DNA from: Verrucomicrobiia bacterium
Lineage (GTDB): Bacteria > Verrucomicrobiota > Verrucomicrobiia > Verrucomicrobiales > DEV007
Reading direction: 5' to 3'
Length of the DNA: 53,319 nucleotides
Assembly (NCBI GenBank): GCA_020440025.1
Contig: JAGROX010000151.1
Location: 3,026 to 56,344, forward strand
The notes under the pieces were generated by a model that was given only the letters and a program-made list of their open reading frames with translations, ran no database searches and was not told where the DNA came from. Position 1 is the stretch's first letter. Every line of letters starts with the position of its first letter. Position numbers and translations under genes: made by a program. Positions 1 to 53,319 of this stretch are shown piece after piece.

Positions 1-467
1 CCGGCCTCGCGATCATAGACACAGGAGGACATGTAACCACCCTGATCCCGAAGTTTTGCCAAGGATGTGGCGCGATCGGCCACCGAATTGCCCTTCGCTT
101 TTTTGGCGTAACTTTCCGTCTGGCGTTGAAAGAAAGAGAAGAGGAGTTTCTCGGCCGCGTTGGAATCCAACTGAGTGGCAGCGTCGAGCAAGGCTAGTGT
201 CACCTCGTCCCCAATCCCGGGAAAAATGCCGTTGGCTTTTTCCGTGAGGCGATAGAGTTTTTCCGGACGCCCGACCTGCTTGGGGCGGCGCCAGGTATCG
301 AGATAGCCCAGTTTCTCAAGAGCCACGCAGTGTTTTTTCACCCCCATGTAGCTCATCTTGAGTTCCTTCGCCAATTCAGGCACTGAGAGGCCGGTGGAGC
401 GCTTCACCGCATAGATGATGGCGAACCATTGAGGCCGAGTCAGGTCGCTGAAGGTCTTTAGAAACAT
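1..467 (-). CDS. COG2345-type winged-helix transcriptional regulator (3' end cut by window edge)
   Basis: The ATG is the complement of 465-467 and the frame stays open to base 1, so about 155 codons are visible and the C-terminus is missing. The protein opens with a winged-helix DNA-binding domain: a helix around RPQWFAIIYAVK, a recognition region around MSYMGVKKHCVALEKLGY, and a wing around GRPEKLYRLTE, followed by FPGIGDEVTLALLDA. The GRP-x-KLYRLTE plus FP...LALLDA arrangement is typical of the ArsR-like COG2345 family, which includes SufR-type Fe-S-sensing regulators. The ligand-binding part, where cluster-binding cysteines would lie, is off the edge, so a SufR role cannot be tested. It is divergent from the aminomutase gene with 225 bp between the starts, so it may regulate itself, that gene, or both. 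The family call is fairly firm; the signal is unknown. Confidence 0.75.
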   Translation of the reverse strand, partial: MFLKTFSDLTRPQWFAIIYAVKRSTGLSVPELAKELKMSYMGVKKHCVALEKLGYLDTWRRPKQVGRPEKLYRLTEKANGIFPGIGDEVTLALLDAATQLDSNAAEKLLFSFFQRQTESYAKKAKGNSVADRATSLAKLRDQGGYMSSCVYDREA

Positions 468-581
468 CGGAAGACTTTTTACTCAGATTATCTGTAAAGT
501 GACATAGATCCAGTGGTTTTCACAGCCTCAGCAGAATCATTGTAAGCAAAATGAACGGGAAATCGTCCATTCCCTGACGAT

Positions 582-609
582 TTGACATCGCTTTTCACAA
601 CCCTAGAAT
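582..609 (+). promoter_or_regulatory. sigma70-type promoter of the aminomutase gene
   Basis: TTGACA at 582-587 is followed after a 16-bp spacer by TAGAAT at 604-609, close to the consensus -35 and -10 hexamers. It lies about 80 bp upstream of the aminomutase start, in the divergent region shared with the winged-helix regulator, so operators for that regulator could overlap it. No obvious long palindrome was seen there. Assigned by consensus match only. Confidence 0.6.
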
Positions 610-692
610 CGTAAAGTCTCTCACGAATCCACGAACCCGTTCACAGGGCGAGGGTTCGCCTCTCCTCCCCTTGCCTCAGCCAGCCAGTGACC

Positions 693-1889
693 ATGCACCA
701 CGATCGGAAGCAGGATCTCGAAAAAACATTCACCTCATCTGCCCCCGGATACTGGGCCGATCAAGGAGTCACCACGGAGCAGTGGAATGACTACACCTGG
801 CAGTTGAAGAACCGGATCACCAGCCTCTCCCAACTGGAGAAACATCTGAATCTGAGTCCGGAAGAGCGGAACGGGGTGATCCTTTCCGGCACCAAACTGG
901 CGATGGCGATCACGCCCCATTTTTTCAATCTGATCGACCGGGACGACCCGGAGTGCCCGATTCGACGCCAAGTAATTCCCCGGATCGAGGAAACCTGGAC
1001 CAACGAGGCGGAAATGGCGGATCCCTGCGGAGAGGACGCCCACATGCCGGTGCCGGGCCTGGTGCATCGCTATCCGGACCGAGTGCTGTTTCTGGTGACC
1101 GACCGGTGCGCATCCTACTGTCGCTACTGCACCCGCAGCCGCGTCGTCAGTGGAGCGGGAGAACAGGAACTGGAAACGGATTTCGAAGCGGCATTCAAGT
1201 ATCTGGAAGAACACACCGAAGTTCGCGACGTGTTGCTTTCAGGCGGAGATCCCCTGCTTTTCTCGGACGCCAAGCTGGAAAAAATTCTGAGCCGACTGAG
1301 ATCGATCAAGCACATCGAATTCCTGCGAATCGGCTCGCGTATTCCCATTTTTCTCCCTCAGCGCATCACGCCGGAGTTGTGCACGATGCTCGGCAAATAT
1401 CATCCACTGTTCATCAGTATCCACGCCAATCATCCGCGCGAACTGACAACCGAAGTCCGAGCTGGATTGGAACGATTGGCGAATGCGGGCGTGCCCTTGG
1501 GAAACCAGAGTGTCCTGATGGGAGGGGTAAACGACGATCCCGAGACCATGAAGGCTCTGGTGCACAAGCTGCTGATGTGCCGGGTGCGCCCCTACTATCT
1601 CTATCAGATGGACCTGATCAGCGGTTCCAGCCACCTGAGGGCCTCAGTGGCGAAAGGAATCGAGATCATCGAGAATCTTCGTGGCCACACCACCGGCTAT
1701 GCCATCCCACAGTATGTCATCGATGCTCCGGGCGGCGGCGGCAAGGTGCCGGTGAATCCGGATTATGTGATTCAGCGGAACGAGGAGCGCGTTCTCGTGC
1801 GCAACTACGAAGGCAAGATCTTCGAGTATCCCGAGCCTCCACAAGTGGTGAACGCTCCGCTGGAGCCCGCCGCTTATCTGGCAGAGTGA
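693..1889 (+). CDS. kamA: lysine 2,3-aminomutase-like radical SAM/PLP enzyme (KamA family)
   Basis: KamA enzymes interconvert L-lysine and L-beta-lysine using a [4Fe-4S] cluster, S-adenosylmethionine and PLP. Numbered from ATG 693 (399 aa), the cluster motif CASYCRYC gives C139, C143 and C146, SGGDPL follows near 183-188, and the PLP lysine is in APGGGGK (K351). The aspartates that bind the substrate lysine side chain in clostridial LAM have counterparts in YQMDL (D307) and VIDAPGG (D344), favouring lysine over glutamate. The N-terminal helical part (WNDYTWQLKNRI) gives full LAM length, longer than EpmB. Oddly, the C-terminal cysteine cluster that binds zinc in the clostridial enzyme is absent. 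An in-frame GTG at 687 could also start it; ATG was chosen for its CCATG context, common here. No beta-lysine acetyltransferase or efp gene is adjacent, so the role (osmolyte, EF-P modification, catabolism) is open. Confidence 0.85.
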   Translation: MHHDRKQDLEKTFTSSAPGYWADQGVTTEQWNDYTWQLKNRITSLSQLEKHLNLSPEERNGVILSGTKLAMAITPHFFNLIDRDDPECPIRRQVIPRIEETWTNEAEMADPCGEDAHMPVPGLVHRYPDRVLFLVTDRCASYCRYCTRSRVVSGAGEQELETDFEAAFKYLEEHTEVRDVLLSGGDPLLFSDAKLEKILSRLRSIKHIEFLRIGSRIPIFLPQRITPELCTMLGKYHPLFISIHANHPRELTTEVRAGLERLANAGVPLGNQSVLMGGVNDDPETMKALVHKLLMCRVRPYYLYQMDLISGSSHLRASVAKGIEIIENLRGHTTGYAIPQYVIDAPGGGGKVPVNPDYVIQRNEERVLVRNYEGKIFEYPEPPQVVNAPLEPAAYLAE

Positions 1890-1918
1890 GCTGATCGCCC
1901 CCAGATTCCGCTTTCATC

Positions 1919-1939
1919 GCGGCAATGAGTCGTTGCCGC
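1919..1939 (+). terminator. hairpin downstream of kamA, possible weak terminator
   Basis: GCGGCAA (1919-1925) and TTGCCGC (1933-1939) form a perfect 7-bp stem with a 7-base loop, 30 bases after the kamA stop. There is no U-run after it, so intrinsic termination is doubtful. It may only stabilise the mRNA end. Confidence 0.3.
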
Positions 1940-2015
1940 AGATTGACGGACAGCCTTTTCGGACGCATAGCTTTGCCGTCCGCATTCTTCTTGCGGGCTC
2001 TTCCGATTTTCCGAA

Positions 2016-3209
2016 ATGTCATCTCTCATCGTCAAGGCACGCGCCCGCATCTACCACGGTCACGAGTGGGTCTACACCAGTGAAGTCCAACGCCTGACGG
2101 GAGATCCTCAACCGGGCGATGTCATCGAGCTGATTTCTGCCCGCAATCGACCGCTGGGATCAGCGATCTACAATCCTGCCTCGCAAATTGTGGCGCGACG
2201 GTTCTCCCGACGGAAGCAGGATCTGGATGCTGATTTTTTCCTGCGTCGTCTGGAGCGAGCTCGCGATCTGCGCGATAAACTTGGATTCTCCGATCCGGTC
2301 TACCGATTGGTCTGGAGCGAGGCAGACGGATTGCCCGGCGTGATCATCGACCGCTACGGCGACCATTTCGTGGTGCAAACCCTGACGATGGCGATGGATC
2401 AACGGAAAGACCTGATCGCCGATGCGATCCAGACGCTGTTCTCCCCGAAATCGATCGTGGAACGCAACGACTCTGCCATTCGCAAGGCGGAGTCGCTGGA
2501 GCAGGTCACTGGCATGCTTCGGGGAAAAAGTCCCGCTCCCTTCGAAATCTCGGTGAATGGGATTCGGCAGATTGTGGATTTGGCAGAAGGCCAAAAGACC
2601 GGCATTTATCTCGATCAGCTCGATGCCTATGTCGCGGTGGCCAAATACGCAAAGGGTCGCCGGGTGCTCGACTGTTTTTGCAATCAAGGCGGCTTCGCCC
2701 TTCACGCCGCCAAGGCTGGTGCCAGCAGCGTGACCGCCATCGATGTGAGTGAAAGCGCCATTCAGGCCACGGCGGCCAACGCGAATCTGAATCAGCTGCG
2801 CATCAACGCCCAAGAGGCCAATGTTTTTGATTTCCTCAAAGAAAGCGAAAGCCAATACAACCCGGACAAACCCGGGGTCGATGGCCTCTACGACCTGATC
2901 GTGCTCGACCCTCCGAGTTTCACACGCAATCGCAAATCAGTGAACGACGCCCTCCGGGGCTACAAAGAAATTCACCTCCGCGCGCTCAAATTGTTGAGTC
3001 GCGAAGGCGTTCTCGCCACCTTTTGTTGCTCTCACCATGTCAGTCGTGAGGAATTCCGCCAAGTCATCTGTGACGCATCGGTGGATGCTCGGAGAACCGT
3101 GCGTCAGATCGGCTCCCATTCCCAGCGTCTCGACCATCCGGTGATTCCAACAGTGCCGGAAACGGAGTATTTGAAGGGCTTTACCTTTCAAGCAGTGCCC
3201 GGTTGGTGA
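2016..3209 (+). CDS. RlmI-family class I SAM-dependent rRNA methyltransferase
   Basis: At 397 aa this matches the COG1092 (YccW/RlmI) family, whose E. coli member makes m5C1962 in 23S rRNA. An N-terminal PUA-like domain (about 1-75, with HEWVYTSEV and GDVIELIS) is followed by a central domain containing LPGVIIDRYGDHFVVQ. The C-terminal Rossmann fold has the SAM-binding stretch VLDCFCNQGGFALHAAKAGA, then AIDVSESAI and the motif IVLDPPSF. The late segment FCCSHHVSREEF occupies the place of the catalytic-loop cysteine in RlmI-type enzymes. The gene stands alone, 126 bp after kamA and 87 bp before the permease-like gene. The exact target nucleotide cannot be proved from sequence because COG1092 members differ in specificity. 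Confidence 0.85.
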   Translation: MSSLIVKARARIYHGHEWVYTSEVQRLTGDPQPGDVIELISARNRPLGSAIYNPASQIVARRFSRRKQDLDADFFLRRLERARDLRDKLGFSDPVYRLVWSEADGLPGVIIDRYGDHFVVQTLTMAMDQRKDLIADAIQTLFSPKSIVERNDSAIRKAESLEQVTGMLRGKSPAPFEISVNGIRQIVDLAEGQKTGIYLDQLDAYVAVAKYAKGRRVLDCFCNQGGFALHAAKAGASSVTAIDVSESAIQATAANANLNQLRINAQEANVFDFLKESESQYNPDKPGVDGLYDLIVLDPPSFTRNRKSVNDALRGYKEIHLRALKLLSREGVLATFCCSHHVSREEFRQVICDASVDARRTVRQIGSHSQRLDHPVIPTVPETEYLKGFTFQAVPGW

Positions 3210-3296
3210 GAAAAAGTGGCCTGAAATCGCAAATCGAGCGATTCGAGTTGATCCCGAGCCCGGCTCCCGGCATGCTCATCAGCACGCTACTCCGCG

Positions 3297-5042
3297 ATGT
3301 CTGAACTCGATCAATTCCGGCTACTCCTCCGCATTCACAGCCGGATCACTCGCACCCGGCTGATCAAAATGATCACGGGGTCACGCCTGATGGCACTGAC
3401 GCTCGGGGGATTCCTCGTCGCCTATTCCGTGACAGCCTATTTCCTGTTTCGACGGGGATTGATCTACTTCGGGCAATTGCCAGCGGCCGGAGGGCTTTTG
3501 GTAGATCGCATGATGCATGTTGTCTTTTTCTGCTTCCTTCTCATGCTGATGTTCTCGGTGGCCGTCACGAGCTACATCGCGCTCTACCGAACGCGAGACA
3601 CCCGTTGGCTGTTGTCACTGCCGATCTCTCATCGTGTCATCTTTCTGTGGAAAGTCTTCGAGGCGACGGCGTTTTCGAGTTGGGGGTTGCTTTTCATCAC
3701 CGCTCCCCTGTTGGTCTCCTTTGCTGAGATTCGCGAGTCAGGTTGGAGTTTTCATGTCCGCACGATCATCGGGTTGATCCCCTTCCTTGTGATTACCAGC
3801 TCTCTCGCCGCTCTGGCGCTCCTGTCGGTGGTTCGCTGGGTGACCCGGCGTCAGTTGATCGCTATCGGCATCTTCGCCGGTCTGTTTTTCATCGTCGGCA
3901 TCACTCGCACGATCATGCACGAACGCGAGATCACCGAGCGCGTCGGATTCAGTGCGGCCCTGACGTTTCAACAAGTCATTCGACATACCGACCTCGCGGT
4001 GAATCGCGCGATTCCCAGTACATGGTATGCAAGTTCGATCATCGAATGGAGCCGAGCACGCCCCTTGACCACTTCGGTTCTCTATCCGGCTCTCCTTTTG
4101 GCCTGGGCGCTGATGGGGATTCAAGCCACGCTCTGGCTCGCCAGGCGATGGTTCTATGACAGCTGGAATCACAGCGTGCAAAACGCCGCCATCGCCGCCC
4201 TGCGACAGCGCCCCCCAACACAGGCGGAGTTGCCAGCGCTGATCCACCGATATCGGCCGCGACGCTCCGTCCTTTCCTTAATCTTTGGACGCCCCTTGGC
4301 CGCGATCACTCGCAAAGATCTCATCAGCTTCCGTCGAGAGCCGGCTCAATGGATGCAATTCCTGATCGTATTCGGCTTGCTCGCCATCTATGCGACCGGC
4401 CTGCGACGATTGAACCAGCATCTGGATCAACCTCATGAAATCTATCTCGTCGCCTTCCTCAATCTGGCCGTTTGCGCCCTGGCTCTCTCGACGCTGACCA
4501 CCCGTTTCATTTTTCCGCAATTCAGCCTGGAGGGACGCCGCCTGTGGGTTCTCGCCATGTCGCCCCTTCGCTTGCCTTCCGTCGTTTTACAAAAATTTTT
4601 CCTCAGCACCCTGTTCACCAGCTTGGCGGTATCGATCATCATCCTGATCTCGGGCAACACGCTCAACCTGACTCTGTCCGATACTCTCTTTTTCACCGCC
4701 GCCATTCTCATGCTGTCCATCGGGCTGAATGCAATGGCCGTGGGATTGGGCGTGCTGTTTCCCAATCTCGAGGAAACGAACGCCGCCAAGATCGTCAGCG
4801 GATTCGGCGGCACGCTGTGTCTCGTGATGAGTTTCGTCTACATCGTCATTTTTTTGATGCTTCTGGCTTGGGCTAAAATGGAAGTTTTTAAAGAAAACGA
4901 CCTTCCGACGAACTGGTTTGATGGTCGCTACACCCTCCTCGCTCTTGGCTTGACCAGTGGTCTCACTCTGTTTCTGACGGTGGCTCCACTATTTTTTGCA
5001 ATGAAACGACTAAAAAGACTGGAAATTTTAGGTAATTTGTAA
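3297..5042 (+). CDS. 12-TM permease-like inner-membrane protein
   Basis: This 581-residue protein is almost entirely hydrophobic helices. About twelve membrane segments can be counted, beginning near residues 30-50 (LMALTLGGFLVAYSVTAYFL) and ending with FLTVAPLFFAMKRLKRLE. A cytoplasmic-looking loop around 295-345 contains RPPTQAELPALIHRYRPRR and FGRPLAAITRKDLISFRREP. The layout, two six-helix halves joined by a charged loop that ends at a region rich in K/R just before helix 7, is like ABC-2/putative ABC exporter permeases, but no ATPase gene is next to it. No catalytic motif was seen. The stop codon sits inside an AT-rich hairpin at the gene end. Function unknown; the permease reading is inference from topology. 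Confidence 0.6.
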   Translation: MSELDQFRLLLRIHSRITRTRLIKMITGSRLMALTLGGFLVAYSVTAYFLFRRGLIYFGQLPAAGGLLVDRMMHVVFFCFLLMLMFSVAVTSYIALYRTRDTRWLLSLPISHRVIFLWKVFEATAFSSWGLLFITAPLLVSFAEIRESGWSFHVRTIIGLIPFLVITSSLAALALLSVVRWVTRRQLIAIGIFAGLFFIVGITRTIMHEREITERVGFSAALTFQQVIRHTDLAVNRAIPSTWYASSIIEWSRARPLTTSVLYPALLLAWALMGIQATLWLARRWFYDSWNHSVQNAAIAALRQRPPTQAELPALIHRYRPRRSVLSLIFGRPLAAITRKDLISFRREPAQWMQFLIVFGLLAIYATGLRRLNQHLDQPHEIYLVAFLNLAVCALALSTLTTRFIFPQFSLEGRRLWVLAMSPLRLPSVVLQKFFLSTLFTSLAVSIIILISGNTLNLTLSDTLFFTAAILMLSIGLNAMAVGLGVLFPNLEETNAAKIVSGFGGTLCLVMSFVYIVIFLMLLAWAKMEVFKENDLPTNWFDGRYTLLALGLTSGLTLFLTVAPLFFAMKRLKRLEILGNL

Positions 5043-5075
5043 TATTAATTTACCTAAAGTAATTCTAGGTCTTTT
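5013..5075 (+). terminator. AT-rich nested hairpin overlapping the permease-like gene end
   Basis: Inner arms TTTAGGTAA (5027-5035) and TTACCTAAA (5050-5058) pair perfectly. Outer arms AAAAGAC (5013-5019) and GTCTTTT (5069-5075) enclose them, ending in TTTT just before the next ATG at 5080. The stretch is conspicuously AT-rich in a GC-rich region. It could terminate the upstream transcript or act as the leader structure of the next gene, whose start it nearly touches. Confidence 0.5.
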
Positions 5076-5079
5076 CATA

Positions 5080-5736
5080 ATGAGTTCACTTGCTTACGCC
5101 CCGCCCTCACTCCACGACGACGACAATGATCAGGAGGTCCTGATCCAATTCGACGACTCCACCTTCGAACCGGCCATTCCCAACGAAGAAAACTTTGAGG
5201 ATCAAGTTCGGGAGGCGCAAGAGCAACTGGCTCAGCTCCGCCATCGAGAGGAGCAACTAGAGCGCCAAAAGCGCGAGTTGGAAGAGCTTCACCAGAAAAA
5301 AGCCGTCTTCGCCGAGGGACGCGCTCGCCTCAGCGAAGACCTGGCCCGCGCTGTCAGTGCTTTGGATCGCGAGGCAGATGAATGCCAGCGGCGCGCCGAT
5401 CAGTGTCACTCCACCAAGGAGGCGCTGGAGCACTACCACCGCGTCGTGGAGAGCCTTCGCCCCGATCATTGGAGCCGAACTCAGCTGAAAGAGGAACTTT
5501 CTCGTGGTCAGTCTCAGTTGAACGAAGCCGAGGAAGAACTCGGTAGCGCCGCTTCTCTGCTGGCGTCCATTCGTGGTGCCAAGGGACGAAAGGCGGTAAA
5601 ACGCTCCGTCGGTGATTCGTCAGACAACGAGCAAGGATTTCTCTACTGGTTCAAGAGTGGCCTCGCTTTCACGCTTCCGCTGATGATTTTCGCAGGCGTT
5701 TTCGGCCTGTTTTATCTGATTTTCGGCGGAGCCTGA
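5080..5736 (+). CDS. coiled-coil protein with a C-terminal membrane anchor, unknown function
   Basis: This 218-residue protein has an acidic N-terminus (HDDDNDQ near 13-19). A long heptad-rich coiled coil runs from roughly 40 to 165 (REAQEQLAQLRHREEQLERQ and further E/Q/L-rich repeats), then a short basic linker (GAKGRKAVKR). One hydrophobic segment near 191-215 (AFTLPLMIFAGVFGLFYLIF) lies at the extreme C-terminus. With no signal peptide, it is predicted to be a tail-anchored membrane protein with its coiled coil in the cytoplasm. Not recognised as a named family. It is framed by hairpins at 5013-5075 and 5753-5789 and followed by another small C-terminally anchored protein, suggesting a related role, which is inference. 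Confidence 0.65.
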   Translation: MSSLAYAPPSLHDDDNDQEVLIQFDDSTFEPAIPNEENFEDQVREAQEQLAQLRHREEQLERQKRELEELHQKKAVFAEGRARLSEDLARAVSALDREADECQRRADQCHSTKEALEHYHRVVESLRPDHWSRTQLKEELSRGQSQLNEAEEELGSAASLLASIRGAKGRKAVKRSVGDSSDNEQGFLYWFKSGLAFTLPLMIFAGVFGLFYLIFGGA

Positions 5737-5752
5737 TCCCTCTTGAGAAAGG

Positions 5753-5789
5753 ATCATCAGTCTTCTGCCGAGGTGGTTGATGATTTTTT
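5753..5789 (+). terminator. Rho-independent terminator
   Basis: ATCATCA (5753-5759) pairs with TGATGAT (5778-5784) and runs into six T residues (5784-5789). It lies 16 bases after the stop of the coiled-coil gene and so separates it from the next small membrane protein. Confidence 0.6.
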
Positions 5790-5870
5790 CAGAGTCAGTT
5801 CTTTGCCTCGATTCCAATCAATTTTGCTCTCCCCTGTTTCCCGTCTTCTCACACCAAACCAGAAAAAGCC

Positions 5871-6278
5871 ATGGGTAATCAACGACGTAACACTCGCAGC
5901 CGCAGTCAAAAATGGGCGTCTGATCGTGATGATCTCCTGAAATTGGAGCCATTGTCCAAGAAGCGCGGTCAATCTCGTTCCGCCAAAGGTGCGCCCGCCG
6001 ATGAGGAGTGGCAGACTTTGAATGCCCAAATCGGTGCGTTGGAGAGCTTCCTCACCGGGGCCAGTGCCCGGGCCGATCGCCAGCGCCGCCAGCGGTTGGA
6101 GAATATTCTTCCTCCCCTCGACCGGGCTGATTTGCCTCGCGATCACCATCGCATGAGCCGCTGGCAGGAGCGCAATCACTACGGCGAGCGCCAACGCCAC
6201 GGAGTGTCGTTCTTCCTTCTTTTCTGCGCAGTCTGTGCCCTCCTTTGGTGGTTGCTTCAAACTTCTGCCTCCATGTGA
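5871..6278 (+). CDS. small C-terminally anchored membrane protein, unknown function
   Basis: This 135-residue protein has a very basic N-terminus (GNQRRNTRSRSQKW), a polar middle part rich in Arg and Gln (ARADRQRRQRLENILPPLDR), and one membrane segment near 111-129 (SFFLLFCAVCALLWWLLQ) close to the C-terminus. There is no signal peptide, so it is likely tail-anchored with a basic cytoplasmic domain, the same plan as the preceding gene product but without a long coiled coil. The start has no Shine-Dalgarno sequence, as is usual in this window. It is followed by a strong terminator. Not assignable to a family by eye. Confidence 0.55.
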   Translation: MGNQRRNTRSRSQKWASDRDDLLKLEPLSKKRGQSRSAKGAPADEEWQTLNAQIGALESFLTGASARADRQRRQRLENILPPLDRADLPRDHHRMSRWQERNHYGERQRHGVSFFLLFCAVCALLWWLLQTSASM

Positions 6279-6304
6279 ACTAGAGGCCACTCGGATTTTC
6301 CAGG

Positions 6305-6340
6305 ACGCGAATCCCCTTTCTTTCGGGTGATTCGCGTTTT
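6305..6340 (+). terminator. strong Rho-independent terminator
   Basis: ACGCGAATC (6305-6313) and GATTCGCGT (6329-6337) are exact reverse complements, extended inside by CCC/GGG with one bulged base and followed by TTTT (6337-6340). It ends transcription of the small membrane protein gene 27 bases after its stop. Confidence 0.8.
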
Positions 6341-6351
6341 CTGTTTCTACC

Positions 6352-6978
6352 ATGCACCGTCCCGCCACCACGACACAGATCCGGCTCATTTCGGGATTCA
6401 CCGCCCTGTATTTGGCCGTTTCCGCTATCTCCGCGTGGATCAACGGAAATGGTGAGTTCGTTTTTTACATCCTGGTGATGTTGATCATCATCGGCGCGGT
6501 GGCCTGGGTTCATCACCAAGTGGGGTTCAGTGCTGGGTTGCTCTGCGGCCTCTGCGGTTGGGGACTGCTTCACATGGCGGGTGGATTGGTTCCCATTCCT
6601 ACCTCTTGGCACACGGGATTGGATCAGGGCGTCCTCTACAATCTCTGGTTCATCCCCCAGCGCCTGAAATACGACCAAGTGGTTCATGCCTTTGGGTTCG
6701 GAGTGACCACTTGGCTCTGTTGGCAGTGTTTGAGTGTTGCCTTTCACTCGCGTTCCGGAACCACGCTTTTGCCCTCCCTCGGCTTGATGGTGCTTTGCGC
6801 CGCCGCAGGCATGGGCTTCGGGGCACTCAATGAAGTGGTCGAGTTTTTTGCCACTCTCCTGCTGCCGAGCACCAATGTGGGAGGTTACGAGAACACTGGC
6901 TGGGATCTGGTGGCCAACCTCGTGGGCTCCACAGCCGCCGCGCTCGTCATCTTTTTCCACGGCCATTCACGGTCTTGA
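6352..6978 (+). CDS. DUF2238/YjdF-like polytopic membrane protein
   Basis: This 208-residue protein has about six membrane helices. The second half carries YDQVVHAFGFGVTTWLCWQC, then GMGFGALNEVVEFFA and a Gly/Asn/Asp-rich NTGWDLVANLVGS. The pattern of a histidine-bearing helix (YDxxxHxFG), a glutamate-bearing helix (NEVVEF) and an Asp-bearing loop (WDLxxNxxG) matches YjdF/DUF2238-type proteins, known as conserved membrane proteins without an established activity. The conserved H, E and D in membrane-near positions could form a metal or catalytic site, which is inference. The gene starts right behind a terminator, so its promoter must be very close. It converges on the PQQ gene with only 15 bp between the stops. 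Confidence 0.65.
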   Translation: MHRPATTTQIRLISGFTALYLAVSAISAWINGNGEFVFYILVMLIIIGAVAWVHHQVGFSAGLLCGLCGWGLLHMAGGLVPIPTSWHTGLDQGVLYNLWFIPQRLKYDQVVHAFGFGVTTWLCWQCLSVAFHSRSGTTLLPSLGLMVLCAAAGMGFGALNEVVEFFATLLLPSTNVGGYENTGWDLVANLVGSTAAALVIFFHGHSRS

Positions 6979-6993
6979 GGCCCACAGCTGGAT

Positions 6994-8226
6994 CTACTCT
7001 CGTCCCACGCAAACCAGATCGCCACGAGAGTTGCGCGCATACAGCAAACCGTCGGCAAACGATGGAGGTGTCCAACAACGCCCGCCCAAGACCTGCGCAC
7101 GGGAGAGCATTCTGAATCCCTCAGGTGACGCCGGAGCGACCACGAGTTCCCCTTTTTCCGTCAGGATCAGGAGCTGCCCATCAGATGTCGAAATCAGAGA
7201 GCCGCATCCGAGCCCTTCGTCGGGAGACACCCGCCACCGCTCTTTTCCGCTTTCAAACTCGATGCAGACAAACTCGGTGGGACGACCGCGATGAGCCGTC
7301 CCATCGAATCCATAGAGATGACCATCGACCAACACCGCATTATTCATGTGGGTGCAAAGGCTCTGATTTTCGTAGCGACGATTCAGCGTTCTCCCATCGA
7401 AATGAAAGAGGGCACAACCGCGATCGTAGCCAGTCGAGACAAAAATTGACGCCCCACTGACGATCGGGGTCGTGGCATTGGTATCGAATGAAGTTTCCCA
7501 AGGCTCAAAACTGACCGTTCCCCCGTTGACCGGATCCAGAATGACCAGCCCGTCGGTTTTCAGAATCGCCAATCTCTCCACCTCGCCAACCTTGAAGCGA
7601 ACGGGTGTACCATAGGCCGGACGGAAAGGTTGAGAACGCCAGAGGATTTCACCATTCTTCGGATCAAGCGAAAGAGTGACGCCCGCTTCCACGATTAATT
7701 GCCCTTCCATGAGGTAAGGCGATCCCGCGAATCCCCATTCCGGCGCTTTTTTCATCCCGGTATCTGCGAGGAGGTCGCGTTTCCACATCACTTTTCCGCT
7801 CGTCGCTTCGTGACAAAGCAGATCCCCGTTTTTTCCGAGCGAAAATACCCGATCATTGGCCACGGTTGGCGTGGCACCGGGCCCACCTTCATGAAGGTTC
7901 GACAACAGAGGCGCGGGCCACGAATCCGACCAAACCACCTCTCCCGTCTTGGCATCCAGACACCAGAGAGTTTCCTGCCCATCGGGCTTGGATCCGTCGT
8001 GTCCGAGGGTGTAGAGACGACCCGAGACGATGACGGGACTTGAGAAACCCACTCCGACTTGCGCTCGCCAGACCAACGCTTCGGCATCAAAGTCGGGAGG
8101 CAACGTCTCTCGGGCGACGCCATTCTCATCCGGCCCGCGCCATCGAGACCAGTCCTCGCTCTTCCCCGGGTTCAAGAAGACGGTCGAGAGAATGACGGCG
8201 AGAAACAAGGATCGGACAGAATTCAC
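6994..8226 (-). CDS. secreted PQQ-like beta-propeller protein
   Basis: This 410-residue protein begins with a signal peptide (MNSVRSLFLAVILSTVFLNP), then the WSRWRGPDENGVARE stretch that typically opens exported propeller proteins of Planctomycetes and Verrucomicrobia. Repeated blades contain ETLWCLDAKTGEVVW, LSLDPKNGEILW and VCIEFESGKERW, the PQQ/BamB-type repeat with its terminal tryptophan. Such proteins may act as pseudo-enzymes, binding scaffolds or alcohol dehydrogenase-like subunits. No dehydrogenase catalytic Asp or vicinal disulfide could be assigned, so activity is open. Its start overlaps the stop of the upstream cytochrome gene by four bases (ATGA), so the two are translationally coupled and probably act together in the periplasm. 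Confidence 0.8.
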   Translation of the reverse strand: MNSVRSLFLAVILSTVFLNPGKSEDWSRWRGPDENGVARETLPPDFDAEALVWRAQVGVGFSSPVIVSGRLYTLGHDGSKPDGQETLWCLDAKTGEVVWSDSWPAPLLSNLHEGGPGATPTVANDRVFSLGKNGDLLCHEATSGKVMWKRDLLADTGMKKAPEWGFAGSPYLMEGQLIVEAGVTLSLDPKNGEILWRSQPFRPAYGTPVRFKVGEVERLAILKTDGLVILDPVNGGTVSFEPWETSFDTNATTPIVSGASIFVSTGYDRGCALFHFDGRTLNRRYENQSLCTHMNNAVLVDGHLYGFDGTAHRGRPTEFVCIEFESGKERWRVSPDEGLGCGSLISTSDGQLLILTEKGELVVAPASPEGFRMLSRAQVLGGRCWTPPSFADGLLYARNSRGDLVCVGRE

Positions 8227-8681
8227 CCTTTCCTCTTATCAGCAACCGCAGCGCTTTGCAAAACTTCCCCATCGGGCCAGCAGGCCCCTTGGCGAATCCA
8301 TTCTCCGATGAGGTTCTTCTCTTCCAAAGTCAGCCCATGACCGAGTGGCGGCATGGCTTGACCTGTTTTTTCAGTCAGATAGATGACTTGGAGCATTCGA
8401 CTTTCCTCAGGTTTCCCCGGAACCACCAGCGGCGTTGGTCGGGAGGGATTGTAAACATCAGCTGACGTCCGGAAATCGGGGACTTTGGTTCCCAAAAGGT
8501 CGCCCTGATGGCAAGGCAGACAACGCTCCTGAAGGATCGGCTTCACCTGATCGAATCCGACCTCCTGATACATGGGCAGCTCGGCCACACCGATCTGCTG
8601 ACAGCCGGAAACTCCCATGAAAAATGTGACGATGACCACAACGATCCAGATCAAACGGGGCAACAGGTCCTGTATCCTCAT
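8223..8681 (-). CDS. c-type cytochrome lipoprotein (PSCyt-like)
   Basis: This 152-residue protein has a hydrophobic N-terminus ending in a lipobox-like GVSGC (C27), indicating a membrane-anchored lipoprotein. One heme c site, CLPCH, lies at 54-58. A likely axial methionine is M110 in GQAMPP. The segments FDQVKPILQERCLPCH, GKPEESRMLQVI and MPPLGHGLTLEEKNLIGEWI follow the planctomycete-type cytochrome domain often found next to or fused with hydrolytic or propeller proteins. It is upstream of, and overlaps, the PQQ propeller gene, suggesting that the pair forms a periplasmic redox or binding unit. Electron partners are unknown. Confidence 0.8.
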   Translation of the reverse strand: MRIQDLLPRLIWIVVVIVTFFMGVSGCQQIGVAELPMYQEVGFDQVKPILQERCLPCHQGDLLGTKVPDFRTSADVYNPSRPTPLVVPGKPEESRMLQVIYLTEKTGQAMPPLGHGLTLEEKNLIGEWIRQGACWPDGEVLQSAAVADKRKG

Positions 8682-8841
8682 GGTGACAATCTATCACATC
8701 CCGATCAGGCTGACTCGGCGTGAATTGTGATCAGGGAGGCTTCGCTTGACCTTACCCGCCAATCCTGCCAACGAAAACTGGACCACCGGTTTCCCGATGG
8801 CCCCGTCGTTCAGAGCTTCAACAAAGAACGTCGTGTCTCGC

Positions 8842-9708
8842 TCAACCGAGCAACGGCACCAGGTTGTCCTTGCACCATTGGCCGTTCTGAATCGTGACAC
8901 CGTCCGGATCATCGATGGCTACGTGAGCCTCGTCTTCGCAAATGATCCATCCTTCGTATTGGCGCAGGGTCAGCCATTCGGTGATCTTGTGGAAATCGAG
9001 CTTACCAGTTCCCATCTGAGCCCAAGGCTCCGGTCCGTTACCGCTGAAATCTTTGTAGTGAATGTGATTCACCAAGTGTTGCCACTTGTTCAAGGTTTCG
9101 ATCACATCCATGCCACCACGAATGATGTGTCCCACATCCGGCGTCCACCCGGTCACGGACGGGTCCAGAGAACTGAGCACCACGTCATAGTCATACTGAG
9201 TGCGCACCAGAGAATCCGGCGGGCTGTTCGGATGATAGGAACACTTGAGGCCAAGATCAGCAGCCCGTTTCGATACGGCATTCACATTTCGGGCCACATT
9301 GAGGCGGCGGCGTTGCAGATCTTTGGCACGTCCGCTGGGCAACGTCACCGTACCGAGCATGGAACCTGGGAAATGCTTCAGCAGATCCATGGTAAAGTCA
9401 GCGGCGGCGCGCTCATCGGGAGTCTCTTCCTCGCCATCCCAGGCGCAGACCAGAGCCAATCCCGCCAGCTCCATGTTGTGCTCTTGAAGCGTATCCTTCA
9501 GCTTGATCGGATCGCAGAAATCGCCCAGCCAGTATTTGCCACAACCGAGAGCGCTCTCCGAGATTTCAAGCACCATGGGTTCGATCCCGGTGAATCCCGC
9601 CTGGGCCGCGACTTTGATCATGTGATCGAGCTTGTTGTCGTAGCCTTTGCCGGTGCCCTGCATGAACCAGGTGTAAACCTGGGAGCCAAATTTGATGTTT
9701 GCTGCCAT
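8842..9708 (-). CDS. sugar phosphate isomerase/epimerase (xylose isomerase-like TIM barrel)
   Basis: This 288-residue protein shows the AP-endonuclease-2/xylose-isomerase-like barrel pattern: FGSQVYTWFMQG at strand 1, AAQAGFTGIEPMVLEI at strand 2, LKCSYHPNSP, then VGWT-type TGWTPDVGHIIRGGMD, HIHYKDFSG and YEGWIICEDEAHVA. The metal ligands expected in this family (Glu, Asp, His, Glu) have candidates in IEPM, PDVGHI, HIHYKD and ICEDE. There is no signal peptide, so it is cytoplasmic. It starts 39 bp downstream of the alpha/beta hydrolase stop, so these two probably form one operon. The substrate cannot be told; this family covers inosose, hydroxypyruvate and tagatose-type activities. Confidence 0.75.
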   Translation of the reverse strand: MAANIKFGSQVYTWFMQGTGKGYDNKLDHMIKVAAQAGFTGIEPMVLEISESALGCGKYWLGDFCDPIKLKDTLQEHNMELAGLALVCAWDGEEETPDERAAADFTMDLLKHFPGSMLGTVTLPSGRAKDLQRRRLNVARNVNAVSKRAADLGLKCSYHPNSPPDSLVRTQYDYDVVLSSLDPSVTGWTPDVGHIIRGGMDVIETLNKWQHLVNHIHYKDFSGNGPEPWAQMGTGKLDFHKITEWLTLRQYEGWIICEDEAHVAIDDPDGVTIQNGQWCKDNLVPLLG

Positions 9709-9747
9709 GAGTCTTTGGAGTTTGGTTTTCTTCGTTAAAATATCGGA

Positions 9748-10551
9748 TCAATGAGCCGCAAGCCAATTGCGGACACGGGGATTGAAATCATCCATCACTT
9801 CCCAGTGAAACGCATGTCCCGCATTGTCGTAGTGGTGCAGTTCACAGTTGGGAATGCCAGCAGCGACTTCCTCCCCCATCCAACGGGGCGTGAAGATGTC
9901 ATCCTTTCCGCCAATCACCAGACAGGGTGCCTGAATGTTTCCGAGTTGATCCAGCACGTCGTGATTCACACAGGCCGCTGCCTGTCCCTTCAGTCCGTGA
10001 AGAGGCTGAGGTGCTGAATCGGTGTCTGCGCCGGCGCGCCCATCCAGCAGGCCCTGAAAGGCATCATCATTGTCCCAGAAAGGTTTGGTGAAAATCAGGA
10101 GCTGAATCCATTCCATGAACTCCGAAGGCGTCAGGCGGGCTTTGCAATCCTCCATGTGTTTGAAGACGGACTTGGCATAACGATCGCAACGAGCCCAAGG
10201 GCACATCAATACCGCGCTCTTGACCTTTTGAGGATGACGCAGCGCCAGTTGCTGAGCGATGATGCTTCCCATCGAGACACCCACGATCCGAGCCTGCTCG
10301 ATTCCAAGCGCATCCATGAGCCCGGCGTAGTCATCGGCAAACATCTCGCTGGAATAGTCGCCAGCCGGTTTGTCACTCTGCCCGACGCCACGATTGTCAG
10401 GCATGATGCAACGAAATTGCTGGGACCAGTCATCGGCGTGAGCTTCCCAGACCGCGCCGGGAGCCGTGATTCCCATGATCATGATGATCGGGTCTCCGGA
10501 GCCACGCTCCTCGTAATACATTTTGATTCCGTTCGTTTCGACGTAGGGCAT
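9748..10551 (-). CDS. alpha/beta hydrolase
   Basis: The start is taken at the ATG complementary to 10549-10551 (MPYVETNGIKMYYEERG), giving 267 residues. An upstream in-frame start would add 33 residues without family character. The fold shows the oxyanion-hole region MIMGITAPG, DNRGVGQSDKP, the nucleophile elbow GVSMGS, an acid candidate in VIGGKDDIFTP and the catalytic histidine in AGHAFHWE. Size and motifs fit 3-oxoadipate enol-lactonase-like or epoxide-hydrolase-like members without fixing the substrate. It is the first gene of the minus-strand pair with the sugar isomerase, and a terminator at 10657-10690 isolates it from tpsB. Confidence 0.8.
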   Translation of the reverse strand: MPYVETNGIKMYYEERGSGDPIIMIMGITAPGAVWEAHADDWSQQFRCIMPDNRGVGQSDKPAGDYSSEMFADDYAGLMDALGIEQARIVGVSMGSIIAQQLALRHPQKVKSAVLMCPWARCDRYAKSVFKHMEDCKARLTPSEFMEWIQLLIFTKPFWDNDDAFQGLLDGRAGADTDSAPQPLHGLKGQAAACVNHDVLDQLGNIQAPCLVIGGKDDIFTPRWMGEEVAAGIPNCELHHYDNAGHAFHWEVMDDFNPRVRNWLAAH

Positions 10552-10656
10552 GATTGGTATGAGGTGGGTTTGTTTCCCGCGTCTACACGGGCTCGTTTTG
10601 TCTAGCGCAGAACTGGATGGGTTCCAAGAAAAAAGCTGCCGGTGAATCACGGACCG

Positions 10657-10690
10657 AAAAAAAGGCGAACTCTTTCGAGTCCGCCTTTTT
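10657..10690 (-). terminator. Rho-independent terminator of tpsB
   Basis: Read on the minus strand, GGCGGACTC pairs with GAGTTCGCC (one G-U pair) around a GAAA tetraloop and is followed by seven T residues. On the plus strand the same stem has a mismatch, so its orientation favours termination of the tpsB transcript, which ends 28 bases earlier. Confidence 0.8.
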
Positions 10691-10717
10691 CAAATGATTC
10701 TGTCGATCGCAGTCGGA

Positions 10718-12544
10718 TCAGAAGTTCGCCGTGGCACCGATGTGCAGACGACCGTTCTCGTCGATGCCATCGGCCCCGCGGGTTCCCACCGGCAAACCGT
10801 AGTCGAGACGGAGGCGGAACCAGTCGCTGTAACGCCAGCGGAGACCGACACCCACACTCTGGAGTTCCTGCTGATTGGGCTCGCCTTCCAGACGATTCAC
10901 ATTGGTCAGCGCGGCGTGGTCGTAGAAGAAGAGGAAGCGAAGCTCATCCGTCTCATTTTCCCATTCCATGATGCGCCCCAGCGAGATCGGCGGCGTGTAG
11001 ATTTCAGCAGAACCGAAGAAACCTTCGTCGCCGCGAATCACGCGCTGCTCGAAACCACGAACTGAATCATATCCACCAGCACCAAGCTGCTCGCTCGCCT
11101 GGAGGTTGCCGTTGGAGACCTGCCCCTGACCGCGGATGCGGGCAGACCATTCTTCCGGCAAACGTTGCTGACGCTCGATCCCAAGGTTGGCGTAAAGGTA
11201 ATCGGCAGTAGAACCGGCACGAGCCTGTTCGAAGACGCTGTCGCTGTTCTGCGGGGTCCACTCACCCGGGCTGTAGAACCCGCGAAGATCGACTCGTGTG
11301 ATACCGCTCTTGTCCGATACCATCCAGTCGTAACCAGCCATGAACTGGTAGATCTCGGTCGTCGTGTCGAAGACTTCCTGACCACCAAATTCCAGATTGT
11401 TGTTGCTGGACTTGGCGTCGAAACCGAACTGCATCTCGCGAACCTGACCACCCGGAGCATTCAATGGGATGCCGTAGCGAATGCTGCCTTGAGTGCTGGT
11501 GCCACCAGAGGTGATGAAGGTGCCGTCACCCACCGGGATATCTGCATCCACCGTCACATATGATCCCAGAATCGTGAGCCAGTGACGCCAAGGCAAACCG
11601 CCCTGATAGACGACCGAGTGGCCCACCACACTAGAGAACTCCAAGTCGGTGGTCAGCTGATAGCTCAGGCCCTGATCCGGTCCGAAAAGGTCACCCCAGT
11701 TGAAGCCCGCCAAGAAGCGGTCTTCACCGAGCGCTTCGGTGCCGGAGTTCTCATAACCGAGGTAATACCAGAAAGGATTGGCATCAACGACTCGAAGGAT
11801 GATGTCGGTCTCACCGAACTCATAACCCGGAGCGTAGATCAGGTCGACTTTGCGATAGGGGCTCTTGTTCAGCCAGTTCAGGTCCTGCTGAATCTGCTGG
11901 GAACGAATCTCGTCACCCTTCTTGATGGACATCTGGCGTCGCAGATATTCCTCATACTCGGCATCGACACCTTCCACTCGAATGCGGCTGAGTTCACCTT
12001 CGATCACGACCAACTGGACCACTCCCGGAGTGATGTCTTGCTCCGGAAGCAGAACGTCAACCACCGGACGACCGGAATCACGATAGGCACGAATCACATC
12101 GCGAACCATGATGTCCAAAGATGCCAGCGACACAGGAGTGCCGATGTAGGCATTCAGGGTCTCACCAACCTTCGGCGGGAAATCGTCAAAGTCGTGCCAG
12201 ATACCTTCGATGCCCGCCCAACCTTCGGCGCGCACATCTCCGGGACGAGGAACGATGACCACCCCGCGGAGATAATCGACAAGCACTTCCTCACTGAGGC
12301 CGGCAGAAGCCCCCGGATTCAAATAGAACTGGCCATCGGTATTGACCTTCAAAGGTCCCTGTCCGATACCGGCTTCGAGATTCTGCTGGGTTTCAAACAC
12401 CTGTGCCTGCATGTCCGGCGGCAAAGCGTCGGTCAGGAATTCGGTGCCATCGGCCGTCATCACGGTTTGCTGGGCGTGGACGCACAGTGGCGTCGCGGCC
12501 GTTAAAATCGCGACTTGTAGGGCTGTTTTGAATGCGACTCTCAT
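10718..12544 (-). CDS. TpsB-type outer-membrane transporter (FhaC/ShlB/HecB family)
   Basis: The start is set at the ATG complementary to 12542-12544 because it opens a clean signal peptide (FKTALQVAILTAATPLCVHAQ), giving 608 residues. An upstream in-frame extension would run into the next gene. After the signal come an N-terminal linker to about 107, two POTRA-like domains (about 108-253, including GTPVSLASLDIMVRDVIRAY, VVQLVVIEGELSRIRVEG and GDEIRSQQIQQDLNWLN) and a 16-strand-type barrel. The barrel carries the L6-loop signature VRGF at 495-498 with GD at 505-506 and ends in phenylalanine. This is the pore of two-partner secretion, which exports large beta-helical exoproteins. No tpsA lies next to it; the giant exoprotein gene starting beyond 53 kb is the plausible client. 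The segment LRGVVIVPRPGDVRAEGW before POTRA1 is unusual. Confidence 0.9.
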   Translation of the reverse strand: MRVAFKTALQVAILTAATPLCVHAQQTVMTADGTEFLTDALPPDMQAQVFETQQNLEAGIGQGPLKVNTDGQFYLNPGASAGLSEEVLVDYLRGVVIVPRPGDVRAEGWAGIEGIWHDFDDFPPKVGETLNAYIGTPVSLASLDIMVRDVIRAYRDSGRPVVDVLLPEQDITPGVVQLVVIEGELSRIRVEGVDAEYEEYLRRQMSIKKGDEIRSQQIQQDLNWLNKSPYRKVDLIYAPGYEFGETDIILRVVDANPFWYYLGYENSGTEALGEDRFLAGFNWGDLFGPDQGLSYQLTTDLEFSSVVGHSVVYQGGLPWRHWLTILGSYVTVDADIPVGDGTFITSGGTSTQGSIRYGIPLNAPGGQVREMQFGFDAKSSNNNLEFGGQEVFDTTTEIYQFMAGYDWMVSDKSGITRVDLRGFYSPGEWTPQNSDSVFEQARAGSTADYLYANLGIERQQRLPEEWSARIRGQGQVSNGNLQASEQLGAGGYDSVRGFEQRVIRGDEGFFGSAEIYTPPISLGRIMEWENETDELRFLFFYDHAALTNVNRLEGEPNQQELQSVGVGLRWRYSDWFRLRLDYGLPVGTRGADGIDENGRLHIGATANF

Positions 12545-12683
12545 TACTGAGTGGGATTGAAAAAATGAACGGATCTCCGTCAAAACCATCCGATTAACAC
12601 AGTCTTGTGATAATGAAAAAGCCTTTTTTCGAAAATTTCCGAGGCCATCTGAAGCAAATTGTGGGTTTTGGTCAAGCATCATT

Positions 12684-13559
12684 TCAGTTTTCAGTGGCTT
12701 CCGGGTCTGTTTTTTTCTCTGATTCAGCCGCTGGATCGTGAGGCTTGAGCGACGTTTTCGCGAAATCGGAGGGCACTTCGAACCATCCGGATTCGACTGG
12801 CTCATGGTCAATCCTCAGCAAGCCGATGCTCTCGGCAGGTTCATCACCGCTCTTTTCCTGGTCGAGTTTCACGATCAGCTGGCCATCCTCAGTCACTATC
12901 CCCGACTTACCAAACAATTGACCGACTGCGGCGGGAAGCCCTTTCGTGACAGAATCGAAGTAGCGCTGGAACGCCAAAGCTGCCGAAAAATCCTCTGCCG
13001 ACAATCCGATGCTGGCGCCATCGGCAATCAGCGCAGTCCCCCACATTTTTTCGCGCAAGTAGACATTGGCCCGCTTCACCTTCTTGCCCAACCACTCGCC
13101 GGTTTTGCCCGTAGTTTCGAAGCGCAGCTCTCCTGCCTTGCCGGCAGAATCGGGATCGTTGGACCGGTGCAGGACTTCCATCACCCTTCGAAGTTCTTCT
13201 CGTTTTTCCTTGGGCAGGTCGCGAAGCTTGCCCTCCATCTCCTCGAGAACCAGGCGCTGGGTCTCGATGAGTTCGGCTGCCATCTCCTCGAACGCAGCCC
13301 GGTTTAGCTCCGCCACCTCTTTCTTCCCATGATCCACGACCGAAGCGGTGTTGGTGGCAGAATCATAAACCAAGAGTCGTTTGTCGTTCGCGTTGGCGAT
13401 TGAAACTTTCCCGGCTTTGAGGTGAATCTGATGACTCGGCTGAGTCTTGCCCTCTCCGGTAGATCCGAAAACCAGAGTCGCGTCGGCAAACGTCGAAAAG
13501 GGAAAAGCCAAAACCAATAGCGCTGAGAGGAATTGTTTCTGATTCGGAATCAATGACAT
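12684..13559 (-). CDS. secreted protein of unknown function (DUF4412-like character)
   Basis: The ATG complementary to 13557-13559 begins a signal peptide (SLIPNQKQFLSALLVLAFPF, cleavage likely near TFADA), giving 291 residues. The mature part has a short beta-rich segment (IHLKAGKVSIAN, RLLVYDSATNTASVVDHGKK) resembling DUF4412-type periplasmic proteins. A charged helical stretch (EEMAAELIETQRLVLEEMEG through EELRRVMEVLHRSND) follows, then a beta-rich C-terminal half and a charged tail. It is upstream of tpsB on the same strand with a 139-bp gap, so co-transcription is possible and a role in exoprotein export or folding conceivable, but nothing in the sequence proves it. Confidence 0.6.
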   Translation of the reverse strand: MSLIPNQKQFLSALLVLAFPFSTFADATLVFGSTGEGKTQPSHQIHLKAGKVSIANANDKRLLVYDSATNTASVVDHGKKEVAELNRAAFEEMAAELIETQRLVLEEMEGKLRDLPKEKREELRRVMEVLHRSNDPDSAGKAGELRFETTGKTGEWLGKKVKRANVYLREKMWGTALIADGASIGLSAEDFSAALAFQRYFDSVTKGLPAAVGQLFGKSGIVTEDGQLIVKLDQEKSGDEPAESIGLLRIDHEPVESGWFEVPSDFAKTSLKPHDPAAESEKKTDPEATEN

Positions 13560-13780
13560 GGAGAACCCTAGGGTGAAAATGACTAAGTTGATCAAAGCAG
13601 GGGTGATACCAAACCCCCCGTCCATTCACAAGCTCGATTGCATGAGATTCATCAATCTCCTCGGTGAATGGGTGGAAACGCGATTTCGCCAACCGAAAGG
13701 AGCCGTTTTTACTTCCCCCGTCGTAGCCTTCTGTTAAGTTCACTCTCATTAGGAAAACTGGATAACCCTCTTCTTCAACC

Positions 13781-14785
13781 ATGCTCCAAGTCATTCTCGT
13801 CATCGGCGGCGTTCTCGTCAGCCTCGTCCTGCTTCTGATTCTCATGAAGTTCTTCGGCATCTGGATCAGAGCCAGAGTCGCCAACACCCCGGTCAGCATC
13901 CTGACACTTGTAGCCATGTGGCTCCGCAAAGTGCCGCCGTCGCTGATCGTGGATACCCGAATCACCGCTGCCAAGGCAGGATTGGAATACAACACCGATC
14001 AACTCGAAGCCCACTACATGGCTGGCGGTATGGTGGATCACGTCGTCCTCGCCCTCATCGCAGCTGACAAAGCCGGGATCCCGCTCACCTTTGATCGAGC
14101 CTGCGCCATCGACCTCGCGGTGAAAGGCACCTCCAAAACGGTGTTGGAAGCCGTTCGGACCTCCATCAACCCTGCCGTGATCGACTGTCCCGGCGGCGGC
14201 GGAAAAATCGATGCGGTGGCCCGCGATGGCATTCAGCTGCGTGCTCGCGCCCGAGTCACGGTTCGCTCCAATCTTGATCGCTTCGTCGGTGGTGCCACCG
14301 AGGAGACCATCATCGCCCGAGTCAATGAAGGCATCGTCACCTCCATCGGCTCGGCCCAGAGCCACAAGGATGTGCTGGAAAATCCTGATCACATTTCCAA
14401 GCGAGTGTTGGAGAAAGGTCTCGATGCCAACACGGCATTCGAAATTCTCTCCATCGACATCGCCGACATTGATGTCGGAGAAAACATCGGCGCGACCCTC
14501 CAGAAGAGCCAAGCGGAGGCCGACAAGCATGTTGCTCAGGCCAAGGCGGAAGTGAGGCGGGCCGCCGCAGTGGCCACCGAGCAGGAAATGTCCGCCCGCA
14601 CCCAGGAAATGAGAGCGAAGGTGGTCGAGGCAGAATCCCAGATCCCCATGGCCATTGCCGAAGCATTCCGCAGCGGAAACCTGGGGGTCATGGATTACAT
14701 GCGCTATCGCAATGTCATGGCCGACACCGATATGCGGGAGAGCATCGCCGGTGACACCGAAGCTGCTCCTGACAAGCCGAACTGA
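13781..14785 (+). CDS. floA: flotillin-like protein FloA
   Basis: This 334-residue protein matches FloA/YqfA (about 331 aa in Bacillus). It has a short N-terminal membrane hairpin ([20 protein letters not shown]), then conserved stretches [33 protein letters not shown], the glycine-rich [34 protein letters not shown], and a C-terminal Ala/Glu-rich coiled region ([20 protein letters not shown]). FloA proteins assemble in functional membrane microdomains and scaffold membrane protein complexes. The gene has its own 221-bp upstream region and is followed by the 36-bp hairpin element and a membrane-anchored proline-rich protein gene. The NfeD-type partner often found with flotillins is not adjacent. 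Confidence 0.9.
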
Positions 14786-14799
14786 CGCGCGCTTGACTG

Positions 14800-14835
14800 A
14801 ACAGGGTTAGGTCGCTGACTTGACCCTGTTGAATC
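14800..14835. repeat. 36-bp dispersed hairpin element, copy 1 (GCT loop)
   Basis: The left arm AACAGGGTTAGGTC and right arm GACTTGACCCTGTT pair over 14 positions (two G-U pairs in plus-strand RNA) around the loop GCT, followed by GAATC. It begins 15 bases after the floA stop. The same 36 bases recur at 26828-26863 with only the central loop changed to AGC. No T-run follows, so it is not a classical terminator. Confidence 0.75.
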
Positions 14836-14869
14836 CGTTCTCTCCACTCCCCTCCTTAGCTTCCTCTCC

Positions 14870-15439
14870 ATGAACGACAATCCTCCTTGGTTTTACCTCG
14901 CGATGGTGGTGATCGCGTTCATCTCGTGGGTTTTTAACCGAATCCAAGAAGCGACGGCGGAGCGGCGACGGGTGAAGGAATTGAAGAGGCGGCGGGAAGA
15001 ACAGGAACAGGATCCTTATCGCAGTCCTCAGCAATCGCCACCTCCGGTTCGTAGACCTCAACCCCAGCCTGCCGACGAATCCGGTGAAATGCTTCGGGAC
15101 CTGATGGAGGCTTTGGGCGGCGCTCCAAAACCGGCGCCGGCACCGGCCCAGCGCCAGGCTCCGCCACTCCCAAAAGCGAGAGTGGTTTCATCTCAACCCA
15201 AGAAACCTGCTCCCGCCCCCGGTGCCAAATTGTCAGCGGCAGAGAGGGCGGCTCTGGAACGCATTCAATCCAGCTCGGCCATGGCAACGCCTCCAGCGAC
15301 TGTCGCCGTCCATCGGGCCGGAAAATCGGGAGCAGGGCTGAGAAAACTCCTTCGATCTCCGGGGGGCATGCGTCAGGCAGTGCTGTTGAAAGAGGTGCTC
15401 GATACCCCGGTCGGCCTGCGTCAGGAAGATCGGATGTAA
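14870..15439 (+). CDS. membrane-anchored proline/alanine-rich protein, unknown function
   Basis: This 189-residue protein has an N-terminal membrane helix (PPWFYLAMVVIAFISWVFNR). A strongly basic and acidic helix follows (TAERRRVKELKRRREEQEQD), then a long Pro/Ala/Gln-rich disordered linker (about 55-130). The conserved-looking C-terminal motif SPGGMRQAVLLKEVLDTP resembles the LRQAxLLxEIL-P ending seen in many short anchored proteins of Planctomycetes and Verrucomicrobia. The C-terminus is probably cytoplasmic. The gene is downstream of floA with only the hairpin element between, so a link to flotillin microdomains is possible but unproven. Confidence 0.65.
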   Translation: MNDNPPWFYLAMVVIAFISWVFNRIQEATAERRRVKELKRRREEQEQDPYRSPQQSPPPVRRPQPQPADESGEMLRDLMEALGGAPKPAPAPAQRQAPPLPKARVVSSQPKKPAPAPGAKLSAAERAALERIQSSSAMATPPATVAVHRAGKSGAGLRKLLRSPGGMRQAVLLKEVLDTPVGLRQEDRM

Positions 15440-15510
15440 AGAAGCGTCGATTCCTGCTGCTTGCCGCTTGAAATCTTTCCGTTACGAAGTATAGGCTTCC
15501 TTTCTCAGTT

Positions 15511-15591
15511 GCCGGTGTGGCGGAATGGTAGACGCGCGCGATTCAAAATCGCGTTCCTTCGGGAGTGAGGGTTCGAGTCCCTCCGCCGGTA
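15511..15591 (+). tRNA. tRNA-Leu (anticodon CAA)
   Basis: The acceptor 5' strand GCCGGTG pairs with CGCCGGT near the 3' end (two G-U pairs). The D arm is in GTGGCGGAATGGTAGACGC, and the anticodon stem GCGATTCAAAATCGC holds the loop TTCAAAA with anticodon CAA. The long class II variable arm GTTCCTTCGGGAGT is present, the T arm is GAGGGTTCGAGTCCCTC, and the discriminator base is A. CCA is not encoded. The long variable arm and anticodon make the leucine assignment secure. Confidence 0.95.
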
Positions 15592-15650
15592 TTTCCTTTG
15601 GTTTCCGCCATGTTCCCCAGCTATCTGACGTCTTCTGTTTGCGCCCCGAG

Positions 15651-16952
15651 ATGAGCGTGATTCCGCTGACGCTCACCTGCCTCCTCCTGCTCTTGGTGGC
15701 GATTTTCTCCGCGGTAGTCTCCGCTCTCGAAACGGCCCTTCTCTCACTGAAGGAACATCACATCGCCGTGATCGGTGACGACAGCCCGGAGATCACCGGC
15801 ATGATGCGCGCGATCGCCAGACAGCCTCGACGCAGTTTGCATCAAGTCATCCTCCTCGGGTCGGTGCTCAATCTTTCCATGGCAGTGCTCGGTCTGCTCG
15901 TGCTTCAGGAATTCGGCCCCGTCATCCCGGGACGCCCCCTGCTCTCAGGCATTGTCTTGTTTGGAGCCTTGGTGCTGATCGGTGAAGTCATTCCCACTCT
16001 CGCGGCAATGGCGGCCCCAACTCAAGTGTTTCGCACCTTGATCACCCCGTTCATCTGGATTTCTCCCTGGCTGGAAAAGATCTCGGAGCGATTGGAATCC
16101 CTGACGGATCGACTCGGAGCCAGTCTCTTGCCTTTTGCCCTGAAACCACGCACCACCCTGACCGACGACGAAGTCGAAACTCTGGTGGAAATGCGTCGGG
16201 AACAAGGCGTGCTCGCCCCAGCTGAGAGCGAGATCATTCACGACATCATCCGGCTCGGGAACAAGACGGTGAAGGACTGCATGACCCCGCGGGTCGCCAC
16301 GCTCATGCTCAACGACGCTCTGGACAATGAGGCAGCCTTGGCAGAGATGCACGAGGAGGAAAAGTGGCACTGGTTCGTTCCTGTTTTCCAAGGCAGCCCC
16401 GATTTGGTGATCGGCGTGCTGGACGTGAAACGTTGGCTCTACGACTCGTCACGGGATTTTCGGGAGTTTGTGACGCCGCCCGTTTTCGTCTCGGAAACGA
16501 TGAAAGCTCTCGATGCTTTTCGCGAACATTTGGGCGAACCCAAAAATCTCTGCGTCGTTGTCGACGAATATGGCGGGGTCGAAGGAGTGATCACTCATTC
16601 CGACATCATCGAAGAGATTCTCGCCGATGCCGCGCCGACCTTGGATCAGGAAGAGGAGTTCCTCATTCTGTCCCCCGGTCGGATTCGAGCAGATGGAGAG
16701 GCACGCCTGGACGACATCGGAGAGGAGCTGGGCATGGATCTTGACCACGAAGGCTTGGATACTATCGGAGGCTTGGTCTTCAATGAACTGGGCCATCTGC
16801 CGCCTCCCGGTACCGAAGTCATCATAGACGGCCTCCGAATCACCGTCCTGCTCTGCGAAAATCAGCGGGTAGCTTCCGTCGAGATCGAGAAGCTCTCTGA
16901 GGGCTCGGAACCTCTCTCCCACGATCTGACGACTCCGAACGAGCATTCGTGA
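15651..16952 (+). CDS. CNNM/CBS-domain membrane protein (CorC/HlyC family), first of a pair
   Basis: The ATG at 15651 was chosen because upstream in-frame starts lie inside the tRNA gene; this gives 433 residues. A CNNM transmembrane domain (about 1-180: LTLTCLLLLLVAIFSAVVSA, LHQVILLGSVLNLSMAVLGL) is followed by the amphipathic linker, two CBS domains (VKDCMTPRVATLMLNDAL; CVVVDEYGGVEGVITHSDII) and a C-terminal CorC_HlyC domain (GEARLDDIGEELGMD, TIGGLVFNELGHLPPPG). The family is linked to magnesium or cobalt homeostasis. The stop overlaps the start of the next gene, which encodes a shorter paralogue, suggesting a hetero-oligomer. Confidence 0.85.
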   Translation: MSVIPLTLTCLLLLLVAIFSAVVSALETALLSLKEHHIAVIGDDSPEITGMMRAIARQPRRSLHQVILLGSVLNLSMAVLGLLVLQEFGPVIPGRPLLSGIVLFGALVLIGEVIPTLAAMAAPTQVFRTLITPFIWISPWLEKISERLESLTDRLGASLLPFALKPRTTLTDDEVETLVEMRREQGVLAPAESEIIHDIIRLGNKTVKDCMTPRVATLMLNDALDNEAALAEMHEEEKWHWFVPVFQGSPDLVIGVLDVKRWLYDSSRDFREFVTPPVFVSETMKALDAFREHLGEPKNLCVVVDEYGGVEGVITHSDIIEEILADAAPTLDQEEEFLILSPGRIRADGEARLDDIGEELGMDLDHEGLDTIGGLVFNELGHLPPPGTEVIIDGLRITVLLCENQRVASVEIEKLSEGSEPLSHDLTTPNEHS

Positions 16953-17905
16953 ATCTCCTGACCTCCATCATCGCAAGCCTGGTGCTGTCTTTCCTGCTTT
17001 CGGGATTGGAGAGCGCCATTCTTTCCCTGAGTCCGGCGCGCCTCAGGCATCTCGCCAACTCGGGAAAGCGGCAGGCGATCATCCTCGAACAACTGCTTCG
17101 GAAAAAGGATCAGTTGCTGGCCTCCATCCTTCTCCTCAATGCCTCAGCCAATCTGGTGGCCTTTGCCCTGATCACCGCAGAGACGGTCACTTGGCTCGGT
17201 CCGTGGGGTTATCTGGTGGCGTTCGTGATTTCGCTCCCTGTTTATCTCATCTGGGTGGAATCACTCCCGAAATCCCTTTTCAAACGCGCGCCGATTCGGC
17301 TGCTGTCATTTTTTTCTCCGGTTCTGGTGCTCCTGCATTACACGGTAAGACCGCTCATCCTCCTCCTTGCCATGCCGGGGCGTTGGTTGGGAAAACGTCT
17401 CGGCGGTTCGCCAGAAGCGCCCCCCGGCAGTTCACGCGCCGAGTTTCGAGCGCTGACAGAGGTGATGGAGCGAAATGGCACCCTCGATCCACGCGAGGGG
17501 CGGATGATTCGCGGCGTGTTGGATTTCCAGCAGGTGAGGGTCGGTGAGGTCATGCTACCGTTGTCAAAAGTCACGGCCGTCTCTCCGGAGATGCCCATTG
17601 ATTCGGTCATTTCGCTCGGGCGCCAAACAGGCTTCGATCAATTTCCCGTCATGGGAAATGGGGGGGCAGTGGTCGGCATCGTGAACATCCTTGAGTTGCT
17701 GCGAAACCACGCCTCCGGAGGCACCGTCAATGATCATCGCCGCGATCTGGTGCGCAGTGCCCCCGATGACACCGCGATTCAAGTGATTCGGCGACTGCGA
17801 GAGGCGGGCCATCAGGTGGCCGCTGTTTTCAACGAAAACGGTCGCCCCATCGGCATTGTCAGCATCGAGGACATGGTCGGTCGACTGACCCTGAGCGGTG
17901 TTTGA
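16949..17905 (+). CDS. shorter CNNM/CBS-domain membrane protein, second of a pair
   Basis: The GTG start at 16949 overlaps the previous stop (GTGA), so translation is coupled. The 318 residues contain a CNNM membrane domain (LLTSIIASLVLSFLLSGLES, LLASILLLNASANLVAFALI, GYLVAFVISLPVYLIWVESL PK region) and two CBS motifs (VGEVMLPLSKVTAVSPEM; VAAVFNENGRPIGIVSIEDM). It stops right after CBS2 without the C-terminal CorC_HlyC domain of its partner. Loss of that domain in one member of a coupled pair suggests that both chains form one transporter or regulator for divalent cations, which is inference. Confidence 0.85.
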   Translation: MNLLTSIIASLVLSFLLSGLESAILSLSPARLRHLANSGKRQAIILEQLLRKKDQLLASILLLNASANLVAFALITAETVTWLGPWGYLVAFVISLPVYLIWVESLPKSLFKRAPIRLLSFFSPVLVLLHYTVRPLILLLAMPGRWLGKRLGGSPEAPPGSSRAEFRALTEVMERNGTLDPREGRMIRGVLDFQQVRVGEVMLPLSKVTAVSPEMPIDSVISLGRQTGFDQFPVMGNGGAVVGIVNILELLRNHASGGTVNDHRRDLVRSAPDDTAIQVIRRLREAGHQVAAVFNENGRPIGIVSIEDMVGRLTLSGV

Positions 17906-18339
17906 GACCATGCTGCGGTCGAACTGATCGCTTGCTGATCAGCCACCATGAATTAGTGTGGAAGGACGGCAGGAAAGCGCCAAAAGGCGGCATTTCCTAA
18001 GCGATATGGACTTATCCTCCTCAACCAGAATTTCTCATCCGGGTCTCACTCCATTGCGGGTGATCGATCTGATGAGCCCTCGTCTCGATGGCGCGGATCT
18101 GTTGAGTGAAGGCAAGATGTCTCGCTTTTGCCTTCTACCACGACGGAGTTTTGAGATGGCAGAACCCGGCAACCTCAGGTCGATGGACCTAATGGGGCTT
18201 GCCGAATGGAAATCGAGCTATCATCTGGATCGAGCATCGCATCAGCTGGACAGCCTGTCCGCCGCGATGGCCGGCTCCGTCTCCCATCCCACCCCGGACT
18301 CTCAGCAGATGAGCAGTCCCTGTCACACTTCGATATCCC
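17906..18339 (+). other. 434-bp intergenic leader with hairpins upstream of the RRM gene
   Basis: No convincing gene is present. A frame open from 17958 to 18425 has an odd composition and overlaps the next gene out of frame. Hairpins are visible: AGGAAA (17971-17976) with TTTCCT (17993-17998) enclosing a GCC/GGC core, and GAAGGCAA (18108-18115) with TTGCCTTC (18128-18135). Its length and placement before an RNA-binding protein gene fit a structured 5' untranslated region or a small RNA, but no known Rfam-type class was recognised. Confidence 0.4.
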
Positions 18340-19104
18340 ATGGAATCATCCAATCCCGGCGGCCAGAGCGGTCGCCCCTCAGGTCAAGGCGGAGACCGCA
18401 ATCAGAACCGGAATCGCAATCGTAACCGAAATCGTTCCCGGAACCGAAATCGCAATCAAAATTCAGACGGCGGCCCCACCTCTCAGGGACCCCGTCCTCA
18501 GGGCAACAAGAACAACGGCCCGCGTAAGAGCGGATCCCGAAACGGGGGACCAAGAAAGCGCAGCGGTCGTGGACCACGCAAGGCTCCCCAGCCCACGCTG
18601 ATGGAGCGCATCCTCTCGGTGCTGACCTTCGGTCTGCTCGGAAAGCCAAAACCCACCAACCGGAGTAAAGGCCAGGCAAAATCCAAAAAGCCCCGTCAGA
18701 AGGAGCCCGTCGATCACGGTGCCATCATCGCGGCGAAAAAGCGACCGGCTCGCAATCGCCCCGTCGCGGTGGAAGTGACCAGCGCTCGTCTCTATGTTGG
18801 CAATCTGGACTACCAAGCGCAGGAGGATGACCTTGAGGAGCTCTTCCGCGGTGTCGGCACCGTGGCCAGCGCCGAGATCGTCACCAATCCACGCACCCAG
18901 CAGTCCAAAGGTTTTGCCTTTATCGAAATGGGCCACATCGACGAAGCTCGCCGCGCCGTGAATGTGCTCCACGATCAGGACTTCATGGGCCGCAAGCTGC
19001 TGGTCACCGGTGCCAAGAGTGCCGAGGAAACCCGCGCCGACAACGAGGCAGCCGAGGCCGCTGCCGCCAAGAAAGCCGATGATGATAGCAGCGCTGCTGC
19101 CTGA
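18340..19104 (+). CDS. RRM-domain RNA-binding protein with a basic low-complexity N-terminus
   Basis: This 254-residue protein has three parts. The N-terminal 130 or so residues are low complexity and strongly basic, with an Asn-Arg dipeptide run (about residues 20-45) and Gly/Pro/Lys/Arg stretches. One canonical RNA recognition motif lies near 148-228, with RNP2 LYVGNL and RNP1 KGFAFIEM, both with the aromatic residues that stack on RNA. A short Ala/Glu/Asp-rich tail ends the chain. Bacterial single-RRM proteins usually lack a long N-terminal extension, so the NR-repeat region is unusual and could drive nonspecific RNA binding or condensation. It is preceded by a 434-bp leader that could allow post-transcriptional autoregulation, and followed by a strong terminator. 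Confidence 0.85.
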   Translation: MESSNPGGQSGRPSGQGGDRNQNRNRNRNRNRSRNRNRNQNSDGGPTSQGPRPQGNKNNGPRKSGSRNGGPRKRSGRGPRKAPQPTLMERILSVLTFGLLGKPKPTNRSKGQAKSKKPRQKEPVDHGAIIAAKKRPARNRPVAVEVTSARLYVGNLDYQAQEDDLEELFRGVGTVASAEIVTNPRTQQSKGFAFIEMGHIDEARRAVNVLHDQDFMGRKLLVTGAKSAEETRADNEAAEAAAAKKADDDSSAAA

Positions 19105-19134
19105 TTTGTCATCAGTTGAGAGACTCTTTGAAGC

Positions 19135-19175
19135 AAAGGGACGGCGGAAACGTCGTCCCTTTCTTGTTTCCTTTG
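19135..19175 (+). terminator. strong Rho-independent terminator of the RRM gene
   Basis: AAAGGGACGGCG (19135-19146) pairs with CGTCGTCCCTTT (19151-19162) through 12 pairs, one of them G-U, around a GAAA tetraloop. A T-rich tail (TTTCTTGTTTC) follows. Confidence 0.85.
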
Positions 19176-19216
19176 TTTCTCTGCCTCTGGTATGAAAGCC
19201 CGAACCGAATCGAGTT

Positions 19217-20179
19217 TTGTCCGAATCCCCCTTCACTGCCCAGCAAGCCACGATCGATCCCGTTCTCTATATCTCGGGCCCGACGGGTAGCGGCAAGAGT
19301 GCAGTCGCCCTCGCTCTGGCAAAAAGCCTGGGCAAAGCCGCCATCGTCAATGCGGATGCGTTTCAACTTTATCGGGGCTACGAGATTCTCAGCGCGGCGC
19401 CGAGCCAGCGAGATCAGGCGGAAATACCTCATCATCTCTACGGTGTTCTTTCGCTGACAGAAACCTGTGACGCGATCCGCTTCGCTGACATGGCTCGGAC
19501 CGTGATCGACGATCTGGTCAGCCGTGACATTCAACCCATCGTCGCTGGCGGCAGTGGGCTCTATCTCAAAGCACTCACCCACGGCCTCGCCCCCACTCCG
19601 GCTGGCGATGCCGAATTGCGTGCTCAGCTCGATGACCTCTCGCTCTCGGAATTGGTCGCGTGGTATCAGCGGCTCGATCCCGAAGGCGCCGCCGCTACCA
19701 ATCTGTTGAACCGCCGCTACGTCACGCGGAACTTGGAGATTTCCCTTCTCTCCGGGAAACCAGCCTCCGAGTTGAAACGCGAATTTGTCGTGCCCGAGCC
19801 CCACCTGCGAGCCGTGGTTCTGACTCGGGAGCGCGAAGATCTCTACGAACGGATCAACCGCCGCACCGCCCAGATGTTTCAGGACGGCGTCGTTGATGAA
19901 ATTCGGCGATTGGAGGGCACTCCGCTCTCCGCCACTGCCGAGAAAGCCATCGGTCTCGCCGAGATCCGCGCGTTCATCAGGGACGAAACCGATCAGGACT
20001 CGGCCATCGAGCGAATTCGTCAGTCCACCCGCCACTACGCCAAACGACAACTGACGTGGTTCCGACGCGAGAAAGCGTTTCAAAGCGTTTGCCTCGACGC
20101 CTCGGAAACGGCAGATTCGGCGACCGACCGAATCCTGGCGTTGTTTCCTGAACTTCCGAACACCGCCCATCCACGCTAG
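19217..20179 (+). CDS. miaA: tRNA dimethylallyltransferase MiaA
   Basis: MiaA adds the dimethylallyl group to A37 of tRNAs reading UNN codons. The 320 residues contain the P-loop GPTGSGKS, then NADAFQLYRGYEI, IPHHLYGVLS, the substrate-channel motif VAGGSGLYLKALTHGL and the C-terminal RQLTWFRREKAF. The family usually has ADSMQVY; here it reads ADAFQLY, a mild divergence that keeps the catalytic Asp. The start is a TTG at 19217: the nearest ATG (19192) is out of frame, and no in-frame ATG lies between the TTG and the P-loop. It heads a tight plus-strand run, with aroB starting 21 bp after its stop. Confidence 0.9.
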   Translation: MSESPFTAQQATIDPVLYISGPTGSGKSAVALALAKSLGKAAIVNADAFQLYRGYEILSAAPSQRDQAEIPHHLYGVLSLTETCDAIRFADMARTVIDDLVSRDIQPIVAGGSGLYLKALTHGLAPTPAGDAELRAQLDDLSLSELVAWYQRLDPEGAAATNLLNRRYVTRNLEISLLSGKPASELKREFVVPEPHLRAVVLTREREDLYERINRRTAQMFQDGVVDEIRRLEGTPLSATAEKAIGLAEIRAFIRDETDQDSAIERIRQSTRHYAKRQLTWFRREKAFQSVCLDASETADSATDRILALFPELPNTAHPR

Positions 20180-20200
20180 GCTTTCCCTTTTTTCGATACC

Positions 20201-21310
20201 ATGCCCGAGATTTCTGAAGACGACGGAGTGACTCGTATCTCACTCACTCTGGATCAAGATCGCTACGACGTGATCGTCGGCGAAGCGATCCTCGCGAATC
20301 TGCCGACCCACCTGGCCGAGGTGGGCGGCTTTCGGAAACGGGCTGTGTTGGTGACGGACAGCAATGTCGGCCCACTTTATGCCGATGCCGTCACCAAACC
20401 GCTGCGGGCGGCTGGTTACGAGATTTTCGAAATCACGGTTCCCGCCGGAGAGGCATCCAAGTCCATGGAGGTTGCCACCGACGTCTGTCGGCAAATGCTG
20501 CGGGCCGGGTTTGACCGAAAGTCATTCCTCATCGCCCTCGGCGGCGGCGTTGTTGGCGATCTTGCCGGATTCGTTGCGGCGATTTTCCAGCGCGGTATTC
20601 CCTTTGTCCAGATGCCGACGACCGTGGTCGCCCAGGTCGACAGCTCGGTCGGAGGAAAGACCGGAGTCAATACCCCCGAGGGAAAGAACCTGCTCGGCGC
20701 GTTCCATCAACCCCGACTTGTTCTCGCCGATGTGGCGACGTTGCAATCTCTCCCTGATCGTGAATACAACGAAGGCTTCGCCGAAGTCATCAAGCACGCC
20801 GCGATTCGCGACGCCAGCCTGCTCTCTCTTCTGGAAAGGGTCGGCACCCGCCGGGAGAACCTGGTTCCCTTGATCGCCAGAAACGTCGCCATCAAAGCGG
20901 CCATCGTGGAAGAGGACGAACGCGAAACCACCGGCGTCAGGGCTCTGTTAAATTTCGGCCACACCGTCGGCCATGGAATCGAGAACGCCGCCGGCTACGG
21001 TCGCATGCTCCACGGAGAAGCCATCAGCCTCGGACTCGTCGCCGCCGTCCGCCTTTCGGTTGCCTACAGCCATCTGAATCAGAAGATCGCCGATCGGCTC
21101 ATCGCCGTGTTGAAGCAGTTTGAACTTCCGACCTCATTGCCATCGGACCTGAGCCGGCACGACATTGTCGAAGCCATGGCCCGCGACAAGAAATTCGAGG
21201 AAGGCGCGGTGCGTTTCGTGCTCCTGAAATCGCTCGGCGATGCCTTCGTCAGTGCCGACGTCCCGATCACTGCGGTTGAGGATGCGGTCTTGACCCTGTA
21301 TGGTCCTTGA
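20201..21310 (+). CDS. aroB: 3-dehydroquinate synthase AroB
   Basis: AroB converts DAHP to 3-dehydroquinate, the second step of the shikimate pathway, using NAD and a divalent metal. The 369 residues carry the NAD-binding segment ALGGGVVGDLAGFVAAIFQRG, then PTTVVAQVDSSVGGKTGVN, GKNLLGAFHQP, and the metal ligands in GFAEVIKHA (Glu), NFGHTVGHGIE (His) and LHGEAISLG (His). Length and motifs are those of a complete enzyme. It is followed after 30 bp by dprA; a degenerate half copy of the 36-bp hairpin element overlaps the stop at 21307-21326. Confidence 0.95.
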   Translation: MPEISEDDGVTRISLTLDQDRYDVIVGEAILANLPTHLAEVGGFRKRAVLVTDSNVGPLYADAVTKPLRAAGYEIFEITVPAGEASKSMEVATDVCRQMLRAGFDRKSFLIALGGGVVGDLAGFVAAIFQRGIPFVQMPTTVVAQVDSSVGGKTGVNTPEGKNLLGAFHQPRLVLADVATLQSLPDREYNEGFAEVIKHAAIRDASLLSLLERVGTRRENLVPLIARNVAIKAAIVEEDERETTGVRALLNFGHTVGHGIENAAGYGRMLHGEAISLGLVAAVRLSVAYSHLNQKIADRLIAVLKQFELPTSLPSDLSRHDIVEAMARDKKFEEGAVRFVLLKSLGDAFVSADVPITAVEDAVLTLYGP

Positions 21311-21340
21311 CCTAACCCTCTTGGATTCCTCCTCCTTTTC

Positions 21341-22453
21341 GTGACCCACACCGAAGCCTACCTCGCCCTCAATCTCCTGCCTGGAATCGGTCCGATTCGG
21401 GTGCAGCGATTACTGGAGCGCTTCGAAAGTCCGGAAAGAATCCTGACGGCGACCGGCTCCGAGTTGCAATCGGTCTCGGGCATCGGGCGGGAAATGGCGG
21501 ACGCGATTCGGGATTGGGAAAATCTCGTCGACGTCACCGAAGAACTCCGCCGCATGGAGGAGCATGGCATTTCCGCCCTCACTCTGGAGGACGACGCCTA
21601 TCCGCCAGCCCTCCGCGAAATTCACAATCCCCCGCATCTCCTCTATTTAAAGGGAGAGATCCTGGATCGAGATCGGCACGCCATCGCCGTGGTCGGTTCG
21701 CGTCGAATCACTCACTACGGTCGGGAGACCGCGCGACGCCTCAGTTTTCAACTCGCTCACACGGGAGTGACCATCATCTCCGGCCTGGCACGGGGCATCG
21801 ATACCGCCGCTCATGAGGCAGCCATTGCGGCCGGTGGCAGGACCATTGCCGTGCTCGGTTCAGGGATCGGAAACATCTATCCCCCCGAAAATGCCGCCCT
21901 CGCCCAGCGAATTTCCGAAAATGGAGCCGTCCTCTCTGAATTCCCCGTCCTCTACGTGCCCGATCGCCAGTCCTTTCCGCTTCGCAACCGGATCGTGTCC
22001 GGCATGAGCCAAGGCATCCTCGTGGTCGAAGCTCCCTCGCGAAGCGGAGCCCTGATCACCGCCAACCAAGCCATGGAACAGGGCCGAAATGTCTACGCTG
22101 TGCCGGGTCCCATCGACCGGCCTTCATCCGAAGGCTGCAACCGCCTGATTCAGGATGGCGCGAAACTCGTGATCGACAGTCGGGACATTCTGGATGAGAT
22201 GGAGATGCTGTTCAGCCTGAACTCGGAACCTTCCTCATCCGGCGGCAGTGGCTCGACTTCGCCGGTTTTGGAAGGATTGGACGATACCGAACGAGCCGTC
22301 CTTGCTGCTTTGGGCGACGAAGAATTACCCATCGACACCATCATTGAAACGGCTGAAATGCCCAGTGCCATCGTCTCCGGAACCCTCCTCAGGCTCGAAA
22401 TGAAACGCCTCGTCAAACAACTTCCCGGGAAATACTTCGTAAAACTTATTTGA
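21341..22453 (+). CDS. dprA: DNA-processing protein DprA
   Basis: DprA loads RecA on incoming single-stranded DNA during natural transformation. The 370 residues, from a GTG start, have an N-terminal helix-hairpin-helix/SAM-like region (LLPGIGPIRVQRLLERF, VSGIGREMADAI) and the Rossmann-fold core with VVGSRRITHYG, ISGLARGIDTAAHEAA, TIAVLGSGIGNIYPPEN, PLRNRIVSGMSQGILVVEA and VYAVPGPID. A C-terminal winged-helix domain (LDDTERAVLAALGDEELPID through PGKYFVKL) completes it. All domains are present, so the protein should be functional; other competence genes are not in the window. Confidence 0.95.
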   Translation: MTHTEAYLALNLLPGIGPIRVQRLLERFESPERILTATGSELQSVSGIGREMADAIRDWENLVDVTEELRRMEEHGISALTLEDDAYPPALREIHNPPHLLYLKGEILDRDRHAIAVVGSRRITHYGRETARRLSFQLAHTGVTIISGLARGIDTAAHEAAIAAGGRTIAVLGSGIGNIYPPENAALAQRISENGAVLSEFPVLYVPDRQSFPLRNRIVSGMSQGILVVEAPSRSGALITANQAMEQGRNVYAVPGPIDRPSSEGCNRLIQDGAKLVIDSRDILDEMEMLFSLNSEPSSSGGSGSTSPVLEGLDDTERAVLAALGDEELPIDTIIETAEMPSAIVSGTLLRLEMKRLVKQLPGKYFVKLI

Positions 22454-22507
22454 CGGCTACCCTATCGTGATTCAGGCGTGGTTGACTCGCCGCCACCAAT
22501 TCCCCCT

Positions 22508-25081
22508 ATGGGCAAAACACTGATCATCGCAGAAAAACCCAGCGTCGCCACCGATCTCGCTCGCGTACTCGGGGGGCAACCCGCCGTCGGCAAGTTTATG
22601 AAGGAGAAGGATTTCTTCGAGAACGACGGCTACATCATCTCATCGGCCATTGGTCATCTGGTGGAACAGCGACTGCCCACCACGCCCGATGGCAAGACGC
22701 TGCCGTGGAAATTCGACTGCCTGCCAGTCATCCCGGAGAAGTTCGAGTTGGAACCTATCGAAGGCAACAAGGCGCGCCTCAATCTGTTGAAGCGCCTGAT
22801 GAAGCGCAAGGATGTTACCGAAATCATCAATGCCTGCGATGCCGGGCGCGAGGGAGAACTGATCTTTCGCTACATCATGCAGATCTCCGGCGTCACCAAG
22901 CCCACCCGCCGACTGTGGATGCAGTCGATGACGAATCAGTCCATCATCGACGCCTTTCAGCATCTGCGCACCGATGAGGAAATGCAGCCACTGGCGGCAG
23001 CGGCCGTTTGTCGTTCCGAAAGTGACTGGTTGGTCGGGATCAACTCGACCCGCGCCATGACCGCCTACAACTCGCGCTACGGTGGATTCAACAAGACTCC
23101 CGTCGGTCGCGTTCAAACGCCCACTTTGGCCGTGCTGGTGGAACGGGAAATGGAAATCGAGCGCTTTGTCTCGCGTCCCTATTACGAAGTCCACGCCGAC
23201 TTTGGCGTTTCGGCGGGCAACTATGCCGGACGCTGGCTCGACGAGAGCTTCAAAAAATCGGAAGACGAATCTCACGGCCGCCCCGAGCGCCTATGGGATC
23301 GAGCCCAAGCCGAGGCTATCGTGGCTCGTTGTGAGGGCCGTGATGCCATCGTCGAAGAGAAAAAGAAGCCGACCAAACAGACGCCTCCCGGCCTCTATGA
23401 TCTCACCTCGCTGCAACGCGAAGCCAACGGACGCTTCGGCTTCAGTGCCCGTCGCACGCTGCAGTTGGCGCAACGCCTTTACGAAACTCACAAGGCCCTG
23501 ACCTATCCGAGAACGGATTCCCGCTATCTGCCGGACGACTATGTCGATACCACCATCGAAACGATGAAGAAAATCTCGGGGGAATCCGGGGGTGCCGTCA
23601 CCAATCTGCCGAGTTTTGCGGGCAAGGTCGTCAAGGAGCAGTGGGTCAGCGGAAAAAATCGCCGTATTTTCAATGGTGCCAAAGTCAGTGATCACTTTGC
23701 CATCATTCCCACCGGTCAGTTTCCCACCAAACTCGACGCTGAAGAGCAGAAGATCTACGACATGGTCACCCGGCGATTTGTGGCCACCTTCTTTCCTCCC
23801 GCCGAGTTTGAGATCACGACCCGTATTTCTCGAATCGGTGAAGACGCCTTCAAGACCGACGGAAAAATCCTCGTCGTCTCCGGTTGGCTCGAAGTTTACG
23901 GAAAAGAAACTCAAGCCGAAGCCGATGAGGACAGCGAAGGCAGCGGCAACAGCGGAAAGAACCTTGTTCCAGTCGGCGAGGGAGAAAAAGCCAAGACCGA
24001 AGACATTCGGATCGAAGACAAGGAAACCCGGCCCCCGGCTCGATTCAACGAAAGCACCCTGCTGTCCGCGATGGAAACCGCCGGAAAGCGGGTCGATGAC
24101 GAGGCCTTGCGCGAAGCGATGAGCGAGCGAGGACTCGGCACACCCGCCACCCGCTCGTCCATCATCGAAGGCCTGATCGCGGACAAATACGTCAGTCGCC
24201 AGGGGCGCGATTTATTCGTCAGCAATCGAGGCGTCCGCGTCATCCATCAACTCGGCGAGATGGGGATCGATATCCTGACCTCGCCCGAGATGACCGGCGA
24301 GTGGGAGTTCAAACTCAAGCAGATGGAACAGGGGCGACTCGGACGACCCGAGTTCATGGCCGAAATCAAGAAGCTCACCGAAGGTGTCGTCACGAGCGCC
24401 AAGACCGCCGCCCGCGATTCACTGAATCGAGAGTATCCCGACTTCCCGGTTCCCTGTCCGGTCTGTGGGGCCAAAACCCTGGGCCAGGACGAAGTCCGCT
24501 ACAAGTGCAAGGAACTCGACTGTAATTTCTCACTCTCCAAAGTGCTCGCGACCCGCGCCTTTTCAGAGGAAGAGGCCAAGCAACTGCTCACGACCAAGCA
24601 CGTCGGTCCGCTCACGGATTTCCTGAGCCGCTTCAAGCAACCCTTCGATGCCGCCGTGGAACTGGTCGAAGACAAGAAGTCCGGACTCAAAGCCTCCTTC
24701 GTGTTTCAGAAAACCGCCGAGGAAGAAGCCGAAGCCGAGGCCATTCTCCCCGAAAACAAACTGTGCCCCTGCCCTGTTTGTAAAAAAGGTGACATCTACG
24801 AGACCGACACGTCCTATGTATGCAGCGAGCGCGTCAAAGGCGAGAAGTGCAAAGGCCGGCTCTCTAAGGAGATGTGCAAATACGTGATTCCCCGGGATCA
24901 GGCCCTGAAATTCTTCACCGAAGGAAAAACTGATCTTATCGAGCATTTCATCTCGAAGAAAGGGCGCCCGTTCAAAGCCCATCTCAGCTGCAATCCTCTC
25001 GGAAAGCGCATCCTCAATTGGGAGTTTCCGCCCAGGGAACCTGCCAAGAAGAAGACCGCGACCAAGAAGGCCAGTTCTTGA
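22508..25081 (+). CDS. topB: DNA topoisomerase III-type (type IA) enzyme
   Basis: The 857 residues open with a TOPRIM domain (KTLIIAEKPSVATDLARVLG; the acidic INACDAGREGELIFRY motif), which is TopB-like rather than TopA-like. The catalytic tyrosine lies in LTYPRTDSRYLPDDY. The decatenation core continues through TPTLAVLVERE, SLQREANGRFGFSARRTLQL and ERGLGTPATRSSIIEGLI. The C-terminus has zinc-ribbon-like cysteines (FPVPCPVCGAKTLG... CKELDC; CPCPVCKKGD... CSER... C), one more related module, and a Lys-rich tail. An upstream in-frame GTG at 22478 would add ten residues; ATG 22508 fits family N-termini. It resolves recombination and replication intermediates. Confidence 0.9.
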   Translation: MGKTLIIAEKPSVATDLARVLGGQPAVGKFMKEKDFFENDGYIISSAIGHLVEQRLPTTPDGKTLPWKFDCLPVIPEKFELEPIEGNKARLNLLKRLMKRKDVTEIINACDAGREGELIFRYIMQISGVTKPTRRLWMQSMTNQSIIDAFQHLRTDEEMQPLAAAAVCRSESDWLVGINSTRAMTAYNSRYGGFNKTPVGRVQTPTLAVLVEREMEIERFVSRPYYEVHADFGVSAGNYAGRWLDESFKKSEDESHGRPERLWDRAQAEAIVARCEGRDAIVEEKKKPTKQTPPGLYDLTSLQREANGRFGFSARRTLQLAQRLYETHKALTYPRTDSRYLPDDYVDTTIETMKKISGESGGAVTNLPSFAGKVVKEQWVSGKNRRIFNGAKVSDHFAIIPTGQFPTKLDAEEQKIYDMVTRRFVATFFPPAEFEITTRISRIGEDAFKTDGKILVVSGWLEVYGKETQAEADEDSEGSGNSGKNLVPVGEGEKAKTEDIRIEDKETRPPARFNESTLLSAMETAGKRVDDEALREAMSERGLGTPATRSSIIEGLIADKYVSRQGRDLFVSNRGVRVIHQLGEMGIDILTSPEMTGEWEFKLKQMEQGRLGRPEFMAEIKKLTEGVVTSAKTAARDSLNREYPDFPVPCPVCGAKTLGQDEVRYKCKELDCNFSLSKVLATRAFSEEEAKQLLTTKHVGPLTDFLSRFKQPFDAAVELVEDKKSGLKASFVFQKTAEEEAEAEAILPENKLCPCPVCKKGDIYETDTSYVCSERVKGEKCKGRLSKEMCKYVIPRDQALKFFTEGKTDLIEHFISKKGRPFKAHLSCNPLGKRILNWEFPPREPAKKKTATKKASS

Positions 25082-25118
25082 TTTTTGGTTCCATTCACTC
25101 GGCTCGGGTGAAAAGACA

Positions 25119-25156
25119 GGAAAACGTGATCACCTTTATGAGTGAAACGTTTTTCC
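25119..25156 (+). terminator. probable terminator of topB
   Basis: GGAAAACG pairs with CGTTTTTCC (one bulged T), with an inner TCAC/GTGA pairing, 37 bases after the topB stop. The T-rich stretch is part of the stem, so efficiency is uncertain. Confidence 0.45.
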
Positions 25157-25223
25157 GGGATTTTCCATGTTTTCACTTAGTTTTTAGAACAAGAGCCTGC
25201 TCATGCTTCCCTGGATGGGGAAA

Positions 25224-25278
25224 AACCACATCTTGTGCTCGGATTTCTTTTGACTACACAACATCTTGTTTGTATGTC
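25224..25278 (+). promoter_or_regulatory. tandem NrdR-box-like sites overlapping the nrdR promoter
   Basis: Two sites share the core ACATCTTGT: one in CACATCTTGTG (25227-25237), the other in ACACAACATCTTGTTT (25256-25271). The cores are 33 bp apart, about three helical turns, as expected for paired NrdR boxes. The second site fills the 17-bp spacer between TTGACT (25250-25255) and TATGTC (25273-25278), a plausible -35/-10 pair. This arrangement predicts that NrdR represses its own gene. Confidence 0.6.
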
Positions 25279-25297
25279 TCGTCTTTGAGACTCAAAC

Positions 25298-25798
25298 ATG
25301 CGCTGCCTGAAGTGTAATAGCCTGGAGGACAAGGTCATTGATTCTCGGATGAGCAAGGATGGACTTTCCATTCGCCGCCGCCGAGAATGTCTGGGCTGTA
25401 ATCATCGCTTCACGACCTACGAGCAGCTGGAACACAGCGATCTGCGGGTCATCAAACGCGATGGAACCCGTGAACCTTTCAAGCGGGAAAAGATCCTCGA
25501 CGGAATGGTCCGAGCCTGCGAAAAGCGCCCGGTTTCCATTCACACTCTGGAAACTTCTGCTGATCAGATCGTGAACGATCTCGCCACCGAAGGGCTTAAG
25601 GAAGTGCCGAGTCGCATCATCGGCCCCAAGGTGATGGCAAAGCTCCAAGAAATCGATCCCGTCGCCTTTGTCCGATATGCCTCCGTCTATCGCCAATTTC
25701 AGGATGTTGGTGAGTTCATCGATGAAATTCAATCGCTCGAACGCCTGCCACTCGATGCCGCGATGCAGCCCGAGTTGTTCGAGCCCAAAGTCCGCTAA
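25298..25798 (+). CDS. nrdR: transcriptional repressor NrdR
   Basis: NrdR represses ribonucleotide reductase genes in response to the ATP/dATP ratio. The 166 residues start with the zinc ribbon (C3, C6, C31, C34 in MRCLKCN and RECLGCNHRFTTYEQ), followed by the ATP-cone (VIKRDGTREPFKREKILDGM, VRACEKRPV, EVPSRIIGPKVMAKLQEID) and the usual ending VAFVRYASVYRQFQDVGEF. All functional residues appear intact and the C-terminal tail is of ordinary length. No reductase gene is in the window; likely operators lie in its own promoter. Confidence 0.95.
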   Translation: MRCLKCNSLEDKVIDSRMSKDGLSIRRRRECLGCNHRFTTYEQLEHSDLRVIKRDGTREPFKREKILDGMVRACEKRPVSIHTLETSADQIVNDLATEGLKEVPSRIIGPKVMAKLQEIDPVAFVRYASVYRQFQDVGEFIDEIQSLERLPLDAAMQPELFEPKVR

Positions 25799-25876
25799 CA
25801 TCACTCCGCCCCTTTCCTACCCCAACCTGCTTTCTCGCCGCCTCAACTCGACCGTCTGCTTGTCCCTGCCGCAATC

Positions 25877-26437
25877 ATGATCGCCCTTCCCGCCGAATAT
25901 CCTTTCATCCGAATCAGTCAGGAGAATCTAGCCCTGTGCGAGCCAGCATGGTTGCAAGAGACTCTGAAACACGCCGCCAACGCCGCCGAAATGCCGGAAT
26001 GGTTGGCGGAAGATGTCAGCAAGGGGGTGGAATCCTACCTGAAAAACCACTACCCCGGCACGGTCATCGAAGTCGGCGACTTGTTTGACCGAATCCGATC
26101 CACCTTGAACGGTCTGGGTCTCACCGACCTCGCCAATCATCTCAACGACGAGCCGCCTCCGGTACGGATCTCGTTGACGGAACTGGCCCGGCGGGCAGGC
26201 CCCGGATTTGAGATCGGCTTCTTTCAGATGCTTCGTCGCCAGTTTCAAACCGCCACTCATGGAGGCGCTCGCCAACTCGTTTGCTATGGCTTGCGCGGTT
26301 GCGTCAAGAAACTGGCAGGTGCGGAAAAGTGGAGCCCGCGCTGCCGTCGATTGGAATCCGAGATTCGGGAATTTCTCGGCGACGAACACTGCCGCCTCTG
26401 CGACGACATTCCCGATCTCAAGCTGGCGATCAACTGA
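25877..26437 (+). CDS. conserved-looking protein of unknown function downstream of nrdR
   Basis: This 186-residue soluble protein is not recognised. It starts with ALPAEYPFIRISQENL. A helical segment (EWLAEDVSKGVESYLKNHYP) is followed by TVIEVGDLFDRIRSTLNGLG and DLANHLNDEPPPVRISLTEL. The helix-strand-helix spacing of the middle part loosely recalls ATP-cone or anti-codon-nuclease-like helical regions but no motif settles it. Cysteines near the C-terminus (LVCYGLRGCVKK, HCRLCDDIPD) could bind metal. It lies 78 bp after nrdR and 27 bp before the HIT gene, so the three are probably co-transcribed and a nucleotide-related role is conceivable by context only. Confidence 0.6.
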   Translation: MIALPAEYPFIRISQENLALCEPAWLQETLKHAANAAEMPEWLAEDVSKGVESYLKNHYPGTVIEVGDLFDRIRSTLNGLGLTDLANHLNDEPPPVRISLTELARRAGPGFEIGFFQMLRRQFQTATHGGARQLVCYGLRGCVKKLAGAEKWSPRCRRLESEIREFLGDEHCRLCDDIPDLKLAIN

Positions 26438-26464
26438 TCCGGCCGCCTCTTCCCTCCGATTTCC

Positions 26465-26809
26465 ATGACCTTGTTCGAAAAGATCATCGCCCGCGAAATC
26501 CCGGCCGATATCGTCCACGAGGATGAGTTGAGCTTGGTTTTCAGGGACATCAATCCCCAGGCTCCGATCCATCTTCTGATCATTCCCAAAAAGCCCATCC
26601 CTCGAATCGGAGAGGCCGGATCAGAAGATCAATCCCTGCTCGGTCATTTGCTGTTGGTCGCCGGGAAGGTCGCCGATCAGCTCGGGATCAATTCGACCGA
26701 CAAGGGATTTCGTCTGATTATCAACAACGGCGCCAACGGAGGCGAGGCGGTGCCTCATCTCCATATCCACCTCCTGGCAGATCGGCCCCTGAATTGGCCT
26801 CCGGGCTAG
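26465..26809 (+). CDS. HIT-family nucleotide hydrolase (HINT-like)
   Basis: This 114-residue protein is a complete Hint-branch HIT protein. It starts with TLFEKIIAREIPADIVHEDE, continues with FRDINPQAPIHLLIIPKKPI and FRLIINNGANGGEAVPHLHI, and ends with the histidine triad HLHIHLL (H98, H100, H102). Such enzymes hydrolyse purine nucleoside phosphoramidates such as lysyl-AMP. It is the last gene of the plus-strand run and is followed 19 bases later by copy 2 of the 36-bp hairpin element. Confidence 0.9.
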   Translation: MTLFEKIIAREIPADIVHEDELSLVFRDINPQAPIHLLIIPKKPIPRIGEAGSEDQSLLGHLLLVAGKVADQLGINSTDKGFRLIINNGANGGEAVPHLHIHLLADRPLNWPPG

Positions 26810-26827
26810 TCGGTCATCTTTCCACCT

Positions 26828-26863
26828 AACAGGGTTAGGTCAGCGACTTGACCCTGTTGAATC
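26828..26863. repeat. 36-bp dispersed hairpin element, copy 2 (AGC loop)
   Basis: Identical to 14800-14835 in both 14-base arms and the GAATC tail; only the three loop bases differ (AGC instead of GCT, reverse complements of each other). It sits between the convergent HIT and histidine kinase genes; its last two bases touch the kinase stop codon. Confidence 0.75.
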
Positions 26864-28448
26864 ACTGACCGAATCGGATCTCAAAGCGGGTAATTTCGTC
26901 GGTCGCTTTCCGGAGGATCAACTCGCCCTCGATCGCTCGGACGATTTCCCATGCCAGATTGAGACCGAGCCCAAACCCGTCGATATTTCGGCTGCGCGCT
27001 CGATCCACGCGGTAAAACCGATCAAAAATCTTCTCTCGTGCTTCTTCCGGAATTCCCGCTCCGGTATTGGAGATCTCGAAGATCGCCTCAGCCGTCACCG
27101 GGTCTCGGTAGAGTCGGATCGAGACGACTCCACCCGCTTTGTTGTATTTCACCGCGTTGCTGACGAGATTCTGGAGGGCCTGCCTCATCAGAACATGGTC
27201 GGTACACATCGTGATTCCCGGAGTGACATCGATCTCCAATTTCAGACCTGCATCCTCGCAAAGAATCTCCGCATCTTCGCCGAGAGCTTCGATTTCATCG
27301 GACAGCGAAAAGGTTTCCTTTCGAATCGCCAATTGCCCGGCATCCGCCTGGGCCAAGAGCATTAGACTGCGGGTAATCAGACTGAGCCGCTGGGCTTCCT
27401 GACTGACAACAATCAGATTCTGCTCTGCCGTGGATCCGGGTTCGCACTCTTTCAACGCCGTTTGCACGGAAGCCTGCATCACCGTCAGCGGTGTCTTGAG
27501 CTCATGAGAGACATCAGCGCTAAAACGAACGGCATGACGAAAACTGTGCTCCAGACGATTCATCATGCCATTCAACACCTCCACGAGACGAGAGAGTTCG
27601 TGGTATTCATGAGCCTCTCTGGGGATCCGCTGATCCAACCCGTGAGCCGTGATCCGACTGGCAGTTTCGGCAATGAGGTTCACGGGCCTCATTGCCCTGT
27701 GAGCCACGAACCAACCACCAAATCCGATCACCAGGAGACAAATCGGAAGCGAGAGGAAAAACAGGCTGCGAACACGACGAATCTCACTTTGAAGATCCGA
27801 CAACTCGGTCGCCATCAATACGAGATGTCCATGGTCACGAATCACGCCTGCACGCCACTGATGACCGTTTATTTTCAGTGTGTGAAACGCCACCTTTGGC
27901 ATCCCCGTCGGCATTGGAGGCAGACGCGGCCGTCGATTCTCATCAGGAGGCCCGAATCTCCACGGCTCCCCTTTGGGTCGTCCGGGCCCCATTCCGCGTT
28001 CCTCTTCTAGCAATCGATCCAGATCGAATCCTCCGCCCGGCTTGGGATGGTCTGCATCGCTTCTGGTGGGATGATTGGTCTCAGGGTCACCAAAGTCGTC
28101 GCCGAAATCCTCAGTCGACTTCAGCAGAGTCTCATCTATCTCGGACACCCAATCCTCATCGGGAGCACGGTAGAGAATTTCACCGCCCCTGCCCGTGACC
28201 AATATGAGCCGTTTTCCTTCGCTCACCTCGTCTCCGAATCCGATTTCGAGATTCGCCAGAGTCTGCTTCACATCTCCGCGAGGATGCAGCTCTCGAACCG
28301 TGCGATCGAGCGGGACTGACAGGCGGAGATCGACCGCTTCTCTCAACATTCCGACGGTCAGCATCCATCCGGCCAATCCAAATCCGATGATGACGATCCC
28401 AGAGATCGCCGTCGACAGGAGTGCCAATCTGAGACGAAGTGATTTCAT
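26862..28448 (-). CDS. membrane-bound sensor histidine kinase
   Basis: The 528 residues show TM1 (about 5-32) and a periplasmic sensor part of nearly 200 residues, which includes an acidic/Pro/Gly-rich stretch (about 112-178). TM2 (about 229-249), a HAMP domain (about 250-303) and the HisKA dimer domain with phosphoacceptor H315 in DVSHELKTPL follow. The HATPase domain has LVSNAVKYNKAGG (N box), FEISNTGAGIP (G1) and GFGLGLNLAWEI (G2). It overlaps the stop of the response regulator gene by four bases, so the two form a coupled two-component system. The sensor domain lacks a recognisable ligand motif. The peroxidase gene upstream in the same direction suggests, without proof, an envelope or oxidative signal. 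Confidence 0.9.
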   Translation of the reverse strand: MKSLRLRLALLSTAISGIVIIGFGLAGWMLTVGMLREAVDLRLSVPLDRTVRELHPRGDVKQTLANLEIGFGDEVSEGKRLILVTGRGGEILYRAPDEDWVSEIDETLLKSTEDFGDDFGDPETNHPTRSDADHPKPGGGFDLDRLLEEERGMGPGRPKGEPWRFGPPDENRRPRLPPMPTGMPKVAFHTLKINGHQWRAGVIRDHGHLVLMATELSDLQSEIRRVRSLFFLSLPICLLVIGFGGWFVAHRAMRPVNLIAETASRITAHGLDQRIPREAHEYHELSRLVEVLNGMMNRLEHSFRHAVRFSADVSHELKTPLTVMQASVQTALKECEPGSTAEQNLIVVSQEAQRLSLITRSLMLLAQADAGQLAIRKETFSLSDEIEALGEDAEILCEDAGLKLEIDVTPGITMCTDHVLMRQALQNLVSNAVKYNKAGGVVSIRLYRDPVTAEAIFEISNTGAGIPEEAREKIFDRFYRVDRARSRNIDGFGLGLNLAWEIVRAIEGELILRKATDEITRFEIRFGQ

Positions 28449-29122
28449 GTCGGGGGATTCCCAATGCGATATCCAACACCCCTCACTGTCTCAATCAACT
28501 TACTATCAAAGGATTGGTCGACCTTTTTCCTCAATCTTTGAATATAGACATCGACCAGATTCGTCTCAGGATCGAAGCCATAGTTCCAGACATGTTCACA
28601 GATTTGCGTCCGAGTGAGAACCCTCCCCGGCGCCTGCATCAGATACTCCAGCAAAGCGTATTCGCGCATGGACAGGGAGATCTCTTCACCGGCTCGCCTC
28701 ACGCTGTGATGCAGTCGATCAAGGACGAGATCCTCCACTTTGAGCAGATGATCCGCCTCACCGCCCGAACGCCTGACGACCGTATGCAGACGAGCGATCA
28801 ACTCCTCGATGTAGAAGGGTTTCGTCAGATAGTCATCCGCTCCAAGATTGAGTCCTTCCAGCCGTTCGTCCAGTTCGCTGCGGGCGGTCAATAGGATCAC
28901 CGAGACCGGATTCCCCTGCTTCCTCAGGTTTTTCAAAATGCTGAGCCCATCCCGCCCGGGCAGCATGATGTCAAGAACGATGGCATCGTAAGGTTCTGTC
29001 GTCGCCAGATGGTAGCCATCGTCACCGTCGTGACAGACATCGACAATCATGCGTCGTTCTTCGAGCCCTTTTCGAATGAAAGAGGCAATTTTTTTCTGAT
29101 CTTCGACAACGAGAATGCGCAT
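28445..29122 (-). CDS. OmpR/PhoB-family response regulator
   Basis: The start is taken at the ATG complementary to 29120-29122, which gives the usual MRILVVEDQKK opening and 225 residues; a longer in-frame start adds 18 atypical residues. The receiver domain has the acidic pocket (ED near 7-8), phosphoacceptor D51 in IVLDIMLPG, the T/S switch in LLTARSE, and K in YLTKPF. The C-terminal winged-helix domain ends in VDVYIQRLRKKVD and IETVRGVGYRI, the sigma70-contacting OmpR type. It is translationally coupled to the kinase gene downstream. Targets are unknown; the peroxidase and esterase genes just upstream are candidates. Confidence 0.9.
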   Translation of the reverse strand: MRILVVEDQKKIASFIRKGLEERRMIVDVCHDGDDGYHLATTEPYDAIVLDIMLPGRDGLSILKNLRKQGNPVSVILLTARSELDERLEGLNLGADDYLTKPFYIEELIARLHTVVRRSGGEADHLLKVEDLVLDRLHHSVRRAGEEISLSMREYALLEYLMQAPGRVLTRTQICEHVWNYGFDPETNLVDVYIQRLRKKVDQSFDSKLIETVRGVGYRIGNPPT

Positions 29123-29251
29123 CGGTTTGGCTGCTTCCCTCGAAGACTGACACAGATTGTTGGGTGAGGAAATCATTTGTCTACCGGTTGAATGAACCCC
29201 CGCCCCAGATCCTTCTCGGCCCGAGGCGGCGGCATTGGTGAGTTCTCAGTC

Positions 29252-31066
29252 TCAGCGTCGTCCGCCGCCACCACGAGGCGGGCCCTGACCCGGCAACATT
29301 CCTCCACGTGGCTGGATTTCGAGCGCGCGGGGTGCGATGAAGACGTTGTCTTGGATTTCGCCGGCGATTTCGGTATTTCTCCGGATGATGGTGGCCAAGG
29401 TCTGGCGGTCGATCAATTTTTGAAACTCTCCGTCCAGATAGTTCTGATACCAGAATCGATCGCCATTCCGAAGTCGCAGAAACTGCGCTCGGAGCACGGT
29501 GAAGAGCGTTTCCCCCACCATGGCTTCCCGAACATGGGGTTCGCAAAGAGCGCCTACCCATAGATCGATCTCATTCGGATCGCCGTATACGGCTTCCAGT
29601 TGGTCCTGAACGTCCCGATCCCTCGTGATATCCGAAAACCGGCGCGCGGGGCGCAATCCATAGGCCGCACGGGTGGCATTGTAAGAGGCCAGACCGTGAT
29701 CTCGACCTCGCTGAAGATTCAACGAAGCCAGATCGAATCCTCCTGCTCCGGGAGGTCCAAACAGGAAGTTACGGACATCATCAACCAACAGGGCATCGAT
29801 TTCCTGAGCCTGCTGTCGGGCAAGCCCGCGAAGAACCGGCTCAATGCCGCCCTCATCGGTGAGCAGCGCGGGATCGAAGAAGGCATTCGCCAGCGGAAGA
29901 TTTCCCTCCGGGATCTCATTCCCCCGATGATCCAAGCGCAACAGGGTCGACGACAACATGCTGTGACCGAAACGATAGGCCGAGGTGGCAAACTCGTTGG
30001 CGATTCCGGCATTCATTCGGGGAGAGTATCCGGCATAGCGCGGAATCGCTTTGGGCCCGAGCATAAGAGGCAGGAACTCGTTGTAGGTGATGGCTTGAAT
30101 TTCGGCCACCACGATCACCCGGGCAGCTTCGTAGATCTGATCACCGCTGAGCCCAGGATTGGAGCTGCCCAATACATCGGCCCAGTAATTGTGCTCCCGC
30201 ACAAAAAGAGTGTGCATGGCAGTCAGTCCGACCTGCTCGTTGGCTCGAAAGTCGCCAGCCAGAAAAAACGAGGGATCGTGTTCGGTGGGCGCGTTGGGAA
30301 GCGCTTCCGTATTGAATGGCAGCAAGTCTCCGGCACTCGTCAGGAGCCGCCCGCTTCCGTCATTGGTTCTCAGGGCGATGGCTCGCTCGGCATCTGACCC
30401 GTAGACATTCGAGGCGTCGACATAGGCGGTGATTTCATTGATTTGCTCCCGGACGCCATCGATCATCTCAAAGTAGGACCGATCCAGCCCGATGGTGACC
30501 GTTCCCAGTCCCTGCGGATCGAAAAAGGGATCTCCCGCCGGGACCGGGATGTCGAAAGGCTCCACCGGGTCGGCCACCGGAGTCAGGTCGATGTCATGGT
30601 CGAGAAACTGTCCCCACTGCCAGACGAAATCCGAAGCGCCACGCCGATTGGGTCGGGATTCAGATTGGGCACAGAGCGCATTGCTGATCACTCTGGCGCT
30701 GGGACGATTCTCGCCCGAGGGAGCGGACACTCCATCTGCATAATCTGCGGGAACACCTCGGAGGAAAGGTTGCTCGACGCTCCCCCACTCTGGATTCTCC
30801 ACGTTGTTTCCAGACCCATCAATCGTCCGAAATTCCCCGGGAATCACGATGGAGCGAATTCCCATCTGAACACTGCCCGTACCCGGAGTCATTTCTCTCC
30901 CTCCGGGGGCAGGACCTCGGGTATGGGTCTTGCGCAGGCTGTTTGGTGAGCTTTTCGGGGGCGTCGGCTGCTGTGCGAAGGAGATCGCGGCGATGAGAGA
31001 GGACGCGAGAACAGCTGCAGAAACGATGAGTGAAGTGTGGCGTGGGGATCGGAGGTGAATCTTCAT
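29252..31066 (-). CDS. secreted animal-type heme peroxidase (peroxicin-like)
   Basis: With the start at the ATG complementary to 31064-31066 (604 aa), the protein has a signal peptide (SLIVSAAVLASSLIAAISFA, cleaved near AQQ). The peroxidase-cyclooxygenase fold is clear: distal histidine motif WGQFLDHDIDLTP, calcium-site region TAYVDASNVYGSD, catalytic arginine in FRANEQVGLTAMHTLFVREH, and proximal histidine in TSAYRFGHSML. The bacterial lineage of this superfamily oxidises halides or phenols outside the cell. The C-terminus ends in a Gly/Arg-rich tail (GPPRGGGGRR) of unclear use. It lies 63 bp downstream of the hydrolase gene and 129 bp upstream of the two-component system, all on one strand. 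Confidence 0.9.
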   Translation of the reverse strand: MKIHLRSPRHTSLIVSAAVLASSLIAAISFAQQPTPPKSSPNSLRKTHTRGPAPGGREMTPGTGSVQMGIRSIVIPGEFRTIDGSGNNVENPEWGSVEQPFLRGVPADYADGVSAPSGENRPSARVISNALCAQSESRPNRRGASDFVWQWGQFLDHDIDLTPVADPVEPFDIPVPAGDPFFDPQGLGTVTIGLDRSYFEMIDGVREQINEITAYVDASNVYGSDAERAIALRTNDGSGRLLTSAGDLLPFNTEALPNAPTEHDPSFFLAGDFRANEQVGLTAMHTLFVREHNYWADVLGSSNPGLSGDQIYEAARVIVVAEIQAITYNEFLPLMLGPKAIPRYAGYSPRMNAGIANEFATSAYRFGHSMLSSTLLRLDHRGNEIPEGNLPLANAFFDPALLTDEGGIEPVLRGLARQQAQEIDALLVDDVRNFLFGPPGAGGFDLASLNLQRGRDHGLASYNATRAAYGLRPARRFSDITRDRDVQDQLEAVYGDPNEIDLWVGALCEPHVREAMVGETLFTVLRAQFLRLRNGDRFWYQNYLDGEFQKLIDRQTLATIIRRNTEIAGEIQDNVFIAPRALEIQPRGGMLPGQGPPRGGGGRR

Positions 31067-31129
31067 GTTCACCACTTTGACCGGAGAACATGACGGAACT
31101 CTGGGCAGACACATGACAAAACTGTCATC

Positions 31130-33175
31130 CTACTTCTTCCGGATCGGCAGGAGTTCCCATTTCTCACCGAAAAACCCAGCGGCAGGAATCCCACCCGGCC
31201 AACGAGTGCTCACGGGTTCCTTGAGATCGACCACTGCCCAATCGGGCAGCTTGGGAGTCTGCCGAGCGTTGTTGAGATAGTCATACTCCCGATAGGTGAA
31301 ACCACTGTTGAGAACCAAATAGCGATCGGGATTGAGTGGGTTGGGATAAATCATGACCACGGCGTGATCGCTGGAATCGAACGATTGATCGCCGATCATG
31401 ATGGCATCCTTCTCCCAGTGAATCGGCAGCTTCGCCGCTATGCGCTTGAGGACCGCATTGCTTTGAGGATCGCCCCACAGCACCAAGTTGTGATTGGCAA
31501 TATCTTCATCGGTCACTTCGGCATCGGTTTTGACGCGGGCATCCCCTCGGAATTGGCGACGCCAGTGAGTGATGGCGTGCTCCATCTCGGCGCCACACCA
31601 GCCACCGACTTTGGAGTTCATCGGAGTTCCCGTCGGCGATATCATGAGGAAAGAGTCCATGAAAGCGTCATCGATGGGACCTTGGAGACCATGATGCTTC
31701 GTGAGACCCTCCAACTCTTCGGAGGCAAGTTTCCAAATACCGGCGTCATCTTTGTCAAATCCGACCTCCCATGACCGATCCGTCCAGATTCGGGGAGCCT
31801 GAAGGTTCTTACCATCAATGATCACCTGAGGGATCTCGGCGGGATCCAGCGGACATTCGCCGGAAGGAAAGACCAAGGAAAAAGCCTCAACTCCCTCAGT
31901 CTTGACCTTGATCCGGTTGCCCTCTTCCATGGTCGCATCGATCTGAGCTTTCTCCCAATGCTGGGACATCCGATCCACTCTCACCCAATGCATACGATCG
32001 TAGCGCAAGGTGTAGGTGACAAATCGGACCGTTTGGGGCACCCTCTGCCTGCCGATCTCGGCAATGTTGGCGAGGCGTCCTTCGATCTCGGCCAAAGTTG
32101 CCGGATGCAAGGCATGAGCGGTCTCGGGGCCGATCAGGTGAACGAGGCGCAGCCCTACCTTTTCGGTCGCTTCCACCATCATGTCGGCAGCCTGCTTCTG
32201 CCGATCGATTTCCCCACTGTAGGCAATCGTCGGGGTGTTGGAGAGGTTGATGGCCCAGTTGGTCGCGTCATACCACCGCCAGAGCTTCTCCTCCCACCAG
32301 GTCGGCGAGAGGGTTTCTCCCTGAAAAGTCTTCAAGAAATCGGGAGTCTCCGAAAAACCCGCTCCCGGTTGAGCCCCAGCCCAGAGACCGGCGTGATGCA
32401 CCGCAAACTGCCAACAGGCGGCTCCTCCCATGGAAAATCCGCGAACAAAGATTCGATCTTCGTCGATGCGGTAGTCGCGGCGAGCATGATCCAACGCTTC
32501 GAACAAGTCGACTTCTCCCGCAAACTTGTTGGCATTTGAGTAGCGCCCATAGGGATGGAGGACGATGGCATTTTCCGGCTTCACTTTTCCACCCGAGCCC
32601 TTGGCCCGCTGCTGGAGAAAGGACACTTCACTGAGTTTTTCGCCGCGACCATGAAACCAAAAATCGAGACGAATTGGTTCGCCGCCGTCAAAATCGTAGC
32701 CGGCTGGAATTTCAAGGCCGTACGGCTGAGCCGATCCATCGATTCGGGAAAGATAGGCCCGGATAACGTTGCCCGTCTCCCGAGTCCAGGGAGTCTCACC
32801 CGCTTTCAAAGCAGCCGCCCTGGTCATGCCAATCTGGAGGAGTTGAAACGACCATTCTATTTCCTTGGGAGAAAAGAACTCACCATATTTCAAGGCATCG
32901 CGAACCGAGCGGTGACAGATCTCGACATCCGGGAGATAGGCATCGATGACGGCCGCATGCTCCTTTTGACCTCGGAGTGATTGGATCGCCAAGTCGAGCA
33001 ACTCCAGATTTTCTCCCAACTGCTTCGTCTGCTCGGGCGAAACGACAATTCCTTCGGGAGGGACGGGGCGCACCTGCTCAGGCAGATTGTCGGAGGGTCC
33101 ATCGGCCAAAACCACATGACCTGTATTGAGCAGGATGAGGGAGAGCATTGAGATGCCAAACTTGGAAAGCTTCAT
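31130..33175 (-). CDS. secreted prolyl-oligopeptidase-like / esterase-type serine hydrolase
   Basis: The 681 residues start with a signal peptide (KLSKFGISMLSLILLNTGHV, cleaved near VLADG). An N-terminal helical region is followed by an alpha/beta hydrolase core: LDFWFHGRGE (oxyanion side), AIVLHPYGRYSNANKFAGEVD, RIFVRGFSMGG (nucleophile serine), PTIAYSGEIDRQKQ (acid candidate) and a histidine near ETAHALHP. A long C-terminal part of about 300 residues has its own strand-rich character (WTDRSWEVGFDKDD, NHNLVLWGDPQSN, ILPIR-like ending). Similar exported hydrolases are common in Planctomycetes and Verrucomicrobia and are thought to act on polysaccharide esters or peptides. The start has one of the few Shine-Dalgarno-like sequences here (GAGGA). 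Confidence 0.75.
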   Translation of the reverse strand: MKLSKFGISMLSLILLNTGHVVLADGPSDNLPEQVRPVPPEGIVVSPEQTKQLGENLELLDLAIQSLRGQKEHAAVIDAYLPDVEICHRSVRDALKYGEFFSPKEIEWSFQLLQIGMTRAAALKAGETPWTRETGNVIRAYLSRIDGSAQPYGLEIPAGYDFDGGEPIRLDFWFHGRGEKLSEVSFLQQRAKGSGGKVKPENAIVLHPYGRYSNANKFAGEVDLFEALDHARRDYRIDEDRIFVRGFSMGGAACWQFAVHHAGLWAGAQPGAGFSETPDFLKTFQGETLSPTWWEEKLWRWYDATNWAINLSNTPTIAYSGEIDRQKQAADMMVEATEKVGLRLVHLIGPETAHALHPATLAEIEGRLANIAEIGRQRVPQTVRFVTYTLRYDRMHWVRVDRMSQHWEKAQIDATMEEGNRIKVKTEGVEAFSLVFPSGECPLDPAEIPQVIIDGKNLQAPRIWTDRSWEVGFDKDDAGIWKLASEELEGLTKHHGLQGPIDDAFMDSFLMISPTGTPMNSKVGGWCGAEMEHAITHWRRQFRGDARVKTDAEVTDEDIANHNLVLWGDPQSNAVLKRIAAKLPIHWEKDAIMIGDQSFDSSDHAVVMIYPNPLNPDRYLVLNSGFTYREYDYLNNARQTPKLPDWAVVDLKEPVSTRWPGGIPAAGFFGEKWELLPIRKK

Positions 33176-33282
33176 TCAGCGATCCTCGCACCGGGGCCTC
33201 GCATGACCCAAGTGAAAAAACGCGCCATGGACAAGACTGCGTTTGGTCAGTGGCACAACGAAAGCTATGCTCAATTCCAATC

Positions 33283-34314
33283 ATGGAATTTGTTCTCAAG
33301 AAAAAGGCCTTCATTCCGGTGAGTTCACATCTGAGTGAATATCTGGAGTCCTTCGGTCGATCCTCCGCCCTTCCTCCCGTCTATGAGGATCTGCATCGCT
33401 ACGCGGAATTGTTTCCGCTTTTCGACAAAGAGGGCAACGACACCCTCTGGAAAACCGTTCACTACGATACCGCTACCCGGGCGGAACTGAACGAGCGCCT
33501 CACCACCATCTACGCCCGATTAAAGACGGGCGAGGCTCGAGTCGTCGATCACCTCCGACTGGAGCGGGTCGACTTTTGTGATTTCGGCAATTCCCGGCCC
33601 TTTCGAATTCGGATCATCAATAATTTCAACGACAACTACGACCACTTCTACGTGAAGGTCGCCGACTCCTCTCGGATCTACGGTCTGGAACTGGAACACA
33701 TTCTCTCGCCCAATCGGATCAACTACCTCGTCAATGAGAACACCATTATCGAGGAACACATCGCCGGTGTGCCAGGAGATGTGTTTATCCGAAACTATTT
33801 CGATCATCCCGATACCAATTCTGTGCGTGTCGCCAAGGAATTCGTCAAGTTCAGCGAACGCTGCTTCTGTCGCTTGCTGGGAGACATGAGAAGCTACAAC
33901 TACGTAGTCGATATCACACCGGACTTTGAAGAGGTGCAGTATCGGGTCCGGGCGATCGACTTTGATCAGCAATCCTACGAAGGCCGGAAGGAGATGTATT
34001 TGACCCAGTTTTTCGCCGAGAACCGCGCCGTGGTGGAACGTTGCACCGAGCTACTCAACTATCCGACGATGCAACAGTATCAGAATGAAGAGCGAGCCCT
34101 GATTGCCCGCCGGGTGAAAGTCGCGCAACGCCGGCTGGATGCGATGTTCACCAGCATGCAGAAGGATGAGATTTCGCCTCCGGAGAAGGCGACTCAGTTG
34201 GCGCACGAGCTGGGTGAGTATCACCAATCTGATGCCTTTAAAAACTGTTCCACGATGAGTGAAGTCGTGATGGCGAATCTAAAGGTGTGCATTGAGAAGG
34301 CGGGGCGCCGCTGA
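33283..34314 (+). CDS. unnamed protein with hallmarks of a protein-kinase-like fold
   Basis: Not a family I can name. The start at ATG 33283 gives 343 residues; an earlier in-frame start would overlap the divergent hydrolase promoter. The order of motifs resembles kinase-like enzymes (aminoglycoside phosphotransferase/HipA type): K125 in FYVKVADSS as an ATP-binding lysine, acidic E136/E138 in GLELEHILSP, a hinge-like IIEEHIAGVPGD (155-166), a catalytic-loop candidate GDMRSYNYVV with D201 and N206, and a metal-binding IDFD (D226). There is no signal peptide or membrane segment. The region between 227 and 343 is helical and charged. It converges on the giant exoprotein gene with nine bases between the stops. 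The kinase call is inference from motif order and may be wrong. Confidence 0.5.
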   Translation: MEFVLKKKAFIPVSSHLSEYLESFGRSSALPPVYEDLHRYAELFPLFDKEGNDTLWKTVHYDTATRAELNERLTTIYARLKTGEARVVDHLRLERVDFCDFGNSRPFRIRIINNFNDNYDHFYVKVADSSRIYGLELEHILSPNRINYLVNENTIIEEHIAGVPGDVFIRNYFDHPDTNSVRVAKEFVKFSERCFCRLLGDMRSYNYVVDITPDFEEVQYRVRAIDFDQQSYEGRKEMYLTQFFAENRAVVERCTELLNYPTMQQYQNEERALIARRVKVAQRRLDAMFTSMQKDEISPPEKATQLAHELGEYHQSDAFKNCSTMSEVVMANLKVCIEKAGRR

Positions 34315-34323
34315 GGTTTTCAC

Positions 34324-37300
34324 TCACTCGGCACCCTGTACCCCGGGCTCGACGGGTTCGGACAATGCCGTCGATCCCATTTCTTCCAGCCTCATTTGGA
34401 GTTCCTCCAAATAGCGGCGGAATTCATCGTCATCGAGGGTCGGCGAATCTCCCATCGGTAGGATGTAGATGGTGCCTTGGTAATCACTACCGAAGACATC
34501 GAAACTACTCGAACCGGAAGAACCTTCCGTGTCGTAGCTGACTGAGAAATCCTCTTTCGTGCTGTCACCCCAGGGATCACGAACTTCGCGATGCTCCACG
34601 ACAAATTCCGTCTGGTCGTCATTGAAGCGATCATCCAACAGTCCCTCCAAGACGAAGCCAACCGGCACAAAGGGAGAGTTCGGTGAGAGTCGACCCGGCG
34701 TGAATCCGACGGTACCATCCGGCAGCGTCAGGAACAGTCCCAGCTCCTCGCCGGGAGTTCCAAAGATCACGATGTTGTTTCCATTCGGCCCCACCACGGT
34801 AAAGAGCGGAACGGAGCCTTCTCCAGTCCCAGCGGAACCCGCGGCCCCACCGTCGATCGCTCCGGCACTCCCAGCAGCTCCGGCCGCACCTCCCGCCGCC
34901 CCGGCAGCGCCGCCACCTGGAGTGGTCGGCACGACTGGCGGGCCTGCCTGATTTACCACCACGGTATCATAGTAGAGACTGTAGTTCCCCAGGACCGGGC
35001 TGTAATTCGCGCTGTCAGAAGTCACGGTCAGGGAAGCACGATTGGCGGCCGCATTCGACAAATTGTCATGCTCGCTCGGCATGGCTAACAGGGTGCCTCC
35101 ACCATTGACCTGATTGATGACCAATTCATCGATCTGCTGATTCATCGGATCGACATTTGCACCCGGATAGGCCAACCCATTGAGAGAGGTGCCAACCAGT
35201 TGGTTCTGTGGGCGGCCGGGAAGATACAGTCGTAGTTCGCCTCCTGGGGATGATGCCAAGACCGAATCGGCGTCACCGATCAAGGCGCCCATGCCACCAC
35301 CTGCCGCCGTCGGATTCAGGTGGCTGACCGCCACGTAGGTGTCGCCGGTGATGCTCAATGCCTGGTTGTTGAGGTCGGGGTCCAGATGACCGATCAGCCC
35401 ACCGGTGAGAGACACATCCCGCCCCGCCGTCACCTGAACATCTCCAGCCACGGTGCCCGCACCGCCCACCAATTGGGCAGGGACTGCTACCGGAGTGAAT
35501 TCCTGATCGCCATGACCGATCTTCGCATAAGCGTTGTCGCCCGCTCCGCGTGTGATTAACACATCGTTTCCGGCCGTGGCGAAAATGTCGCCGCTCTTGG
35601 CACCTCCAGCCAATCCACCGCCATTGCCGATCTGTGCGGCGGCCCACGCAGCAGCACCACCGGTCAGAACAATATCGCCACCAGCATCGGCCACCACATC
35701 GCCAGCCGTATTGAAGACGGAGCTTGAGAAGTATCCCCCGCTGCCGACCATAGCCATGGACCCGACCGCAGTATCGGAAGCTCTGAGTCGCAAATCACCT
35801 CCCGCAATCACCCGCACCAGATCATCGCTGGCACCCAGCGTATTGCCGGGAGAGTTGAACCCACCAAGACCAATCTGAGAGAAGGATCCTGCTCCGATTC
35901 CCGCAGTCAAAGCAACATCCTGGAGGGCTGCCACCTGGACGCTTCCTGTCTTGGTTCCGTTCACCTCATAACCCCCGTTTCCGATCAGGGCGAACGCGCC
36001 ATCCCCACCTCCATCGAGAGTGACGGCTCCACCATCGGCAGTGACCGTCACATCTCCATTGATCGGCGTAACGCCCACGTTCCGGCTACCGCCTCCACCG
36101 ATGATGGCGAAGCTATCGGTAGCCGCGCCAGCACTCAGCTGAACATCACCTCCCGCCGCACTAACCACCACATTTGAAGAAATCGCTCCTCCACTCATCA
36201 GACCACCGTGGCCGATCTGAGCAAAACTGCCGTCTCCGCCGCCCATCAGTGCAATGGAATCTGCTTCGACAATAACATCGCCGTCCTCAGCCCCTTGATT
36301 GCCCGTCCCACCGTGACCGATCTGCGCGGAACTTCCAGCGCCTGCTCCGCCCGTCAGAGCGACACTTCCTCCCACCGTGGCATTGATCAATCCTGCCCGA
36401 TCTCCAACGGTATTGATGCCACCGTGGCCGATGGTGCCATATGCTTGATCGCCCACACCGCCGGCCACCGCGAGATCGCCTCCCAATGTCACCTGAATGA
36501 CACCAGTCTTGCTACCGATCTGACCAATACCCCCATGCCCGATCTGAGCATAACTCTCTGCCGACGTTCCACCTTCCACCAAAACCCCTTGGACAGCCGA
36601 CACCTCAATGTCGCCAACCAAACTACCCAAAGACCGGGCGTGTCCGATTTGGGCAAAGCCTGCCAGACCGCCTGAGGTGCTTCCTTTGAGCGTGACTGAT
36701 CCACCAGCGCCTTGAGTCGCTCTCACAATCACGTTCCCCGCGAGATCGCCACTGGCATTACCGCTTCCAGCCTCGTTGACGATGCCGCCACCATTTCCAA
36801 TGAGGGCGAAACTCTCTTCCTGAGTTCCCGCAGTCAGACTCACATTGGCAGCCTCCACCTGAATCGTTTCCGAGGCATCCCCGTGGTCCCCTGAATTGCC
36901 ATGGCCACCGTTTCCGATCTGCGCATAGTTTGGAGTCAGATTGTTATTGATCCCATTTTCTCCGCCGCCGCCCTGCAGGATCACATCGCCATTCGAAGCC
37001 AGCACGGTGATGCTGCCGCGAGTGGTCGATGTCTGCTGGGCTCCACCGTTTCCGATCTGAGCGTAGCTGTCATCGTCGTTGCTACCCGATTCCGGACCTC
37101 CCGTGAGAGAGATCGTTCCATTCGCCGAGGTGACGCTGATGTCCGCACGATGGGTTCCGCTGTTCGCCAAGCCACCGTTGCCCAACTGGGCGTATCCGTT
37201 GTTTTGCGTGCCCGCAACAAGTGATATATCCCCCCCAAAGGAAGCTGAGATGAAATCATCACTGTCTCCATTGGTCACACCGCCAATCACTCCCGCTCCT

Positions 37301-40300
37301 CCGTGACCAATTTGGGAATAGTTGAAATCTCCGTTGCCTCCTCCTACCAAGGTCAGCGCACCTGCCGCACCTGATGAGGTGATCTCGATACTCCCCGTAT
37401 GAATACCACCTGAGTCTCGTCCGCCGTGTCCGATCTGGGCATGCGTATTGCTCGTCGTATTGCCAGCCGACACATTCATGCTTCCACTGAGATCCAGGCG
37501 AATGTCTCCGGTGGCGTTGCCGTCCCCGTTATATCCCCCGTGACCAATCTGCACGTAGGAAAGATTTCCACTGCCAGCATCAAGGGAAACATCCGCTGCC
37601 GCACCCAGGCGAATGTCGCCGGTTTTGGTGCCCACATCGGAATTGAGACCGCCATGACCGATCTGGGAATAGCTTTCGCTCCCCGTGCCGCCATCCAAAG
37701 TCACGTTTCCACCACCAAGCGCAACATTGTTGATGGGATCATAGTTGAGGTAAATTCCTCCCATCAGGTTTCCGTCCGACTCGTGACCACCATGACCGAT
37801 CTGAGTGTAGCCCCGAGTTCCGGCACTATTCATGTCGATTCCCCCGAGAGAAACCACGACGATGGCTTCATCGGCCAATCCCTTGTCTCCATCGTTGGAC
37901 CGACCTCCGTGGCCGATCTGAGTCCACGCATCCGTTCCGCTACCCGCATTGAGCGTGGTGGCACCGGTTGAGAAAGTGACCACATTCCCGCTAGCTGCGC
38001 CGGCGCCTGCGTCACCACCGTTCCCGACTTGGGAGTAGGTGCCCGTGGCTGATCCGCCGGCCAGAGTGATTGCCCCTCCTCCGTTGGGCAGTCCCGTGAG
38101 GGGATTCACATTCAGGAAAATATGCGCATGATCCTCTCCCGAAGCAGAACCGCCACCATTGCCGATCTGGGCGTAGGACTGTCCACTGGTTCCGCCAGCC
38201 AGGCTAATGCCATTGGCGCCACTGACCGCGATCACCTCACCGGCAAGGCCATGATTCCCAGGATTCAAATGCCCTCCATTGCCGATCTGTGCATAGGCAT
38301 CCGTCGCCACAGAGCCGCCCTGCAGGCTGACACTTCCCAGCGACGTGATCGAGATCGATCCGTTGGTGTCTCCAGCGCTCTGATCGCCACCGTGACCAAT
38401 CTGGACATAGGTATCGCTGGCGCTACCGCCGTTGAGAGCCACATCTCCGGTGGCGTTCAATACGATATCGCCACTTGCGTTGCCATCGGCCAATTCTCCG
38501 CCGTGACCGATCTGTGCATAACCATCGGTAAATGTCCCACCGTTCAGGGCCACGTTGGCTACCCTCGCAATGGTAATATCACCGCTCCGATCTGCAGGGC
38601 CTGTGCCCGCATTCCCGTCCGCCCGGGAGCCACCATGCCCGATCTGAGCATAGCTGTTGGTTCCACTGCCATTGAGGGTGATGTCGCCCGTTCCGGTTCC
38701 CGCCGCCTGGTTGATGAAGATATCGGAATCACTCGCCCCCAAGGTCATGGTGTTAAAGCCACCGTGCCCGATCTGGGCGTATGAGTTGCCCGAATTCCCC
38801 GTGTCCGCATTCAAATCGATGCCTCCAACCACATCTATCGTGATGTCCGCACCGGAAATGCTTCCCGTCGCGCCTGATCCACCATGCCCCACTTGGACAT
38901 AGCCGTTGTTGGAGTCGGCGGTAAGAACCAAATCACCACCAGCACCGAGGTTGATCAAGCCAGATGTCGTGAAGCTTCCCGTCAAACCACCATGCCCGAT
39001 CTGCGCGTAGGTATCGGTGGACCTGCCTCCGTTGAGGTAAACGGAACCCACAGCGGTCACGGCGATATCACTGACGAAAGTCCCGCCACTGCTTCTCCCT
39101 CCATGTCCGATATGAGTGTAGTTGCCCGTCGAACCACCCCCCGTCATCGAGATGTCTGCTGAAGAATTCACCGTCACTGAGCCCGTCTGATTGCCACTCG
39201 ATGACTGGCCTCCGTGTCCGATTTGTGTGTAACCTGTGGAACTGCCTCCCGTCATCGAGATACCTGAGGAAGAATCAACCGTCACCGAGCCCGTATGGTT
39301 GCCGCTGGAGGTGTGACCACCGTGACCGATCTGGGTGTAGCTCTCGCCGCCAGTTCCCCCGAGGAGGGTCACGGGTCCACCATTAAAGCTGATGTCAGCC
39401 GAATGGTTTCCGCCCGCCGTACGTCCCCCGTTGCCAACCTGAGCATAGGAACGGGTTCCGCCCCCGAGAAGACTCAAACCATTGATCGCCGAAAGACTGA
39501 TCACGTCACCAGCCACTCCATGGTCAGCACTGTTCTGGTAGCCCCCGTGGCCAATCTGAGCATAGGCATCAGATCCGACACCTCCTTGGACTGTCAACAG
39601 GCCCAACGCATCAATGGTAATGGAGCCGCTGGTGTTTCCATCATTGCCTGTGGCACCACTGTCATTTCCTCCATGCCCGATCTGGGCATAGCTGAGGTTC
39701 TGGCCGCCCGTCACCGAGACATTGTCTGCTGTCCCAATGACAATGTCCCCGCTCTTGGTTCCCGCAAGGTTTCGCCCACCATGCCCGATTTGGGCCGTGG
39801 TTCCGTAGTTCGGTTCCGCGGTGGTCTTCGTGGTGGCCAGAAGCACGACATCTCCTCCACCAGCTGCGGTGTCTGAATCTGGATCGTAGTTGAGGTAGAT
39901 GCTTCCCGAAAGGGTTCCATCGGCATCATACCCGCCATTGCCGATCTGGGCGTAGGCCCCGTAGGTCGTTCCAGCAGTATTGCCACCTGTCAGGCTGATC
40001 CCTTGGTTGGCGATCACCACGGTGGCGTCATCCAACACACCATGATTGGCTCGATTGTCATGGCCACCATGGCCAATCTGGGTGTAGGCATCTTGATCGG
40101 TGCCTCCGGTCAGGACCACCTGGTTGGAGGACACCACCCGGATATCTCCCTGCGTCGCACCGCTTCCACCGATGCCACCATGCCCGATCTGGGCGTAGTT
40201 CTGACTTTGGCTGCCTCCGTTCAGTCTGACGTTCCCGGCCCCATTGACGAGATCTCGGCCCACGATACGAATATCACCGGCTTTGGTTCCGCCCACAGAT

Positions 40301-43300
40301 AGGCCACCGTGTCCTATCTGAGCATACGCATTGCCACCCGTTCCCGCGTTGAGCGTCACATCACCCGGGTCGCAAAAGCTGATTGTGATATCCGCCGTGT
40401 CAGTGATGTTGGCACTCACAGCTCCTTTGCCTCCATGACCAATCTGGGCATAGGCATCACTGGTGCCGGCGTTGAGACTGAGACCACCGTCCTTCAGACG
40501 AACGTCGATTTCCCCGCTGATGTCTCCGCTGCCGTTGCCAAAGAATCCCAACTGGGTCGCGGCAGAAGAAGTGGCGGTGCTGGCGTTCAATTCCAGACCA
40601 TATCCATAGACCATCGTTCTTCCCAAGCGAGATCCTACCCGCAACGCTGTCGTCTGCGAGGCATCCCCGAGGTAGACCGTGCCGTTGTTGTTTCCGAAGA
40701 CACCACAATCGTTGAAGTCGAGAACCGAGGGAACTATGGCGGGAATGATCACCGGATCACATGGCACGCCAAGGTCAAGACTCGCACCAGTGCTGGAACT
40801 GCCGTCCCATCCAGCAATCAGGATGAGATTCCCGGCACCAGCGTTCTGGTAACTGTGGAGCATGGTGATGTCGCCCCCTGTCATAACGATGAAGTTGAAA
40901 CTGTTGTTTGTCGCAACGTCGGGGCCTGACAGCACGATATCGACGTCCCCAGGATTCGTGAAAACCACGTTTCCGGACCCAATGCTTCCGTTGATCATCG
41001 CGCTCAAGCCTTCGAGGGCATTGGCGGGAATGGTCTGGGAACGGTTGGCAACAACCTGATATCCATTTCCACCCAGATAATTCCCCGCTCCCTCAAGTCC
41101 GCCGGCATTGTTGGTCCGATGGTGCAGATAGGTGTTGCTGCCGACACCACCTCCATTGGTGAGGGTCAGATCTCCGTCGGCAAAATATTGGATTCCTCCC
41201 TGTCTGGTCCCCCCAGAGGTACCACTGTCGAGCACTCCGGCAGTGCCAACGCCATCACCATGACCGCCCATGGCATAGGCATTGGTCCCGGCACCGCCGG
41301 TCATCACGACACGGCCTCCAGCATCAGCACCGATGAAAATTTCGCCGGACATCGCCCCGTTCGTGTTGATACCGCCATGACCGACTTGAGTAAAACGTCC
41401 CGTTGAGGCGCCGTCACCACCTCGAAGATTCACTCCCCCACTCCCTGCGGTAACGACAATGTCCCCCCGATAGAGAGAGCTTCCTGACCCGGAAAGCGTG
41501 CCTCCATTTCCGATCATGGTGTAGGCATCGGTGCCAGCACTCTGGTTGGAATCAAGAATCACTGCCGTGGTCGCGTGGACGCAGATATCTCCCGTGAGGT
41601 TGCCTCCCGCATCGTAGCCCCCCATGCCGATCTGGGCGTAGGACTGGACCCCTGACCCGGAGATCAACTGGACGATGTCACCAGTGACTTCGATCTTATT
41701 CCCCAGCGCTCCAAGAGTCCCGGTATTCTCATGGCCGCCATGTCCGATCTGCGAGTAGTTTGGCGTATCTGCCCCCGTATTCGTGGGAGTGGGATTGGTC
41801 CCTGCCCGCAGTTCAACCAGTCCCCCGGCATTCACTGTAATATTGCCTCGGATCGTGTTGCTGGTCTGGGCACCACCATGACCGATCTGTGCGTAGGCAT
41901 CATCGCCCCCCGCTTGTCCGCCGGTCACCAGCACGTCACGGCCCGCCGTCACCGAAATGTCACCCAACTTGGTTCCGCTCGACGCCAAGCCACCATTTCC
42001 GATCTGGGCCAAAGTGTTGTTGGTGGTTCCAGCCACCACCCGCACATCGCGAGTGGCACTGACCTCAATCAACTGACCGTCGAGCCCCTTGTTTCCTGTG
42101 TCTTGAGTGCCGCCATGACCGATCATCGCCAAGGCCTCGTTTCCGGTTCCGCCCAGAACCGCCACATCCGCATCAACACCGTTGGCGATCACCGAAATAT
42201 TTCCATTGGCTGATCCGGAACCCGATCGCCCGCCGTGGCCGACTTGAGCCGTCGCATTCGAATCCGTTGCGCTGTCTGCTCCGGCTTGAATGGTGATACT
42301 TCCGTCAGCCGTGGTGATCGCGATGTTTCCCAGCTGATTGCCATTTACCAGGTTTCCACCGTGTCCCACCTTCGAGTAGGAATTGCTGCTGGGGCCGCCC
42401 ATAATGTCCACACTACCTGATCCCGTCATCGTGATGTCACCCGCCACGTCGGCATCAAAATCGTGACCGCCATGGCCGATCTGGGCATAGGCGAGACTTC
42501 CGCCAGCCTCAATCACGACATCTCCCGGATCGCAGAATGTGATGGTGATCGGAGCGCTGACGGCCGTGCTGGAGGCACTCCGCCCCCCATGACCGATCTG
42601 GGTATAGGCGCCCGACGCATTGCCTGAGTCGAGATTCAGGCCACCGCCCTGAAGGTGAAGGTCGATTCCGCCAGTGATTGCACCACCCCCATCACCATAA
42701 AATCCGAGATGAGTTGCCGCATTGCTGGTCGTGTCACTACCGAAAAGTGCAAGACTATTGCCCGCCAAAGTCGTCAATCCATCGCGGCTACCCACTCGAA
42801 CGGCACTGGTTTGCGCCGCGCTTCCCAGTGTCAGCCCCGCTCCGTTGTTCCCAAAAGAGGTGCAGGTATTGAAATCGATCGAAGCCACGGCTCCGGTAAC
42901 CACCGGGGCGCAAAAATCACCTCCAGCAAAGGTGACGCCTCCCCCCGCAAAACTTCCACTCCCATCCCAACCGGCGACCAAGGTCGTCTCACCAGTCCCT
43001 GCATTCTGATAGGAACTGAGCATCTCCAGACTCCCTCCCGTCATCAGGACAAAATTGTCCGCGGTGTTGACGTTCCTATCCAAACCCGCAGCAATGCTCA
43101 AGTCGATCTCATTAGAAAAGGCGGCCCAAATCGGACCCGTGGCAAAGTTGCCGTTGAGCATCGTATTCACGTCGACAAGCGCCGAATCGTCCACGGTGAC
43201 GCCACCATTACTGACCATCTGGAAACCATCGCCACCGAGATAGTCGACCGTCGCCAAGCCGCCGTTGGTCTGATGGAAAACGTAGGCATTGCTCCCGGCT

Positions 43301-46300
43301 CCGCCTCCATTCGCTGCCGTCAGAGCCCCATCGGCAAACAAGTGTACCCCACCTTGGCGCGTGCCGGTCGTCGAACTCGCTCCATCGCCATGGCCGAGCA
43401 TGGCATAGGAACCACTGCCGCTACCGCCATTCACCGCGATCGCTCCTCCATTTGCCGCAATCACATTCAGGTTTCCACTCATGTCACCGCCCGACAGCAG
43501 GCCACCGTGCCCGACTTGCGCGAAAGCGGAATCCCCAGCTCCGGCCGTCAAGGCCACCCCTCCCGTTCCTGTGCTGCCAGTGGTCAGGGTGACGTCGCCG
43601 GATTTGGTTCCCTGAAGATTGATACCGCCGTGTCCGACCATCGCGTAGGCCGCCTCGCCGCCGTTGGTGGCCGCATTGACCGTCGTCCCATCGGCTGAAA
43701 CGACGCAAATCTCGCCGTCGATCTCCACCAGCTCGACACTTTCGACCGCACCGCCGTGCCCGATCTGAGCGCTGCTGCCGAGGGTGCTGCCTGCCAGGGC
43801 ACCTCCACTGACCAAGTCGACACTTCCACTGGAATGGACTTCGACCTTACCGCTGAGAGTTGCCGGTCCTTCGGCGTCGTTGAGGTTGTAGGCGGAAATT
43901 CCGTCACCGCCGTGACCGATTTTCGCTCCGTTGCTGGCAAAGAAACCACCATCCAGCCCGATATTACCGCCCTCAACCAAGATGTCTCCAAACGCGTCGA
44001 AATCAGCCCGACTACCATGATGTCCGATTGAGGCGTAGCGGCCTGTTGCGAGCGCCGAATCTCCCTCCACTTGGCCACCAGCCAGGGTGATGTTGCCACC
44101 ACTGCTGCGAACGGTCACATTTGCCCCCGTCGTCGCACTTCCATAACTGACGCGTCCAGCGAGGTTGTTGATGTCTGAACCACCATGACCGATGGCGGCG
44201 TGAGCGCCGTCGTTAATGCCCCCCGTCACTGAGATGTCGCCGACCGCATTGACCGTCACGTTTCCAGTAGCACCCGCCCGCAACTCATAGGTCGGTGCAG
44301 GACCTTGGCCTGTTGGTGCGGCCAGCGCCACCTGCTGCATCACGAGCGCATCAAGGGCCAAGCCATCTTCCCTAGCAATCGCCCGGACCGTGTAGGTGCC
44401 CGGTGAGTTAAACGTCCAAGTGGTCGCGGTTCGAGGAGTGGCCCCGGCATTGTTAGCTTCGGCGGCTCCCGTCAAGGACCATGCCGGATTGTCGAAATTC
44501 GAGTTGCCGCCTTCGGCATATTCATACCAATCGGCGATCGCTCCTCCATTTCCGTCTTTCAGCTCGACCACATCGAAAAAGATCGAATCACTACCGCCAT
44601 CGTATCCTGTCCACCGGGGAAAGAATTGATAGGTGCCTGGATTCGTGACGGTGATCTGGTAGGTGACTTCGCGTCCCGTGGTCAAGGGGCCGACGCCACC
44701 AGCGCCCTCCTCCAACTGCAGGTAAACTCCACCCCGAGGATTGTTAAACAAACCCGGTCCCGGGAACGGATCGGCCCCAGTGGGAACCACGACCCAGCGA
44801 TTGCTCGGATTCGTCAGATAGCTTTCGGCCTCAATGACGATCTGGCCATTGACCTCCACGAAGTTGTTCCCGTAGCCAGCCGTAGCTCCCTGAAGAGAAT
44901 GCCCGATCTGTCCAAAATTGTTGGTTCCAATCGAACTATCTCCAGCGGTTCCTCCGGCCAGTACATTGACCGCTCCACCGGCATCGACACCGATATCGCC
45001 ATCGTAGTAACCCGTCGAAAAGAGCCCCCCATGTCCGACCAGGGCATAGGATGCGTCGCCTCCTCCGGCGATCACGTCGACGTTGCCACCCGCGGTCAGA
45101 TTGATCGCTCCGGTTCCGTTTCCAAGGGAATTGATACCCCCGTGACCGATCTGGGCGAACTGACCCTCGGCTCCGAGGCTGCCACCGAGAACCGAGATCG
45201 CTCCGGCACCGGCATCGACATCGATCTGTCCCGTCATGTTTCCGGCACTGTCGTAACCCCCGTGACCGATCTGGGTATAGGCCCGGTCGCCGAGGCGTGT
45301 GCTGGAATCCACTGATACCCCCGTGGTCGCGCTGACAGAGATGGCGCCATCACGAGAGAAGTTTCCCGTCTCGGCGCCGCCGTGCCCGATCTGCGCGGAA
45401 CTGAAGCTGTGGTCGCCCGCCGTTTGCAAGGAATTGGCATCATCTCCTCCGCCATTTCTCAGGGTCACGGCACCACCACCCGTACTGACGGTAATCGCAC
45501 CATCGGCGGCACCCGTTGCGCGGAATCCCCCATGACCAATCTGGGCTGCGGTCAACTCGTGGATAATTCCACCTGAAAGCGAGATGTTTCCTGCCGTGGT
45601 GATGGCAGAGATCGCCCCACTCTTGGTTCCGTCAGCCAGATCACCCCCGTGACCGATCAATGCGTAGTTGTGATCCCGACCGCCCCCGGTCACGGAAATC
45701 CCCGTGGCGGCATTGAGCTGAATCGGTGCAGTGCGGCTCCCGTCTCCGGCATATCCCCCCAGTCCGATCTGGGCATAGGCCTGACGCCCATCCTGATTGG
45801 ACGAACCCGCATTGCCAGCAGTGACTTCAATAGCTCCCGCAGAAGTCGTCACCTCGATCGAGGTGGCACTCATGTTCCCGTTTGCCCCAAATCCGCCGTG
45901 CCCGATCTGGGCAAAAGTGATGTCATTCGTGCCACCCACCAAACGGATGTCATTCACTGCGGTAACTTGAACCTGTCCGCTGTGATTCCCGCTGGCGCCA
46001 TGGCCGCCATGGCCGATCAGCTTGTAGGCGCCATCCCGGACTCCCTGCAACAGGGTAACCTCATCAGCACTGGTGACCGTGATGTCACCGCTGTGATTGC
46101 CAGTTGCCGAAGTGCCCCCATGTCCGACTTGGGCGTAGGCAAATTCACCGCCACCCCCACCATTGCCCCCAACGAGGTCCAGGCTTCCTGCCGTGATATC
46201 GATCGTGATATTCCCGTCGTTGTCGCCGACGTTTTCGTTCCGACCGCCGTGCCCGATCTGAGCATAGCTCTCTCGGCTCAAACCCGCGCGGACCACGACA

Positions 46301-49300
46301 TCGTTGACCGCTGTCAGATCGATATTCCCGGAATGGGCACCATCACCATCCCAACCACCATGTCCGATCTGGGCATAGTTCTGAGCGCGAGAGGTCCCCG
46401 CGTCCATCAAAACGCCACCGTTCACATTCACACCACCGTCGATCGAGAGATCAATCGATCCCTGCGTATCTCCACGGGCCTGGGCACCGCCATGTCCGAT
46501 CTGGGCGTAGGCCCAACGGCCATCCGCAAGTGACCCGCCAGTTTGATTACCGCTCACGGTCAGATTGCCTCCCGCCACCGTGGTCAACTCGATCTTTCCT
46601 TCAAAATCTGGATTTCCATCCGCCATCGATGCCGGAGAATCTCCAATCGCTCCTCTGCCACCGTGGCCGATCTGGGCATAGGAGCCGCCATTGTTGCCCC
46701 CCTGCAACAGCACGTCTCCGCTGCCATCGATGAGGATGTCTCCGGCGATTCCTTCTCCCGCAAAGCTGCGCCCGCCATTTCCGATCTGGGCATAAGCGTT
46801 GGCGCCTCCGCCGGCCAAAAGTGAGAGAGCTCCGGGATCACAGAAGCTGATGGAGATCGGCGCATTCACCAAAGCCCCGACACTGGAGAACCCTCCATGT
46901 CCGATCTGGGTCGAGGCATCATCAACCGCTCCCGAAGTCATCGAGAGGCCATCGCCTTTCACTCCGATTTCAATGCCACCTGTGACATCTCCGCTACCGT
47001 CACTGAAAAATCCGACCTGAGTGCCTGCCCCAATTGTGGAGTCGCTGGCAACCAAGTTCACCCCCTTGCCGAATAGTCCGGTAGTTCCCGCTCGGCTCCC
47101 CACTCTGACGGCGGCCAATTGAGCCGAATCACCGAGAGTGATCGAACCCGCTCCATTGCCACCCAAGTCGTTGCCAAAGGCATCGCAGGTATTGAAATCG
47201 ACAGCCACGCCACTCCCCGAAATCACCGGCTGGCAGAAATCTCCGCCCGTGAACGTGACCTGACCAGTAGCGGTGCCGCCGGTCCCATCCCATCCGGCTA
47301 CCAGAGTGATCTTACCTGAGCCCGCATTCTGATACGAACTCAGCATCGTGATGCTGCCGCCCGTGGCGAGGGTGAAATCTTCCGCCGAATTTAAGAAGCG
47401 GTCGTTTCCAGCAGCAATCGTGAGATCGATATCATTGGCAAAGGCCACATTGATTGGTCCACTGCCAAAGTTTCCGTTGATCATGGTTCCCACATCCACC
47501 AACGCGGAGCCCGGCAAAGTCACCCCTCCGTTGGCCACCATCTGGAACCCGTCGCCGCCCAAGTAATCCACCGCTGCCAATCCCCCGTTGGTCTGGTGAA
47601 ACACATTCACATTGCCACCCGCAATGCCGTTGGTGGCCGTCAACGCCCCACCGGCAAAAAGGTGAACCCCACCCTCACGAGTGCCAGTCGTTGCCACCCC
47701 CGCGCCGTGACCGTGTCCGATCATTGCATATCGGAGCGTGTTGTTCCCACCCGTCAGGATGATATCGCCCGCAGTTCCGCTGCCATCGTCGGCAATCACC
47801 CGAATGTCCCCCGACATCGCCCCGTCGGCTGACTCGCCGCCGTGACCGATCTGACTCATCGCTCCGGCATTGCCTGCTATCAGTTCGACGTTTCCATCGG
47901 ATGCCACCACGGTGATGTCACCGTCGAAATCTCCGTCCACCAAACGACCACCGTGACCAATCGCTGCGTAGGCATTGCCACCCGCTCCAGAGCCATCTAC
48001 GATCACCCCATTGGCACCCACCACGCAGATGTCACCGTTGGCATCGACCAGCATCGTGCCATTACTCCAGCCTCCGTGACCGATCCGGGCGTAGTTGCCA
48101 TATTCCTCGCCGCTCTTAAGTGTCACCTGCCCCGATTTGGCATGAACCGTGACACCATCGGAATAGGTGCCGGCGAAGGCGGCGTCATTGTTGTAGCCAC
48201 CGTGTCCAATCTGCGCGTGAGAATACCGGCTGGTGGTGAAATCTCCACCGCCGAGAAGCTCGATATCACCGGCATCGGCAGTCACCGAGACCACACCCGA
48301 GCGATCCATGTCGATGTCTCGTCCTCCGTGACCAATCATCGCGGAAGCGAAGTAGCCAGCGGTGCCACCCTCTACCTTCACGCCACCATTGATCACACTC
48401 ACGATGATATCACCGATCAAACTTCCGGTACCTCCGTAGTAGTTGGAATGTCCGATCGTCGCGATGGCCGCTTCCCCACCTTCACCGCCTTTCACATAGA
48501 TCCCATCAGTAGCGGCCGTGCCTGTGGCGCGCACTGTGGTCGCTCCGCTGATGTCCCCCTCAAGCTGAGCGCCACCATTTCCGATCGTCGCAAAATTGTA
48601 AGTATTATCGCCGCCGATGACTTTCACCCCTCCTGCGCCAGCGGTCACACTAACATCGCCACTGAGATCACCGTCGGCATTGTAGCCGCCGTGACCGATC
48701 TGGGCGTAGGAATAGACCCCCGAACCGCCACCTCTAACTTCGACGCTGCCCGACGCATTCACCGTGATCTTACCGGCCTGACTGCCGTTGGAGTCACGGC
48801 CACCATGTCCCATCTGCGCATGCGTGGCATTGTCCAAACCACCTTCGAACATCACACCTCCGCCACCCGTTGTCGTGACGGTAATGTCCCCAAGCATTGT
48901 GCCATCGGAGTCATAGCCGCCATGTCCCAGCTGCGCGTAGCTTTCCAGTCCTGTATTGGCACCACCGCTGCTGCCCCCGATAAAGTTGACCCCACCGGCA
49001 CCGGCAGTAACAAAAATATCACCCTGATGATCGACCAAGCCGTCCTGCAGGCCCTTGACCTGATATCCGCCCAGCCCCAGTTGAGCCTGGCTGCGTCTCC
49101 CCGCTCCGGCGGTGAAGTTGACAGCGTCGCCTGCCGTCACGCTGATGCCATCGGCGAGTCCCAACGTGCCTCCGACCGAATTCGCCGAAAAACGTCCGAT
49201 ACCCGCCGCCGTGCTTCCCCAAGTGGACGTTCCGAAATGCCCGATGGCAACCGAGTTGTAAACGTCGGTGGTTGGGCTGACCACTCCGGTGGTGTTGTTG

Positions 49301-52300
49301 ACGGAAAAGTCCACCGTCTCGGCACCGCCGGTAAACACCACACTCCCGGTAGTGGCCTCGACCTGAATGGCTCCAGTGTGATCCCCGGTTGACGCTGGGC
49401 CACCATGACCTATGGCGGCCATGTGCAAACGCCCTTCGTTATTTCCCGCACTGCCATTGGCGGTATCGCCACCATTGAACGAAATGTTGCCGGTAGCGGT
49501 AACGACTCGGATGTCGCCCCGATGTCCGACGCCCGCATTGTATTCGTTACCGACTCCAGCATCGGCATCGTAGCCGCCGTGACCGAGTTGGGCCGACAGC
49601 CTTCCGTCGGCATAGATGCCCTCGTCGCCATTGGTGATATCAGCATCGGTGGGCAGCGTGGAGAAAGGAGCAAGGTCGGTGAATCCATTTGCGGTAGTTC
49701 GGGCCAGCATTGTTCCAGCAGTAAAAGTGATCCCAGTGGCCGCCGAGACATCGATGTCCCCCAAGAAACCCGTCGTGGTGCTGTCGCTCTTCGCACCGCG
49801 CCCGCCGTGCCCGAGTTGGACGTAGTTGTCGGAAAGATTACCCGCCTTGAACAATAGAGCGCCCCCCGTTGATTGGACCGAGATATCTCCTGAATGCGCA
49901 CCAGATGTCTGAAGTCCGCCATGACCGAGCTGAGCATAGGCTTGCCGCTCGCGCGCCAGAGTGCCAACTCCGGCGAGGAAGGTGATGTCGCCCCCTGCGG
50001 TGACATCGATATCGCCAGTCTGGATTCCATCTGACTCGTTGCCACCATTGCCGAGTTGGGCATGACTCAGACGTCCACCAGCCGTGAATTGGATGCCCCC
50101 AGTTCCGGCATTGACCGTAATATCGGCGTGGTGGCTTCCACGGGTGGCATTGCCTCCGTGGCCAAGTTGAGCATAGGAGACATCTCCCTGACCACCAGTG
50201 AAAACGATGTCTCCATTGGCCCCCACAGTGATGTCGCCGACATTGTCGCCATAGTTGGCGTAGCCCCCATGACCGATTTGAGCCATCGCGTACGAAGCAC
50301 TTCCTCCCGTGAAGGTGATCCCGGCACCTGCATTCACCTCAATGTTCCCCGTGCTCCCGACACTCGGTAGCGCCCCGTTCACGTTGTCCGCGTCGTAGCC
50401 GCCATGACCCAACACGGCACTATTGCGGTCGCCATTTCCCGATAAGAAAGTGATCGCGCCCAAGGCATCGACATCAATGTCACCGAGGTGATCTCCTCGC
50501 GACTGGTAGCCGCCGTGGCCAAGCTGGGCATAGGCTTCTGCCTGGCCCAGTTGGCCCGCTGTGAAAGTAATGGCTCCCGAGGAATTGACCGTAATCTTGC
50601 TGATCGTTGCATCCCCTGGATTGCCCGAGTCAGCGCCTTGGTCTCCCAACGCGTCACGCCCTCCGTGTCCGATTTGAGCATAGGCCCGATAATCACCACC
50701 GGTGAAACTGATATCTCCACCACCCAGAGTAGCGACGCTGATCGTACCAAAATGACTGCCGCTGCTGTCTCGCCCACCATGTCCGATTTGCGTGAACGAA
50801 TCGTTACTGTCGCTATCAAGTGAGACCGCGCTGAAATCGATATCTCCGCCACCTTTGGCCGTCACCGAAATATTGCCGCTATTCCCAACTGTCGCATCCG
50901 CATTCCAGCCACCATGACCGATCTGCGTCCATGATTGGGAGCCATCACCAGCCTTGAATCGAATACCCGTGGCTCCGTTTGATTCTACGGTGATGTCTCC
51001 CTTGAAATCACCCGTCGCCGAAGTGCCACCATGACCGATGCTGGCCGAATTGTAGGAAGTGGAATTCAGGGGGCCCCCATCAAAATTGATGTTTCCTCCC
51101 GCGGTGACAAAAATCGACGCCTCGGCATCCCCTTGAGAATCCCGACCGCCATGCCCGATTTGCGCGTGGCTGTAGGCACCATCGCTTCCCGCCGTGAAGT
51201 TGATATCTCCCGAATTCGACGTCACGACAATCGTCTCACCCACCCCGCCCTTGCTGCCGTCCACATCTCTTCCGCCGTGGCCGAGTTGAGCAAAATTGTA
51301 GGCATTGCTGGTCCCGCCGGTGAACGTGATGTCGTTCTCTGCGATCACGGAGATATTGCCGGAAAAGGTGCCGTCGATTCCAGTTCCCGCACCGAATCCA
51401 CCATGACCGATCATCGCATAGGTTCCGTAGTCCTGCCCACCACTTACGGTAACGGCACCCGCAGTAGCCTCTACCGAGATCGAGCCACGGGAGTTGTAGA
51501 ATTCGCCGTCTAGAATATTGCCGTATCCGCCATGACCGATCTGAGCATGGTTGTAGCTGCTGCCAGCGATGCGGTCCCCTCCTGCCGTGACCTCGATATC
51601 ACCCGAGGCTACGGTGACATTGATGGCACCAGTCCTATCGCCCCTCGTGTCACGACTGTTATGGCCGATGGCCGCGTGGGAAAAATAGCCGTCCGTAGAG
51701 GCAGTCAGAGATAAGCCGCCTGCCGCAACCTCAACGGTGATATCATCGACCGCAGAAGAGGTCGCAGGAGAGAAATAGTTTCCATGCCCAATCGTCGCGC
51801 CGGCATAGGAACCCGTGCCGCCCTGCATGACGATACCATCTGTTGCAGCCAGACCGACCGCTTTCACGATCGTGTCACCTGCCGTCTCTCCATCAAGTTG
51901 ATAGCCTCCACTGCCTATCTGGGCAAACGATGAGGTCCCCGATCCCCCTTGGAGCAGGATTCCTCCGGTCCCCGCCTGAACCGAAACAATCCCGAAGCGA
52001 TCTCCATCCAAGGCCGCTCCACCGTTCCCGATCAGCGCGTAATTGTAACTGGTATCCCCCCCCAGCAAAGAGACCTTGCCACCGGCTTCCACCGTGACAT
52101 CGCCACTGAAGATCGATCCACCCACAGGCCCATCGTAATCTGAATCATACCCACCATGACCAATCTGGGCGTATGAGGTGCTTCCGTATACCACCGCAGG
52201 CGCCGCTCCTTGAAGGCTGATGTCTCCTCCAGCCGTGACATTAATCTCATTCTTGGTAAATGAAGCCAGATCATGAGTTACCCCACCGTGCCCGATCTGA

Positions 52301-53319
52301 GCAAATGCGGTGGCTCCTGCTCCTCCCGTGAACGTGATGTTTCCCCCAGCCGTCACCGTGATCGCAGCAGCTCCGATCACCGCTGTAGAATCGACACGCT
52401 TGTTGTCATAGCCACCGTGACCGATCATCACGAAGTTCTCTCGGTGCACGCCACCTTCTGCCGTGATGTCATTGCCGGCCTCGACGATTATATCTCCTGA
52501 CAGGTCACTACCCAGAACAGCTTCCCGTTCACCTCCATGACCAATTTTGGCATAGGCTGCCAATCCGGTGTGATCTGCGTTGGTCCAAGCCGCATAAGGC
52601 AATGTGCCAACCGCTGCCTTGTTGGAGGTAATATCGATATTGTTGACCGCTTTGACTCTGATTCTTCCGGTCGCAGGTTCAGTCGCACTGAGTCCCGCAT
52701 CTCGTCTGTTGTAGCCGATTTGCGAATACTTCCGCTCGCCGACATTGATCCCGCCAGTCAAAGGATACCCCCACACATTAACATCGTATCCTGCCACATT
52801 GGTCTGGCCGGTTCGACTGGCGACCACCACTCCGGTGTCAGCACCGGTGAGGGCATCTCCTACCGTACCCACAAAAACGCTGCCGTTGTTGTTGCCAAAG
52901 GCCCCGGCGACATCGAACACCGAGGCATCCATGTCCACATCCAGCGGAGTGTTGTAGAAAGTGCCGTCAGTGATCCCCAAAGGCGCGGTGATTGGGTTCC
53001 AGCCCGCCACCAGATTGACGTTGCCCGATCCACGATTGATCACGTCGTTGCCGACATAGATGTCTCCCTCAGCCAAAGTGGTAAAACTAAAGGCAGAGTT
53101 CCAAATCACCGAGTCTTCGATACTGATATTTCCCGCATCGGCCGAACCCGAGTCAAATGTCGAAACAACCACATTGTTTGACGCCAGGGCCGTCTGCAGG
53201 GTATTGCGGTTGATGATGAAAGGAGATCCGGCTGGCGCATGAGCTGCCGTGCTGATGATCCCGTTGCGAGGATCGAGCAGCAGCACCCCCGCCGAGCCAT
53301 TTGCGGCCAAGGTCGAAAC
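34324..53319 (-). CDS. giant filamentous-hemagglutinin-like exoprotein with IGHGG repeats (TpsA candidate; 5' end cut by window)
   Basis: The frame is open from the right edge to a stop at 34324, over 6,300 codons, so the true start lies beyond the window. The first visible part (AGVLLLDPRNGIIS, NTLQTALASNNVVVST, GDIYVGNDVINRG, NVNLVAGW) matches the region after the TPS domain in FHA-family exoproteins. Then come about 116 (hand count) copies of a roughly 36-50 residue unit of the form GDIxVxAxGxIxLxGG...YAQIGHGG, typical of a right-handed beta-helix shaft. Four spacer modules and one lectin-like domain interrupt it. The C-terminus has an Ala/Gly-rich linker and a small acidic domain but no autotransporter barrel, sortase motif or T9SS signal, fitting type Vb secretion. 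TpsB at 10718-12544 could export it. Likely a surface fibre for attachment or predation defence; ligand unknown. Confidence 0.85.
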   Translation of the reverse strand, partial: VSTLAANGSAGVLLLDPRNGIISTAAHAPAGSPFIINRNTLQTALASNNVVVSTFDSGSADAGNISIEDSVIWNSAFSFTTLAEGDIYVGNDVINRGSGNVNLVAGWNPITAPLGITDGTFYNTPLDVDMDASVFDVAGAFGNNNGSVFVGTVGDALTGADTGVVVASRTGQTNVAGYDVNVWGYPLTGGINVGERKYSQIGYNRRDAGLSATEPATGRIRVKAVNNIDITSNKAAVGTLPYAAWTNADHTGLAAYAKIGHGGEREAVLGSDLSGDIIVEAGNDITAEGGVHRENFVMIGHGGYDNKRVDSTAVIGAAAITVTAGGNITFTGGAGATAFAQIGHGGVTHDLASFTKNEINVTAGGDISLQGAAPAVVYGSTSYAQIGHGGYDSDYDGPVGGSIFSGDVTVEAGGKVSLLGGDTSYNYALIGNGGAALDGDRFGIVSVQAGTGGILLQGGSGTSSFAQIGSGGYQLDGETAGDTIVKAVGLAATDGIVMQGGTGSYAGATIGHGNYFSPATSSAVDDITVEVAAGGLSLTASTDGYFSHAAIGHNSRDTRGDRTGAINVTVASGDIEVTAGGDRIAGSSYNHAQIGHGGYGNILDGEFYNSRGSISVEATAGAVTVSGGQDYGTYAMIGHGGFGAGTGIDGTFSGNISVIAENDITFTGGTSNAYNFAQLGHGGRDVDGSKGGVGETIVVTSNSGDINFTAGSDGAYSHAQIGHGGRDSQGDAEASIFVTAGGNINFDGGPLNSTSYNSASIGHGGTSATGDFKGDITVESNGATGIRFKAGDGSQSWTQIGHGGWNADATVGNSGNISVTAKGGGDIDFSAVSLDSDSNDSFTQIGHGGRDSSGSHFGTISVATLGGGDISFTGGDYRAYAQIGHGGRDALGDQGADSGNPGDATISKITVNSSGAITFTAGQLGQAEAYAQLGHGGYQSRGDHLGDIDVDALGAITFLSGNGDRNSAVLGHGGYDADNVNGALPSVGSTGNIEVNAGAGITFTGGSASYAMAQIGHGGYANYGDNVGDITVGANGDIVFTGGQGDVSYAQLGHGGNATRGSHHADITVNAGTGGIQFTAGGRLSHAQLGNGGNESDGIQTGDIDVTAGGDITFLAGVGTLARERQAYAQLGHGGLQTSGAHSGDISVQSTGGALLFKAGNLSDNYVQLGHGGRGAKSDSTTTGFLGDIDVSAATGITFTAGTMLARTTANGFTDLAPFSTLPTDADITNGDEGIYADGRLSAQLGHGGYDADAGVGNEYNAGVGHRGDIRVVTATGNISFNGGDTANGSAGNNEGRLHMAAIGHGGPASTGDHTGAIQVEATTGSVVFTGGAETVDFSVNNTTGVVSPTTDVYNSVAIGHFGTSTWGSTAAGIGRFSANSVGGTLGLADGISVTAGDAVNFTAGAGRRSQAQLGLGGYQVKGLQDGLVDHQGDIFVTAGAGGVNFIGGSSGGANTGLESYAQLGHGGYDSDGTMLGDITVTTTGGGGVMFEGGLDNATHAQMGHGGRDSNGSQAGKITVNASGSVEVRGGGSGVYSYAQIGHGGYNADGDLSGDVSVTAGAGGVKVIGGDNTYNFATIGNGGAQLEGDISGATTVRATGTAATDGIYVKGGEGGEAAIATIGHSNYYGGTGSLIGDIIVSVINGGVKVEGGTAGYFASAMIGHGGRDIDMDRSGVVSVTADAGDIELLGGGDFTTSRYSHAQIGHGGYNNDAAFAGTYSDGVTVHAKSGQVTLKSGEEYGNYARIGHGGWSNGTMLVDANGDICVVGANGVIVDGSGAGGNAYAAIGHGGRLVDGDFDGDITVVASDGNVELIAGNAGAMSQIGHGGESADGAMSGDIRVIADDGSGTAGDIILTGGNNTLRYAMIGHGHGAGVATTGTREGGVHLFAGGALTATNGIAGGNVNVFHQTNGGLAAVDYLGGDGFQMVANGGVTLPGSALVDVGTMINGNFGSGPINVAFANDIDLTIAAGNDRFLNSAEDFTLATGGSITMLSSYQNAGSGKITLVAGWDGTGGTATGQVTFTGGDFCQPVISGSGVAVDFNTCDAFGNDLGGNGAGSITLGDSAQLAAVRVGSRAGTTGLFGKGVNLVASDSTIGAGTQVGFFSDGSGDVTGGIEIGVKGDGLSMTSGAVDDASTQIGHGGFSSVGALVNAPISISFCDPGALSLLAGGGANAYAQIGNGGRSFAGEGIAGDILIDGSGDVLLQGGNNGGSYAQIGHGGRGAIGDSPASMADGNPDFEGKIELTTVAGGNLTVSGNQTGGSLADGRWAYAQIGHGGAQARGDTQGSIDLSIDGGVNVNGGVLMDAGTSRAQNYAQIGHGGWDGDGAHSGNIDLTAVNDVVVRAGLSRESYAQIGHGGRNENVGDNDGNITIDITAGSLDLVGGNGGGGGEFAYAQVGHGGTSATGNHSGDITVTSADEVTLLQGVRDGAYKLIGHGGHGASGNHSGQVQVTAVNDIRLVGGTNDITFAQIGHGGFGANGNMSATSIEVTTSAGAIEVTAGNAGSSNQDGRQAYAQIGLGGYAGDGSRTAPIQLNAATGISVTGGGRDHNYALIGHGGDLADGTKSGAISAITTAGNISLSGGIIHELTAAQIGHGGFRATGAADGAITVSTGGGAVTLRNGGGDDANSLQTAGDHSFSSAQIGHGGAETGNFSRDGAISVSATTGVSVDSSTRLGDRAYTQIGHGGYDSAGNMTGQIDVDAGAGAISVLGGSLGAEGQFAQIGHGGINSLGNGTGAINLTAGGNVDVIAGGGDASYALVGHGGLFSTGYYDGDIGVDAGGAVNVLAGGTAGDSSIGTNNFGQIGHSLQGATAGYGNNFVEVNGQIVIEAESYLTNPSNRWVVVPTGADPFPGPGLFNNPRGGVYLQLEEGAGGVGPLTTGREVTYQITVTNPGTYQFFPRWTGYDGGSDSIFFDVVELKDGNGGAIADWYEYAEGGNSNFDNPAWSLTGAAEANNAGATPRTATTWTFNSPGTYTVRAIAREDGLALDALVMQQVALAAPTGQGPAPTYELRAGATGNVTVNAVGDISVTGGINDGAHAAIGHGGSDINNLAGRVSYGSATTGANVTVRSSGGNITLAGGQVEGDSALATGRYASIGHHGSRADFDAFGDILVEGGNIGLDGGFFASNGAKIGHGGDGISAYNLNDAEGPATLSGKVEVHSSGSVDLVSGGALAGSTLGSSAQIGHGGAVESVELVEIDGEICVVSADGTTVNAATNGGEAAYAMVGHGGINLQGTKSGDVTLTTGSTGTGGVALTAGAGDSAFAQVGHGGLLSGGDMSGNLNVIAANGGAIAVNGGSGSGSYAMLGHGDGASSTTGTRQGGVHLFADGALTAANGGGAGSNAYVFHQTNGGLATVDYLGGDGFQMVSNGGVTVDDSALVDVNTMLNGNFATGPIWAAFSNEIDLSIAAGLDRNVNTADNFVLMTGGSLEMLSSYQNAGTGETTLVAGWDGSGSFAGGGVTFAGGDFCAPVVTGAVASIDFNTCTSFGNNGAGLTLGSAAQTSAVRVGSRDGLTTLAGNSLALFGSDTTSNAATHLGFYGDGGGAITGGIDLHLQGGGLNLDSGNASGAYTQIGHGGRSASSTAVSAPITITFCDPGDVVIEAGGSLAYAQIGHGGHDFDADVAGDITMTGSGSVDIMGGPSSNSYSKVGHGGNLVNGNQLGNIAITTADGSITIQAGADSATDSNATAQVGHGGRSGSGSANGNISVIANGVDADVAVLGGTGNEALAMIGHGGTQDTGNKGLDGQLIEVSATRDVRVVAGTTNNTLAQIGNGGLASSGTKLGDISVTAGRDVLVTGGQAGGDDAYAQIGHGGAQTSNTIRGNITVNAGGLVELRAGTNPTPTNTGADTPNYSQIGHGGHENTGTLGALGNKIEVTGDIVQLISGSGVQSYAQIGMGGYDAGGNLTGDICVHATTAVILDSNQSAGTDAYTMIGNGGTLSGSGSSLYRGDIVVTAGSGGVNLRGGDGASTGRFTQVGHGGINTNGAMSGEIFIGADAGGRVVMTGGAGTNAYAMGGHGDGVGTAGVLDSGTSGGTRQGGIQYFADGDLTLTNGGGVGSNTYLHHRTNNAGGLEGAGNYLGGNGYQVVANRSQTIPANALEGLSAMINGSIGSGNVVFTNPGDVDIVLSGPDVATNNSFNFIVMTGGDITMLHSYQNAGAGNLILIAGWDGSSSTGASLDLGVPCDPVIIPAIVPSVLDFNDCGVFGNNNGTVYLGDASQTTALRVGSRLGRTMVYGYGLELNASTATSSAATQLGFFGNGSGDISGEIDVRLKDGGLSLNAGTSDAYAQIGHGGKGAVSANITDTADITISFCDPGDVTLNAGTGGNAYAQIGHGGLSVGGTKAGDIRIVGRDLVNGAGNVRLNGGSQSQNYAQIGHGGIGGSGATQGDIRVVSSNQVVLTGGTDQDAYTQIGHGGHDNRANHGVLDDATVVIANQGISLTGGNTAGTTYGAYAQIGNGGYDADGTLSGSIYLNYDPDSDTAAGGGDVVLLATTKTTAEPNYGTTAQIGHGGRNLAGTKSGDIVIGTADNVSVTGGQNLSYAQIGHGGNDSGATGNDGNTSGSITIDALGLLTVQGGVGSDAYAQIGHGGYQNSADHGVAGDVISLSAINGLSLLGGGTRSYAQVGNGGRTAGGNHSADISFNGGPVTLLGGTGGESYTQIGHGGHTSSGNHTGSVTVDSSSGISMTGGSSTGYTQIGHGGQSSSGNQTGSVTVNSSADISMTGGGSTGNYTHIGHGGRSSGGTFVSDIAVTAVGSVYLNGGRSTDTYAQIGHGGLTGSFTTSGLINLGAGGDLVLTADSNNGYVQVGHGGSGATGSISGADITIDVVGGIDLNADTGNSGNSYAQIGHGGFNTMTLGASDSDIFINQAAGTGTGDITLNGSGTNSYAQIGHGGSRADGNAGTGPADRSGDITIARVANVALNGGTFTDGYAQIGHGGELADGNASGDIVLNATGDVALNGGSASDTYVQIGHGGDQSAGDTNGSISITSLGSVSLQGGSVATDAYAQIGNGGHLNPGNHGLAGEVIAVSGANGISLAGGTSGQSYAQIGNGGGSASGEDHAHIFLNVNPLTGLPNGGGAITLAGGSATGTYSQVGNGGDAGAGAASGNVVTFSTGATTLNAGSGTDAWTQIGHGGRSNDGDKGLADEAIVVVSLGGIDMNSAGTRGYTQIGHGGHESDGNLMGGIYLNYDPINNVALGGGNVTLDGGTGSESYSQIGHGGLNSDVGTKTGDIRLGAAADVSLDAGSGNLSYVQIGHGGYNGDGNATGDIRLDLSGSMNVSAGNTTSNTHAQIGHGGRDSGGIHTGSIEITSSGAAGALTLVGGGNGDFNYSQIGHGGAGVIGGVTNGDSDDFISASFGGDISLVAGTQNNGYAQLGNGGLANSGTHRADISVTSANGTISLTGGPESGSNDDDSYAQIGNGGAQQTSTTRGSITVLASNGDVILQGGGGENGINNNLTPNYAQIGNGGHGNSGDHGDASETIQVEAANVSLTAGTQEESFALIGNGGGIVNEAGSGNASGDLAGNVIVRATQGAGGSVTLKGSTSGGLAGFAQIGHARSLGSLVGDIEVSAVQGVLVEGGTSAESYAQIGHGGIGQIGSKTGVIQVTLGGDLAVAGGVGDQAYGTIGHGGINTVGDRAGLINATVGGSVALTGGAGAGSSAQIGHGGTGNQGAEDGDVIVEADSIALMGGGDGSFAQIGHGGLMSGGAISSNVVVSAAGGDVQLSAGAATDSFAIIGGGGSRNVGVTPINGDVTVTADGGAVTLDGGGDGAFALIGNGGYEVNGTKTGSVQVAALQDVALTAGIGAGSFSQIGLGGFNSPGNTLGASDDLVRVIAGGDLRLRASDTAVGSMAMVGSGGYFSSSVFNTAGDVVADAGGDIVLTGGAAAWAAAQIGNGGGLAGGAKSGDIFATAGNDVLITRGAGDNAYAKIGHGDQEFTPVAVPAQLVGGAGTVAGDVQVTAGRDVSLTGGLIGHLDPDLNNQALSITGDTYVAVSHLNPTAAGGGMGALIGDADSVLASSPGGELRLYLPGRPQNQLVGTSLNGLAYPGANVDPMNQQIDELVINQVNGGGTLLAMPSEHDNLSNAAANRASLTVTSDSANYSPVLGNYSLYYDTVVVNQAGPPVVPTTPGGGAAGAAGGAAGAAGSAGAIDGGAAGSAGTGEGSVPLFTVVGPNGNNIVIFGTPGEELGLFLTLPDGTVGFTPGRLSPNSPFVPVGFVLEGLLDDRFNDDQTEFVVEHREVRDPWGDSTKEDFSVSYDTEGSSGSSSFDVFGSDYQGTIYILPMGDSPTLDDDEFRRYLEELQMRLEEMGSTALSEPVEPGVQGAE
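34822..34935 (-). other. Ala/Gly-rich low-complexity linker near the giant exoprotein C-terminus
   Basis: The linker starts with TPGGGAAGAAGGAAGAAGSA and continues in the same composition to about GGAAGSAGTGEG. It separates the beta-helix region from a C-terminal part of roughly 160 residues (VPLFTVVGPNGNNIVIFG through FRRYLEELQMRLEEMGSTAL), which has no known domain by eye. It could be a flexible hinge or a processing site. Confidence 0.6.
39141..39356 (-). repeat. recent 108-bp tandem duplication of one IGHGG unit
   Basis: Two adjacent units (39141-39248 and 39249-39356) are offset by exactly 108 bp (36 codons). Their shared stretches include CCGTCATCGAGAT and, as protein, TGSVTV, SxxISMTGG and GGxSSGN, against much weaker similarity among other neighbours. 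This marks the youngest visible expansion of the array. Confidence 0.75.
40430..41215 (-). repeat. spacer module 4 of the giant exoprotein
   Basis: Same order but more divergent: GGIQYFADGDLTLTNGGG, HHRTNNAGG, NYLGGNGYQVVAN, AMINGSIGSGNV, HSYQNAGAGNLILIAGWDG, PCDPV, DFNDCGVFGNN, ALRVGSRLG, GFFGNGSGDISGEI, then AQIGHGG and SFCDPG. Confidence 0.8.
42585..43370 (-). repeat. spacer module 3 of the giant exoprotein
   Basis: Same order as module 2: GGVHLFADGALTAANGG, VFHQTNGGLATVDYLGGDGF, MLNGNFATGPI, SSYQNAGTGETTLVAGWDG, GGDFCAPV, DFNTCTSFGNN, AVRVGSRDG, GFYGDGGGAITGGI, then TQIGHGG and TFCDPG. It is closer to module 2 than to module 4. Confidence 0.8.
44320..44860 (-). other. carbohydrate-binding-module-like domain inside the giant exoprotein
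   Basis: About 180 residues break the IGHGG array. They read VEVNGQIVIEAESY, RGGVYLQLEEG, TYQITVTNPGTYQFFPRWTG, DGGSDSIFFDVVEL, ADWYEYAEGGNS, TATTWTFNSPGTYTVRAIAR and EDGLALDALVMQQ. The order IEAESY / GG-x-Y / GTYxxxxRW / DSxFxD / W / GxYTxxxxxREDGxxLDALV is that of CBM6/CBM35-type beta-sandwich domains that bind glycans. It suggests a lectin-like tip or side domain on the fibre. Assigned by eye; the sugar is unknown. Confidence 0.6.
46890..47690 (-). repeat. spacer module 2 of the giant exoprotein
   Basis: The module reads GGVHLFAGGALTATNG, VFHQTNGGLAAVDYLGGDGF, a TMINGNFGSGPINVAF segment, SSYQNAGSGKITLVAGWDG, GGDFCQPV, DFNTCDAFGND, AVRVGSRAG, GFFSDGSGDVTGGI, and then returns to TQIGHGG and SFCDPG. 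About 265 residues, clearly homologous to modules 3 and 4. Confidence 0.8.
52710..53160 (-). repeat. spacer module 1 of the giant exoprotein (N-proximal)
   Basis: This module carries GDIYVGNDVINRGSGNVNLV, AGW, GAFGNNNGSVFVG, VVVASRTGQTNVAGY and ends at YSQIGYNRRD. It is a shortened relative of modules 2-4 (AGW, FGNN, ASRTG against VGSR) and lacks their cysteines. It precedes the first IGHGG unit. Confidence 0.6.

Follow-up and report, generated by a model that had tools for sequence, protein, structure and literature searches.

Organization of the locus and identity of the peroxidase

A secreted animal-type heme peroxidase encoded beside a two-component system in a Verrucomicrobiales bacterium raises the question of whether the adjoining sensor and regulator control its expression, and of which other genes share that control. 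Within the window, here the entire 53,319-nt stretch of DNA analyzed, four genes lie on the minus strand: an exported, esterase-like alpha/beta hydrolase (31130..33175, 681 aa), the lactoperoxidase-like peroxidase (29252..31066), an OmpR-type response regulator (RR; 28445..29122 from its likely start, 225 aa) and a sensor histidine kinase (26862..28448, 528 aa). The RR and kinase genes overlap by 4 bp and fall outside the segment 29252-33175 delimited in the first-pass annotation. The description in that annotation of a serine hydrolase, a peroxidase and a regulator/kinase pair on one strand is borne out by the coordinates, which with the likely starts leave gaps of 63 bp (31067-31129) between hydrolase and peroxidase and of 129 bp (29123-29251) between peroxidase and RR.

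The peroxidase open reading frame spans 29252-31114, and its likely start at 31066 yields a 604-aa protein with an N-terminus that, judged by eye, resembles a signal peptide. This protein matches the Pfam animal heme peroxidase profile (PF03098) over its full length (positions 1-530 of 530; 525.5 bits against a cut-off of 25; E = 1.8e-157). The motifs QFLDHD, DFRANEQ, YRFGH, LNLQRGRDHG and TAYVDAS were located and aligned to the residues of CyanoPOX from Cyanobacterium sp. TDX16 (PDB 8S6C), the best solved match (600.7 bits), and the distal His, the catalytic Arg, the proximal His with its Asn, the calcium site and the heme-ester Asp and Glu were all found. The protein is a member of the peroxidase-cyclooxygenase (animal heme peroxidase) superfamily, with predicted peroxidase activity. 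The two proteins have in common the distal DHD, R..E, proximal His, Asn..Arg and calcium-site motifs, but the C-terminal tail of the window protein is Gly/Arg/Pro-rich and, by eye, lacks a PEP-CTERM motif. They differ also in context, as the window peroxidase is placed in a unit with an RR and a kinase, whereas the available part of the CyanoPOX report (PMC11776367) describes no regulation.

The view that animal-type peroxidases are scarce in bacteria holds only in part. No PF03098 signal was detected in any of 14 control genomes, but peroxidases at E <= 1e-50 were found in 29 of 74 genomes of the same family, and a pattern scan of genome contigs confirmed 216 loci, the best 80 of which were retained. 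To our knowledge, most of what is known about lactoperoxidase-type enzymes of bacteria comes from sequence, and what they do in the cell is largely open.

The regulator and its sensor kinase

The RR combines Response_reg and Trans_reg_C domains (Pfam) in the OmpR-type layout. Its best NCBIfam model is cztR_silR_copR (TIGR01387), at 253.2 bits against a cut-off of 279.2, and it reaches neither the HprR equivalog (213.1; cut-off 353) nor the PhoB equivalog (200.2; cut-off 296.2). The kinase likewise scores best against cztS_silS_copS (235.8 bits), below the cut-off of 292.55. Pfam matches and an AlphaFold model of residues 1-300 (mean pLDDT 77, pTM 0.58) assign it two membrane segments, a PAS/PDC-like sensor domain carrying a Pro/Gly-rich disordered insert, and HAMP, HisKA and HATPase domains. 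The modeled sensor domain has many tied structural matches, which name no ligand, and no His, Met or Cys in the sensor region is conserved at 80% among 24 kinases or at 90% among 21.

Conservation of the peroxidase-regulator neighborhood

Across the 74 family genomes we identified 25 places encoding an RR of at least 68% identity, adjoining a peroxidase in 19 cases (15 colinear, 4 divergent), a di-heme CCP/MauG gene in three and an undetermined neighbor in three, while no RR place at or below 65% identity lies beside a peroxidase place. The colinear peroxidase-RR order was found again in 14 other family genomes and, given this recurrence, is more than chance. The gene order sought in other genomes is conserved in its peroxidase-RR part, where adjacency survives inversion. 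On the RR tree, peroxidase- and MauG-linked regulators group together (24 rows, support 94/89; a 20-row subgroup, 100/98), with the MauG-linked rows nested within that group. The association is not obligate: three genomes (G028, G034 and G067) show that the two genes can occur apart, and the peroxidase genes at loci L126 and L131 have another two-component system as their neighbor and lack the operator described below. Outside the family, a Holophagales locus brings together peroxidase, RR, kinase and an operator with two mismatches. Glycogen-debranching-like, MurJ-like and DUF1501-like genes (named by eye) also recur beside peroxidases, but were taken as shared background because their recurrence is mainly within one genus.

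A shared predicted operator

The gap between hydrolase and peroxidase contains a predicted RR operator (31090..31128, minus strand), comprising the dyad ATGACAGTTTTGTCAT at 31113-31128 and a third half-site, CGTCAT, at 31090-31095. The shared pattern to which it conforms is ATGACA-N4-TGTCAT-N17-TGTCA. Beginning one base past the hydrolase stop codon, it occupies the interval 25-62 bp upstream of the start codon of the peroxidase gene. Its half-sites and spacing equal the published CusR/CopR consensus, TGACA-N4-TGTCA (PMC12428095, PMC11195947, as given in the parts available). Allowing at most one mismatch, we found 36 unique sites in 24 of the 74 family genomes, and none with the reversed control. 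Classified from the genes directly downstream only, these sites precede peroxidases (18), CCP/MauG genes (9), secreted YHYH-domain proteins (7) and unclear genes (2). The genome of the window holds 12 dyads at up to one mismatch, only two of which have the third half-site 23 bp on. One stands before the window peroxidase; the other, on a different contig, stands before a CCP/MauG gene that is not linked to it. Outside the family, 382 genomes yielded eight sites, a number within the chance range, four of which adjoin an RR of 58-63% identity.

The predicted binding site stands before both the target gene and the operon of the RR itself. Its co-occurrence with the RR is significant when relatedness is ignored (P = 9e-6), even though eight of the 25 genomes with an RR of at least 68% identity lack an operator at up to one mismatch and seven of the 24 operator-bearing genomes lack such an RR; the sites are not independent, because most come from one genus. 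Gene content, conserved adjacency and the occurrence and specificity of the operator are observed directly in these genomes. Downstream of the operator, alignment columns 50-55 of 37 sites place a weak -10-like element at 31074..31079 (minus strand), where 24 of the 37 have A at column 51 and 28 have T at column 55, though only four show the full TAnnnT. A promoter-like match also falls within the peroxidase-RR gap, but such matches across the region are near chance: the scan returned five promoter-like (shuffles 2.6, s.d. 1.7) and six terminator-like matches (6.3, s.d. 2.6).

A probable self-regulating peroxidase module

Because RR adjacency is conserved and operator sites are shared, the peroxidase, RR and kinase most likely belong to a CusR/HprR-like regulon that controls itself and serves heme peroxidases outside the cytoplasm. 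A self-regulating two-component module of these three genes, with the hydrolase outside its core, is the best explanation of the locus and one we consider probable. The membrane kinase would detect a signal outside the cytoplasm and phosphorylate the RR, which would bind as an activator just upstream of the peroxidase gene and raise the levels of peroxidase, RR and kinase alike; RR binding, activation and co-transcription are predictions from sequence. The same operator would govern the unlinked secreted di-heme CCP/MauG peroxidase, and in relatives the targets would be animal-type peroxidases, CCP/MauG peroxidases or YHYH-domain proteins. The earlier suggestion that the adjacent sensor controls the peroxidase is thus probably correct, given the conserved adjacency, its survival of inversion and the upstream operator, but probably does not extend to the hydrolase.

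By analogy with HprSR (YedVW) of Escherichia coli, which has a related RR, the input could be hydrogen peroxide or hypohalite at the envelope, although the HprR cut-off is not reached and the HprSR target, hiuH-msrPQ, repairs oxidized protein, whereas the targets here are peroxidases. That the peroxidases consume this oxidant is conceivable, but we lean slightly against it. More tentatively, one CusR/HprR-like sensor lineage and one operator might serve interchangeable, structurally unrelated extracytoplasmic heme peroxidases (lactoperoxidase type and MauG/CCP type) and YHYH proteins, with the H2O2 substrate or the hypohalite product as the signal. Among the open-licence papers listed, no title or abstract opening describes CusR-like operator control of a peroxidase of the animal type, or a regulon shared by peroxidase, MauG and YHYH genes.

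Alternative inputs and functions

The same module might instead respond to copper or silver, as a CusRS/CopRS-type metal sensor inducing secreted heme proteins under metal stress. The OmpR-type RR and the kinase score best against heavy-metal families, the operator carries the CusR/CopR consensus, and among the many tied structural matches of the modeled sensor is the sensor domain of CusS (Z 10.9). Both family scores nevertheless fall below cut-off, no His, Met or Cys that could bind metal reaches the conservation thresholds in either kinase set, and the third half-site at a fixed distance sets the operator apart from those of CusSR/CopRS. Those systems target copper efflux genes, whereas 34 of the 36 sites precede secreted peroxidases or YHYH proteins, and no copper-efflux or multicopper-oxidase gene was recognized directly downstream of the 36 (two being unclear), making a metal input unlikely on balance.

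An improbable alternative is that the peroxidase oxidizes Mn(II), as MopA-type animal peroxidases are reported to do, and that manganese oxidation is what the regulon is for. The available parts of two papers (PMC11930936, PMC6247904) count animal heme peroxidases among the Mn oxidases of bacteria. According to the first, Pseudomonas putida GB-1 has MopA, a peroxidase of the animal type, and requires a two-component pathway for Mn(II) oxidation, the part available mentioning no peroxidase-adjacent regulator gene or CusR-type operator. The closest solved relative, however, is a halide- and phenol-oxidizing lactoperoxidase, and no multicopper oxidase was recognized among the operator targets.

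The first-pass annotation had tentatively joined hydrolase, peroxidase and two-component system into one inducible extracellular oxidation or cross-linking operon acting on the giant fibre, a reading favored by close spacing on one strand that we now regard as very improbable. The hydrolase carries GFSMGG at residue 246 and matches Peptidase_S9 (PF00326) at 28.0 bits (cut-off 22.6), but no operator was found upstream of its gene, and the peroxidase operator stands between the two genes. Among the 24 best hydrolase places, with G030 left out, orthologues adjoin a peroxidase only in G000 and G001 (one genus), and inspection of the other peroxidase-RR loci revealed no hydrolase. In G082 and G085 the orthologue lies directly before a CCP/MauG gene, and in G061 before an operator, for which reason the hydrolase is kept as a weak neighbor. 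As a core member it was rejected on the basis of 18 further orthologue loci: in all 18, the sequence retrieved around the gene contains no peroxidase, MauG or YHYH gene and no operator. The hydrolase thus probably lies outside the regulated unit. The fibre connection fares no better, as an opposite-strand gene (33283-34314) separates the hydrolase from the giant-fibre gene, and a query with the final 2 kb of the latter gave no match among those listed for 101 loci.

A PhoB-like phosphate regulator acting at a Pho box, which we take the tandem TGTCA half-sites of some relatives to resemble, is hardly credible given the PhoB score below cut-off, the inverted-repeat operator core and the lack of recognized phosphate genes among the operator targets.

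The secreted peroxidase is, then, probably switched on by the adjoining sensor/regulator pair through a conserved DNA site. If the envelope-oxidant circuit proposed above is correct, it would tune oxidation at the cell surface. Regulator and operator tie a lactoperoxidase-type enzyme to a second, unrelated peroxidase, and therefore offer a direct route to the inducer and hence to the role of these enzymes, while the passing of RR adjacency between peroxidase types would provide a natural test of the stimulus perceived by the sensor.

A heme peroxidase gene adjoining a two-component system

Four genes follow one another on the minus strand of the window, which belongs to a draft genome of 6.38 Mb (500 contigs, 87% complete): they encode a predicted exported hydrolase at 31130-33175, a heme peroxidase of the animal type at 29252-31066, a response regulator (RR) at 28445-29122 and a sensor kinase at 26862-28448. 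The intergenic gaps of 63 bp (hydrolase-peroxidase) and 129 bp (peroxidase-RR) on a single strand agree with the first-pass annotation, which had suggested that these genes could form an inducible extracellular oxidation or cross-linking system; the RR and kinase genes overlap by 4 bp. PF03098 covers the full length of the peroxidase, in which the catalytic, heme and calcium sequence motifs were located, and its best match among solved structures is CyanoPOX, a lactoperoxidase from a cyanobacterium (8s6c, 600.7 bits; PMC11776367). Among the best 80 of 216 peroxidase loci, the nearest named relatives derive mostly from Verrucomicrobiales metagenome genomes.

The peroxidase was found in 29 of the 74 family genomes surveyed (E ≤ 1e-50), and RRs whose aligned part is 68% identical or more were found at 25 places in the same set (E ≤ 1e-70). 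The pairing recurs in other genomes: of the 25 RR places, 19 adjoin a peroxidase, colinearly at 15, counting that of the window, and divergently at 4. As assembled in draft, two of these RRs (genomes G013 and G081) are interrupted by a stop codon, and one peroxidase (G029) is truncated at a contig end. An extra colinear locus in G001 has an RR that is cut off after 58 residues. At three places (G028, G034 and G067) a CCP_MauG di-heme peroxidase gene immediately precedes the RR, and the remaining three lie at contig ends (loci L128 and L129) or behind a 239-aa protein without Pfam match (L127). No RR place with 65% identity or less in the 74 genomes lies beside a peroxidase place, and when a single neighboring ORF per locus was searched against Pfam at 10 loci of these more distant RRs, no peroxidase and three YHYH proteins were returned. 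In a parallel RR-YHYH association, the distant RR-kinase pairs of L141, L145 and L153 (RR identity 60-64%) adjoin secreted YHYH-domain proteins.

Phylogenetic analysis of 54 RRs placed those of the family that are linked to the peroxidase or to MauG in a 24-row group (support 94/89) together with two others, one truncated and one long-branch; a 20-row subgroup is supported at 100/98, and the three MauG-linked RRs are nested inside the 24-row group (100/95). The RR of a Holophagales locus (L033) is a long branch outside this group. A Pseudomonadales contig (L041:6239-9683) presents a colinear kinase-RR-peroxidase arrangement with an RR of another lineage (36-39% identity).

A predicted operator upstream of peroxidase genes

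Comparison of upstream DNA in the linked loci revealed a common element directly 5' of the peroxidase start codon, consisting of ATGACA-N4-TGTCAT and, 23 bp on from the first base of TGTCAT, a third half-site, TGTCAY. The half-sites and spacing of this predicted operator are identical to those of the reported CopR and CusR consensus, TGACA-N4-TGTCA (PMC12428095, PMC11195947). The window's instance (31090-31128) lies in the hydrolase-peroxidase gap, beginning one base past the hydrolase stop codon, and its third half-site, CGTCAT, has one mismatch; an additional intervening half-site, seen by eye in L105, L118 and L119, is absent from it.

With at most one mismatch, the three-half-site pattern yielded 37 rows, corresponding to 36 unique sites in 24 of the 74 family genomes, most of them supplied by one genus, and the backwards control pattern yielded none in the same genomes. 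The genes 3' of the 36 sites encode peroxidases (18), CCP/MauG proteins (9; five confirmed by Pfam and four assigned by similarity to the protein of L172, the CCP/MauG locus of the window's genome), YHYH-domain proteins (7; six confirmed by Pfam, two of which also have a PEBP domain, and that of L206 assigned by tblastn) and unclassed products (2). One operator in G066 (L205:5954, minus strand) precedes a 48-aa secreted Pro/Gly-rich peptide resembling the N-terminal part of a truncated YHYH protein, and a second, unlinked peroxidase of G061 (54% identity) has its own operator (L136:7833, plus strand). In the window's genome, the dyad formed by the first two half-sites occurs with at most one mismatch at 12 places, three of them exact. 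Just two of the 12 are followed at the fixed distance by the third half-site: the one before the window's peroxidase and the one before a CCP/MauG gene on a different contig, encoding a secreted protein of 1237 aa with two CxxCH motifs, where the operator lies ~200 bp 5' of the listed start.

Among the best 80 of 216 peroxidase loci, which span several phyla (1.11 Mb) and overlap the family set, the element was present at two mismatches or fewer in nine, always shortly 5' of the peroxidase; one of these is the Holophagales locus, which also has an RR and a kinase. Four further rows appeared at three mismatches, two of which represent the same sites read from the opposite strand, and the reversed control gave one at three or fewer. 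Among 382 genomes of the class that lie outside the family, seven contained eight sites in total (control, two). Four of the eight adjoin an RR of 58-63% identity, so that the operator is again paired with this RR lineage.

In the alignment of the 37 sites, A at column 51 (24/37) and T at column 55 (28/37) hint at a -10 element ~11 bp beyond the operator, but a full TAnnnT at this position is rare (4/37). The start codon falls at about column 63, a spacing that would suit an OmpR-type activator.

Co-occurrence of RR and operator (17/8/7/42, P = 9e-6, ignoring the relatedness of the genomes) is incomplete. Of the 25 genomes in which an RR reaches 68% identity, 8 lack the operator at up to one mismatch, although three of these 8 (G006, G022 and G029) have it with two mismatches; 7 of the 24 operator genomes do not have such an RR. 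Two peroxidases (L126:6842-9739 and L131:7455-10230) lie divergently beside two-component systems of another RR lineage (36-39% identity) and have no operator. The association between peroxidases and two-component systems may have arisen more than once.

Neighboring genes

Hydrolase orthologs were assessed at the 24 best places (54-100% identity), with contexts compared at all except that in G030. A peroxidase adjoins the hydrolase in G000 and G001; in G082 and G085 the hydrolase lies upstream of a CCP/MauG gene, and in G061 upstream of an operator without a recognized target. At the 18 further loci, the stretch retrieved contains neither an operator nor a peroxidase, MauG or YHYH gene, and the hydrolase, originally proposed as a member of the unit, was therefore left out of it, with the two MauG cases as a caveat. 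At 2 of these 18 loci its divergent partner is the gene at 33283-34314, which lies on the strand opposite the hydrolase and has no Pfam match. The two genes are divergently paired in G000, G001, G002 and G018 (31130-34314; L218; L225), and in G013 (L105) this gene directly faces the peroxidase, with no hydrolase between them. A giant open frame of at least 6331 codons (34324-53319, minus strand), with many QIGHGG-like repeats, runs off the window; it is the giant fiber of the first-pass annotation, which had suggested that the system might act at the surface displaying it, and nothing in our analysis ties it to the peroxidase unit.

Signal and proposed regulation

In E. coli, HprR and CusR are reported to bind one common DNA sequence, with one of the two pairs answering H2O2 and the other copper (PMC8249747), and HOCl is described as activating HprSR, inducing hiuH-msrPQ (PMC9302797). 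On the basis of the target genes, we favor an oxidant as the signal. A metal would fit as well, given that the protein family scores and the operator are also compatible with it. The sensor regions of the kinases compared present no conserved His, Met or Cys, and the reported prediction of YHYH domains as zinc-binding, metal-dependent hydrolases (PMC7824862) does not settle the choice between oxidant and metal. These sequences are best read as a putative autoregulated two-component module, in which the RR-kinase pair would raise its own expression together with that of extracytoplasmic heme peroxidases.
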